DNA of 64,000 nucleotides from Musa acuminata AAA Group (taxonomy: Eukaryota > Streptophyta > Magnoliopsida > Zingiberales > Musaceae). Of this stretch, positions 1-64,000 are shown one piece after another (within the stretch, counting starts at the first letter, position 1; every line of letters starts with the position of its first letter). Below the pieces are notes generated by a model. The model searched no databases, had not been told where the DNA came from, and saw nothing but the letters and a program-made list of their open reading frames with translations. The stretch spans positions 26,949,501 to 27,013,500 of the forward strand of contig NC_088345.1 in assembly GCF_036884655.1 (NCBI RefSeq), given 5' to 3'. Position numbers and translations under genes: made by a program.

Positions 1-1068
1 TGCATGTAATACTTCAACTTATGATAATGATGCATGTAATGATAAAATATTCATGATGAAAAATTGTCTTGACATTCATAACTTGATTATTCATCCTTTG
101 TCATGATTTTGAAATCGTTGTAAAAGGAAAAAAGAACTACAAAACCGTATTCTCTCTTTCTTTTTTACAATGACAAAGGGGGAGATAGCTAGCTTGTACA
201 AGTCAAGAAGATGCAAAAACTTGATTGCTAGCTTGCCTATTTTAAGTAGCAAAGATTGCTAACTTGCTTATTTCAAAGAAGAAAAATTGTCTTCTTGAAC
301 ATCACTATCTTGAATATCTCAAGAAGCAAAACTTGCAATAGGAAGCAAGAATCATGAGCTTACACAAGAAAGCTATCTTGCATTTGCTTTCGAAACTTTT
401 GCTAGCTTATATATTGTGAAACTTGTATATCGTAAAAATTGCTAGCTTGTTGGTCTAAAGAGAAGCAAAAAGTTGCTATATCAAAAGAAGCAAATGTGCT
501 ATCTTGCCTATCTCAAGAGGCAAAAATGCTAACTTGCGCATCTAGCAAAGTGAGCAAAATTTTCAAGAAGCAAGAGTTACCTTCTTGAACATCTCTAAAT
601 TGCTAGCTTGCATGATGTAGAACTTGCTATCTTGAACATTTCCAAAAGTGCTATCTTATATGCTATAAAACTTGCATATCTAAAACTTGATATCATGAAT
701 GTTCTAAGCATGATGTAACACTTGCTAAATCTTCTAGCTCCAAGATTGCATGATGATAAAACTTGATATTATGACTTTCATGCAATGAGTTGAACCAATA
801 TCACACACAAACGATTAATTGTGATACTTCTCCTTTTTGTTGATGACAAAGGGGGAGAAGTATGTTGATGACATGACATGTGATGCATAAGTTTATGCAT
901 ATGTTCATGTTGACGTGTTGAAAGTATTCATGATGAATATTGCAATGACTTGAATTCAGTTTGAATTCAAGGTTCTATCAATATGGCATATTGATAGGGG
1001 GAGTTTATTTAAACTTTGGGAGTTAAACTCCGTCATCAAGTGGTTGTCATCATCAAAAAGGGGGAGAT
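1..1068 (+). mobile_element. SirA copy C, 3' internal non-coding region
   Basis: No coding capacity is seen. The stretch is nearly the same, base for base, as 51281-52358 and as the reverse complement of about 35955-37030, so it is the 3' internal part of the gag-only SirA family, cut by the window edge. It is AT-rich and full of short degenerate motifs such as TTGCTAGCTTG, TTGCTATCTTG and AAGAAGCAA (about 185-740). Polypurine-like tracts occur at about 175-186, 848-860 and 996-1004, before the true tract at 1055-1068. Confidence 0.85.
1055..1068 (+). other. Polypurine tract of SirA copy C
   Basis: The run AAAAAGGGGGAGAT lies directly against the LTR start TGTTGAATC. This is the position where plus-strand DNA priming occurs in LTR retrotransposons. 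The same tract precedes the LTRs at 52359 (+), 35954 (-), 46498 (-) and 22710 (-). Confidence 0.85.
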
Positions 1069-1969
1069 TGTTGAATCTCGTATTTTGATGATGAAACTAC
1101 TTGATATATGTTTATGATTTAATCTGCGTTTTGAGTGACGCAGGATGCTTCGATCAGGATGAGACAATTAAAGCAGGAAAATCATGTTGTGCCGAAGGAA
1201 CATGTCAGAAGATTGGACGTCGGGCCGGTGGATCGGTCGACGTATCGACAGAAGGCTTCGGGCCGTGGACTCGGGCATCGGGCCAAGAAGAGCGGGTATT
1301 GTGCCAAGGATATCGGAGTTGCGGAGTCAACTGGCCGATTGGGCAATAGGCTGCAGAAGAGGACGATGCGCCGATGAATCGGACGAAGCGTCGAGGGACC
1401 AATGACATGTCGGACAACTCGGTTAATTGCTTAGGATTAATTGTCTCGATCGAAGTTTTGTTTTGGGGTGCAAGATTAACTACGATGAAAGTTAGACAAG
1501 CAGTAGGAGTTACGCCGGAGTCAAGATCATGATCACGTTGGGAGTTCGAGAGTTCGACGGAAGTTCGGACGGTCGTCGGAGGTTCTGCAAGAACAGATCC
1601 GAGAAGTCCGGAAGCTTGCCAAGTGAATCGTCGCAAAATCCAGTAGTTTGCCGGAAGTCCGCAGAAGCATCACCGAGGGTTCATCGGATGATCGACGGAA
1701 GTTCGCCGGAAACTCGCCAGAAGATGCGATTGACGTACCGAAGCAAAGCTGCAGAAATTGTCTTAGATTTAATCGTAGTTAGCACATTGATTAAGTTAGG
1801 AATGGGAGGTGATCCCATTAGCTTAATCCTGGGGCAATTGGGCCCCTGAAGAACTCAAATTGGGTCGAATGGTTCAACCCATTCGGACCCAAGGTGCTGT
1901 GGGCGGTGCAACCGTCCCAGCCAAGAGGTGCAACCGCCCAAGGCTCAGTCTCCAAGCGAGACTGGGCGC
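1069..1969 (+). repeat. SirA LTR, 5' part only, plus orientation
   Basis: It begins TGTTGAATCTCG and matches the first ~900 bp of the LTR at 52359-54837. It then breaks off inside the GC-rich palindrome array and joins an inverted LTR piece at about 1970. Short ORFs on both strands here (for example 1205-1636 minus) recur in every LTR copy and are not genes. Relative to its inverted partner it lacks about 24 bp near 1620. Confidence 0.85.
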
Positions 1970-3465
1970 TGAACGGGTGGGGTATTTATAGGCCCCAAAC
2001 CAGTTCAAATTTGTAGCTCAAAACGATCAAATCCCGGAATTTCGGGATCAGGCGGTTGCACCTCTTGACTGGAGAGGTTGCACCGCCTAGCAGAGCTCGA
2101 AGACTGAGCTCAGGTGGATACACCTCTCTGTCAGGGGTGGTTGCACCTTTCTGCCAGAGCTCGAAGACCGAGCTCAGGCGGTGCATCTCCTGACCAGAGA
2201 GGTTGCACCTCTCAGCCAAAGGTGGTTGCTCCTCTCTGCCAGAGGTGGCTGCACCTCTCTGCCAGAGCTCGAAGACTGAGCTCAGGCGGTGCCTCTCCTG
2301 TCCAGAGAGGTTGCTCCTCTCTGCCAGAGCTCGAAGACCGAGCTTGGTGGTTGCACCTCTTGGCAGAGCTCAAAACTTGAGCTCTGGCGGTGCTACCTCT
2401 TGACAGAGGAGGTTGCACCGCCCAGTCTCGCTTGGAGACTGAGCCCTGGGCGGTTGCACCTCTTGGATGGGGCGGTTGCACCGCCCAATCTCGCCGGGAG
2501 ACATATCCTGGGCGGTTGCACCATTTGGCTGGGGCGGTTGCACCGCCCAGTCTCGCTGGGAGACATATCCTGGGCGGTTGCACCGCTTGGCTGGGGCGGT
2601 TGCACCGCCCACAGCACCTTGGGTCCGAATGGGTTGAACCATTCGACCCAATTTGAGTTCTTCAGGGGCCCAATTGCCCCAGGATTAAGCTAATGGGATC
2701 ACCTCCCATTCCTAACTTAATCAACTTGCTAACTACGATTAAATCTAAGACAATTTCTGCAGCTTTGCTTCGGTACGTCAATCGCATCTTCCGGCGAGTT
2801 TCCGGCGAACTTCCGTCGATCATCCGATGAACCCTCGGTGATGCTTCTGCGGACTTCCGGCAAACTCCTGGATTTTGCGACGATTCACTTGGCAAGTTCT
2901 GACGAGCTTCGCTTGGCAAGCTTCCGGACTTCTCGGATCTGTTCTTGCAGAACCTCCGACGACCGTCCGAACTTCCATCGAACTCTCGAACTCCCAACGT
3001 GATCATGATCTTGACTCCGGTGCAACTCCTGCTGCTTGTCTAACTTTCATCGTAGTTAATCCTGCACACCAAAACAAAACTTCGATCGAGACAATTAATC
3101 CTAAGCAATTAACCAAGTTGTCCGACATGTCATTGGTCCGTCGACGCTTCGTCCGATTCTTCGGCGCATCGTCCTCTTCTGCAGCCTATTGCCCAATCGG
3201 CCAGTTGACTCCGCAACTCCGATATCCTTGGCACAATACCCGCTCTTCTTGGCCCGATGCCCGAGTCCATGGCCCGAAGCCTTTTGTCGATACGTCGACC
3301 GATCCACGGCCCGACGTCCAATCTTCTGACATGTTCCTTCGGCACAACATGATTTTCCTGCTTTAATTGTCTCATCCTGATCGAAGCATCCTGCGTCACT
3401 CAAAACGCAGATTAAATCATAAACATATATCAAGTAGTTTCATCATCAAAATACGAGATTCAACA
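1970..3465 (-). repeat. SirA LTR, 5' ~1.5 kb, minus orientation
   Basis: Read on the minus strand it starts at 3465 (TGTTGAATCTCG) and runs through U3, the palindrome array (about 2050-2610) and the TATA box (TATTTATA on plus, about 1981-1988). It stops just past the TATA box at the junction near 1970. The 3' third of the LTR is missing. With 1069-1969 it makes a large inverted repeat (arms about 0.9 kb, spacer about 0.6 kb). Its 5' end abuts 3466, which is internal sequence of another LTR. Confidence 0.85.
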
Positions 3466-3914
3466 AAAAGAGGAGTGAGGCATGTAATGGTTATCTCCTA
3501 AACTCGGGAAAAGGAGAAAGCGCTGTAAAGAGGTGTTCGGTCTTCACCTATCGAAGGAAGGCCTTTAGTGGACGCCGGTGGCCTCGTTAGAGGAGGAATT
3601 CAAAAGTGGATGTAGGTTATATTGACCGAACCACTATAAATTCTGGTTTGCTTTTCATTTGTGCAATTTACATTACTGTAAATCTCCTTAATCTTCTCTT
3701 GCACTTTTACAAAAGCTTTCAAGTTCAAATTCTCTCCGAAACGGATTAAATCAAAACCATTTTCGTCAGAATCAGTTTTAATCAAAACAAAGACTTTTGA
3801 AATTAGGAAAGTTTTTCACTACACTAATTCACCCCCCCTCTTAGTGCCGCTCTTGATCCTAACAGTTGGTATCAAAGCAAAGTTCACTCTCATTTGGTTT
3901 TAAACCCAAGAGAG
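3466..3914 (+). repeat. LTR 3' end, primer site and leader of a broken Sirevirus-like element
   Basis: 3466-3864 matches the last ~380 bp of the LTR at 3915-5335, including the poly-C tract and the CCTAACA terminus. 3865-3878 reads GTTGGTATCAAAGC, a one-base variant of the tRNA-iMet primer site. 3879-3914 is a short leader ending AAACCCAAGAGAG, the same sequence that precedes the gag ATG at 5386. The element starting at 3915 therefore seems to have landed at the gag start of this older element, whose remainder is not in the window. Confidence 0.8.
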
Positions 3915-5335
3915 TGTTGAATCTCGGATTTTGATGATGAAGTCAATTGTCATTTGTTGATCTAATCTATATGTTGAGAAAAGTGTGCAGGATTAACTAC
4001 GATGGCAGTAAGATATGCAGCAGGTGTTGAGCCGGAGTTAAGACCAAGATCACGTTGGGAGTTCAAGAGTTCGTCGGAAGTCCGGACGATAGTCGGAAGT
4101 TCTGCGGGAACCATCCGAGAAGTCCAGGAGCTTGCCAAAGAAGCTCATTGAAACTCGCCAAGAAGATCATTGCGAAGTCCAGGAGCTTGCCGGGAGTCCG
4201 TCGGAGCATCGCCGAGGGTTCGTCGGATGTTCACCGGAAGCTCGTCGGAAGAAGCGATTGATGCATCGGAACATAGAATTGCAGTAATCATGTCGTAATA
4301 GTCGTAGTTAGAGTATATATGAAGTTAGGGTTGGGAGGTCATCCCACTAACTTAATTAGGGGCTAACTGGGCTCTTAACAGACCCAAATTGGGCCGAATA
4401 GAATAGCCTATTCGGACCTAGAATTCCTAGCCGGCGGTGGCACCGCCCAGGAGACTCGGTCTCCTAAGGATTCTGGGCGGTAGTACCGCCCCTATCAGGT
4501 ACCTGATCTTAGTCTTCGAGCACTGTCAGGTGGTAGTACCGCCTAGACTAAGCGATAGTACCGCTTAGTGACAGATGACAGGTGGTAGTACCACCCAGTA
4601 ATGGCAGTGGTACTGGTAGGACCCCGGAAATTCGAGAATGGACACTTTTAGGCTCCATTTTCAAACTCATTAGGGCCTATATAAACCCCACCCTTTCCTG
4701 CATGAAAGGGCAACGAAAACTTGACATTATCTTGAGTCTTTGAGGCCTTAAAAGTGTTGTAAAAGCTAGAGTTCTCCTCCTTCTTTCTTCTAAGTGTCCA
4801 GATCATTCAAGAGAGGTGTGAAACTTGTAAGGGTTGTCTCCTAAACCCGGCAAAAGGAGAAAAGCTATAAAAGGGTGGTTGGCCTTCGCCTATTGAAGGA
4901 AGGCCTCTAGTGGATGCCGGTGACCTTATTGGAGGAGGAAACCGATAGTGGATGTAGGTCACATTGATGAACCACTCTAAAATCTCAGTTTGTATTTAGT
5001 TTGAGCATCTTTCCTTTATAACAAACTATCTCTCCTCCTTATTGTGCTTTAAATACGTCTACATTCGCTTTGACGTAAAACATCTTCTGAGATCGGCTTA
5101 ATATGAAGACTTTATGAAATCTACGTTTTTGTGATTTACACTGTTGCAAATCACCTTAGTCTTCTCTTGCATTTTCACTTAAGACTTCAAGCTCAAATTC
5201 CTTCTGAAACGAATTGAGTTGAACTCATTCTCGTTGAATCGGCTTTAATCGAAAAAAGGGTTTTTGAAATCATAAAAGTTTTCCGCTGCACTAATTCACC
5301 CCCCTCCCCCTCTTACTGCACTCTTGATCCTAACA
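3915..5335 (+). repeat. SirD 5' LTR
   Basis: 1421 bp, from TGTTGAATCTCGG to CCTAACA. U3 carries palindromes of the form GGCGGTAGTACCGCC and variants (about 4430-4620), followed by a TATA box TATATAAA at 4678-4685. U5 ends in a hairpin-forming GCACTAA...TTAC/TTAG segment around a C-rich run, with an A-to-C style change in this copy. Small ORFs inside are non-coding. Confidence 0.88.
4430..4686 (+). promoter_or_regulatory. U3 palindrome cluster and TATA box of the SirD LTR
   Basis: Several copies of a near-perfect palindrome with core GGTAGTACC (for example GGCGGTAGTACCGCC: 7-bp arms around one base) precede TATATAAA at 4678-4685. The spacing and the recurrence in other LTRs suggest a promoter-proximal binding-site cluster. 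That function is inferred. Confidence 0.6.
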
Positions 5336-5349
5336 ATTGGTATCAGAGC
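5336..5349 (+). other. Primer-binding site (tRNA-iMet type)
   Basis: ATTGGTATCAGAGC follows the LTR terminus directly. It matches the usual plant copia primer site complementary to the 3' end of initiator tRNA-Met. Confidence 0.9.
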
Positions 5350-5385
5350 AAGGATCACTCTCAGTTGGCTTAAAACCCAAGAGAG

Positions 5386-6940
5386 ATGACATTTGCTAAT
5401 AACCAAGAGGGTCACTCAATTACGCTTTTGCCCATGTTCAATGGGACGAATTACACCTATTAAAAGACTCGAATAAGGATCTTCCTTATTTCTATAGATT
5501 TTGAGCTTTGAAATATTATAGAAAATAGATTTCAAAAGTCTTCTCTTCCAATGATCGATTGGAACGAATTAGAGAAGAAAACTTTCGCTCTAAATGCAAA
5601 GGCTATGAATGCCTTATTTTGTGCATTAGATCAAAATGAGTTCAATCGTGTTTCGATTTGTTAAACTGCTTTTGATATTTGGCACACACTTGAAGTGACT
5701 CACGAAGACACGAGTAGAGTGAAAGAGTAAAAAATAAACCTTTTAGTACATTCTTATGAATGATTTCGAATGAAACCGAGTGAGACCATAGGAGACATGT
5801 ACACCCGTTTTACGGATGTTGTCAATGGTTTGAAAGGATTCGGTAAAGGTTTTTCGGATTTCGAGCTCGTTAATAAAGTTTTAAGATTCCTTCCAAAGAG
5901 TTGGGACCCTAAAATCATGGCCATTCAAGAGGCCAAAGATTTAAATAACTTTCCTCTTGAAGAATTAATTAGGTCACTAATGACCTACGAAATGACATGC
6001 AAAGTTCATGAAGAGCATAAGGACACCCTTCCAAAGAACAGGAAGGATATGACACTTAGAACACAAGAAGACTACTTGAGAGAAAACTCAAGTGATGAGG
6101 ACTTTGACGATGACTTGGCACTTTTAACAAGGAAATTCAAAAAATTCATTAAAAGAAACAAATTTAAAAATGACACTAAAAATAAATTTGAACTAAAAAA
6201 GGATCAAGCAATTTGTTATGAATTTAAGAAGTCGGGACACTACAAAAGTGAATGTCCCCAAGCCAAGAAGAGGACATCAAAGAAGAAGGTGCTCAAAGAA
6301 ATATGCGATGACTCAAGTGCATCCGAAGAAGAGGAGCCTAACACCGAGCAAATTGCTTATTATGCACTGATGGCCATTGGAGAGGAGGTATCAAATTCAA
6401 TTGATGTAAATTTATCATTTGGTGAATAATTAAATGTTTTTTATGATTTATTTGATGAATATAAAATAATTAGCAGAAAATATAAATTATTAAAAAAGAG
6501 CATGAATCTCTTGTTAGTAATTTTGATAAATTAAAAATTGAGCATAATGATAGCTTAGCTCTATATAGGAAATGCCATGATTTAGAAATAATTGAAAAGG
6601 AGAACTTGCTGCTCAAGGATACCTTGAAGAAATTTGAGGTTGGTAGCAAGTCCTTCAACATGATCCTTACCAATAAGGGTCACGTTCATAAAAAAAGTGG
6701 AATTGGATTTGTGAGAAGCTCTCACCAAAATCCAACCACTTTCATTAAAGGCCCTATCTTGCATTATTCATACCAAAACAAATACAACTTTTGTTGCAAA
6801 CATGGACATAGAGCTTATCATTGTCCATTCAAGAAAGTTAATCCAAACAAATTGATTTGGGTTCCTAAAGGAACCATAAAGAACTCCATGCGATATGATA
6901 AGCAATTTAGATCAGTTTTTGAGGCACCCAAGGTCAATTA
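5386..6940 (+). pseudogene. Decayed copia (Sirevirus-type) gag of SirD
   Basis: Gag would form the particle and bind element RNA. The frame from ATG 5386 aligns with the intact gag at 38697-39707 (minus), with shared stretches such as NAKAMNALFCALD and the LEEL...SLMTYEM block. In-frame stops occur at 5461, 5662, 5728 and 5761, and again at 6427; the reading frame shifts near 6500 and resumes in 6606-6940. A zinc-knuckle-like stretch CYEFKKSGHYKSEC (about 6218-6259) has Phe in place of the second Cys. A second CCHC-like motif lies near 6785-6830 (FCCKHGHRAYHC) and lacks its first Cys. An acidic Ser/Glu-rich patch lies between them. The start was chosen because it lies 36 bp after the primer site, in the same leader context as related copies. 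The gene is clearly dead. Confidence 0.88.
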
Positions 6941-7851
6941 GGTACCTAAAAATTATCCTCTTTTTTAGAAATATATACCATCACAAGCTAGAAGCAAGAT
7001 ATGATATCTTGCTTTTTTGATGCTCAAGGTTTATGACTAGAGATCAAAAATGACTCATATAACGCTCTCTAAGCTAAAATGACAAAAAGAGCATCAGTAG
7101 AATTAAAACTATCAATTACAAAATGATACTTATATTCCATATGTTAATGATGGAATCTTGTAAAACACTTAAGTTTGATCCCTCAAAATTTTGAAACTTG
7201 TAAACTCTTATGCATAAATTTTCTTTTACATATCCTTCAGATTTCTGAATTTATCGGATACATTCTGCCCTCAATTCTTCCGAATCAAACTATATCTTAC
7301 AAGATCATGAACTTATAGCTCGCGATGCTTGCATGATGAGTCATAAACATATTGAAAACATATAAGCTCTATATGACATTTGAGTAGAGTATGTATTTCA
7401 CAAGATCGATCATAAACATACGAATTTTCTCATCTTATGATGTGAATCTTTACATGATTATGTAATTAGGGTTGTGTGCTCCACAAACAAATACTCCCTT
7501 CAAATTGAAATCACCCACATCAACCCACACAACCCTATAAGTAGTGCTCACTGCCTGTAGGCAGTGGCAACGCCTAATTCGTGGTAGAACTATCAACTGT
7601 CATGGGTGGCAAGCGGTTGCACTCCCCAGCCAGCGACCCCAACTCTTTTTCCACTCCCCCTTGCAGCTCTAAACTCTCCTTCAACTCCATTCTCTCTCTC
7701 TAGCTGCCCAAAACTCTCTATTTCCTACAAGATCAAGGATCAATCCTACATCTTCTTGGAGATCTCAGCTAAGGTATTCTTTAAAAGGCCTTGAATTTTC
7801 TTTTGTATCATATAATCTTGCTCATTATTTATCTTCATAATAGTAGTATTT
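6941..7851 (+). other. Non-coding spacer and putative leader of the accessory ORF
   Basis: No pol is present. 6941-7500 is AT-rich and aligns with the minus-strand copy across 57219-57001 and then 25943 downward, which is how the GypF insertion point was confirmed. From about 7530 the character changes: a CTATAAGTA box, GC-richer segments including GCGGTTGCA (about 7611-7620), a CT-rich tract (7640-7710), then AAGGTATTC (about 7770), a possible 5' splice donor also present in the 20956-58067 copy, about 80 bp before the ATG at 7852. Confidence 0.5.
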
Positions 7852-8019
7852 ATGGGTTTTAGAAGATCCTTTAGAGACAAAGGGAAGAGGAGATTAGAAA
7901 AAAACTATGATTCCACACTTTTTGATTCAAATCAACATGCCCTAAAATTTGCATCCATAGAATTTAGAAAAAGTGGACACAATTCCTTCGTGTCATGTTG
8001 TAAAACTATATTGTTGTAA
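7852..8019 (+). pseudogene. Accessory ORF remnant (plant transposon-protein-like), N-terminal piece
   Basis: A 55-codon frame starts MGFRRSFRDKGKRRL and continues to about STLFDS. It aligns with the start of the longer minus-strand ORF at 25324 (MGSRRSSRDKGKRRL). After about 40 residues the similarity ends and the frame closes. It lies downstream of gag and in the same sense, where pol would be expected. The basic N-terminus resembles proteins commonly annotated as putative plant transposon proteins next to plant retroelements; that name is from memory. No function is claimed. Confidence 0.6.
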
Positions 8020-9078
8020 ATTTTTTATGATATTCACTTTGATCGCAATGCCACTTACTTTGATAATCGCAAGTCTTTGATATGTTTAACTATTAGTATC
8101 TACGACTTGATGTATTATTTGGTGAGCATTTACGAAGTTAGGAATATTAATGTTGATTGAACTTCGTTTTCAGATTTTCATGATTCATTGATCACTTAAA
8201 TTTGGTGCTAAAAATTTTATACGAATTTGACATGATTGTGATTTGAGAAGTTTCAATCATACATTGGATTCTTAATCTTTGAGTACTACAAAGTACTAAT
8301 AATTTTGCTTCATAATTGTGATTGAAAAGCTATGACAAAACATTGTCCGAATGCATGAATTTGTTAAATTTTATTTTCGGACTTTGTTGATTCTTTGATC
8401 ACTCACATAAATTCGATGCTAAAAATTTTATGATATGAATTTGACATGATTGTATTACATGTTTACTTTAATGTTGGAAATTTTGTGCCTTGGTGCAAAA
8501 AGTTTCCAAGATGATGAGCATGTTATACCTTCATGATTGTGATTGGAAAGCTATGACAAAACATTGTCATAATAGATAATTTTGTTGTATTTCTCTTTCG
8601 GACTTAATGTATTTCTTGAATCCAGCTTACATGAGTCTATACCATATTAAATTTATTTCATGCTCCATCACTTAATGATACATGGAATTAATTGACAAAT
8701 GCATCTCTCATGGATTTATCTTTTGTGAATTTTGATTGAGAAATGGATTTGATGTAATGATTATTTCACATGAATTCTTTCTTGACGAAGGAAGAATTGT
8801 TTTTAAGATGAACACTTGCAAGGATTTAATTTCACATGTATATCTTGATCCTTGTGAAAAATAAAGCATGATTTAAATGAAACTATCTTATTGTTTTAAC
8901 TTCATTCAAAGTTGGTTCTCAATGGCTTTTCCTCCTTACTTTCCTTCTTTACGCAAAATTTTGATGATAAGTAAAAGGAAAGAAGTTAATGAATGATATC
9001 ATATTATGAATGCTTGAAAAATAATTGGTATGAATTTCTTTACAAGTTGAAAAATGACATGAATTTTTACCACACTTG
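8020..9078 (+). other. AT-rich SirD spacer with an internal ~210-220 bp duplication
   Basis: No gene seen. Two diverged copies of a ~210-bp block are recognisable: GCTAAAAATTTTAT with flanking GAATTTGACATGATTG near 8200 and again near 8415, and AAGCTATGACAAAACATTG near 8325 and 8545. 9074-9078 is the left ACTTG duplication of the solo LTR. Confidence 0.55.
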
Positions 9079-10893
9079 TGTTGAATTTTGTATTTTGATC
9101 ATGAAACCAATTGATAATTGTGTTTATGTTTTAATCTGTGTTTTGAGTGACGCAGGATGCTTCGATCATGATGAGACAATTAAAGCAGGAAAAATCATGT
9201 TGTGCCGGAGGAACATGTCAGAAGATTGGACGTCGGGTCGGTGGATCGGTCGACGTATCGACAGAAGGCTTCGGGTCGTGGACTCGGGCATCGGGCCAAG
9301 AAGAGCGGGTATTGCACCAAGGATATCGGAGTTGCGGAGTCAACTAGCCGCCAAAGAATCGAACGAAGCGTCGAGGGACCAATGACATGCCGGACAACTT
9401 GGTTAATTGCTTAGGAATAATTGTCTCGATTGAAGTTTTGTTTTACATGTGCAGGATTAACTATGATGGATGTAAGACATGCAGTAGGAGTTACGCCGGA
9501 GTCAAGACTATGATCACGTTGGGAGTTCGAGAGATCGACGGAAGTCCGAACGGTCATCGGAGGTTCTACAGGAACAAATCTGAGAAGTCCAAGAGCTTGC
9601 CAAAAGAAGCTCGTCGGAACTCGCCAAGTGTATCGTCGCAAGTCCAGGAGTTTGCCGGAAATCCATAGGAGCATCACCAAGGGTTCATCGGATGATCGAC
9701 GGAAGCTCACCGGAAGAAGCGATTGACGCACCGGAGCAAGCTGTAGTAAATGTCTTAAGAATTGTCGCAGTTATCATGTAGATTAAGTTAGGAATGGGAG
9801 GTGATCCCATTAACTTAATATGGGGGCAATTGGGCCCTTGACAGACCCAAATTGGGTCGAATGGATCAAGCCATTCGGACCAGAATTCCTACTAGGCGAT
9901 GGCACCGCCAGGGTCGGCAGTGGCACCGCCCAGGAGAGGGTCTCCTAGGAAAGCTGGGAGGTGCAACCGCCCCAGGCAGGCGGTGGCATCACCTGGGCTC
10001 AATCTCCGAGTGAGATTGGGCGGTGCAACCGCCCTTGTCAAGCAGTGGCACTGCCTAAAGGCTTAGTCTCCGAGCTCTACCAAGCGGTGCAACTGCCCTT
10101 GACAAGCGGTGGCACCGCCTAGAGGTTCAATCTCCGAGCTTTGCCAGGCGGTGCAACCGCTAGACCCTGGAATTCCGGGAGATGATAGTTTTGAGCTCGG
10201 AATTCAAACTGGTTTGGAGCCTATAAATACCCCTCCCATCCTTGGGTAAAATACACAAGCACAGAGAGATTAAAAGAGAGAAAACGCTGCTGCAATCTCT
10301 AGAATTTCCCTCCTCTAGCTTAAGTATTAGAATTCTATTTAAGAGAGGAGAGTGAGTGCTTGTAAGGGTTGTCTCCTAAACCCAGTAAAAGGAGAAGAGG
10401 GGTGTAAGAAGGAGATTGATCTTCGCCTAGTAAAGGAAGATCGTTAGTGGACGTCAGTGAACTCATTGGTGGAGGAAGCCAAAAGTGGATGTAGGTCAAG
10501 ATTGACCGAACCACTCTAAATCTCGGTTTGCATTTACTTTGAGCATTTTATTTTTACTGCAAACCTCCTCAATAGCTTACTGTCTTCTGCTCTTTTATGA
10601 ACTCACTTTCAAGTTAAGTTTTCGAAAACAGTTTTACGTCGGAAATCAGTTTTATCATACGAACATCATATTTCAGTTTGCGCTTACATTCCGATTTCTA
10701 TCTTAACTGCAAACTTCCTTCCTTACTTTACTTCAAATACATTTCCATAAGCTTTCAAAGTTATTATCTGCACGTAACGACTTTTACGTCGGAATCGGAT
10801 TTCAATGTACAAACGCAGTTTTAATCGTCGAAAGTTTTCCGTTGCACTAATTCACCCCCCCCCCCCCCCCTCTTAGTGCTCTTGATCCTAACA
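9079..10893 (+). mobile_element. Solo LTR of a Sirevirus-like element, TSD ACTTG
   Basis: 1815 bp from TGTTGAATTTTG to CCTAACA, with the identical 5-bp direct repeat ACTTG at 9074-9078 and 10894-10898. There is no internal region, as expected after recombination between the two LTRs of an element. It has a palindrome array (about 9895-10165), a TATA box TATAAATA at 10222-10229 and a 16-C run near its 3' end. On both sides of it the SirD internal sequence resumes. Confidence 0.9.
9895..10229 (+). promoter_or_regulatory. U3 palindrome array and TATA box of the solo LTR
   Basis: Variants of GGCGGTGCAACCGCC recur about every 20-50 bp, ending shortly before TATAAATA (10222-10229). The core here is GCA/TGC, not AGT as in the SirD LTR. 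Confidence 0.6.
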
Positions 10894-11345
10894 ACTTGCA
10901 TATATTGTTGAATCGTTCTACTTTTTGTTGATGACAAGGGGGGAGAAATATGTGGTAAATTGATGATAAATGTATGCAATTTTACATGTATTCAATTTTA
11001 CACTTGAAATGTTTGTATTATGATAAGATATCCAAAGCTTAATTTGAAATATTACAAATTGATATCTTGTCATAGAATGAATTGCCATGATTGTTATCCT
11101 TCATATTTGAAATATAAGACTTGAAAATGGATGTCATGCCTTGACATCATTTTCAAAATGTTACATCATGATAGGAATCATGATGGGTGTATTGATAAGT
11201 TTAAATGAACTTAACTTATCAATATGTCTCTTGAATTTAAAGGCTTTGAATTCAAGAATGAGTTTTCTCAAGTATGGCATATAGATAGGGGGAGTTAAGG
11301 TTAACTCTGTCATCAATTGGTTGTCATCATCAAAAAGGGGGAGAT
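10894..11345 (+). other. SirD 3' internal end with polypurine tract
   Basis: Non-coding. It contains polypurine-like runs near 10946 and 11287. The true tract AAAAAGGGGGAGAT occupies 11332-11345, next to the degenerate LTR start. Confidence 0.7.
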
Positions 11346-12101
11346 AGGTGAATCTTGGATTTTAATGATGATGTCAATTGTCATTTGTTGATCTAATTTA
11401 TATGTTGAGAAAAGTGTACAAGATTAACTACGATGGCAGTAAGACATGCAGCAGGTGTTGAGCCGAAGTCAAGACTAAGATCACGTTGGGAGTTCGAGAG
11501 TTCGTCGGAAGTCCGTACGTTCGTTGGAAGTTCTACGGGAACCATCCGAGAAGTCTAGGAGCTTGCTAAAGAAGCTTGTCAAAACTCACCAAGAAGATCG
11601 TCGTGAAGTCCAGGAGCTTGCCGAAGTCCATTGGAGCATCACCGAGGGTTCGTCGGATGTTCGCCGGAAGTACGTCGGAAGCTCATCGGAAGAAGCGATT
11701 GATGCACCGGAACACATAATTGCAATAATCATGTTATAATTTTTGTAGTTAGAGTATAGATTAAGTTAGGGTTGGGAGGTAATCCCACTAACTTAATTAG
11801 GGGCCAATTGGGCCCTTAACAGACCAAAATTGGGTCGAATGGAACAACCCATTCGAACCCAGAATTCCTGGCCGGCGGTGGAACCGCTAGGGCCGGCGGT
11901 GGCACTATCCAAGAGACTAGGTCTCCCAGGGATTCTAGGCGGTAGTACCACCCCTGTCAAGCGGTGGTACCGCCGGCATTTATTGCTACCAGCGGTGGTA
12001 CCACACCTATCAAGCAGTGGTACCGCCTGAGCTCGGTCTTCGAGTGCTATTAGGCGGTAGTACTGCCCAGACTGAGCAGTAGTACCACTCAGTGACAGAT
12101 G
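11346..12101 (+). repeat. SirD 3' LTR, truncated
   Basis: It matches the first ~750 bp of 3915-5335. The terminal TGTTGAATC has mutated to AGGTGAATC. It ends inside the palindrome array exactly where CopT copy 1 begins, after ...GTGACAGATG. The other half is not found downstream of CopT copy 1, so it was lost together with the end of that element. Confidence 0.85.
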
Positions 12102-13595
12102 TGCTAGTCATAGGTGCCCAGCAAGCCAATCACGTGAGTGATGGCACGTGTGACTTGATACAGAATCTTTTTGCTTATTATATTTTGGCGTATATCACTT
12201 TATAACTATTGCATAAATGCATATATATATTGTGATGTCCTTGGATTTGTGCAATGGGAATGGGATCGTGATGAGATCACGATAATGAGATCGATTCACC
12301 TTTAAACACATATCCTAAATAATCCCGGTCATAGGTTACTCGAGAGGGACATCGTGATAACCGGATAGACTGGTGTGCTGTATACCTGTCCATATGATGG
12401 ATGCAGCTGGTCTCATAGCTGCTCGTGTAGGGACACTAGGGATACAGTACAGGTGCTCATTGGAGAATGAGTTCACTGATTGATCCGCTTGCGGAATGCT
12501 GGATGGTTGATGATGCCTTATTGTCAGACAGCGATTCCGTAGTCCTAGTGGTGTATCTGGTCCTTAGACTTGAGACACCAAGGATGTCCTGTATGAGTGC
12601 TCCACTCTTTGATACCAGACTTATAGGTTTGGCTGTCCTAGATCTAGTACAGTTGGTCATTGGGAGTGGTAGTCGACCTTACGAGGGCTATTGAGTGTCG
12701 ACAGAGGATCATCCACTCTCGGCGTCATGAGAGGAATATCTCATGTGTTCTTGCTCAGACAAATCCCTGGCCAGGGTCATTCGGGTTGAGAGAGAAAGAG
12801 TTCTCCGGGAGTATCCGATTAGAGCAAGACTCGAGTAGAAACTGTATGGGTCTGACAGCACCATGCTCGATATACAGTCTCTGGGATATTAGATGGATGA
12901 GGGACTATAGGTACATGGTAACTGAGGACAGACAGGTCCAATGGATTGGATTCCCCCTGTATCATCTGGGGACTATGGCGTAGTGGCCTAGTACATCCGT
13001 AGTCGATGAGATGAGTGAATTATTACAGAGATAATAATTCACTGAGTTAGAAGAAGTTCTGACAAGTATAACTCACGGCCAGCTCGATATTGGGCCTAGA
13101 GGGTCACACACATATGGTAGACATTGCGATGAGTAGAGGTTCGGATATGAGATATCCGACGGAGCCCTTGTCTTATTGGATGCAGATCCAATACCCACTA
13201 GGGAAGGACCCATTAGAGTTTGACATGGGATCTCTATAAATAGGAGAGATTCACAGCCTCATAGGCTAGAGTCTTTGCTTGCCTTTCCTATTCTCCTCTT
13301 CCTCTCCACCTCAGAGTAGGCCTGGCAATTTGAGGAGCGTCGTCGCAACCCTACTATGTGGATCACCGCTAGAGAGGAGGACGCTTGACCTCTTTCACCC
13401 TCTTCTAAGGATCTGCAAGGAAACAGGGATATACGATCTCCCTAGGTAACACAATCTCTATACGCAGTTTTATGTTTTGCGGATTTTTGCGCACCAATCT
13501 TCGCACGACGACGAACATCTTTTTGGGAATCGGGGATTTTTGTTTTCTTGTTCTTCCGCTGCGCATATGATGTCGCCCCCCATGATTTACCAACA
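12102..13595 (+). repeat. CopT copy 1 5' LTR
   Basis: 1494 bp, TGCTAGTCATAGG to TTTACCAACA. A TATA box TATAAATA lies at 13235-13242. The LTR closely matches 43385-44876 (minus). ORFs inside (for example 12467-12694) recur only as LTR sequence. Confidence 0.9.
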
Positions 13596-13609
13596 GTGGT
13601 ATCAGAGCC
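13596..13609 (+). other. Primer-binding site of CopT copy 1
   Basis: GTGGTATCAGAGCC follows the LTR terminus directly and is complementary to the tRNA-iMet 3' end. Confidence 0.9.
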
Positions 13610-13689
13610 AGGTTGTTCGTGCGAATGATTGGTTTTGAACTGCGTGTATTGTGTTTAGGAAGAATTTTGACGTCAAAATCGTTGACGCA

Positions 13690-14135
13690 AAAGCGAGAAA
13701 GGGCAGCAACAGTTGCTGCCCTCGATCAGCGTGCGTGCAGCGCAGCCGAAGGCGGGCAGCGCAGGGGCTGCGTCTGCAGCAGCCGGCCGGCGGCCTGCTT
13801 GCAAGCAGGCTTGCTGCCGGCGGGGCTGGCAACCCACGGGCAGAGGTGCCGCAGGGCAGCGGCGCCTGTCGCCGAAAGGAAGCGGCGCCTGCCGCCGTAG
13901 GGCAGCGACGCGCGACGCCTGCCGCCGCTGTTCTCGCGGGCGAAGCCCCCCCCATAGGGGCGGCCGCCCGGCGGGACAACACAGCCTGCGGAGGCAGCGA
14001 CGCCCGAAGGGGGAGCCCACCTGCAGCGATAGCGCTGCCAGCGAGCGTGCCGCTTGCAGGCGAGGGCAGCGCCCTCGCCCCGCCGCACAGGCCGCCGCCG
14101 GCAGGGTGGCGGCGGCCGCAGCAGCGAAAAGGGGA
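13690..14135 (+). other. GC-rich block in the CopT 5' leader
   Basis: About 450 bp with much higher GC than anything around it, containing imperfect ~24-bp units of the type GCGCCTGCCGCC...GGGCAGCG and self-complementary runs such as GGCAGCAACAGTTGCTGCC. All six frames are fairly open because stop codons are rare at this composition. The same block is present in CopT copy 2 (42800-43290, minus) but with indels that do not respect any frame, so it is best read as structured leader RNA or expanded repeats, not a gene. Confidence 0.65.
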
Positions 14136-15298
14136 AAGGGTATTAGGGTTTTCTGGGCAAAAGATAGTTTTGCCCCTCGGAATTTGAGAAATTCCAGTTT
14201 CTGTCTTTTGTCCAAATTACGAAAATACCCTTAGGAATTGAGAAATTCCCTACATGTCCCTGATTTCAGAAAAATATTAATTAATTAAAAGGTTTAGTTG
14301 ATTATTATTTTTATTATTATCTAGTAGTCCTACATGATGATGATTATTTATACATGTGATGTATGATGTGTGGACGGATGATCATGGACCGTGTGATGTG
14401 TGTACTTGTGATTATTATTATTGAGGTCTGCGAACCTCCATTATATTTCTCGTTTATTGTCGGGCCTGCATGCCTATGATTAAGTTGTAATCACATGAGG
14501 AGGCGCAGCGGGAGCGTGGATGCGATAGCGGGACTCACGAGACAGACGATCGTGATGCATGAAGATTCATCAAGATGTCGACGGAACCGACGAGGACGAG
14601 ATGGACGATCACAGGGCATGGAGATGCACCGTTGCACACATAGATCTTGATGTGAGTGATTAGGCCTACTGGCTCGGGCCTAATCATATTAGGTTGTGGT
14701 CCATGATCATCTGATGTGATTGCTTATACACATACTAGATATGTATATATATTTGCATGCGATGTAGATATATATTAAATATGTATATGTGTGACATGTC
14801 ATATTAGGAGACCAAATTATAGAAACATCTCTCGATAATATTAAGTCGGTAAACGTGAAGCAATTAGATTGACCCACGTGGCCTTCGAGGGTATGGTATG
14901 CTTGGTCGAGTCCCTCGAGGGTATATCATCAAATCAGACTCATCTTGTAACGAAGGTGTTGACTTAACCGAGCATCATGGTTGGTCGAGTCCCTCGAGGC
15001 CATGGTGATTCGGAGGCCGAATAGGACGGGAATCACAAGGAGTTGTGATCGGCAAGAGTTGCCTACCTTTTAGGCTTAGTGTGATTGGTTGAGTCCCTCG
15101 AGGTTACACTAAGACGCTGATTGGATCCTGATCCCCACTAGAAGTCTGCCGGAGACTTCCGTTTCACGTGCTGAGGGTGTCGCGTGACTCGTTAGTAAAA
15201 TAGTGGGAGCATATTAAGATAGAAGTCCATATCTTGATAGTTTGTTTCTTGCAAAATCTGCATATTATTCATTTCTGCTACATCTTTATTTTCAGAAA
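14136..15298 (+). other. Remaining CopT leader with repeated CTCGAG palindromes
   Basis: Non-coding. The motif GGTCGAGTCCCTCGAGG or a close variant occurs near 14911, 14985 and 15088, with a related TTCGAGGG near 14885. Compared with CopT copy 2 it lacks roughly 150 bp after GTGGCCTT (about 14885). AT-rich runs with ATATATAT are at 14735-14800. Confidence 0.6.
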
Positions 15299-17212
15299 AT
15301 GTCGCTTTCAAATCCCTTACGTGGCATACTTGATGTCAACCGCCTCACTGGTCCAAATTATACGAATTGGCTCCGTAACTTGAGAATTGTTCTCACAGCG
15401 GAGAAAATCATGTACGTCCTTGATACAGTGATGCCTACGCTCGAAGAAGGGGCAAGCGAGGATGAGATCGCTCGCTACGTGAAGTACATTGATGACTCCA
15501 CTCTTGCTCAGTGCTATATGTTGGGCTCTATGACTCCAGAGTTACAGAGACAACATGAAAAGATGGATGCCAGATCCATTCTCCTATATGTCCGCAAATT
15601 GTTTGAGGAACAGGGAAGGACTCAACGATATGAGATATCCAAGAGCCTTTTCCGCGCTAGGATGACTGAGGGGACACCGGTTCAGAACCATGTCCTAAAG
15701 ATGATTGAGTGGATAGAGAAACTCACAGGTCTAGGAATGGTCCTAGAGGATAACTTGTGTGTAGACATTGTGCTTCAGTCCCTACCAGATTCCTTTTCAC
15801 AGTTCATAATGAATTTTAATATGAACAAGCTTGAGGTGACTCTCCCAGAGCTCCTCAATATGTTGAGGGAGGCAGAGAGTACTATTAAGAAAGAGAAGCC
15901 AGTTCTCTACACTAGTGAGACCAGAAAGAAAAGGAAAGCAGAAAGGTCCCTTAAGAAGGGAAAGGGCAAGGGCAAACAAGGTAAAGCAAAGGTTGCTAAG
16001 AAAGACCCAGTAAAGGATAAAGGCCAGTGCTTCCACTATGGTAAAGATGGGCATTGGAAGAGAAACTGCATAGAGTACCTTGCAGAAAGGGCGAAACAAA
16101 AGCTTGATGAAGCTTCAGGTACATTCATGATCAGTCTCCATTTGTCAAACTCTTTTGATAACACATGGGTATTGGATACCGGTAGTGCTTATCATATATG
16201 TAATTTGTTGCATGTTCTCGCAAGGCCTAGGAGACTAGAGAGAGGCGAGATAGACCTCAAGATGGGTAATGGAGCAAAAGTTACTGTATTAGCTGTTGGC
16301 GAGGTCGCCCTACATTTGCCTAGTGGAGCTTTTATTGCATTAGATGCATGTTATTTTGTTCCTTCTATTATCAAAAACATTATCTCTATTTCATGTTTAA
16401 CAGTTAGTGGATATAAATTTGTTTTTGAGAACAATGGTTGTTCGATATTATTAGATGATAAGATTATCACGAAAGGAACATTGCATAATGGTTTATTTAT
16501 ATTAGACACCACTCCACATATCATGAATGCAAATGTGTCGAAAAGGAAACGAGATGAGTTGAACAGTGCATACCTGTGGCATTGTAGGCTAGGTCACATC
16601 CATGAAAGAAGGATTCAAAAGTTGCTAAAACTGACCAAATCTCCGTTTAGTAGAACTGGAGAGAGAGCCAATGAGTTGTTGGAACTCATACATAGTGATG
16701 TATGTGGACCCATGTCAACTCATGCCATTGGAGGTTACTCCTACTTCATTACATTTACTAATGATTTCTCAAGGTATGGATATGTGTACTTAATGAAGTA
16801 CAAGTCCGAGGCCTTTGAGAAATTTAGAGAGTATAAGAATGAGGTGGAGAACCAGAGTAGAAAGAGTATCAAAACTCTTCGATCAGATCGAAGAGGTGAA
16901 TACTTAAGTACAGAGTTTACTCAGTTCCTCAAGGACCATGGGATATTATCCCAATGGACACCTCCTTATACACCTCAGCTCAATGGTGTCTCTGAAAGGA
17001 GAAATCGTACATTATTAGATATGGTACGGTCCATGATGAGTTTCGCTGACCTACCCATCTCATTCTGGGGATATGCCCTAGAAACCACAGCTTACCTTCT
17101 GAACAGAGTTCCAACTAAGTCGGTAGTGTCTACACCATATGAGATATGGAAAGGGAAGAAGCCTGATCTTAAGGTTTTTAAGATTTGGGGCTACCCTGCC
17201 CATGTTAGAAGA
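15299..17212 (+). pseudogene. CopT gag-protease-integrase, first half of the polyprotein
   Basis: Open from ATG 15299 ([12 protein letters not shown]) to a stop at 17224. Gag occupies residues ~1-230. A Lys-rich linker is followed by [14 protein letters not shown], a zinc knuckle with Tyr replacing the second Cys. The protease motif is [10 protein letters not shown] (residues ~290-300). The GAG-pre-integrase segment has YLWHCRLGH, but ~23 residues containing the CEPC cysteine pair, present in CopT copy 2, are missing in frame, so the integrase zinc-binding domain is broken. Core integrase acidic residues are visible in [14 protein letters not shown] (a Gly changed to Arg) and NGVSERRN. A ~2-nt loss near 17212 shifts the frame just after WGYP. 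The 15242 start gives an extra 19 codons with no match in copy 2, so ATG 15299 is preferred. Confidence 0.88.
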
Positions 17213-19116
17213 CAACCCCGATAAGTTAGAATCAAGGACAGAGCGATGCAAATTTGTGGGATACCCCAAGGAAACTTGTGGGTATTATTTTTATCATCTC
17301 GAGGACCAAAAGGTCTTTGTAGCTAAGAGAGCAGTGTTCCTTGAGAAGGAACACATTCTTGACGGAGACAGTGGGAGAATGATAGAATTGAGCGAGGTTG
17401 GAGAACCAAGCTCAAGCACCACTCTACAGCCCGAGTTTGTTCAGGTACCTAATACACAAGTATCAACTTTATGCAGGTCTGATAGAGTATCCCATCCTCC
17501 TGAGAGATATGTGGGACATATTAGAGCAAAGGATGTAGAGGATATTGATCCTCAGACCTACGAGGAGGCTATTATGAGTATAGACTCCGGGAAGTGGAAA
17601 GAAGCCATGAATTCTGAGATGGATTCTATGTACTCCAATAAGGTTTGGAACCTAGTTGATGCGCCCGAAGGTATTGTACCCATCGGTTGCAAGTGGATCT
17701 TTAAGAAAAAGATCGGAGTAGATGGAAAGGTAGAGACCTATAAAGCAAGGCTAGTGGCTAAGGGGTATCGTCAAAGGCAAGGTGTTGACTACGACGAAAC
17801 TTTCTCACCCGTAGCAATGCTAAAATCCATCAGAATTCTATTGGCTATTGCAGCACACTATGATTATGAGATCTGGCAGATGGATGTAAAAACCGCATTC
17901 CTCAACGGGAACCTCGAGGAGGAGGTGTATATGATGCAACCTGAGGGATTCGTGTCCAAGAACTACCCAGATAAGGTGTGTAGGTTGCTTAGATCCATTT
18001 ATGGACTAAAGCAAGCTTCCCGAAGTTGGAACATAAGATTTGATGAGGCAATCAGATCTTATGACTTCGTTAAGAATGAAGATGGGCCTTGTGTATACAG
18101 AAAGGTAAGTGGGAGCGCTATCACCTTTTTGGTGTTATATGTGGATGACATCCTCATCATTGGGAATGACATAGGAATGCTATCCACAGTAAAGGCTTCG
18201 TTATCTAGACACTTCTCCATGAAGGACTTAGGGGAAGCATCCTATATTTTGGGGATTAGAATCTATAGAGATAGATCCAAGAGGATGCTTGGCTTGTCCC
18301 AGTCCAAGTACATAGAAACCATTGTCAAAAGGTTTGACATGAAAAATTCCAAGAGAGGTCTCATACCGATGAGACTTGGGATATCGCTTTCTACGAGTAT
18401 GTCCCCAAAGACTCTAGAAGAAAGGGCGAACATGGATATGATACCTTATGCCTCAGCAATAGGGTCTATCATGTATGCCATGCTATGTACTAGGCCTGAT
18501 ATAGCACATGCTCTAAGTGTCACGAGCAGGTATCAGGCGGATCCAGGCTTGGAGCATTGGAAAGCCGTAAAGTGTATCCTTAAGTACTTGAGAAGGACTA
18601 AGGATCATTTACTAGTATATGGAGGTAATAGCCTTAAGGTTGAAGGCTACACTGACTCAAGTTTTCAGTCTGATGTCGATGATAGCAAGTCGAATTCAGG
18701 GTATGTGTACACCTTGAATGGAGGAGCAGTGTGTTGGAAGAGTTCCAAGCAAGATACCACTGCTGACTCGACCACAGAGGCGGAGTATATTGCTGCATCA
18801 GATGCAGCAAAAGAGGGAGTCTGGGTGAAGATGTTCATCACAGATTTGGGAGTCGTTCCGAATAGCGAGAAGTCGACTTCCTTATATTGCGACAATTATG
18901 GGGCGATTACTCAAATAAGGGAACCCGGGTCTCATCAGAAGTGTTCTGAGGAGGTTCCAGCTTATCAGAGAGATCGTAACCCGAGGAGATGTAGCAGTGG
19001 AAAGAGTTCCATCCGAAGATAACATTGCAGATCCACTGACAAAGCCGTTGTCTCATTTTATCTTTGAGCTTCACAGGGGTCTGATGGGGATCAGACACAT
19101 AGGTGATTGGCTTTAG
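17213..19116 (+). pseudogene. CopT reverse transcriptase-RNase H, second half of the polyprotein
   Basis: This continues the polyprotein in the next frame (open 17139-19022). Visible in order: the integrase C-terminal part (CKFVGYPKET), the RT N-terminal block (WKEAMNSEMDS, WIFKKK), the RT palm motifs QMDVKTAFLNG and LYVDDILI (both catalytic regions intact), and RNase H with GYTDSSF, DSTTEAEYIAAS and LYCDNYGAI. Near 18938 the frame breaks: the expected end of RNase H continues in another frame up to a stop at 19114-19116 (ending ...IGDWL). CopT copy 2 carries the same break. RT itself looks full length, so this segment could still have made a partial product, but not as part of one polyprotein. 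Confidence 0.88.
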
Positions 19117-19119
19117 GTC

Positions 19120-19130
19120 AAGTGGGAGAT
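19120..19130 (+). other. Polypurine tract of CopT copy 1
   Basis: AAGTGGGAGAT lies directly upstream of the 3' LTR TGCTAGTC and 4 bp after the gag-pol stop. Confidence 0.85.
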
Positions 19131-19508
19131 TGCTAGTCATAGGTGCCCAGCAAGCCAATCACGTGAGTGATGGCACGTGTGACTTGATACAGAATCTTTT
19201 TGCTTATTATATTTTGGCGTATATCACTTTATAACTATTGCATAAATGCATATATATATTGTGATGTCCTTGGATTTGTGCAATGGGAATCTGATCGTGA
19301 TGAGATCACGATAATGAGATCGATTCACCATTAAACACATATCCTAAATAATCCCGGTCATAGGTTACTCGAGAGGGACATCGTGATAACCGGATAGATT
19401 GGTGTGCTGTATACCCATCCATATGATGGATGCAGCTGGTCTCATAGCTGCTCGTGTAGGGACACTAGGGATACAGTATAGGTGCTCATTGGAGAATGAG
19501 TTCATTGA
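19131..19508 (+). repeat. CopT copy 1 3' LTR, truncated after 378 bp
   Basis: It matches 12102 onward until GAGTTCATTGATTGA and then switches to unrelated sequence. The remaining ~1.1 kb of LTR and the right target duplication are absent. Confidence 0.88.
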
Positions 19509-19681
19509 TTGAATCAGTTTGGTTCAGTTAGAGTCAAGTAGAGGTTTATTTAATATTTATTTATTATTAAAGTTTATGTCCTGATGGACTTTGGGTGGAA
19601 CTCTATAAATAGGGATATAACTGCTTCTTTTCAGTAATATATGAAAAATATTATTCTGTCTTTTGACAAGCCCTAGGAGGC

Positions 19682-19790
19682 CGATCCCCTCGAAGTGATC
19701 AAGGAAGGCCGATCCCCTCGAAGCGATCAAGGAGGGTCGATCCCCTCGAAGTGATCAAGGAGATCGATCCCCTCGAAGTGATCATCACTT
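19682..19790 (+). repeat. Four tandem ~28-bp repeats
   Basis: CGATCCCCTCGAAGTGATCA recurs starting at 19682, 19710, 19738 and 19765 (periods 28, 28, 27). The units lie within the U5 side of the LTR remnant. Confidence 0.85.
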
Positions 19791-19807
19791 TCTCTTTTCT
19801 TTTTTAT

Positions 19808-19889
19808 GATAAGACTTTAGGGTCTTAGCAATTGGTATCAGAGCCTACGATAAGACCTTGAGGGTCTTATCATTTGGTATCAGAGCGGC
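19808..19889 (+). other. Duplicated LTR terminus plus primer-binding site
   Basis: A 41-bp unit occurs twice, starting at 19808 and 19849. Each unit has an inverted repeat (GATAAGACC...GGTCTTATC, perfect in the second) followed by TTGGTATCAGAGC. The second unit therefore carries a second complete primer site. Confidence 0.8.
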
Positions 19890-20047
19890 GATCCTTGACG
19901 TTCTCGCTGTAGTGTCGCCGTACCAATAAAAAAAAAAAATTTTGTGTGAGGAATGGTGAAGCCGATAGTCACGAACACTGATCCTTCTCAACTGAGAAGG
20001 AACCTCTACATCGCCGCTGCCCTTTGCTACAGTTATCTTATCTTTGG

Positions 20048-20950
20048 AAAAAAAAAAAAAAAAAAAAGCAAGAGGAAGAAGAAGAAACCGCTGCCACCCC
20101 TGCTTCCCCTTCCGGGCCCCTGTTTCCGGCCAGCCCACTCGCCGCCGCTACTGCCCAGCCGACAGCCACCACCGTCGCCGCTGCCCTCCCCCCCCCGGCC
20201 AGTGACCTCGCTGCCCGCATCTCGCTTGAGCGAGAAGGGCCGCGGCCGCCATTTCCAAGCCAAGGACCACCCATCGCCGCTTCTACCGTCGGCGATGCTG
20301 CCCTAGCCGCACCGCCATCGCTGCCTTACCTCGGTTGCAGCTTCGGCCGCGCGATCTGTCGGTGTCACTGTTTCTGTGGTGCGATAAAAACAGAGCAGCC
20401 GCCGATCCCTCTGCTGCCGCAGGCGCCGGTTGCCTCTACCTTCATCGCTGCTTCTCGGCCACTTCAACGCCACCCCTTTCCTTCGTTGCCGAGCCACCAC
20501 CGTTGCCAACCACCGTGCGACGACCGCCACACGCCTCGCAGCCATCGATCCTCCTTGCTCTGCATCCGTAGTGACAGAAACAGGGCAACTCACCGGTTGC
20601 CCTTGTTCCCAAACGCGACACCGCTGACTCCTCCTTCTCCACCGTCGCCGTTGCTTCTCGACCGCTCGACCATCGCCGCCGCCACTCCCCAGCAAGCAAC
20701 GTCCCCTCCTCGTTGCGCTATACTCGCCACAACCACATCCTCTCCCCTTTGAAGCCCATCTGGTCGAAAGGGGCCCCTGCCTCCCTTGCTTTCGGCCAGC
20801 CCCCCCATAGCCGCTGCATTCTGGCCAGCGACCACCGTCACTGCTGCTCCCCGGCCAGCAGCCTTCCCTCCTTGATGCTCCACCTTGAGCGAGAAGGACC
20901 ACGACCGTTGCTTCCCGGCTAGCAGACCAACCCCCTCGTCACTTCTACCG
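20048..20950 (+). other. Poly-A run followed by GC-rich low-complexity leader
   Basis: About 18 A's at 20049-20066, then CG-rich sequence rich in GCCGCC and CCACC. Long overlapping ORFs exist on both strands (for example 20024-20752 plus, 20303-20902 minus), but they are low-complexity Pro/Ala/Ser/Arg strings with no domain and lie between primer site and truncation. Probably non-coding leader. Confidence 0.5.
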
Positions 20951-20955
20951 TAGGT

Positions 20956-22710
20956 TGTTAGGATCAAGAGCACTAAGAGGGGGGGGTGAATTAGTGCAGC
21001 GGAAAACCTTTTACGACTAAAATAAAAATTGCGTTCGTTCGATAAAAGTGATTTCGGTAAGAAAGCCGATTCGTAAATCACTTTAACTTTTGATAAAGTG
21101 AAATGCAGCAATGATATAAATGCAGTTTGTAGTTATGATTCAAATCAGATAGCAGGCGCAAACTAAAATATGATATTCGTACGAAGAAACTGATTTACGT
21201 CTAAATGATGATTCGTAAATCACTTGATTAAGTGAGATGCAGTTTAAGGAAGGATATAAAGGCAGTTTAACGTTATGATAGAAATCAAAATGTAAATGCA
21301 AACTGAAATATGATAATCATACGAAAAAGTTGATTTACGTCTAAACGCCGGTTCGGAAAGTGCAAAGCTTGAAACCCGATCGTATATGCGTAGAAAGCAG
21401 TAAGCTTTTGAGGAAGTTTGCAGTAAAGATAATATGCTCAAAGTAAATGCAAACCGAGATTTAGAGTTGTTCGGTCAATCTTGACCTACTCCACTTTTGG
21501 CTTCCTCCACCGACGAGGTCACCGACGTCAACTAGATGCCTTCTTTCAATAGGCGAAGGCTAACCACCATTTTACAGTTTCACTCCTTTTGAAGGGCTTA
21601 GGAGACAACCATTGCAGAATTTTCTCTCCTTTCTTTACAACTCAGAACTTGGAAGAAAAGAGGGAGAAGAACTTTTGGCCTTTACAATAATTTTGAGCTC
21701 TAAAAATCATAGAACAAGATCAGGATTTCGGTGTAAGTTCATGCCCTTTCAGTGCTGAATGGGTGGGGTATTTATAGGCCCCAACCCAGTTCAAATTTGG
21801 AGCTCAAAACTGTCAATTCCCGGAATTCCGGGATCAGGCAGTTGCACCTCCTGACTGAGGTGGTTGCACCGCCTGGCAGAGCTCGAAGATTGAGCCTATG
21901 GGCGGTGCTACCTCCTGTCAGGGGCGGTTGCACCTCCTGCCAGAGCTCGAAGACTGAGCTTAGGCGGTTGCACCGCCTGACTGAGGTGGTTGCACCTCCT
22001 GGCAGAGCTCGAAGACCGAGCTAAGGCGGTGCCACCTCTTGTCAAGGGAGGTTGCACCGCCCAGTCTCGCTCGGAGACTGAGCCCAGGCGGTGCCACCGC
22101 TTGGCTGGAGCGGTTGCACCTCCCAGTCTCGCTCAAAGTCTGAGCCCAAGCGGTGCAACCTCCTGCCTTAGGCGATTCAACCGCCAAGCAGAAATCAGGG
22201 TCCGAATGGGTTGATCCATTCGGCCCAATTTGGGTTTTTCAGGGGCCCAATTGCCCCATGATTAAGTTAATGGGATCACCTCCCATTTCCAACTTAATCA
22301 TTGTGCTAACTATGATATTCCCTAAGACATTTACTGCAACTTGCTCCGGTGCGTCAATTGCTTCTTCCGGCGAGTTTCCGGCGAACTTCCGTCGATCATC
22401 CGATGAACCCTCGGTGATGCTCCTGCGGACTTCCGGCAAACTCCTGGACTTGCGACGATCCACTTGGCGAGTTCCGACGAGCTTCTTTGGCAAGCTCTTG
22501 GACTTCTCGGATTTGTTCCCGTAGAACCTCCGACGACTGTCCGAACTTCCGTTGAACTCTCGAACTCCCAACGTGATCATTGTCTTGACTCCGGTGCAAC
22601 TCCTACTGCATGTCTTACTTTCATCGTAGTTAATCCTGCACACTTATCTCAACATACAGATTAGATAACAAATGACAATTGACTTCATCATCAAAATCCG
22701 AGATTCAACA
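20956..22710 (-). repeat. SirD-type 3' LTR (minus)
   Basis: 1755 bp; plus-strand ends are TGTTAGGATC and GATTCAACA. On the sense strand it has a palindrome array (about 22200 down to 21840) followed by a TATA box at about 21776-21769. An 8-bp G/C run near 20980 belongs to the terminal hairpin. The flank at 20951-20955 (TAGGT) is the candidate target duplication; its partner is not in the window. Confidence 0.88.
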
Positions 22711-24215
22711 ATCTCCCCCTTTTTGATGATGATAATCAATTGATAATGGAGTTAACCTTAACTCCCCCTGTCTATATACCATACTTGAGATAAGTCTTTC
22801 TTGAATTCAAAACCTTTGAATTCAAGAGACATATTGATAAGTTAAAATCATTTAAACTTATCAATACTCCCATCATGATTTCCATCATGATATATCTCTC
22901 TGAAGATGATGTCAAGGCTTGACATTCATTTTCATTACAAGTTTGAATGATGGTAATAGTAGCAATTCATCATATTGTAAGATATCAACATGTGAAACTA
23001 CGAAGTAAGATTTTGATATCATTACATGATGCACACATTTCAAATGTTTTAGCAATTATTGCATTTCATCACACGGTAAGATATCAATATGTAAAATTAC
23101 GAAGCAAGTTTTTTATTTGATATCTTGACACGATACAAGGCATAATACAAATCATAGCATCTATTCATATATCTCTTGGTGATGCAAGCATGGCATTAAT
23201 ACTCATATATTTCTCCTCCTTTGTCATCAACAAAAAGCATGGTAATTGTGATACCAGGAGGACAATATAAGCAAATTTTGAGCATAAGTGCGATAATTGT
23301 CCATGCATTTACTCGGTTCATGTTATTTTCCAATAGTAAGTGATAGGAAATCAATTATACAAGCATATAAAGGAAAGCATGATACGTAGATTGCTTTGAA
23401 TACTTCTTCCTTTTTATTTGTTATAATCTTTTTGCATGAAGGAGAAAAGCCATTTGTGATACCAGCTATTTGTGAGTTTACTTTGAGTCAAGATATGTGT
23501 GTGAAACACTATCATCCATATTTCAAGATGGAATTAATAAGCAGGAATCATTTCATCAAATCCATTTCAGAAAAATATTTTTCATATAAGTGTATGAGAA
23601 AATCCGATTTTTAGGATACCAATTGTTAAGCGAATCCGAAAATGAAATGAACACTTTCATGCATTCGGACAAGACTATGCTACAGATTTTCAAATACAAT
23701 CATGAAGACAAAACATGCTTATTGTTATGGAAATTTTTGTATTCAACACATAATTTCCAACATGTTATTTAGGCATGTAATGGCAATCAAGTGATTTAAT
23801 CATTCAATTAAGTCCGAAAAATAATTTTAACTAATTCATGTATTTGGATGCATCAAATTCCTGATTCTCTTCTTATGAAATCAAATTGTTCTTCACTTAG
23901 AGGTTTTGTAAAAATGTCGGCTAATTGATGTTTAGTGTTATGACAATAATAATATCATGGCAATGTCATGACTCATCAACTGCATTGGTATATCATTTTC
24001 TCAAATTATATTTATCATGGAAATCAAGGCACAAGGTTTTCAAAACATTTAGTTTCAATGTAAAATCCGAGATAAACAATGAGAGATGTTTGTAACTCTA
24101 CATATGCTCACAAATAAATATACCAGGTAACCATATCAAGGATCAAGGCAAAGGCCATCATGGTGAGTAACATAAGGAGTTTATAATAACAATAGGTGAT
24201 TGTGTTCATACAAGC
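22711..24215 (-). other. SirD internal spacer with polypurine tract
   Basis: 22711-22725 is the polypurine tract (ATCTCCCCCTTTTTG on plus). Another polypurine-like tract is near 22761. The rest is AT-rich with no credible ORF; parts resemble the SirA spacer (for example near 23530-23660 and 38215-38340). Confidence 0.7.
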
Positions 24216-25324
24216 TCATTCATGAGGTGGAAAATTAAAGTGCCTAAATAAAGAGTCAAATTGTCGATGAATTTTCTGCAGCTCAGATAGGATTTGATCT
24301 TGTCGATGTTCAAGCCGTTCTTGTCTTTGTTCAAATCGGTCCATTCGAATCCCAATATCTTCGACAGATGATGTATGAGTTTGCTCAAATGGACGTGTTT
24401 CCTCAAAGGGACAGATCAGAGGAGATTGAGTACCCCTAAAGACTGGTGTTTCTGGTTCTGGTTCAAGTTGAGGGGGATCGGTTCTTCTAGGCATTCTAAC
24501 CCAGTTACCGTTTCTATAAACACATCTTAATCGGTGAAGTAGATTTTTATTTATTATGCTAAACCTATCTACTTTTATTACTTCTTCTTCCGGTGGTATT
24601 AGAATATCGTAGGCTTTCAGTATTCTAGTGATTATACCACCATATGGAAGCATCATATCTTTCTTAGATAGTTCTAACATGGTTTGTTGGATAAGATAAC
24701 CAAGACAGATGTCATGTCCTTTCATGATCAAATACATAGTTCCTAATTCTAATTGGCTTACTTCATCATGATGGTATTATTTAGGGAGAATGATGCTAGT
24801 TAGGATATGATGAAGTACCTTAGTGTTTAGAGGCAGTAGATGTTCACAACTTTAGGAACAAATGCTAAGTTGGGATTGGCGAAAATTGTTCCTAAGGCTT
24901 CAACATATGTTGTTCCAACAGTTTCATCATCCCATGATCCTCTAAAGTAAAGTCCTCTACTTTTTATGGGAATACATATCATGTCGCAAATGAATTTATC
25001 CATAATGGAGATGTGTTGTCCTAAGAGATAGGTAGACATTCTTTCTTCTTTATCTACTTGTATGTTGTTGTAAAACAATCTAACAAGTCTTGGATAGATG
25101 ATTTCATTAATTTGTAAAATAAGGAGTAGATCTAAGTTTGCAAACCATTAGATTGTCTCTAAGTCTCTTAGTTCATTTAAATCTACATGTTTTCCCTTAT
25201 TGACACTCATAAGTTCGAAAGAGGAAAACTTTTCAGCATGATATTTTGAATCGAAAAGGGTAAGATCAAAATCTTCCACTAATCTCCTCTTCCCTTTGTC
25301 CCTTGAGGATCTTCTAGACCCCAT
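24216..25324 (-). pseudogene. SirD accessory ORF (plant transposon-protein-like), decayed
   Basis: It reads from ATG 25324 (MGSRRSSRDKGKRRLVEDFD) to a stop at 24216, interrupted by an in-frame stop about 58 codons in and by a frame change around 24740-24830. Readable parts are a basic N-terminus, a middle block with YLLGQHISIMDKFICDM and FRGSWDDE, a block with MLPYGGIITRILKAYDI, and a C-terminal Gln/Glu/Arg-rich segment (MDRFEQRQERLEHRQDQIL) with coiled-coil-like heptads. The MLPYG...ILKAYDI block resembles proteins often annotated in plants as putative plant transposon protein; this is from memory. It is in the same sense as gag and sits where pol or an env-like ORF would be. No catalytic motif is seen and its role is unknown. 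Confidence 0.65.
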
Positions 25325-25943
25325 AACTATTGTTGTTTAGGAGGATAGTAATGACCAAGAGTAAATGAATCAAAAATAGAATTTAAGGGCTTCTTAGAGA
25401 ATACCTTAGTGAGATCTTCAAGAGAGGGAAAGATTGTTGATCTTTTGCTCCGAAATGGAGTATTTGGGATGCTATGAGGGGAGAAATGGAGGTGGAGAAG
25501 CTTTGGAAGTGTAAAGAGGGGAAGGGAGTGAGTTGGGGTCGGTTCCACCGCCGGCCCTAGCTTGGGTTAAAAAGGGGCAGAGTTGCGGGCGGTGCAACCG
25601 CTTGCAACACATGACAGCCGGAGGTGCTACCTCCAGCTGGGGTGGTGCAACCGCTGCAGGCAGTGAGCATGGTCTTGAATGTTTTTGACTTTTTATTTGT
25701 GGAACAATCAACTTTACTTACGTAATTACGTAAGAATTTTCATTTTAAGATGAGAACTTTTGTACGATCAAGATATATCTTTTGACAGGCATACTCTCAA
25801 TGTCGTACACATGTTTGTGATAGATTGTTCAAGTTGGTAAGCCTTGCAAGTTCATGACAAACTTAGTCAGTTCATGATATAGAGTTGGATTCGAAAGTTA
25901 CGAACGGATGAAATTGATGGGTTCGAGAATCCAGAGGATATGT
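25325..25943 (-). promoter_or_regulatory. Leader of the accessory ORF with LTR-like palindromes
   Basis: On the sense strand: motifs of the same type as the LTR U3 palindromes (GGCGGTGCAACCGC at about 25590, GGAGGTGCTACCTCC near 25621, a variant near 25548), then a CT-rich stretch, then AAGGTATTC (about 25407) as a possible splice donor ~80 bp before the ATG. The plus copy (7530-7851) keeps the same order. An internal promoter is an inference. Confidence 0.45.
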
Positions 25944-26379
25944 TGTTAGAACCCTTACATATTCTAAACTTGGGGTTGATCTCTTTAGGGGATCGGCCTC
26001 CTTGGAACTCTATAGGGGTTCCTCCCTCCAAGTTGCTGCTCAAAGGCTTCAGAAAAGATTCATCTATTGCTTATGAAAAGAGGTGGATTACATGACTATT
26101 TATAGGGCTTCTAAACCCTAACTCCTAATAGGACTCTTACTTAAGACTCCTACTTCTAACTAACTCCTAATCGGACTTCTACTCAAGACTCCTACTTCTA
26201 ACCAACTCCTAATAGGACTCCTACTCAAGACTCCTATTCCTTTAGAACTCCTTATTCTTCTCTAAGAAATAACCTCCTAACCCTAGCCGGCCACTTCACC
26301 TCTTTAATAGGGGTCGGCTTAGGTAGGTTTTACATGAATGTCCCTCTCAATTAGGACTCTCCTAGCTAGAGTCCTAACA
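25944..26379 (-). repeat. GypF 3' LTR
   Basis: 436 bp, plus-strand ends TGTTAGAACCC and AGTCCTAACA. Sense-strand TATA box (CTATAAATAG) at about 26104-26095. It includes a short tandem array of ACTCCTAATAGGACTC-type units (about 26120-26225). A polypurine tract (GAAGAGGGCGGGTT on minus) follows at 26380-26393. Confidence 0.88.
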
Positions 26380-26399
26380 AACCCGCCCTCTTCAAATCA

Positions 26400-27466
26400 G
26401 CCTTGTTCTCGAGGCTGACGATTCATGAATTTTGGGAATTTGATCTTCAAGTCATCATAGTTCACCCAAGTGGCATCTTCTGTTGGTAAGTTCACCCACT
26501 ATATTAGCACTTTAGTAGTGGGTCGTCATCATCGAGTCACGATCCGTCGATCAATAATGACACTTGGCTGGGTCTGGAGTTCTCCTTGGATAGTCATATT
26601 TGGTGGGTGGCTTTGGGCTGTCTCCAAGCACCTATTTACAACTTTTGTCTGGCCATTGATTTGTAGGTGATATGCCATACTCCTTTTCAATTTAGTACCC
26701 TGCATATGGAATAACTTTATCCAAAATCTGCTCGTGAAGATGCAAGTAGAATTTATCATAAGCACAATGCGTCCCTTATAGTGTAATTCTTTGGAGTCCC
26801 AATTGTAATGAGCCACGAAGCTTAGTGCTTCCTCCAATTTTTTTCTAATCTTACTAGTCTCTGAATCTTCCTACCATTCCATCTTAATATCTTCAAGGAA
26901 GTCGCTGGTCGGAAGTGAAACGACCGAAACTTCAGCTTGCTCGGGTAGCCATTTTTGCTGCTCAGGGGATGATATCTTTCGCTCCAAAAAGTAATTGAGG
27001 CTTTTATGGTCAATTTTAATTTGAAATTGTCGACCAATCAAGTAGGGTCTCCACCTCGTTGCTGCGCGCACAATGGCGAGCATCTCCTTATCATATGTTG
27101 ATTATTTTGATGGGAGGGAGATAATGCCTTGCTAGTGTATGCGAGTGGTTGACCATCTTGCATGAGAATGACACTAATTCTGACTCCAAATGCGTCGACC
27201 TCAATAATGAAGGGTCGGTTGAAATCTGGTAGTGCTAGCCCCGGCGTCGGCGTCATGGCTACCTTAAGTTTGTTGAAGGCAGCGGAGGCTCTGTCCGACC
27301 ATTGAAAGACATCTTTTTTCAGTAAGGAAGTAAGTGGTGCACTGACCTTTCCATAGTTTTTCATGAACTTGCGGTAGTAGCCTGTTAAACCCAGAAATCC
27401 ATGCAGCAATTTTATGTTCCTCGGGGTTGGCCAGTTCTACATTGCTTCTATTTTGGAGGGGTCCAC
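26400..27466 (-). pseudogene. GypF pol fragment: RT end, RNase H, integrase remnants
   Basis: On the minus strand, 27409-27038 reads FLGLTGYYRKFMKNYG, PLTSLLKK and QDGQPLAYTSKAL, the end of gypsy RT and start of RNase H. 27083-26871 continues RNase H (IKIDHKSLNYFLERK). 26837-26529 holds a damaged integrase core with MAYHLQINGQTKVVNRCLE, matching the SAYHPQTDGQTEVVNR motif of gypsy integrases. Frames change several times and large parts are missing (upstream RT, most of integrase). The RT side ends abruptly at 27466, where the LTR of G begins. Confidence 0.85.
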
Positions 27467-27948
27467 TGTTAGGATCAAGAGCACTAAGAGGGGGGGGGGT
27501 GAATTAGTGCAGTAGAAATCTTTCACTATTAAAATCGAAAGCTGCATTCGTTTGATAAAAACGATTTCGATGTAAAAGCCGATTCTAAGATTACTTTAAC
27601 TTAAGATTAAGCGAGATGACGTTAAAGTAAATCTATGAAGGCAGTTTGTAGTTTATGATGAAAATCAGAATGCAAGTGCAAACTGAAATGCGACGTTCGT
27701 ACGATAAAACCAGTTTACGTCTAAATGTCGATTTTGAAGATACTGAACTTTGAGATATGTTTTATAAATGCGCAAAAGGCAGTTTGCAGTTATGATTGAA
27801 ATCAAAACGTAAACGTAAATTGAAATGTAATGATCGTACGAAAAAACCGATTTACGTCTAAACGCTGATTCATAAAGTAAATGCTTGAAACCCGATCGTA
27901 AAAGCGCAGAAGGCAGTAAGCTTCAGAGGAGGTTTGCCGTAAAGATAA
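27467..27948 (-). repeat. Element G LTR, part 1 (U5 side)
   Basis: It contains the terminal hairpin with a G/C run (about 27490-27500). It ends at GATAA (27944-27948), the left duplication of CopT copy 2, and continues at 44882. Confidence 0.88.
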
Positions 27949-29293
27949 TGTTGGGAAATCATGGGGGGCGACATCATATGCGCAGCGGAAGAACAAGAAA
28001 ACAAAAATCCCCGATTCCCAAAAAGATGTTCGTCGTCGTGCGAAGATTGGTGCGCAAAAAATCCGCAAAACACAAAACTATGTATAGAGATTGTGTTACC
28101 TAGGGAGATCGTATATCCCTGTTTCCTTGCAAGCAAAGACTCTAGCCTATGAGGCTGTGAATCCCTTCTATTTATAGAGATCCCGTGTCAAACCCTAATG
28201 GGTCCTTCCCTAGTGGGTATTGGATCTGCATCCAATAAGACAAGGACTCCGTTGGATATCTCATATCCGAAACTCTACTCATCGCAATGCCTACCATATG
28301 TGTGTGACCCTCTAGGCCCAATATCGAGCTGGCCGTGAGTCATACCTATCAGAACTCCTTCTAACCCAGTGAATTATTATCTCTGTAATAATTCACTCGA
28401 CTCATCGACTACGGACGTACTAGGCCACTACGCCGTAGTCCCCAGATGATACAGGGGAATCCAATCCATTGGACCTGTCTGTCCTCAGTTACCATGTACC
28501 TATAGTCCCTCATCCATCTAATATCCCAAAGACCGTATATCGAGCATAGTGTTGTCAGACCCATACGGTTTCTACTCGAGTCTCGCTCTAATCGGATTCT
28601 CCCGGAGAACTCTTTCTCTCTCAACCCGATTGACCCTGGCCAGGGATTTGTCTGAGCAAGAACACATGAGATATTCCTCTCATGATGCCGAGAGTGGATG
28701 ATCCTCTATCGACACTCAATAGCCCTCGTAAGGTCGACTACCACTCCCAATGACCAGCTGTACTAGATCTGGGATAGCCAAACCTATAAGTCTGGTATCA
28801 AAGAGTGGAGGACTCATACAGGACATCCTTGGTGTCTTAAGTCTAAGGACTAGATACACCACTAGGACTACGGAATCGCTGTCTGACAATAAGGCATCAT
28901 CGACCATCCAGCATTCCGTAAGCGGATCAATCAGTGAACTCATTCTCCAATGAGCACCTGTACTGTATCCCTAGTGTCCCTACACGAGCAGCTATGAGAC
29001 CAGCTGCATCCATCATATGAACGGGTATACAGCACATCAGTCTATCCGGTTATCACAATGTCCCTCTCGAGTAACCTATGACTGGGATTATTTAGGATAT
29101 GTGTTTAAAGTTGAACTGATCTCATTACGATCCGATTCCCATTGCACAAATCCAAGGACATCACAATATATATATGCATTTATGCAATAGTTATAAAGTG
29201 ATATATGCCAAAATATAATAAGCAAAAAGATTCTGTATCAAGTCACACGTGCCATCACTCACATGATTGGCTTGCTGGGCACCTATGACTAGT
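27949..29293 (-). repeat. CopT copy 2 3' LTR with internal deletion
   Basis: 1345 bp against 1492 bp for its partner. About 148 bp are missing near 28131, between short GCAAG repeats (compare 43563-43710), which suggests a deletion between micro-repeats. The first base pair of the LTR is TA instead of TG on the sense strand. Confidence 0.9.
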
Positions 29294-29304
29294 AATCTCC
29301 CACT
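29294..29304 (-). other. Polypurine tract of CopT copy 2
   Basis: ATCTCCCACTT on plus, i.e. AAGTGGGAGAT on the sense strand, next to the 3' LTR. Confidence 0.85.
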
Positions 29305-29308
29305 TGAC

Positions 29309-32300
29309 CTAAAGCCAATCACCTATATGTCTGATCCCCATCAGACTCCTGTGATGCTCAAAGACAATCTGAGACAACGGCTTTGTCAGTGGATCTGCAA
29401 TGTTATCTTCGGATGGAACTCTTTCCACTGCTACATCTCCTCGGGTTACGATCTCTCTGATAAGCTGGAACCTCCTCAGAACACTTCTGATAAGACTCGG
29501 GTTCCCTTATTTGAGTAATCGCCCCATAGTTGTCGCAATATAAGGAAGTTGACTTCTCGCTATTCGGAATGACTCCCAAATCTGTGATGAACATCTTCAC
29601 CCAGACTCCCTCCTTTGCTGCATCTGATGCAGCAATGTACTCCGCCTCTGTGGTCGAGTCAGTAGTGGTATCTTGCTTGGAACTCTTCCAGCACACTGCT
29701 CCTCTATTCAAGGTGTACACATACCCTGAATTCGACTTGCTATCATCGACATCAGACTGAAAACTTGAGTCAGTGTAGCCTTCAACCTTAAGGCTATTAC
29801 CTCCATATACTAGTAAAAGATCCTTAGTCCTTCTCAAGTACTTAAGGATACACTTTACTGCTTTCTAGTGCTCCAAGCTTGGATCCGCCTGATACCTGCT
29901 CGTGACACTCAGAGAATGCGCTATATCAGGCCTAGTACATAGCATGGCATACATGATAGACCCTATTGCTGAGGCATAAGGTATCATATCCATGTTCGCC
30001 CTTTCTTCTGGAGTCTTTGGGGACATACTCGTAGAAAGCGATATCCCATGTCTCCTCGGTATGAGACCTCTCTTGGAATTTTCCATGCCAAACCTTTTTG
30101 ACAATAGTTTCTATGTACCTGGACTGGGACAAGCCAAGCATCCTCTTGGATCTATCTCTATAGATTCTAATCCCCAAGATATAGGATGCTTCCCCTAAGT
30201 CCTTTATGGAGAAGTGTCTAGATAACCAAGTCTTTACTGTAGATAGCATTCCTACATCATTCCCAATGATGAGGATGTCATCCACATATAACACCAAAAA
30301 GGTGATAGCGCTCCCACTTACCTTTCTGTACACACAAGGCTCATCTTCGTTCTTAACGAAGTCATAAGATCTGATTGCCTCATCAAATTTTATGTTCTAA
30401 CTTCGGGAAGCTTGCTTTAGTCCATAAATGGATCTAAGCAACCTACACACCTTATCTGGGCAGTTCTTAGACAGAATCCCTCAGGTTGCATCATATACAC
30501 CTCCTCCTCGAGGTTCCCGTTGAGGAATGCGGTTTTCACATCCATCTGCCAGATCTCATAATCATAGTGTGCTGCAATAGCCAATAGAATTCTGATGGAT
30601 TTTAGCATTGCTATGGGTGAGAAGGTTTCGTCGTAGTCAACACCTTGCCTTTGACGATACCCTTTAGCCACTAGCCTTGCTTTATAGGTCTTTACCTTTT
30701 CATCTACTCCGATCTTTTTCTTAAAGATCCATTTGCAATCGATGGGTATAATACCTTCGGGCGCATCAACTAGGTTCCAAACCTTATTGGAGTACATAGA
30801 ATCTATCTCAGAATTCATGGCTTCTTGCCATTTCCCGGAGTCTATACTCATAATAGCCTCCTCGTAGGTCTGAGGATCAATATCCTCTACATCCTTTGCT
30901 CTAATATGTCCCACATATCTCTTAGGAGGATGGGATACTCTATCAGACCTGCGTAAAGTTGAAACTTGTGTATTAGGTACCTGAACAGACTCGGGCTGTA
31001 GAGTGGTGCTTGAGCTTGGTTCTCCAACCTCGCTCAACTCTATCATTCTCCCACTGTCTCCGCCAAGAATGTGTTCCTTCTCAAGGAACACTACTCTATA
31101 AGCTACAAAGACCTTTTGGTCCTCGAGATGATAGAAATAATACTCACAAGTTTCCTTGGGGTGTCCCACAAATTTGCATCGCTCTGTCCTTGATTCTAAC
31201 TTATCGGGGTTGTGTCTTTTAATGTGGGTAGGGTAGCCCCAAATCTTAACAACCTTAAGATCAGGCTTCTTCCCTTTCCATATCTCATATGGTGTAGACA
31301 CTACCGACTTAGTTGGAACTCTATTCAGAAGGTAAGCTGCGGTTTCTAGGGCATATCCCCAGAATGAGATGGGTAGGTCAGCGAAACTCATCATGGACCG
31401 TACCATATCTAATAATGTATGATTTCTCCTTTCAGAGACACCATTGAGCTGAGGTGTATAAGGAGGTGTCCATTGGGATAATATCCCATGGTCCTTGAGG
31501 AACTGAGTAAACTTTGTACTTAAGTATTCACCTCCTCGATCTGATCGAAGAGTTTTGATACTCTTTCTAGTCTGGTTCTCCACCTCATTCTTATACTCTC
31601 TGAATTTCTCAAAGGCCTTGACTTGTACTTCATTAAGTACACATATCCATACCTTGAGAAATCATCAGTAAATGTAATGAAGTAGGAGTAACCTCCAATG
31701 GCATGAGTTGACATGGGTCCACATACATCACTATGTATGAGTTCCAACAACTCATTGGCTCTCTCTCCAGTTCTACTAAATGGAGATTTGGTCAGTTTTC
31801 CACGAATGCAAGGTTCACAAGTTGCATATGACATATAGTCGAATGGATCTTGATATCCATCATTTAGCAACTTTTGAATCCTTCTTTCATGGATGTGACC
31901 TAGCCTACAATGCCACAGGTATGCACTGTTCAACTCATCTCGTTTCCTTCTTGACACATTTACATTCATGATATGTGGAGTGGTGTCTAACATAAATAAA
32001 CCATTATGCAATGTTCCTTTCGTGATGATCTTATCATCTAATAATATCGAACAACTATTGTTCTCAAAAACAAATTTATATCCACTAACTGTTAAACATG
32101 AAATGGAGATAATGTTTTTGATAATAGAAGGAACAAAATAACATGCATCTAATGCAATAAAAGCTCAATTAGGCAGATGTAGGGCGACCTCGCCAACAGC
32201 TAATATAGCAACTTTTGCTCCATTACCCATCTTGAGGTCCATCTCGCCTCTCTCTAGTCTCCTAGGCCTTGCCAGAACCTGCAACGAATTACATATATGA

Positions 32301-33193
32301 TAAGCACTACCGGTATCCAATACCCATATGTTATTATAAGAGTCTGACAAATGGAGACTGATCATGAATGTACCTGAAGCTTCATCAAGCTTTTGTTTCG
32401 CCCTTTCTGCAAGGTACTCTTTGCAGTTTCTCTTCCAATGCCCATATTTACCACAGTAGAAGCACTAGCCTTTGTCCTTTGCTGGGTCTTTCTTAGCAAC
32501 CTTTGCTTTACCTTGTTTGCCCTTGCCCTTTCCCTTCTTAAGGGACCTTTCTGCTTTCCTTTTCTTTCTGGTCTCACCAGTGTAGAGAACTGGCTTCTCT
32601 TTCTTAATAGTACTCTCTGCCTCCCTCAACATATTGAGGAGCTTTGGGAGAGTCACCTCAAGCTTGTTCATATTAAAATTCATTATGAACTGTGAAAAGG
32701 AATCTGGTAGGGACTGAAGCATAATGTCCACACACAAGTTGTCCTCTAGGACCATTCCTAGACTTGTGAGTTTCTCTATCCACTCAATCATCTTTAGGAC
32801 ATGGTTCTGAACCGGTGTCCCCTCAGTCATCCTAGCGCGAAAAAGGCTCTTGGATATTTCATATCGTTGAGTCCTTCCCTGTTCCTCAAATAATTTGCGG
32901 ATATGTAGGAGAATGGATCTGGCATCCATCTTTTCATGTTGTCTCTGTAACTCTGGAGTCATAGAGCCCAACATATAGCACTGAGCAAGAGTGGAGTCAT
33001 CAATGTACTTCACGTAGCGAGTGATCTCATCCTCGCTTGCCCCTTCTTCGGGCGTAGGCATCACTGTATCAAGGATGTACACGATTTTCTCCGCTGTGAG
33101 AACAATTCTCAAGTTACGGAGCCAATCCGTATAATTTGGACCAGTGAGGCGGTTGACATCAAGTATGCCACGTAAGGGATTTGAAAGCGACAT
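29309..33193 (-). pseudogene. CopT copy 2 gag-pol, multiply disrupted
   Basis: It starts at ATG 33193 ([12 protein letters not shown]). Gag is open to an in-frame TAG at 32465; directly after it the zinc knuckle is intact (CFYCGKYGHWKRNC). The protease motif [10 protein letters not shown] is present. Damage then includes a TGA at 32165, a one-base loss near 31612 inside the integrase, a frame shift near 30473 in RT, a TAG near 30397, an extra A near 30092, a TAG at 29865, and the RNase H frameshift shared with copy 1 (near 29480). Unlike copy 1, the integrase zinc-binding region is complete (CEPCIRGK), the core reads RSDRGGEY, and the 17212-type deletion is absent. RT motifs QMDVKTAFLNG and LYVDDILI are visible. 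It ends at a TAG at 29309-29311. Confidence 0.9.
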
Positions 33194-33680
33194 TTTCTGA
33201 AAATAAAGATGTAGCAGAAATGAATAACATGCAGATTTTGCAAGAAATAAACTATCAAGATATGGACTTCTATCTTAATATGCTCCCACTATTTTACTAA
33301 CGAGTCACGCGACACCCTTAGCACGTGAAACGGAAGTCTCCGGCAGACTTCTAGTGGGGATCAGGATCCAATCAGCATCTTAGTGTAACCTCGAGGGACT
33401 CGACTAATCACACTAAGCCTAAAAGGTAGGCAACTCTTGCCGATCATAACTCCTTGTGATTCCCGTCCTGTTCGGCCTCTGAATCACCATGGCCTCGAGG
33501 GACTCGACCAACCATGATGCTCGGTTAAGTCAACACCTTCGTTACAAGATGAGTCTGATTTGATGATATACCCTCGAGGGACTCGACCAAGTATACCATG
33601 CCCTCATGTCACCGGTGACATCTCTATGTCGTAAGCAAGATAGCGAATCGCGATATAGGTGAGTCTCGAGGGACTCAACC
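33194..33680 (-). other. CopT copy 2 leader, part next to gag
   Basis: Non-coding. It carries the CTCGAGGGACTCGACC palindromic motif at about 33389, 33493, 33581 and 33664. The last is the site where SirA inserted. CAACC at 33676-33680 is the left target duplication of SirA. Confidence 0.75.
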
Positions 33681-33814
33681 TGTTAGGATCGAGAGCACTA
33701 AGAGGGGGGGGGGGTGAATTAGTGCAGCGGAAATCTTACAGCGATTTTTAAAAACGAAAGCTGCGTTCGTCCGATAAAAAATGATTTCGATATAAAAGCA
33801 GAATCACAGTGCAG

Positions 33815-34190
33815 TTTGCGTCTAAGCGCAGTTTTGCGTCTAAGCGCAGTTTGCGTCTAAACACAGTTTGCGTCTAAGCGCAGTTTGCGTCTAAGCACAG
33901 TTTGCGTCTAAGCGCAGTTTGCGTCTAAACTCAGTTTTACGTCCAAACGTAGTTTTACGTCTAAACGCAGTTTTACGTCTAAACGCAGTTTTGCGTCTAA
34001 ACGCAGTTTTACGTCTAAACGCAGTTTTGCGTCTAAACGCAGTTTTACGTCTAAACGCAGTTTTACGTCTAAACGTAGTTTTACGTCTAAATGCAGTTTT
34101 GCGTCTAAACGCAGTTTTACGTCTAAACGTAATTTTACGTCTAAATGTAGTTTTGCGTCTAAAAGCAGTTTTGAACCTTGAAAAGTGTTT
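33815..34190 (-). repeat. LTR minisatellite, ~17-18 bp unit
   Basis: About 20 copies of GTCTAAACGCAGTTTT(A/G)C or shorter variants. The upstream-most units lack TTT. It encodes a meaningless Arg-Leu-Asn-Ala-Val-Leu repeat in one frame. Copy number differs from the partner LTR (39885-40215). Confidence 0.9.
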
Positions 34191-34705
34191 TACGTAGAAA
34201 GCAATTTGCAGTTATAAATGGAATCCGAATGTAAGCGTAAACTGCAGTGTGAAGATCGTACGAAAACACGATTTACGTTTGAATGCAGATTCTGAAAGAT
34301 CAGAGCTTAGAAACTCGTTCGTAAAGGCGCAGAGGGCAGTAGCAATGTAGGAGGTTTGTAGTAATGATAAAGTGCTCAAGGTAAAAGCAAACCAGAGATT
34401 TAGAGTGGTTCGGTCAGTCTTGACCTACTCCACTTTTGGCTTCCTCCTCCGACGAGGTCACCGACGTCAACTAGCTGCCTTCCTTCAATGGGCGAAGGCT
34501 AACTGCCCTTTTACAGTTTCTCTCCTTTTGATAGGCTCAGGAGACAACCTTTACAGATCCTTTCTCTCCTCTCTTTACAACTCAAGACTTGAAGAACAGA
34601 AGGAGGAGAACTTTAGGACTTTACACAAATTTGAGCTCTTAGAATCACTGAAAAGATCAAGAATTCGGTGTGGATCTGTATCTTTTCAGTGCTGAATGGG
34701 TGGGG

Positions 34706-35095
34706 TATTTATAGGCCCCATCCCAGTTCAAATTTGGAGCTCAAAACGATCAAATCGATCAAATCCCAGAATTCCGGGATCAGGCGGTTGCACCTCTTGA
34801 CTGGTGAGGTTGCACCGCTTGGCAGAGCTCGAAGATTGAGCTCAGGCGGTTGCACCTCTCTGTCAGAGGCGGTTGCACCGCTTGAGTCTGGCTCGAAGAC
34901 AGAGCTCCCGGCGGTGCCACCTCTTGATTGAGGCGGTTGCACCGCTCTGCCAGAGCTCGAAGACCGAGCTCAGGCGGTGCTACCTCTCTGTCAGGGCGGT
35001 TCCATCGCCCAGTCTAGCTCGAAGACCGAGCTCAGGGCGGTTGCACCGCTGGCTGGGGCGGTTGCACCTCCTGGCCTAGGCGGTTGCACCGCCTG
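34706..35095 (-). promoter_or_regulatory. U3 palindrome array and TATA box, SirA copy A 3' LTR
   Basis: GGCGGTTGCACCGCC-type units alternate with AGAGCTCGAAGACNGAGCTC units directly upstream (sense strand) of the TATA box near 34714-34707. The other LTR has the matching array at 40818-41160. Confidence 0.6.
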
Positions 35096-35954
35096 GTGCA
35101 ATCAGGGTCCGAATGGTTCGCACCATTCGGCCCAATTTGAATCTTTTCAGGGGCCCAATTGCCCCAAGATTAAGCTAATGGGATCACCTCCCATTTTCAA
35201 GCTTAATCATCGTGCTAACTACGATTAACTCTAAGACAACTTCTGCAGCTATGCTCCGATACGTCAATCGCTTCTTCCGGCGAGTTTCCGGCGAACTTCC
35301 ATCGATCATCCGATAAACCCTCGGTGATCCTTCTGCGGACATCCGGCATACTCCTGGACTTTGCGACGATCCACTTGGCGAGTTCCGACGAGCTTCGCTT
35401 GGCAAGCTTCCGGACTTCTTGGATCTGTTCTCGCAGAACCTCCGACGACCGTCCGAACTTCCGTCGAACTCTCGAACTCCCAACGTGATCATGAACTTGA
35501 CTCCGGCGCAACTCCTGCTGCTTGTCTAACTTTCATCGTAGTTAATCCTGCACACTTAAAACAAAACTTCGATCGAGACAATTAATCCTAAGCAATTTAA
35601 CTAAGTTGTTCGGCATGTCATTGGTCTTTCGTCGCTTCGTCCGATTCTTCGGCGCATCGTCCTCTCCTGCAGCCTATTGCCCAATCGGCCAGTTGACTCC
35701 GCAACTCCGATATCCTTGGCACAATACCCGCTCTTCTTGGCCCGATGCCTGAGTCCACGGCCCGAAGCCTTCTGTCGATACGTTGACCGATCCACCGGCC
35801 TGCCGTCCAATCTTCTAACATGTGCCTTCGGCACAACATGATTTTCCTGCTTTAATTGTCTCATCCTGATCGAAGCATCCTGCGTCACTCAAAACGCAGA
35901 TTAAATCATAAACATATATCAAGTAGTTTCATCATCAAAATACGAGATTCAACA

Positions 35955-38696
35955 ATCTCCCCCTTTTTGATGATGACAACCACTTGATGACGGAGTTAAA
36001 CTTAACTCCCAGAGTTTAAATAAACTCCCCCTATCAATATGCCATATTGATAGAATCTTGAATTCAAACTGAATTCAAGTCATTGCAATATTCATCATGA
36101 ATACTTGCAACACGTCAACATGAAATATGCATAAACTTATGCATCACATGTCATGTCATCAACATACTTCTCCCCCTTTGTCATCAACAAAAAGGAGAAG
36201 TATCACAATTAATCGTTTGTGTGTGATATTGGTTCAACTTATTGCATGAAAATCATAATATCAAGTTTTATCATCATGCAATCTTGTAGCTAGAAGATTT
36301 AGCAAGTGTTACATCATGCTTAGAACATTCATGCTATCAAGTTTTAGATATGCAAGTTTTATAGCATATAAGATAGCACTTTTGGTAATGTTCAAGATAG
36401 CAAGTTCTACATCATGCAAGCTAGCAAATTAGAGATGTTCAAGAAGGCAACTCTTGCTTCTTGAAAATTTTGCTCACTTTGCTAGATGCACAAGTTAGCA
36501 TTTTTGCCTCTTGAGATAGGCAAGATAGCACATTTGCTTCTTTTGAGATAGCAACTTTTTGCTTCTCTTTAGACCAACAAGCTAGCAATTTTTACGATAT
36601 ACAAGTTTCACAATATATAAGCTAGCAAAAATTTCGAAAGCAAATGCAAGATAGATTTCTTGTGTAAGCTCATGATTCTTGCTTCCTATTGCAATATGCA
36701 AATTGCAAGTTTTGCTTCTTGAGATATTCAAGATAGTGATGTTCAAGAAGACAATTTTTCTTCTTGAAATAAGCAAGTTAGCAATCTTTGCTACTTAAAA
36801 TAGGCAAGCTAGCAATCAAGTTTTTGCATCTTCTTGACTTGTACAAGCTAGCTATCTCCCCCTTTGTCATTGTAAAAAAGAAAGAGAGAATACAGTTTTG
36901 TAGTTCTCTTTTCCTTTTACAACGATTTCAAAATCATGACAAATGATGAATAATCAAGTTATGAATGTCAAGATAATTTTTTATCATGAATATTTTATCA
37001 TTGCATGCATCATTATCATAAATTGAAGTATTACATGCATGATATCATATCACCATTCATAATTACATTAGTGTTTCAATATAACAATTTCGTCTCAAAA
37101 TGTGTAACTCGGCACTCATAGCATTTTAAATCATGATTTACATTATATGCAATACATCACATCATAATTAGAAAGCACAAGTATTGCATGCATAATTGCA
37201 CATCATAAATGTTTCATATCATGATGGTATCAATTTTGTCAAATTATATCCTACCATGCATGATCAAAACTTCTCCCCATTTTATCATTGAAAACAAGAA
37301 GAAAGTAGGGGGAAGAGCATAAAAGTGTTAAATATTTCAATCATTTCAAAGCATTTACATCATAGATCAAGTCATGATTCGTGATTCATCATAAAGCAAG
37401 TTAGTTTTCAATCAACACATAAGGCATTCAAGGAATTTTTGAAACATAGGAGAATGATTAATTTAAGCATACAATGTTTCAATACAATTCAAGTCATGAA
37501 TATCAATGCTTTCATATTGTGAGTATCAATTCATGAATACCACAAGATATTATTTGTGACTTCAATTTTGCAAGATCAAGATTATGATTTAGATAAAACT
37601 TATTCAAATCAAATCATTAACTTGAAATTCATAATCAAGTCATTAAAATTAATTTCGAGATTCACAAAATATCATGAAATCATTAATCTCGATCAGATGG
37701 GAAAAGCATTTTTTAAGAGATTCCTTTTCATCTAAGCATGCCTTAGTCTTTATATGCCAAATTAAGATAAGCATGAAAGTTCAAGACATAAGGCAAATAA
37801 ATCTTGTATTATGAAATATATGATATCAAGGCTCATGATTCATTCGAAAAGATATAGTACAAAGAGCAACTTGAAACATTCTTATCAAGATCACATTTTA
37901 AAATATTCCAAGTTTCAAGATATCAATATGACACTTCATTGAATTGCATTTCATTTGAAGAAATCCTTTTTGATAAATGTAGGGAGCATAATGAACGATC
38001 TTGATTTATAAAGAGCTTCATGTTATAATTACCAAGATCATGATTTTAATAATTATTCTCTTTAGCAAAGAATCACAAAAGCACTTTATTTTTGCATAAG
38101 AAATCTCATTGTATTATGATTTATAAATTCTTTTTCTGCACATGAATCATAGGAGATATGAATGTGAAACAAATCTTTGCAAGCAAAAACACTATCATTC
38201 ATATTTTAAGATTGAATTTATAAGTAGGAATCATTTCATCAAATCCATTTTAGAAAAATATTTTTCATAAGTGTATGAGAAAATCCGATTGTTAGGATAC
38301 CAATTGTTAAGTGAATCCGAAAATGAAATTAACACTTTCATATATTCAGACATGATTTTTGTTATAGATCTTGAAATTAAATAAAGAAGATCAAACAAGC
38401 TCATGATCATGGATAACTTAAAGTCTCATGCATAAAATTGTTAATAACCATTTAATATTACCTCTTTATGCATTACTTTAAATCAAACGTGATTTCATTC
38501 AACAATGTTAATCAAACATGATACACATTATTACTTCTTAACCATGATCAAAATCATTTTGTTTGTTTATCATAAAATATGCAATATCATCATTTTCGAA
38601 ATTATCGGCATGATCATAATTTTTGTATTTTTATTTTTAAACATGTAATTTTCAAGAAAATTATTTCTAAAAAAAAAAAAAAATATCATGAAAGCA
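35955..38696 (-). other. SirA internal non-coding region with polypurine tract
   Basis: 35955-35968 is the polypurine tract (ATCTCCCCCTTTTT on plus). Similar tracts recur near 36024, 36170, 36857 and 37273. 36250-36850 is the mirror of the TTGCTAGC/TTGCTATC motif field seen at 185-740. 36900-38690 is AT-rich with no credible ORF. The whole stretch is conserved in the plus copy at 49692-52358, so it is a family feature and not degenerate pol. Confidence 0.8.
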
Positions 38697-39707
38697 TCAA
38701 GTAATTTTAAAATAAACCAAAGGCATTTTAATTACCTCAATGTCGTAGGCTGGTAAGGCGTAGTTTGCCGCCTCGCTTTTGTTGACTTTCTCGTCTTCAG
38801 AGGAGCTCGATTCATCCCAATTTTTATTCTTCTTCTTGCGTTTAAAGCAAGTAGTTCCATTCTTTTTGCTTTTTAATTTTCGTTTCATTTGTAGTTTAAG
38901 TTCACCATCACTTGAGCTTACGCTCAAGTGGTCTTCAAATGTTCTATGTCCCAAATCCTTCCTGTTCTTTGGAAGGTTGGTTTGTTCATCATTGTCCTCA
39001 TCACTTGAGTCATCGCTCAAGTGGCATTCATTTGTCCAGAGTTCCAAATCCTTCCTGTTCTTTGGAAGGTGATTGTGTTCAACATGTTCATCATGTGCAT
39101 TGTGCACCATTTCATATGTCATCAATGAACCAATTAGTTCTTCAAGTGGTAAGTTGTTTAGATTTTTAGCTTCTTGTATTGCAGTTACTTTTGAATCCCA
39201 CTTTTTAGAAAGAGAACACAAAATCTTGTTTACGAGTTCAAAATCCGAAAAACATTTTCCAAGAGCTCTTAAACTATTGACGACATCCGTGAAACGGTTG
39301 TACATGTCGCCTATAGTCTCGCTTGGTTGCATTTGAAAAAACTCAAAATCATACAATAAAAAGTTAACTTTTGAGTGTTTGACTCTACTAGTTCCCTCGT
39401 GCGTGATTTCAAGAATTCGCCAAATGTCAAAAGCCGTTTCACACGTAGAAATCCGATTGAACTCATTTTTGTCCAATGCGCAAAATAAGGCATTCATAGC
39501 CTTTGCGTTTAAAGAAAAATTCTTCTTCTCCAAATCCGACCATTCGTTCATCGGTTTGGAGGGAAGTTGAAAACTGTTTTCAATGATACTCCATAAGTCT
39601 AAATTCGTAGAAATCAAGAAAACTCTCATTCGAGTTTTCCAATAAGTGTAGTCCAATCCGTTAAACAACGGTGGACGAAAGACCGAAAAGCCCTCTTGAA
39701 GAGCCAT
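38697..39707 (-). CDS. SirA gag-like protein without a zinc knuckle, 336 aa
   Basis: A single uninterrupted frame from ATG 39707, 36 bp after the primer site. The N-terminus (MALQEGFSVFRPPLFNGLDY) and the motifs NAKAMNALFCALD, SETIGDMYNRFTDVV and LEELIGSLMTYEM identify a copia gag of the UBN2/Sirevirus type. Two copies of an acidic block (LPKNRKDL...SSDED) form an internal duplication at residues ~225-275. Where related gags have CYECKKPGHYKSDC, this one goes from GTTCFKRKKKN straight to the acidic tail, so the CCHC finger is missing. The second copy (49302-49691) has the same junction. The C-terminus runs into VIKMPLVYFKIT, after a GAGGTAATT that could be a splice donor (speculative). It would need pol proteins from another element. 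Confidence 0.82.
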   Translation of the reverse strand: MALQEGFSVFRPPLFNGLDYTYWKTRMRVFLISTNLDLWSIIENSFQLPSKPMNEWSDLEKKNFSLNAKAMNALFCALDKNEFNRISTCETAFDIWRILEITHEGTSRVKHSKVNFLLYDFEFFQMQPSETIGDMYNRFTDVVNSLRALGKCFSDFELVNKILCSLSKKWDSKVTAIQEAKNLNNLPLEELIGSLMTYEMVHNAHDEHVEHNHLPKNRKDLELWTNECHLSDDSSDEDNDEQTNLPKNRKDLGHRTFEDHLSVSSSDGELKLQMKRKLKSKKNGTTCFKRKKKNKNWDESSSSEDEKVNKSEAANYALPAYDIEVIKMPLVYFKIT

Positions 39708-39743
39708 TTCTCTCAGGTGTAAATCCGAAATGAGAAATACCCC

Positions 39744-39757
39744 GCTCTGATACCAAT
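39744..39757 (-). other. Primer-binding site of SirA copy A
   Basis: GCTCTGATACCAAT on plus, i.e. ATTGGTATCAGAGC on the sense strand, directly after the 5' LTR. Confidence 0.92.
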
Positions 39758-42022
39758 TGTTAGGATCGAGAGCACTAAGAGGGGGGGGTGAATTAGTGCA
39801 GCGGAAATCTTACAGCGATTTTTAAAAACGAAAGCTGCGTTCGTCCGATAAAAAACGATTTCGATATAAAAGCAGAATCACAGTGCAGTTTGCGTCTAAG
39901 CGTAGTTTTGCGTCTAAGCGCAGTTTGCTTCTAAACACAGTTTGCGTCTAAGCGCAGTTTGCGTCTAAGCACAGTTTGCGTCTAAGCACAGTTTGCGTCT
40001 AAGCGCAGTTTGCGTCTAAACTCAGTTTTACGTCCAAACGCAGTTTTACGTCTAAACGCAGTTTTACGTCTAAACGCAGTTTTGCGTCTAAACGCAGTTT
40101 TACGTCTAAACGCAGTTTTACGTCTAAACGCAGTTTTGCGTCTAAACGCAGTTTTACGTCTAAACGTAATTTTACGTCTAAATGTAGTTTTGCGTCTAAA
40201 AGCAGTTTTGAACCTTGAAAAGCGTTTTACGTAGAAAGCAATTTGCAGTTATAAATGGAATCCGAATGTAAGCGTAAACTGCAGTGTGAAGATCGTACGA
40301 AAACACGATTTACGTTTGAATGCAGATTCTGAAAGATCAGAGCTTAGAAACTCGTTCGTAAAGGCGCAGAGGGCAGTAGCAATGTAGGTGGTTTGCAGTA
40401 ATGATAAAGTGCTCAAGGTAAAAGCAAACCAGAGATTTAGAGTGGTTCGGTCAGTCTTGACCTACTCCACTTTTGGCTTCCTCCTCCGACGAGGTCACCG
40501 ACGTCAACTAGCTGCCTTCCTTCAATGGGCGAAGGCTAACTGCCCTTTTACAGTTTCTCTCCTTTTGACAGGCTCAGGAGACAACCTTTACAGATCCTTT
40601 CTCTCCTCTCTTTACAACTCAAGACTTGAAGAACAGAAGGAGGAGAACTTTAGGACTTTACACAAATTTGAGCTCTTAGAATCACTGAAAAGATCAAGAA
40701 TTCGGTGTGGATCTGTATCTTTTCAGTGCTGAATGGGTGGGGTATTTATAGGCCCCATCCCAGTTCAAATTTGGAGCTTAAAACGATCAAATCGATCAAA
40801 TCCTAGAATTCCGGGATCAGGCGGTTGCACCTCTTGACTGGAGAGGTTGCACCGCCTAGCAGAGCTCGAAGACTGAGCTCAGGCGGTTGCACCTCTCTGT
40901 CAGAGGCGGTTGCACCGCCTAAGTCTGGCTCGAAGACAGAGCTCCCGGTGGTGCCACCTCTTGACTGAGGCGGTTGCACCGCTCTGCCAGAGCTCGAAGA
41001 CCGAGCTCAGGCGGTGCTACCTCTCTGTCAGGGCGGTTCCACCGCCCAGTCTAGCTCGAAGACCGAGCTCAGGGCGGTTGCACCGCCTGGCTGGGGCGGT
41101 TGCACCGCCCAGTCTCGCAGCCCTGGCGGTTGCACCTCCTGGCCTAGGCAGTTGCACCGCCTGGTGCAATCAGGGTCCGAATGGTTCGCTCCATTCGGCC
41201 CAATTTGAATCTTTTCAGGGGCCCAATTGCCCCAAGATTAAGCTAATGGGATCACCTCCCATTTTCAAGCTTAATCATCGTGCTAACTACGATTAACTCT
41301 AAGACAACTTCTGCAGCTATGCTCCGATGCGTCAATCGCTTCTTCCGGCGAGTTTTCGGCGAACTTCCGTCGATCATCCGATAAACCCTCGGTGATCCTT
41401 CTGCGGACATCCGGCATACTCCTGGACTTTGCGACGATCCACTTGGCGAGTTCCGACGAGCTTCGCTTGGCAAGCTTCCGGACTTCTCGGATCTGTTCTC
41501 GCAGAACCTCCGACGACCGTCCGAACTTCCGTCGAACTCTCGAACTCCCAACGTGATCATGAACTTGACTCCGGCGCAACTCCTGCTGCTTGTCTAACTT
41601 TCATCGTAGTTAATCCTGCACACTTAAAACAAAACTTTGATCGAGACAATTAATCATAAGCAATTTAACCAAGTTGTCCGGCATGTCATTGGTCTTTCGA
41701 CGCTTCGTCCGATTCTTCGGCGCATCGTCCTCTCCTGCAGCCTATTGCCCAATCGGCCAGTTGACTCCGCAACTCCGATATCCTTGGCACAATACCCGCT
41801 CTTCTTGGCCCGATGCCCGAGTCCACGGCCCGAAGCCTTCTGTCGATACGTTGACCGATCCATCGGCCCGACGTCCAATCTTCTGACATGTTCCTTCGGC
41901 ACAATATGATTTTCCTGCTTTAATTGTCTCATCCTGATCGAAGCATCCTGCGTCACTCAAAACGCAGATTAAATCATAAACATATATCAAGTAGTTTCAT
42001 CATCAAAATACGAGATTCAACA
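39758..42022 (-). repeat. SirA copy A 5' LTR
   Basis: 2265 bp, plus-strand ends TGTTAGGATCG and GATTCAACA. It has an 8-G run in the terminal hairpin (11 in the partner), a minisatellite at about 39885-40215, a TATA box near 40742-40749 and a palindrome array at 40818-41160. The differences from the 3' LTR lie mainly in repeat copy number, with few substitutions, suggesting a recent insertion. Confidence 0.92.
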
Positions 42023-43384
42023 CAACCAACTCAACCTACACCGGGAATCGGTTCCTACTTATAACGATGGAAGGCCACGTGGGTCAATTTAATTGCCTCA
42101 CGTTTACCAACTTAATATTATCGAGAGATGTTTCTAAGATTTGGTCTCCTAATATGACATGTCACACATATACATATTTAATATATATCTACATCGCATG
42201 CAAATATATATACTTATCTAGTATATGTATAAGCAATCACACCAGATGATCATGGACCACAACCTAATATGATTAGGCCCGAGCCAGTAGGCCTAATCAC
42301 TCACATCAAGATCTATGTGTGCAACGGTGCATCTCCATGCCCTGTGATCGTCCATCTCGTCCTCGTCGATTCCGTCGATATCTTGATGCATCTCCATGCA
42401 TCATGATCGTCCGTCTCGTGGGTCCCGCTATCGCATCCACGCTCCCGCTGTGCCTCCTCATGTGATTACAACTTAATCACAGGCACGCAGGCCTGACAAT
42501 AAACGAGAAATATAATGGAGGCTCGCAGACCTCAATAATAATAATCACAAGTACACACATCACACGGTCCATTATCATCCGTCCACACATCATACATCAC
42601 ATGTATAAATAATCATCATCATGTAGGACTACTAGATAATAATAAAAATAATAGTCAACTAAACCTTTTAATTAATTAATATTTTCTGAAATCAGGGACA
42701 TGTAGGGAATTTATGAATTTATAGGGGTATTTTTGTAATTTGGACAAAAGACAGAAACTGAAATTTTTAAATTCCGAGGGGTAAAACTATCTTTTAATCA
42801 TAAAACCCTAATGCCCTACTATCCTTTGCTGCTGCCGCTGCCGCCGCCACCCTACTGGCGGCGGCCTGTGCGGCGGGGCGAGGGCACTGCCCTCGCTTGC
42901 AGGCGGCACGCCCGCTGTAGGTGGGCTCCCCCGCGGGCACCGCTGCCTCTGCAGGCGGTGCTGTCCCGCCGGGCGGCCACCCCTGTTAGTGGGGGGTTTC
43001 GCCCGCGGGAGCAACGGCGGTAGGCGTCGCTGCCCTGCGGCGGTAGGCGCCGCTTCCTTGCGGTGGCAGACGCCGCTGCCCTGCGACGGCAGGCGCCGCT
43101 TCCTTGCGGCGGCAGGCGCCGCTGCCCTGCGGTGCCTCTGCCCGTGGGCTGCCAGCCCCGTCGGCAGCAAGGCTGCTGCAAGCAGGCCGCAGGTCGGCTA
43201 TTGCAGACGCAACCCCTGTGCTGCCCGCCTTCGGCTGCGCTTCACGCACGCAGATCGAGGGCAGCAACTATTGCTGCCCTTTCTCGCTTTTGCGTCAACG
43301 ATTTTGACGTCAAAATTCTTCCTAAACACAACACACGCAGTTCAAAACCAATCATTCGCACGAACAACCTGGCTCTGATACCAC
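42023..43384 (-). other. CopT copy 2 leader, distal part, with GC-rich block and primer site
   Basis: 43371-43384 is the primer site (GGCTCTGATACCAC on plus). 42800-43290 is the GC-rich block, mirror of 13690-14135, here with at least four ~24-bp units around 43020-43135. The remainder is AT-rich. CAACC at 42023-42027 is the right target duplication of SirA copy A. Confidence 0.75.
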
Positions 43385-44876
43385 TGTTGGGAAATCATGG
43401 GGGGCGACATCATATGCGCAGCGGAAGAACAAGAAAACAAAAATCCCCGATTCCCAAAAAGATGTTCGTCGTCGTGCGAAGATTGGTGCGTAAAAATCCG
43501 CAAAACACAAAACTACGTATAGAGATTGTGTTACCTAGGGAGATCGTATATCCCTGTTTCCTTGCAGATCCTTAGGAGAGGGTGAAGGAGGTCAAGCGTC
43601 CTCCTCTCTAGCGGTGATCCACACAGCAGGGTTGCGACGACGCTCCTCAAAACTCCAGGCCTACTCTGAGGTGGAGAGGGAGAGGAGAATAGGAAGGGCA
43701 AGCAAAGACTCTAGCATATGAGGCTGTGAATCCCTCCTATTTATAGAGATCCCGTGTCAAACCCTAATGGGTCCTTCCCTAGTGGGTATTGGATCTGCAT
43801 CCAATAAGACAAGGGCTCCGTCGGATATCTCATATCCGAACCTCTACTCATCGTAATGCCTACCATATGTATGTGACCCTCTAGGCCCAATATCGAGCTG
43901 GCCGTGAGTCATACCTGTCAGAACTCCTTCTAACTCAGTGAATTATTATCTTTGTAATAATTCACTCAACTCATCGACTACGGACGTACTAGGCCACTAC
44001 GCCGTAGTCCCTAGATGATACAGGGGAATCCAATCCATTGGATCTGTCTGTCCTCAGTTACCATGTACCTATAGTCCCTCATCCATCTAATATCTCAGAG
44101 ACCTATATCGAGCATGGTGTTGTCAGACCCATACGGTTTCTACTCGAGTCTCGCTCTAATCGGATTCTCCCAGAGAACTCTTTCTCTCTCAACCCGATTG
44201 ACCCTGGCCAGGGATTTGTCTAAGCAAGAACACATGGGATATTCCTCTCATGACGCCGAGAGTGGATGATCCTCTATCGACACTCAATAGCCCTCGTAAG
44301 GTCGACTACCACTCCCAATGACCAGCTGTACTAGATCTGGGACAGCCAAACCTATAAGTCTGGTATCAAAGAGTGGAGGACTCATACAGGACATCCTTGG
44401 TGTCTCAAGTCTAAGGACCAGATACACCACTAGGACTACGGAATCGCTGTCTGACAATAAGGCATCATCAACCATCCAGCATTCCGTAAGCGGATCAATC
44501 AGTGAACTCATTCTCCAATGAGCACCTGTACTGTATCCCTAGTGTCCCTACATGAGCAGCTATGAGACTAGCTGCATCCATCATATGAACGGGTATACAG
44601 CACATCAGTCTATCCGGTTATTACGATGTCCCTCTCGAGTAACCTATGACCGGGATTATTTAGGATATGTGTTTAAAGGTGAATCGATCTCATCTTCGTG
44701 ATCTCATCACGATCCGATTCCCATTGCACAAATCCAAGGACATCACAATATATATATGCATTTATGCAATAGTTATAAAGTGATATACGCCAAAATATAA
44801 TAAGCAAAAAGATTCTGTATCAAGTCACACGTGCCATCACTCACGTGATTAGCTTGCTGGGCACCTATGACTAGCA
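43385..44876 (-). repeat. CopT copy 2 5' LTR
   Basis: 1492 bp, plus-strand ends TGTTGGGAAATC and TGACTAGCA. It closely matches 12102-13595. GATAA follows at 44877-44881. Confidence 0.92.
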
Positions 44877-46498
44877 GATAATATGCTTAAAGTAAATGCA
44901 AACCGAGATTTAGAGTGGTTCGGTCAATCTTGACCTACTCCACTTTTGGCTTCCTCCACCGACGAGGTCACCGACGTCAACTAGAGGCCTTCCTTCAATA
45001 GGCGAAGGCCAACCACTCTTTTACAGTTTCACTCCTTTTGACAGGCTTAGGAGACAACCCTTACAGAAATTTTCTCTCCTCTCTTTACAACTAAGAACTT
45101 GGAAGAAAAGAGGGAAAAGAACTTTTGGCCTTTACAACAATTTTGAGCTCTAAGAATCACAAAAAAAGATCAAGATGTCGGTGTATGTCTGTGTGCTTTC
45201 TGTGCTGAATGGGTGGGGTATTTATATGCCCCAATCCAGTTCAAATTTGGAGCTCAAAATTGTCAATTCCCGGAATTCCGGGATCAGGCGGTTGCACCTC
45301 CTGACTGGAGCGGTTGCACCGCTTGGCAGAGCTCGAAGACTGAGCCTCTGGGCGATGCCACCTCTTGTTAGGGGCGGTTGCACCGCCTGCCAGAGCTCGA
45401 AGACTGAGCTCAGGTGGTGCTACCTCCTGACTGAGGCGGTTGCACCGCTTGGCAGAGCTCGAAGACTTAGCTCAGGCGGTGCCACCTCCTGTTAGGGGCG
45501 GTTGCACCTCCTGCCAAAGCTCGAAGACTGAGCTCAGGCGGTGCAACCTCCTGACTGGGGCGGTTGCACCGCCCAGTCTCGCTTGGAGACTGCCTCCTGG
45601 GCGGTGCTACCTCCCTACCCTAGCGGTGCTACCTCCTAGCACTATTTCAGGTCCGAATGGGTTGATCCATTCGGCCTAATTTGGGTCTTTCAGGGGCCCG
45701 ATTGCCCCAAGATTAAGTTAATGGGATCACCTCCCATTACCAACTTAATCATTGTGCTAACTACGATAAATCCTAAGACAATTTCTGTAGATTGCTCCGG
45801 TGCCTCAATCGCTTCTTCCGGCGAGTTTCCGGCGAACTTTCGTCGATCATCCGATGAACCCTCGGTGATTCTCCTACGGACTTCCGGTAAACTCCTGGAC
45901 TTGCGACGATACACTTGGCAAGTTCCGACGAGCTTCTTTGGCAAGCTTATGGACTTCTCGGATTTGTTCCCGCAGAACCTCCGACGACTGTCCGAACCTC
46001 CGTCGAGCTCTCGAACTCCCAACGTGATCATTGTCATGACTCCGGCGCAACTCCTGCTGCATGTCTTACTTTTATCGTAGTTAATCCTGCACACTTATCT
46101 CAACACAAAAACTTCGATCGAGACAATTAATCCTAAGCAATTAACCAAGTTGTCCGGCATGTCATTGGTCCCTCGACGCTTCGTCCGATTCTTCGGCGCA
46201 TCGTCCTTTCCTATAGCCTATTGCCCAATCGGCTAGTTGACTCCGCAACTCTGATATCCTTGGCACAATACCCGCTCCTCTTGGCCCGATGCCCGAGTCC
46301 ACGACCCGAAGCCTTCTGTCGATACGTCGACCGATCCACCGGCCCGACGTCCAATCTTCTGACATGTTCCTCCGGCACAACATGATGTTCCTGCTTTAAT
46401 TGTCTCATCTTGATAAAAGCATCCTGCGTCACTCAAAACGTAGATTAAATCATAAACGTATATTAAGTAGTTTCATCATCAAAATACGAGATTCAACA
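44877..46498 (-). repeat. Element G LTR, part 2 (R/U3 side)
   Basis: It resumes where 27948 stopped, after the GATAA duplication. Sense-strand features: palindrome array (about 45645 down to 45285), TATA box (about 45226-45219), LTR start at 46498. Short ORFs repeat those of the other LTRs. Confidence 0.88.
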
Positions 46499-49262
46499 AT
46501 CTCCCCCTTTTTGATGATGACAACTACTTGATGACGGAGTTAAACTTAACTCCTGGAGTTTAAACAAACTCCCCCTATCAATATGCCATATTGATAGAAA
46601 CTCTTAGATTCAAAAATCTAAGCAACATGTCATCATAAACGGAGTTAACCTTAACTCCCAGAGTTTAAACAAACTCCCCCTAGCAATATGCCATATTGAT
46701 AGAAACTCTTGGATTCAAAAATCCAAGCAACATGTCATCATAAACTTATGCATAACATGTCATATCATTAACATACTTCTCCCCCTTTGTCATCAATAAA
46801 AAGGAGAAGTAACATAATCAAGTGTTTGTGATGTAAGTTTAACTCATTGCATGAAAAACATAATATCTATTGTTACCATCATGCAAGTTTGCTATCATCA
46901 AATGGTAAGATATCAATATGTAAAATTATGATTCAAGTTCTTGATATCTTAACATGATATGACATTCATAGCACCTATTCATATGAATGCTGCTTTTGAT
47001 ATCTCATCATAATATGACATTCATGACATCTATTCATATTCTTCAAATATGGCACTCATAGTATCAATTTATATATTTCTCCCCCTTTGTCATCAACAAC
47101 AAGGAGAATGATATAAGCAAATTTTAAATATAAGTGAGTTGCCATAAGTTGGTTCATGTCATTTTCCAACAGTGAGTGATAGGATAGCAATTATGCAAAC
47201 ATCTCGAGGAGAACATGACATGGAGATAGCTTTTATTGCTTCTTCCTTTTTATTTGTTATCTTGTTACATGAAGGAGAAAAGCCATATGTGAAGTTCAAA
47301 TCAATAAGATATTAAAGCACACTTCATTTTTGCAAGGATTAAGATATGTAAGTGAGTGAAATCCTTGTATGTAAAAATATCTTCTTTTTATAAGAGGGAA
47401 TCATCAAATATGTTTCTCGAAAAATATTTTTCACATGATAAGTGCATTTGATGATTCCATATGTCAAAAATCAATGATGTGAATTAAACTTGATATGACA
47501 TATGCTTGTTAAGTTCGGAAGAGGATAATGTATCAAGAGAATCCAATTGTTAGGATCCGAAAATGAAATTTGACACTTTCATACATTCAGACAGGGTTTT
47601 ACTAGAGATATTCAATAACAATCATGAAGGGAAAACATACTTATCATCATGGAAATTTTTGTATTCAAGCACATAATTTCCAACATGTAATCATGGCAAG
47701 TAATTGTGTAAAATCATTATGGCAATCAAGTGATTTGATCATTCAATCAAAAAAGTCCGAAAAATAATTTTAACACGTTTAATCATTCGGACATATTTTT
47801 GCCATAGTTTTTCAAATATAATCATGAAGATAAGGCATGCTCATCATCATGGTAGTATGATAGCAAGTTTACCATATACAAGCTAGCAAAAAATTTCTAC
47901 ATTTTAAGGCCCACAAGCTAGCAATTTTGAGATGTTCAAGAAAGCAACTCTTGCTTCTTGAAATATAAGTTTTGCTAGATGTGCAAGTTAACTTTTTACT
48001 TCTTGAGATAGGCAAGATAGCATTCCTTGGTGATGTTCAATATAGCTAAGTTCTACATCATGCAAGCTAGTGAATTTTATAACATTTTAGAACATGCATA
48101 ATCACCAAAGCATCATAAATTTTAATGATGTGCAAAATTACAAATTTTGCATGATTGTATTTGTGTGTCTTGAGATTTGCAAGATAGCACTTCTTGGTGA
48201 TGTTCAAGATAGCAATTTCTTCTCTTTTGAGAAGTGCAATTTTTTGCTTTCTTCTTGAATTGTGCAAGCTAGCTATCTCCCCTTTTGTCATTGTCAAAAA
48301 GAAGGGAAAAACCCTTTACATCAATTTTTAAATCATGACAAAGGTTAGTATCAATCTCATTTGTGCATCATTATATTTTCAAATTAAAACATACACATTT
48401 TCAAAACATATAAACTCATTATTATATGCATGATTCCAAATCATCATTCATATTATTTCAATCATTGTTTCACTCTTCACTATAGCTTATCATGCATAAT
48501 ATGTAAAACCATCTAACATGATATAAACATTTATTTATTTAATTTTTTTAAGCATTCATGATACACATTATACATTATCATAATAAAAATCATATGCATC
48601 ATTCCAAATCACAAATATTTCAAATCATCATGGTATTAATTTGTCACATTGCATCCTACCATGCATGATCGAAACTTCTCATTTGCATACATCAAAATAA
48701 ATTCATGAATATCTCATGCATTCATATCATCACTTGAGGAATACTGAAAAGAAATAATTGAGTGATGAGATAAATATTTCATGAATACAAAGAATTGCAT
48801 AAAAATCATATCATGAATACAAGGAATACAAGTCACAATCATTCAAGAGAAAAATCATCATTCATTTTCAATTCATTCAATTTGATAAATCAAGATCATG
48901 ATTTTGATAAAACTCATTTCAAATTTAAATCATTAAAACCATTTTTATGGCTCACAAAATTTATAACATAAATAGATTCATGATTTCATTGATAATATAT
49001 TTTCCCCCTTTTTAAGTGTTTCATTTTAAGTGGTCGATTTCATGTTAGCATGCCTTTTCATTTATGAAAACATGCATCAATTTTTTTTAAAGCCACTGTT
49101 ATTATCATGAAAATCGATAATCCATAAATATCAAGAATCATCATACATAATTTCAAAAATATATACTCATTAATCATAACTTCAAATTAAATATGATTTC
49201 ATATACTCAAAATCGAGAAATAACAATGGAAATCAACAAGATACACATTATTACTTCTCAAC
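46499..49262 (-). other. Element G internal non-coding region
   Basis: Polypurine tract at 46499-46512. A ~105-bp tandem duplication covers about 46534-46743 (GAGTTTAAAC at 46556 and 46661; AATATGCCATATTGATAGAA in both). More polypurine-like tracts lie near 46780, 47080 and 48277. A TAGCAA/GCTAGC motif field lies at 47870-48280. No credible ORF. The end at 49262 corresponds to about 38540 in SirA copy A. Confidence 0.75.
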
Positions 49263-49301
49263 CACATATGAAATGACGTGCAATGCACGTGAAGAACTTG
49301 G

Positions 49302-49691
49302 GATGCTATTCAAGAATCGAAAAACTTGAACCAATTTCCACTTGAAGAACTAATTGGTTCATTGATCACATATGAAATGACGTGCAATGCACATGAAGAA
49401 CTTGAGAACCACCTTCCAAAGAACAGGAAGGATTTGGGACATAGAACATTTGAAGACCACTCGAGCATAAGCTCAAGTGATGGTGAACTTAAACTACAAA
49501 TGAAACGAAAATTAAAAAGCAAAAAGAATGGAACTACTTGCTTTAAACGCAAGAAGAAGAACAAAAATTGGGATGAATCGAGCTCATCTGAAGACGAGAA
49601 AGTCAACAAAAGCGAGGCGGCAAACTACGCCTTACTAGCCTACGACATTGAGGTAATTAAAATGCCTTTGGTTTATTTTAAAATTACTTGA
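49302..49691 (+). pseudogene. SirA gag fragment, C-terminal ~125 residues
   Basis: It reads from about AIQESKNLNQFPLEEL through ITYEMTCNAHEEL to the same VYFKIT end as the gag at 38697-39707. It keeps the CFKRKKKN junction that replaces the zinc knuckle and has only one copy of the LPKNRKDL acidic block, against two in copy A. The 5' part is missing. A 39-bp piece of this fragment (49367-49405) is repeated with one mismatch at 49263-49301, exactly at the breakpoint. Confidence 0.85.
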
Positions 49692-52358
49692 TGCTTTCAT
49701 GATATATTTTCTTTTTTAGTTTAGAATTAATTTTCTTGAAAATTGCATGTTTAAAAATAAAAATACAAAAATTATGATCATGCCGATAATTTCGAAAATG
49801 ATAATATTGCATGATAAACAAACAAAATGATTTTGATCATGGTTAAGAAGTAATAATGTGTATCATGTTTGATTAACATTGTTGAATGAAATCACGTTTG
49901 ATTTAAAGTAATGCATAAAGATGTAATATTAAATGATTATTAACAATTTTATGCATGAGATTTTAAGTTATCCATGATCATGAGCTTGTTTGATCTTCTT
50001 GATTTAATTTCAAGATCTATAGCAAAAATCATGTCTGAATATATGAAAGTGTTAATTTTATTTTTGGATTCACTTAACAATTGGTATCATAACAATCAGA
50101 TTCTCTCATACACTTATGAAAAATATTTTTCTAAAATGGATTTGATGAAATGATTCCTGCTTATAAATTCCATCTTGAAATATGAATGATAGTGTTTTTG
50201 CTTGCGAAGATTTGTTTCACATTCATATCTCCTATGATTCATGTGCAGAAAAAGAATTTATAAATCATAATACAATGAGATTTCTTATGCAAAAATAAAG
50301 TGCTTTTGTGATTCTTTGCTAAAGAGAATAATCATAATCATGATCTTAATAATTATAACATGAAGCTCTTTATAAATCAAGATCGTTCATTATGCTCCCT
50401 ACATTTATCAAAAAGGAGTTCTTCAAATGAAATGCAATTCAATGAAGTGTCATATTGATATCTTGAAACTGGGAATATTTTAAAATGTGATCTTGATAAG
50501 AATGTTTCAAGTTGCTCTTTGTACTATATCTTTTTCGAATGAATCATGAGCTTTGATATCATATATTTCATAATACAAGATTTCTTTGCCTTATGTCTTG
50601 AACTTTCATGCTTATCTTAATTTGGCATATAAAGACTAAGGCATGCTTAGATGAAAAAGAATCTCTTAAAAAAATGCTTTTCCCATCTGATCGAGATTAA
50701 TGATTTCATGATATTTTGTGAATCTCGAAATTAATTTTAATGACTTGATTATGAATTTCAAGTTAATGATTTGATTTGAATAAGTTTTATCTAAATCATA
50801 ATCTTGATCTTGCAAAATTGAAGTCACAAATAATATCTTGCGGTATTCATGGATTGAAACATTGTATGCTTAAATTAATCATTCTCCTATTCCTTAAAAG
50901 CCTTATGTGATGAATGAAAACTAACTTGCTTTATGATGAATCACGAATCATGACTTGATCTATGATGTAAATGCCTTGAAATGATTGAAATATTTAACAC
51001 TTTTATGCTCTTCCCCCTACTTTCTTCTTGTTTTCAATGATAAAATGGGGAGAAGTTTTGATCATGCATGGTAGGATATAATTTGACAAATTTGATACCA
51101 TCATGATATGAAACATTTATGATGTGCAATTATGCTTGCAATACTTGTGCTTTCTAATTATGATGTGATGTATTGCATATGATGTAAATCATGATTTAAA
51201 ATGCTATGAGTGCCAAGTTACACATTTTGAGAAGAAATTGTTATATTGAAACATTAATGTAATTATGAATGGTGATATGATATCATGCATGTAATACTTC
51301 AACTTATGATAATGATGCATGTAATGATAAAATATTCATGATGAAAAATTGCCTTGACATTCATAACTTGATTATTCATCCTTTGTCATGATTTTGAAAT
51401 CGTTGTAAAAGGAAAAAAGAACTACAAAACCGTATTCTCTCTTTCTTTTTTACAATGACAAAGGGGGAGATAGCTAGCTTGTACAAGTCAAGAAGATGCA
51501 AAAACTTGATTGCTAGCTTGCCTATTTTAAGTAGCAAAGATTGCTAACTTGCTTATTTCAAAGAAGAAAAATTGTCTTCTTGAACATCACTATCTTGAAT
51601 ATCTCAAGAAGCAAAACTTGCAATAGGAAGCAAGAATCATGAGTTTACACAAGAAAGCTATCTTGCATTTGCTTTCGAAACTTTTGCTAGCTTATATATT
51701 GTGAAACTTGTATATCGTAAAAATTGCTAGCTTGTTGGTCTAAAGAGAAGCAAAAAGTTGCTATCTCAAAAGAAGCAAATGTGCTATCTTGCCTATCTCA
51801 AGAGGCAAAAATGCTAACTTGCGCATCTAGCAAAGTGAGCAAAATTTTCAAGAAGCAAGAGTTGCCTTCTTGAACATCTCTAAATTGCTAGCTTGCATGA
51901 TGTAGAACTTGCTATCTTGAACATTACCAAAAGTGCTATCTTATATGCTATAAAACTTGCATATCTAAAACTTGATAGCATGAATGTTCTAAGCATGATG
52001 TAACACTTGCTAAATCTTCTAGCTCCAAGATTGCATGATGATAAAACTTGATATTATGATTTTCATGCAATGAGTTGAACCAATATCACACACAAACGAT
52101 TAATTGTGATACTTCTCCTTTTTGTTGATGACAAAGGGGGAGAAGTATGTTGATGACATGACATTTGAAGCATAAGTTTATGCATATGTTCATGTTGACG
52201 TGTTGCAAGTATTCATGATGAATATTGCAATGACTTGAATTCAGTTTGAATTCAAGGTTCTATCAATATGGCATATTGATAGGGGGAGTTTATTTAAACT
52301 CTGGGAGTTAAGTTTAACTCGGTCATCAAGTGGTTATCATCATCAAAAAGAGGGAGAT
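49692..52358 (+). other. SirA copy B internal non-coding region with polypurine tract
   Basis: Conserved with 35955-38690 (inverted), and its last ~1.08 kb with 1-1068. AT-rich, with TTGCTAGCTTG-type motifs at about 51465-52020 and extra polypurine-like tracts near 51462, 52130 and 52283. The polypurine tract at 52345-52358 has a changed base (AAAAAGAGGGAGAT). Confidence 0.8.
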
Positions 52359-53214
52359 TGTTGAATCTCGTATTTTGATGATGAAACTACTTGATATATG
52401 TTTATGATTTAATCTGCGTTTTGAGTGACGCAGGATGCTTCGATCAGGATGAGACAATTAAAGCAGGAAAATCATGTTGTGCCGAAGGAACATGTCAGAA
52501 GATTGGACGTCGGGCCGGTGGATCGGTCGACGTATCGACAGAAGGCTTCAGGCCGTGGACTCGGGCATCGGGCTAAGAAGAGCGAGTATTGTGCCAAGGA
52601 TATCAGAGTTGCGGAGTCAACTGGCCGATTGGGCAATAGGCTGCAGGAGAGGACGATGCGCCGAAGAATCAGACGAAGCGTCGAGGGACCAATGACATGC
52701 CGGACAACTTGGTTAAATTGCTTAGGATTAATTTTCTCGATCGAAGTTTTGTTTTGTTGTGCAGGATTAACTATGATAACGATGAAGACATAAAGCGAAA
52801 CAAAGTGTCGGAGTCAAGCGCGAAGGATTTGTTGCGAGTTCGAGAGTTCGACGGAAGTTCGGACGGTCGTCGGAGGTTCTGCAAGAACAGATCCGAGAAG
52901 TCCGGAAGCTTGCCAAGCGAAGCTCGTCGGAACTTGCCAAGTGAATCGTCGCAAAATCCAGGAGTTTGTCGGAAGTCCGCAGAAGCATCACCGAGGGTTC
53001 ATCGGATGATCGACGGAAGTTCGCCGGAAACTCGCCGGAAGAAGCGATTGACGTACCGAAGCAAAGCTGCAGAAATTGTCTTAGATTTAATCGTAGTTAG
53101 CACGTTGATTAAGTTAGGAATGAGAGGTGATCCCATTAGCTTAATCCTGGGGCAATTGGGCCCTTGAAGAACTCAAATTGGGTCGAATGGTTCAACCCAT
53201 TCGGACCCAAGGTG

Positions 53215-53846
53215 CTGTGGGCGGTGCAACCGCCCCAGCCAAGCGGTGCAACTGCCCAGGATATGTCTCCCAACGAGACTGGGCGGTGCAACCGCCCCAG
53301 CCAAGCGGTGCAACCGCCCAGGATATGTCTCCCAGCGAGACAGGGCGGTGCAACCGCCCCAGCCAAGAGGTGCAACCGCCCAGGGCTCAGTCTCCAAGCG
53401 AGACTGGGCGGTGCAACCTCCTCTGTCAAGAGGTAGCACCGCCGGAGCTCAAGTTTCGAGCTCTGCCAAGAGGTGCAACCACCAAGCTCGGTCTTCGAGC
53501 TCTGGCAGAGAGGAGCAACCTCTCTGGATAGGAGAGGCACCGCCTGAGCTCGGTCTTCGAGCTCTGGCAGAGAGGTGCAACCACCTCTGGCAGAGAGGAG
53601 CAACCACCTCTGGCAGAGAGGTGCAACCTCTCTGGTCAGGAGATGCACCGCCTGATCTCGGTCTTCGAGCTCTAGCAGAAAGGTGCAACCACCCCTGACA
53701 GAGAGGTGCATCCGCCTGAGCTCAGTCTTCGAGCTCTGCTAGGCGGTGCAACCTCTCCAGTCAAGAGGTGCAACCGCCTGATCCCGAAATTCAGGGATTT
53801 GATCGTTTTGAGCTCCAAATTTGAACTGGGTTGAGGCCTATAAATA
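53215..53846 (+). promoter_or_regulatory. U3 palindrome array and TATA box, SirA copy B LTR
   Basis: More than a dozen GGCGGTGCAACCGCC-type units or decayed forms, mixed with GAGCTCGGTCTTCGAGCTC units (themselves near-palindromic), end about 60 bp before TATAAATA (53839-53846). Confidence 0.6.
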
Positions 53847-54394
53847 CCCCACCCGTTCAGCACAGAAAGGGTACAGATCCACTCCGAATTTCTGATGTTT
53901 TCTGTGATTCTAAGAGCTCAAAATTGTGTAAAGTCCAAAAGTTCTCCTCTTTCTGTTCTTCAAAGTCTTGAGTTGTAAAGAGAGGAGAGAAAGGATCTAT
54001 AAAGGTTGTCTCCTGAGCCTGTCAAAAGGAGAGAAACTGTAAAAGGGCAGTTGGCCTTCGCCTATTGAAGGAAGGCCTCTAGTTGACGTCGGCAACCTCA
54101 TCGGTGGAGGAAGCCAAAAGTGGAGTAGGTCAAGACTGACCGAACCACTCTAAATCTCTGGTTTGCGTTTATTTTTTAGCACTTTATCATTACTGCAAAC
54201 CTCCTACATAGCTACTGCCCTTTGCGCTTTTACGAACGATTCTCTAAGTTCAGATCTTTCCGAATCTGCATTGAGACGTAAATAAGTGTTTTCGTACGAT
54301 CTTTACATCGCAGTTTACGCTTACTCTTTGATTCCATTCATAACTGCGAACTGCTTTCTGCACATTCACAAAAAGATTTTCAAAGTTCAGTTTC

Positions 54395-54715
54395 TGTGTT
54401 TAGACGTAAAACTGTGTTTAGACGCAAAACTGTGTTTAGACGTAAAACCACGTTTAGACGCAAAACTGCGTTTAGACGCAAAACTGCGTTCAGACGCAAA
54501 ACTGCGTTCAGACGCAAAACTGCGTTCAGACGCAAAACTGTGTTCAGACGTAAAACTACGTTTAGACGCAAAACTGCGTTTAGACGTAAAACTACGTTTA
54601 GACGTAAAACTGAGTTTAGACGTAAAACTACGTTTAGACGCAAACTGCGTTTAGACGTAAACTGCTCTTAGACGCAATATGCGCTTAGACGCAAACTGCG
54701 CTTAAATACAAACTG
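54395..54715 (+). repeat. LTR minisatellite, ~17-18 bp unit, copy B
   Basis: About 18 copies of TTTAGACGCAAAACTGCG and variants, the same unit as 33815-34190 on the other strand. One block has TTCAGACG in place of TTTAGACG, which points to local expansion. Confidence 0.9.
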
Positions 54716-54837
54716 TGAATCGGCTTTTGCATCATAATAGATTTTATTGAACGAACGCACCTTTCGGTTTTAAATTGCTGTAAGATTTCCGCTGCACTAA
54801 TTCACCCCCCCCCCTCTTAGTGCTCTCGATCCTAACA

Positions 54838-55244
54838 AGGACTTCATAAGTGTGTTCAAACTAGTCAAACCACTGTATGGAATCCCCTTCAAGATGTATA
54901 GCTGCAATTTTCACCATAGATGCGTCCGCAGTTTTGTGGTACCGAAAATATCGCTCCGCGCGCGAGATCCAACCAATCGGGTCTCCTTCTTCACATCTAG
55001 GAAAATTTATCTTCATGCATGGATAGTTGGGGTTGGTCATAGAGCCTCACCTCCCTTGGAACTCATCTCTTCGGGCCTGGTGCGATTGGGCAAAGCTCTC
55101 TCCTTGATATGATTTTTTCGGGCTTAGTGGTAGGCCCAATCTGAGTTCGGTAAAGAGCGTCCGAATCTTATCCTCCATTCGTGCCTCCAAAGCTTTGAAT
55201 TTAGCATTGATTGCCTCCTTAGATGCCATAGTATATGCTTCCAA
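54838..55244 (-). pseudogene. GypF gag fragment
   Basis: The minus strand from ATG 55244 (MEAYTMASKEAINAKFKALE) gives a helical N-terminus. After a frame break near 55047 it continues with NFPRCEEGDPIGWISRAERY and AAIHLEGDSIQWF, a typical start of the gypsy gag domain. It is cut at 54838 by the 3' end of SirA copy B. The remainder of gag is not found beyond the nest, so it was deleted. Confidence 0.85.
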
Positions 55245-56550
55245 ATCTATGATGTTAAGATCTCTCTTTTGTTGTTAGGTTAAAGGCATGTATAGGTTGA
55301 GAGAAGTGATGGTCGAAAGGGTTGGTGGATCGGTGGATGTAGGCTACGAATTAGGCTTGTTTTGTGACAGTTTTGGGTGCAGTTTGAGGGTGTGATTTGG
55401 TGGAGTTTTAGGGCTGTGGATGAATGTTTTGGATCTATGGTAGATGGTAGCAAAGGTTTGATAGAAATCAGTGGAAGTTGCAACAAGTATGTGCTGTCTT
55501 GTAAGAGTAGAATTGTCGTCGAAGAAACAACGGTTTCTTGACGTAATTTCCACCAAAAACTTGAGAGAATTGAGGAGGGAATTGATAACAAAATCACAGT
55601 TTATATGACAGCAAGGATATCTAATTTAATCAAGAAAATTTTGGCAGTATAACAGTAAGAAAATTGGTGCAAGTTGCGATTGCAGAATTCTCGTCGAAAA
55701 ATTTCAGCGGGTTACGACAAAAATTTGCAGCAACATAAAATCGTTTTAAGAGATGAATTTCTTAATAGATCCATCTTAGATGGAAGCCAAGATGATCTAT
55801 GAAGTATATAAGAAATTTCATTCAAAAAAGATTGCAAATAGATGGGTTAAGGCAACAATATGCGACTGAAATTTTATACAGCACAGATTTTTAGGTATAG
55901 CAGATTGGACGTAAAAGATCAGTGGTTTATATTGAGAATTTTTTGATGAAACAAAAGGGAAATCCACTGTTAGAAGTGTCAAAACTATCATAAAAATTTC
56001 GTAGAGATTTGGATAGAAACAATATATTATCAAGATCAAACAAACAGTGCTATGCGGCTAAAATTTTACAGTGTAGATTTTCAAGTATAGCAGATTAGAT
56101 GTAAAAGATCAATAGTTTATATTGAGAATTTTTTTAAAAAACCAAAGGAAAATCTGCTGTTAGGAAGTGTCAAAGATGTCATAAAAATTTCATAGAAATT
56201 TGGATAGAAAAAGCACAGTAACAAGATCAAACAGATGATGCTATGCGGTTGGAATTCTGCAATGTATCTTTCGTCGTAGAGATGAAAACTTTGTGACGAA
56301 AGGTTTATGCAGCAATATAGGAACAGTTTTTTCTTTTGGATTTTTGAATAAGGATAACTAAATTGCAGTAGCAGTAAGGTAGGAAACCAAAACCTGTTGC
56401 TATTCACGGCGAGATCAAAGGATGATCCGCGGTGGTGGAGATGATGGCGGAATTCGGCGTCGATCTTTTAAGCAATTGTGGGAATTGCTTTGGGCGGTTG
56501 TGGAGGGCTGATGGATGGTAGTGGAAGGGTAGCGAGATGCCAAGAACGTT
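55245..56550 (-). other. GypF 5' leader with ~191-bp tandem repeats
   Basis: No gene seen. A block of about 191 bp occurs at about 55861-56051 and 56052-56243, with a partial third copy after 56244 (TATGCGGCT/TATGCGGTT and GTATAGCAGATT mark each). ORFs on the minus strand here are short and unconserved. Confidence 0.6.
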
Positions 56551-56564
56551 GCTCTGATACCAGG
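56551..56564 (-). other. Primer-binding site of GypF
   Basis: GCTCTGATACCAGG on plus, i.e. CCTGGTATCAGAGC on the sense strand, next to the 5' LTR. Confidence 0.85.
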
Positions 56565-57000
56565 TGTTAGAACCCTTGCAAATTCTAAACTTGGGGTTGA
56601 TCTCTTTAGGGGATCGGCCTCCTTGGAACTCTATAGGGGTTCCTCCCTCCAAGTTGCTGCTCAAAGGCTGTAGAAAAGATTCATCTATTGCTTATGAAAA
56701 GAGGTGGATTACATGACTATTTATAGGGCTTCTAAACCCTAACTCCTAATAGGACTCTTACTTAAGACTCCTACTTCTAACTAACTCCTAATAGGACTCC
56801 TACTCAAGACTCCTACATCTAACCAACTCCTAATAGGACTCCTACTCAAGACTCATATTCCTTTATAACTCCTTATTCTTCTCTAAGAAATAACCTCCTA
56901 ACCCTAGCTGGCCACTTCACCTCTTTAATAGGGGTCGGCTTAGGTAGGTTTTACATGAATGTCCCTCTCAATTAGGACTCTCCTAGCTAGAGTCCTAACA
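56565..57000 (-). repeat. GypF 5' LTR
   Basis: 436 bp, the same length as 25944-26379, with a few substitutions. Sense-strand TATA box at about 56725-56716. The ACTCCTAATAGGACTC short repeats are also present. Confidence 0.9.
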
Positions 57001-57218
57001 TATATGAATTGAGAATAATGGGTTTCCAATTCTGAGAAATCAAATAGGATTGTATTTAAAATGTATTTGTGATTTTAATTTTCTAATCCTCTTATGTTAT
57101 TTGGGGTAGAGAGCATCGCGAGTTCCTTTTTGGATTTCGGGTCATGAATATCGAGAATCCAAGGAGCAGGATATTATTTCTTGCTCAAGCTTATAATTTT
57201 TTTTTTATTTTTATGTCT
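57001..57218 (-). other. SirD spacer between gag and the GypF insertion
   Basis: Non-coding. It aligns with about 6960-7225 of the plus SirD copy (inverted), for example around CTCGCGATGC (7320) and GAGCAAGA...ATATC. Confidence 0.6.
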
Positions 57219-58067
57219 TTACAGGAAAGGATGATTTTTAGGTACCCATTTGCTTTTCGGTGCCTCAAAAATAGATCTACATTGTTTATCATGTTGCATA
57301 GAATTTATCATGGTTCCTTTAGGAACCCAAATTAATTTATTCGGACTAATTTTCTTGAGTGGACAATAATGCGTTTTGTGTCCAAGTTTGTAACAAAAGT
57401 TGCATTTGCTTTGGTGTCAAACATGTAAGATGGGGCCTTTTATGAAGGTGGTTGGATTTTGGTGAGGATTCCTCATAAACCTGATTCAACTTCTTTTGGG
57501 AACGTGACCCTTGTTTGTAAGTATCATGTTCAAGGACTTGCTACCAACTTCGAATTTCTTCAAGGTATCCTTAAGTAGCAAGTTTTCCTTTTGGAAAGTT
57601 TCTAGATCATGGCATTTTATGCATGAACCTAAACTATCATGATGTTCAGTTTTTAACTTATCAAAATTACAAGTAAGACTATCATTCTCCTTTTTTAGCA
57701 ATTTGTATTTTCTACTAATAATCTTGCATTCATCGAATAAGTCATGGAAGGCATTTAATAATTCATTAAATGATAAATCTGCATCTATTAAATTCGTTAC
57801 CTCCTCTCCGATGGACATTAAGGCGTAATGAGCAACTTGCTCGGTATTGGACTCCTCTTCTTCGGACGCGCTCGAGTCATCCCACGTTGCTTTGAGCGCC
57901 TTCTTCTTTGATGTTCTCTTTTTGACTTGGGGACAATCACTCTTGTAGTGTCCTGGCTTTTTGCACTCATAGCAAATAACTTGGTCCTTCTTGGGTTCAA
58001 GTTTAATTTTTGTGTCATTCTTAAACTTGTTTCTTTTAATGAATTTTTTAAAATTTCTTGTTAGAAG
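57219..58067 (-). pseudogene. SirD-type gag fragment, C-terminal half with two zinc knuckles
   Basis: The minus strand from 58067 reads FKKFIKRNKFKND, then the intact zinc knuckle CYECKKPGHYKSDC, an acidic SSASEEEE patch, a coiled-coil-like Lys/Glu-rich segment and a second intact CCHC motif (CNFCYKLGHKTHYC), ending WVPKNHPFL at about 57219. A stop at about 57486 and another upstream of the second knuckle disrupt the frame. The N-terminal half is separated by the CopK insertion at 58068. This copy shows what the plus-strand gag (5386-6940) looked like before its knuckles decayed. Confidence 0.85.
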
Positions 58068-58671
58068 TGTTGGGCTGATAGCCCATATTCAGCCCATGTG
58101 GGCTAGGGTAGCCCACAACCCACACCCCCTCTTAACCTAACCCTAATTAAGATTAGGGGGTGTGGTGGCTGCGTTTTAGAAGCAGAAAAATGCTATAAAA
58201 AGGTAGCAACGAGGCAGATCTTGAGGGCCATGGGATTCCAAAGAGAAGAAGGAGAACAAGGCAGAAAAGGAAGAGAAAGAAAGGGAAGTAGACAAGGACA
58301 ACGCAGAGAGACTGTTCTCAATCATCTAGCAGTGTTCTCATCTCAAGTTAGATCAAATCTATAGTAAACTCTTGCTGTGATTACTTGGGGAGGTTTTAGA
58401 TATTATGGGCAGTGACGTGATCCTTGTATCCCAGTTATTCTCTTGAGGTTGTTGCTAGGGTTTAGGGCAAGAGATTGAGATTTGTATATTCATTATTCTC
58501 ATAGTGGATTATCTCTAGTTTGCCCTGTGGTTTTTACCCTTCATATTGAAGGGGTTTTCCACATATATCTTGGTGTTCTGTTTGATTGTGCTTCTATTTA
58601 ATTCCGCTGCGTATTATGGTCTTCTAGTATTTGTTCATATACAAAGGTTATTCCTCTTTATATCCCCATCA
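58068..58671 (+). repeat. CopK 5' LTR
   Basis: 604 bp, TGTTGGGCTGATAG to ATCCCCATCA. TATA box TATAAAAA at 58194-58201. The primer site follows at about 58673-58686 (ACTAGTATCAAAGC, two changes from the consensus). Confidence 0.82.
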
Positions 58672-58718
58672 ACTAGTATCAAAGCGGGGTTTTGGTGATT
58701 TAATTTTTATATTTGAAC

Positions 58719-61121
58719 ATGGAGGCCAGTAATATTTCTCGCATGATTAGTTTGAATGGAAATAATTGGATGATATGGAAACCAAGAATGGAAGATCTCT
58801 TGTATTGCAAAGATTTGTATGGACCTTTGCAAGGGGATAGTGCAAAACCTACAACTATGATAGATGATGAGTGAAAGAGGTTAGATCGAATAACAATTGG
58901 GTTTATTAGACAATGGCTTGATGATAGTGTCTTTCACCATGTTTCTACTGAAATATTTGTATATTCTCTTTGGAAAAAATTGGAAAGTCTCTATGAAAGA
59001 AAAACAGCTGGCAACAAAGCTTTTTTAATCAGAAAACTTGTGAACCTAAAATATAGAGAGGGTGCTTCTATTGCTGAGCATTTGAATGAAATGCAGAGTA
59101 TTACTAACCAGTTATCCTCTATGAAAATATGAAAATGTCTCTTGATAATGAGTTGCAGACATTGTTACTTCTCAGTTCATTACCAGAAAGTTGGGAGACA
59201 CTGGTGGTTTCCCTCAGTAATTCTGCGCCAGATGGTATTGTCACTATGAGTTAAGTAACAAGCAGTTTGTTGAATGAGGAGTTGAGAAGAAAGAGTTCAG
59301 CAACATCTCAGAATGATTCACAGGCACTTATCTCAGAGAACAGAGGAAGGTCAAAGTCTAGAAGCAGTTCACGTATGGGTAGGAGCAAGTCAAGATCAAG
59401 AAAAGATATTGTTTGCTATAGCTGTGGTGAGAAAGGATATTACAAGAACCAATGTAAGCAACCTAAGAAGAACAAGAAAAAGGGAAAAGAAGTGGAGTCT
59501 ACAGAGTCAAAGGATAATACTACAGCTACAGTGCAGGGTGGTGATTATTTGATTTTGTCTCCTTCTGATGATATTTTTTCTTGTGTGTGTCAGGATCTTG
59601 AGTGGGTGATTGACACAAGTGCTTCTTATCATGCTACACCACGGAGGGAGTTTTTTGCTACATACAAGTCTGGAAACTTTGGTGTTGTCAAGATGGGCAA
59701 CTATGGCATAGTAGACATCATTGGCATGGGTGATATCCATTTAAAGATCAACCTTAGCTGCAAGTTGGTGCTTAAGGATATGAGGCATGTGATTGACTTG
59801 AGGCTGAATTTAATTTCAGTTGGAAGACTATATGATGAAGACTATGAAAGCAGATTTCATAGAAGGCAATGGAAGCTCAATAAGGGTTCTCTTGTTATAG
59901 CTAGTGGAAAGAAATGTCATACTTTGTACAGGTTGCAGGCTAAAGCTTATGGTGAGCAGTTAAATGCTACAGAGAAAGACTTCAGTATGGAATTGTGGCA
60001 TAGGCGATTGAGACACATGAGCGAGAAGGGGCTGCAAGCTCTTTCCAAGAGAGAGGTATTGCCAGATATCAAGGTATACATCTGAACCCTTGTATTGATT
60101 ATTTGGCTGGTAAACAATATAGAGTTTCATTTGCTAGTCCTGCTTTGTCTAGAAAAATGCATGCCTTAGACCGTGTTTATACAGATGTATATGGTCCTTT
60201 GAGGACAAAAACTCTTGGTGGACTATTGATGTTCTTGGTATAAGTGGTGCACTTTATTTTGTCACTTTTATAAATGATTTTTCCAGAAAAGTTTGGGCCT
60301 ATGCTTTGAAGACCAAAGATCAGGTTATTAATGTCTTCAAAGAGTTTCATGCTAGGGTTGAAACGGAGACAGAAAGGAAATTGAAATGCATAAGATCAGA
60401 TAATGGTGGTGAGTATACAGGATTGTTTAATGACTATTGCAGGTCACATGGGATCCAACATGAGATGACAGTTCCTGGTACACCTCAGCATAATGCAATT
60501 GTAGAGAGGATGAACTGCACCATCATGGAAAAAATTAGATATATGCTTTCACAGGCTAAGCTACCCAAAAGGTTTTGGGATGAGGCTTTGAGGACTGCAG
60601 TTGATGTGATCAACTTATCACCATGTAAAACCCTAGATGGTGATGTTGCAGAGGATGTATGGTAAGAGAAAAATGTTTCCTACAAGCATTTGGGAGTATT
60701 TGGTTGTCGCGCATTTGCACATATTCCAGATAATAAGAGGTCCAAGCTGGATGGTAAGTCTAAAGAATGTATTTTTCTTGGTTACTCACATGATCATTTT
60801 GGTTACAGGCTTTGGGATCCAGAAAAGCAGAAGGTATTCAGAAGCAGAGATGTAGTCTTCTTTGAGGATCAAACCTTTGAAGATTTGAAGAAGAAGACAC
60901 ATGCCAAGACTTCTGTAGAAGGATTAGCAGATTGTGACCCTGTTATTCCTCCAGTATATCATGGTGATGGGGGAGATGTGCAGGAAGATAGTGTAGAGCC
61001 TGATGTTGATCTACCTGTAGGACATGTTGAGCAAGAAGAAGTAGGAGAGCAAGTTCCAAGAGAACCTCAGTTGAGAAGATCTTCTAGACAACGTCAACCT
61101 TCCAGAAGATATTCTACAGAT
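58719..61121 (+). pseudogene. CopK gag-protease-integrase, disrupted and truncated
   Basis: It starts at ATG 58719 (MEASNISRMISLNGNNW). Gag motifs: WMIWKPRMEDLL, LWKKLESLYERKTAGNK. Disruptions: TGA at 58872 (probably a former Trp), an 8-bp tandem duplication ATGAAAAT near 59125 shifting frame, and a TAA near 59252. The frame 59267-60085 has a zinc knuckle CYSCGEKGYYKNQC with Tyr for His, a protease site WVIDTSASYHATP (DTSA for the usual DSGA/DTGA), and the pre-integrase motif LWHRRLRHMSEKGL. A base loss near 60072 shifts the frame. Integrase core residues are seen in YTDVYG, RSDNGGEY and NAIVERMN, with another stop at 60663. The integrase C-terminal part (FGCRAFAHIP, GYSHDHFGYRLWDP) runs to 61121. 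No RT is present. Confidence 0.88.
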
Positions 61122-61473
61122 TGTAACATCCCCCATTAAAAAAAAGAAATAGTAAATGCTTGTTTGTAAATATGAGGATTATTTAATAATTTTTTAATTA
61201 AATAATATTAGATTAAAGTTTATGGCTAAGGACCTAAGAGTAAATATTAAATGTTTGAGATGATTTATAGAATATTCAGAATTGAGTAAATAAAAATAAA
61301 ATAAAATAAAATGGAGGACATGTGTCATTAACAAGGATGAGCCACTTAGCATTTATTCTAAAGTTGACACCTAAACCCCCATGCATGCTTGCCACCTCAC
61401 TATTTTAGCATGAGCCAAACCTAAGTAATTTAAGGCACCATTAAAAAGAAAGTTTTCAGCTAACGTTAGTTTG

Positions 61474-61526
61474 AGGAGAAGAAGAAGAAGAGAAGAAGAA
61501 GAAGAAGAAGGAGAAGAAGAAGAGGA
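61474..61526 (+). repeat. GAA/GAG microsatellite
   Basis: About 53 bp of GAAGAAGAAG-type purine repeat with GAG interruptions, inside the GypM LTR. Confidence 0.92.
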
Positions 61527-62443
61527 AACTTTGTTTGAGGTTTTGCATCAACTCCCTATATTTGGGAATCAAACTCATCTAAGGCAAGTGTTCTAACCTC
61601 TTCCTATAGAATTCCTAATCTCTGTTTTCCTTTTAATTCTTCATAATTCAAAAGATTTCAGCTTAGTACCAAACCGTTCTTTCCTTTTGATACAAAGCCA
61701 TGAATCTGAAATTTTTTCGGTAATCTGACTTCTATACATTGTTTTGGATATAACTTTTAGCACTAAACTCTGATTTAGGCAAAACCTAATCCATTTGAAA
61801 GTAGACTCAAATATATTTATTTTGACACTAAGATTGAATGATTTGGAGTTTAAATGCCTACTAAGATTTATGTTTCAATTAACCCTATAGATTCTGTAAA
61901 ATAGGGACTGAAATTTCTGACCTTCTGTTACTAAATTGCTCATAACTCTCTAGAAAAAATTCTGAATTATACAAAACTTAGTTCTTTGGAAACTAGATTC
62001 GTATATCTTTCTTTTGACACCTAGTTGGAAATTTTGAAGTATTTTTACCTTCTGAAACATATGTTTAAATTGATTCTATCAAGTCTGCAAAACAGGGATG
62101 ATCAATTCTGACCTTCCTTTACTCTATTTGTTGTAACTTCCTGTTAGGAACTCAAAAAATTATAAATCTAAGTTTATCTGAAAATAGATTGATACAACTT
62201 TCCAATCACACCTATTTTTAGTGATTTGGAGCATGCTTGGTCACTCAAACAATTCAGAAAATGTACCATTCAAATTCTATCATAATTGAAAACTTTTTTA
62301 GGTTTTGCCTATTCAATTTTCATCCTATTGGAAATTTGATTTCTGCTAAATTCTTCTTCAATTGAGCTTTATATTAGTTCTTTGATGTTCTTGTACTGTT
62401 CATCCTGAAATTATTATATATCTGAAATTTATTATGTAATGCT

Positions 62444-62938
62444 TTGTTTGCATTTCCTTGTTTGATAAAGGCACATGCATATCTTCGTTGTTCCGCATGT
62501 GCTTCCGATATATGTCAATGTTATTGTTCATACTACCTTTTTGTACTCTGGTGTCTTGTGGGATATTGTGAACCTTTGCCAGAAATGGTAAAGGGAGTTA
62601 TGCTTAGAGCCCGCGATTGCTCTGCCGGCCCCATTGACTTCACTTAGACGTGGGTGGATGGAGCTCCCAAACATGGGAGACTTATGCTTGGTGGTCATCC
62701 AGAAATGGATGAATCACATTATGTATATGGTCCCACAACGCCCTCTATGTTTATTGATATGATATCCAAAGCTTTGTTTATGAGTTCATATTATGCTTTA
62801 GATAAAAATGGAATGCATGCTACATCAAAAATGACATACAGCTTGTGTTTATTATTTGGTTCACTTGTTATACTTTGCAGTGTTTCGTTTGTCATTATTA
62901 TGCCCCCAAACACTCTTATGCCTTTTATATGCGCCTAA
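62444..62938 (+). other. Long open frame inside the GypM LTR, one stop
   Basis: Two ORFs (62444-62647 and 62654-62938) are in the same frame, separated by one TAG at 62645-62647, giving ~163 codons. The middle (GAPKHGRLMLGGHPEMDESH) looks protein-like; the end is hydrophobic (LLFGSLVILCSVSFVIIM), one possible membrane segment. I do not recognise it. It may be chance or an old captured exon. LTR location argues against a functional gene. Confidence 0.3.
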
Positions 62939-63722
62939 ATACTTCATGCGTCATTTGATACATGCCTAAATGCTTCTTTTGCCAATGAAATGCTCCAATT
63001 TCCTTTCTCCTATTGTTATGTCTAATGCCTGTTTTTGAACGAGGTAAACCTTTGTGATTTTATATCAAATGAGATGACTTCAAATGAACACTTGTATTTC
63101 TACTTTTGTAACTTGATACTAAGCCTACTTAAACTTCTCTTATCGCCATGGATATGTTAGACGCTTGCTGAGCTCTTTATGCTCACCCCGTTGCTATATA
63201 AATTTTTTTCAGGGTAGCTTGTCACGCACTGAAAAGCTAGAATTGGGTTAAAGCAGTGAAAGGCTAGAAGATTTTTGAGCTAATTTTGTTGGATGATGGT
63301 TTTTGTTGTATAGTAAACTTTACTTCTAATGTAATGTTAAGGATCTATTGATACTTATGTGTTGTAAAAGTTTAAAGGACCGCTCATGTGTATGGAATGA
63401 TAAGTTTAAGTTGTATAAGGATAAAAACTCATGGTAAATAATTATCTTTTTGTGATTGTATATACTTCTATGTTTATGGATTTGTGTTGTGGTTGATGTT
63501 TAGTTGAGTTGTCTTTGGATTTTGTGAATCTCTGAGTGAAGTGGATTATGATTTATATAACGTACATGTTTATGAATTGTGAATATTGAATTTTGAATGA
63601 TTCTTAGTATCCTCAAATTGTTAGATTGGATCCTAGATTGAATTGATGATGAATTATAATATTATTGATTTTAGACAGGGTCACACCTCCTGAATGTGAT
63701 AATTCGGGGGGGGGGCATGACA

Positions 63723-63856
63723 GAGTTGGTATTAGAGACTGATTTGAGGATTTCTAAGAATTTTGATATGCTAGATGTGTAATAAATTTTGAGGTTTAGT
63801 GATTTCTATTTAGAGACTGATCAAAAGTTTTCTTTTGTTATTTTTAGGAAGCAAGG
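63723..63856 (+). other. GypM primer site and leader
   Basis: TTGGTATTAGAGA at about 63727-63739 resembles a mutated TTGGTATCAGAGC. It is followed by an AT-rich leader. Confidence 0.6.
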
Positions 63857-64000
63857 ATGACGAGGTCATCTGGTTCTCCTGTTGCATTACTTCTGATCAA
63901 TTGAGTGGAATTATGAAAACTCTAGAGTCAATGACACAAGTAATGCAACAACAAGTCCAACAAGGAAGAAATGATGAAGTTGGGAATTCAAACCAGACTG
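63857..64000 (+). pseudogene. GypM gag start, partial, frameshifted
   Basis: ATG 63857 (MTRSSGSPVALLL) meets a stop at about 63902. The next frame is open to the window end with LSGIMKTLESMTQVMQQQ, a Gln-rich helical stretch of the kind seen at gypsy gag N-termini. A one-base shift near 63885 joins them. Too short to be sure. Confidence 0.5.

What the first reader, a model, noticed from the sequence alone, without database searches (positions are those of the whole stretch)
3915..12101. Gag plus an unrelated accessory ORF in place of pol (plus copy)
After gag the element has a spacer, then an ORF starting MGFRRSFRDKGKRRL in the same sense, then more spacer and the 3' LTR. No PR/IN/RT/RH trace is visible. 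The minus-strand element at 20956-58067 has the same order and a longer version of the ORF, so two independent copies share the layout. Non-autonomous gag-only elements are known; a family that replaced pol with a transposon-protein-like ORF would be unusual and may be undescribed.
Basis: partly seen in the sequence, partly recalled or inferred. Interest (0 to 1): 0.75.

Follow-up and report, generated by a model that had tools for sequence, protein, structure and literature searches.

The report
Banana retrotransposons with pol swapped out
In a banana-family genome, a large family of copy-and-paste elements carries a particle-coat gene and an envelope-like gene but has lost the enzymes it needs to copy itself, and both remaining genes look preserved by selection.

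Summary
Element A (3915-12101) is Sirevirus-type (Ty1/copia SIRE lineage): LTR, PBS, gag, spacer, accessory ORF, PPT, truncated 3' LTR, plus a 1.8-kb solo LTR (9079-10893). A's ORF is only a 55-aa stump; the minus copy has a broken 368-codon version; two intact relatives pass Pfam PF20167. 'No pol trace' is wrong: A keeps about 75 bp of protease start after gag, and the minus copy keeps an RNase H tail downstream of the ORF. In the host genome the layout is a family: gag and ORF lie within about 1 kb, without pol, in 17 of 20 A-like loci (one more split by an insertion, two undetermined) and in all 23 distinct young loci sampled. Of four young loci read at length, all have an intact ORF and three an intact gag; ORF dN/dS is 0.08-0.14. 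One pol-intact Sirevirus with a similar LTR was read downstream of RT; it lacks the ORF. Best reading: a pol-less Sirevirus lineage whose pol core is replaced by an envelope-like cassette, mobilised in trans. It is a new variant of known non-autonomous elements; selection on the ORF is its most interesting feature. Whether pol+ORF+ relatives exist here was not settled.

The parts
3915..5335 (+). 5' LTR of element A, 1421 bp, TG...CA, poly-C tract near its 3' end
5338..5349 (+). primer binding site TGGTATCAGAGC (tRNA-Met type; the type is recalled and fits PMC6317226 passages)
5386..6962 (+). gag of element A, copia type, interrupted by stops; 71% and 57% to the 521-aa gag P0042 in two pieces
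   Evidence: PF14223; tblastn
6900..7047 (+). end of gag plus remnant of the protease start (about 75 bp), homologous to a pol-bearing Sirevirus in L023
7545..7640 (+). GC-rich repeat-box region upstream of the ORF
   Evidence: one match with up to 3 mismatches, at 7560, in A's spacer; four in B's
7852..8019 (+). accessory (envelope-like, PF20167-family) ORF, N-terminal stump of 55 aa; no Pfam hit on its own
   Evidence: 57% over 47 aa to P0019
9079..10893 (+). solo LTR inserted into A's linker, TSD ACTTG
11336..11343 (+). polypurine tract AGGGGGAG, 10 bp before the 3' LTR; second copy at 11287
11346..12101 (+). truncated 3' LTR of A (84% to the 5' LTR over the main aligned piece of 612 bp)
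57222..58067 (-). gag C-terminal part of minus copy B with zinc knuckle
   Evidence: PF00098 E 3.5e-06
25945..57000 (-). gypsy element (with further elements nested in it) inserted in B between gag and ORF
   Evidence: LTR repeats 25944-26243/56565-56864; ends
24219..25324 (-). accessory ORF of B, broken (stop near 25150, frame change near 24.87 kb); two pieces match PF20167 in order, each below the cut-off
23856..23945 (-). RNase H C-terminal remnant, downstream of the ORF
22713..22720 (-). PPT AGGGGGAG of B, 10 bp before the 3' LTR; second copy at 22769
20956..22710 (-). 3' LTR of B

Best explanation
A and B are dead members of a non-autonomous Sirevirus lineage that carries two genes, gag and an envelope-like PF20167 ORF, while the pol core (most of protease, integrase, reverse transcriptase and most of RNase H) is missing. 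The ORF, with its upstream repeat boxes, sits in the gap between a protease-start remnant (seen in A and A-types) and an RNase H tail (seen in B and young copies), so pol was replaced by this cassette, most likely through template switching between co-packaged Sirevirus RNAs (inferred). The element supplies its own Gag and ORF product. Reverse transcriptase, integrase and protease come in trans from pol-intact Sireviruses with similar LTRs and the same kind of PPT (inferred from shared cis-signals). Both ORFs evolved under purifying selection and the family expanded recently.
For: No RT or IN match between gag and ORF in 17 of 20 A-like loci and 4 of 4 young full-size loci; gap of 648-881 bp in 20 of 20 short loci, one a repeat of L030. 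The RT/IN probe was the window's Tork-like pol; it did detect Sirevirus pol in L023. Junction query: 2,119 first-look candidates, the best 40 scored, 40 of 40 full length at 99%. ORF query P0019: 10,612 first-look candidates, the best 111 scored, 94 without internal stop by my count of the table. Protease-start remnant in A and 8 of 8 A-type loci tested; RH-tail coding detected in B and L029 of 16 post-ORF stretches, with nucleotide homology from L053:412 or 437 in L029-L032. In L029 the ORF's 3' flank runs into the RH tail at TTGATTTC, a stretch present twice in B. Pol-intact relative L053: no PF20167 match, three PPTs, LTR 88.0% and 93.5% to L029 in its two main pieces. ORF dN/dS 0.08-0.14 among four young copies and 0.16-0.20 between these and four A-type loci (dS 0.82-1.03); gag 0.13-0.21 and 0.12-0.14.
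Against: Only one pol-intact copy was read downstream of RT; pol+ORF+ elements were not excluded, and selection on the ORF could partly have acted in such an ancestor. In the gag tree the one pol-bearing sequence falls between A-types and the B/young group, so a single origin is not shown. No locus shows both edges: the RH tail was not detected in the 11 A-type stretches, and L029, L030 and B match the protease-bearing piece only up to about the gag end; B is linked to A through their mutual alignment and L029 to B through a 228-bp, 72% match. Trans-mobilisation is untested. Copy numbers are first-look candidates, not confirmed copies, and scored places are the best matches, not a random sample.
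Confidence: 0.75

Rival explanations
1. Repeated simple deletion: an ordinary Sirevirus (gag-pol-ENV order) lost pol in many copies, leaving gag next to ENV.
For: Canonical Sireviruses place the ENV-like gene after pol, with repeat boxes upstream of it (PMC2829016 passages), and the boxes are here too. The protease remnant fits a 5' deletion edge. No RH tail was found after the ORF in 11 A-type stretches.
Against: The RNase H tail lies downstream, not upstream, of the ORF in B and L029; a young junction sequence recurs full length in 40 of 40 scored places, the best of 2,119 candidates; young copies have intact ORFs and near-identical LTR starts, so the pol-less form itself multiplied.
Confidence: 0.15
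2. The ORF is a captured host or DNA-transposon gene unrelated to the Sirevirus envelope-like gene.
For: Pfam's name is 'Putative plant transposon protein'; PF20167 is also reported for a sunflower Athila (gypsy) ORF (PMC11728184 passages); no membrane-like segment (maximum 19-residue hydropathy 1.14).
Against: In the 15 regions examined, repeat boxes occur only in LTRs and in the spacer upstream of the ORF, the pattern described for ENV-bearing Sireviruses. SIRE 3' ORFs are highly heterogeneous, so divergence is no objection (PMC6317226 passages). A long C-terminal helix appears in a low-confidence model.
Confidence: 0.2
3. The two window copies are degenerate junk and the shared order is a coincidence of nested insertions.
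For: Both window copies are broken and the window is densely nested.
Against: Same layout in sampled loci across many contigs, with intact ORFs in young copies.
Confidence: 0.02

Closest known systems
Sirevirus (SIRE/Maximus) Ty1-copia elements with an ENV-like gene
   Same: long LTRs, tRNA-Met-type PBS, AGGGGGAG PPT 10 bp before the 3' LTR and in more than one copy, poly-C LTR-end signal, repeat boxes in LTRs and upstream of the extra ORF
   Different: pol core absent; in B and L029 the extra ORF lies upstream of an RNase H tail rather than after pol
TR-GAG non-autonomous LTR retrotransposons
   Same: LTRs, gag (with at most protease), no RT/IN (definition seen in PMC6022998 passages)
   Different: TR-GAG is defined by GAG or GAG+AP only; here there is a second intact ORF with low dN/dS
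SIRE eORF-3'F elements of REXdb (PMC6317226)
   Same: 74% of SIRE elements carry a forward 3' extra ORF (passages)
   Different: there it is described downstream of the polyprotein; none of the passages I saw describes pol-less copies
Gag-only Sirevirus-type element C in this window (42022-33681, minus)
   Same: related LTR (76% over a 491-bp piece to A's), PBS, gag, PPT, no pol match
   Different: no PF20167 match and no repeat boxes in its post-gag internal region

Membership tests
Sirevirus | PBS complementary to tRNA-Met next to the 5' LTR | tested here: met
   TGGTATCAGAGC at 5338; a motif TGGTATCA(A/G)AGC 3 bp after the 5' LTR in 4 of 4 of L029-L032; the link to tRNA-Met is recalled and stated for most copia groups in PMC6317226 passages
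Sirevirus | PPT AGGGGGAG 10 bp upstream of the 3' LTR, multiple copies | tested here: met
   A 11287/11336, B 22769/22720, three in each of L029-L032; the paper gives four per linker on average (PMC2829016 passages)
Sirevirus | poly-C integrase signal near the LTR 3' end | tested here: met
   CACCCCCC tract before CTTGATCCTAACA in the A and B LTRs
Sirevirus | GC-rich repeat motif clusters in LTR and upstream of ENV | tested here: met
   up to 3 mismatches: A LTR 3, A spacer 1, B LTR 9, B spacer 4, L029 LTR 8, L029 spacer 2, C LTR 8; 0 in the eight other regions (A and L029 gag, L029 ORF, three post-ORF stretches, C internal, L053 linker); block-shuffled means 0-0.04
Sirevirus | copia gag with multiple CCHC knuckles | tested here: inconclusive
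   PF14223 in A's gag and one CCHC in B's and in P0042 by Pfam; a second knuckle seen by eye only
Sirevirus | Sirevirus RT/INT phylogeny | not testable with these tools
   the element has no RT; the presumed partner's RT was not placed on a reference tree
Sirevirus ENV-like gene | homology to annotated ENV-like proteins | not tested
   no annotated ENV set at hand; PF20167 hit E 1e-14 for P0019
Sirevirus ENV-like gene | transmembrane and coiled-coil segments (PMC3414828 passages) | tested here: inconclusive
   no membrane-like segment in P0019, P0020 or P0001 by hydropathy, which counts against; long C-terminal helix in a low-confidence model (mean pLDDT 42.9)
TR-GAG | only GAG, or GAG plus AP, between LTRs | tested here: not met
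   a second intact 368-aa ORF in 4 of 4 young loci

The most novel reading that the evidence does not exclude
A long-lived two-gene parasite lineage: a Sirevirus that discarded its replication enzymes yet kept gag and the envelope-like gene under purifying selection, which would mean the envelope-like protein acts preferentially on its own RNA or particle and cannot be borrowed in trans the way pol can.
Probability: 0.4. Interest if true: 0.78.

Novelty: new variant of a known kind. Interest (0 to 1): 0.6.

Why it matters
Whether the envelope-like ORFs of plant Sireviruses do anything is an open question (PMC2829016, PMC3414828 and PMC6317226 passages). An element that lost pol but kept this ORF intact separates the ORF's fate from pol's: if it were dispensable it should have decayed like pol. 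The family also gives a natural autonomous/non-autonomous pair in a crop family whose genomes are rich in Maximus/SIRE elements (PMC4059648 passages).

Tried and rejected
Structure prediction of the ORF protein gave mean pLDDT 42.9, so no fold search was run. A profile search of solved structures gave five matches at E 0.11-0.33, read as chance. A text search for an RNase H tail motif found no paper; I then tested the tail against the copia elements in the window (27 residues, 41%, E 0.013 and 0.035) and against the pol-intact Sirevirus (28 residues, 89%, E 1.2e-15). An early idea that L023's pol-bearing element shares the family LTR was dropped: the LTR ends directly in its gag without a PBS, so it looks like an inserted solo LTR. 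Simple deletion from a canonical ENV-bearing Sirevirus was my first reading and was set aside because the RH tail is downstream of the ORF in B and L029.

Not done: counting confirmed copies, a search for pol+ORF+ copies, and more pol+ loci.
Full report
What is in the window. The region is a nest of related plant LTR elements. Element A has its 5' LTR at 3915-5335, a tRNA-Met-type primer site at 5338, copia gag, a spacer, an ORF at 7852-8019, a polypurine tract at 11336 and a truncated 3' LTR at 11346-12101. Its linker holds a solo LTR, 9079-10893, with the duplication ACTTG. Minus copy B has the gag C-terminal part (58067-57222), a gypsy insertion (57000-25945), the ORF (25324-24219, broken), an RNase H tail (23945-23856), PPT and 3' LTR (22710-20956).

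Host. The closest gag relatives that bear a name are from Musa textilis, and one relative of the ORF is a Musa acuminata var. zebrina gene model in which, by eye, gag-end-like residues are fused to ORF residues (P0022). The window lies in a 1.53-Gb assembly. I infer a Musaceae genome; the record is unnamed.

The ORF. Two separate pieces of B's ORF hit PF20167 in order along the profile, each below the curated cut-off (E 0.0044 and 0.00064); A's 55-aa stump has no Pfam hit. Intact database relatives P0019 (368 aa) and P0020 (373 aa) pass the cut-off (E 1e-14 and 2.1e-14). The family name says 'putative plant transposon protein', and a sunflower study reports partial similarity of an Athila extra ORF to it (PMC11728184, passages only). 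In this element the ORF is preceded by GC-rich repeat boxes. Of 15 regions examined they occur only in the four LTRs and in the spacer upstream of the ORF (B 4, L029 2, A 1), not in gag, the ORF, post-ORF stretches, the post-gag region of gag-only element C, or the linker of a pol-intact relative. Such boxes in LTRs and upstream of ENV are described for ENV-bearing Sireviruses (PMC2829016, passages only). I therefore call the ORF envelope-like. Direct homology to annotated Sirevirus ENV proteins was not tested, and no membrane-like segment was found, although such segments are described for ENV-like proteins (PMC3414828 passages).

The layout is a family. Twenty 10-kb loci were taken, in rank order, from the 39 other scored hits to A's ORF start (40 scored of 1,355 first-look candidates). 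In 17 of 20 the end of gag lies about 0.9-1.0 kb upstream of the ORF with no RT or IN match between; L022 has the same spacer split by an insertion of about 6.4 kb without RT match; L011 and L016 could not be judged. Several of these loci are very alike and may be alleles or duplicates, so independent insertions are fewer. Four loci with P0019-like ORFs (first, second, fourth and fifth by score of 111) are near-complete copies: LTR of about 2 kb, PBS, gag of 527 codons open in three of four (in L031 the gag match is split), spacer of about 0.8 kb, ORF of 368 aa, three PPTs, start of the 3' LTR. Twenty further short loci that I picked from the same list across contigs, one a repeat of L030, show gag ending 648-881 bp before the ORF in 20 of 20. 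A 921-bp gag-to-ORF junction query had 2,119 first-look candidates; the best 40 were scored and 40 of 40 match over the full length at 99%. The ORF query had 10,612 first-look candidates; of the 111 scored, 94 have no internal stop. First-look numbers are not confirmed copy counts, and scored places are the best matches, not a random sample.

Where pol went. A's sequence aligns for 148 bp with a pol-bearing Sirevirus in L023, from the gag end through about 75 bp of protease start (score 142, maximum of 200 shuffles 34); 8 of 8 A-type loci tested align into the protease start too. B, L029 and L030 match that piece only up to about the gag end (82, 50 and 47 bp); B aligns with A through the remnant, and L029's spacer aligns with B's over 228 bp at 72%. 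On the 3' side, a pol-intact Sirevirus (L053, in a 1016-aa open frame) ends RNase H with KHQLADIFTKPLSEEQFDFIRRELGML, then has a 725-bp linker with three PPTs and the LTR, and no PF20167 match (best E 1.7). In B, 28 codons of that tail (89%), and in L029, 16 codons (94%), lie after the ORF, followed by linker homologous to L053's. L030-L032 show nucleotide homology from within the tail (L053:412 or 437) but no protein-level hit; 11 A-type stretches show no tail. In L029 the flank of the ORF runs into the tail at TTGATTTC, which occurs twice in B, as if a B-like arrangement lost the piece between. So the ORF occupies the place of pol, between a protease start and an RNase H tail; no single locus shows both edges clearly.

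Selection and age. Between four young copies the ORF has dN/dS 0.08-0.14; between these and four A-type loci 0.16-0.20 at dS 0.82-1.03; among the A-type loci, which carry 3-5 stops each, 0.33-0.75, as expected for decayed copies. Gag gives 0.13-0.21 among three young copies, 0.12-0.14 between these and three A-type loci, and 0.27-0.28 among A-type loci (all). The starts of the two LTRs of the young copies differ by K2P 0.009-0.024 over 299-346 bp. The young pol-less LTR and L053's LTR are 88.0% and 93.5% identical in their two main pieces, closer than either is to A (77.5% and 78.9%), which suggests exchange or close partnership with the pol-intact family.

How it works (inference). Gag and the ORF product are made by the element; protease, RT, RNase H and integrase come from pol-intact Sireviruses, whose RT query had 43,785 first-look candidates (150 scored). 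Shown: layout, intact ORFs, shared cis-signals, constraint. Inferred: mobilisation in trans, template switching, function of the ORF. Not shown: a single origin. In a gag-end tree of 22 sequences the one pol-bearing sequence sits between A-types and the B/young group.

Literature. Non-autonomous gag-only elements (TR-GAG) are known and defined as GAG or GAG+AP only (PMC6022998, passages); in oil palm 105 of 191 unassigned elements had GAG alone or GAG plus protease (PMC4608283, passages). SIRE elements with a 3' extra ORF are common (PMC6317226, passages). The listings of searches in the held open-access library showed no paper that I recognised as describing a pol-less Sirevirus with gag plus the envelope-like ORF; I saw listings and passages, not whole texts, and most subscription journals are not covered.

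Noticed in passing
33681-42022 (minus): Complete gag-only Sirevirus-type element C: LTRs 95% identical, 5-bp duplication GGTTG on both sides, no PF20167 or pol match; element E (about 49290-54837, plus) is 95% identical to it over 3 kb of internal sequence.
   Followed up: partly
1069-3465: Two LTR copies face each other as an inverted pair (for example 1223-1627 against 2908-3312, 97%), directly upstream of element A.
   Followed up: no
1-902 and 51286-52187: 1-300 and 51286-51585 are 100% identical; the neighbouring 333-902 and 51618-52187 are each 98% to the same stretch of element C, suggesting recent copies or duplication.
   Followed up: no
about 12102-19512 and 44879-28454: Two copies of another copia element (about 95-97% alike in the compared pieces); one begins where A's 3' LTR breaks off and the other hosts element C.
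   Followed up: partly
33864-34325 and 39955-40362: 18-bp-period repeats inside the LTRs of element C.
   Followed up: no
L023 6473-7414 (as fetched): In the pol-bearing Sirevirus, gag appears to end in a stop with protease following in the same frame, and many pol frames elsewhere are 1013-1016 aa long, hinting that gag and pol are separated by a stop in this lineage.
   Followed up: no
P0022 (Musa acuminata var. zebrina protein): A public gene model appears to fuse the end of gag to part of the accessory ORF, hinting that the same pol-less order exists in another Musa genome.
   Followed up: no
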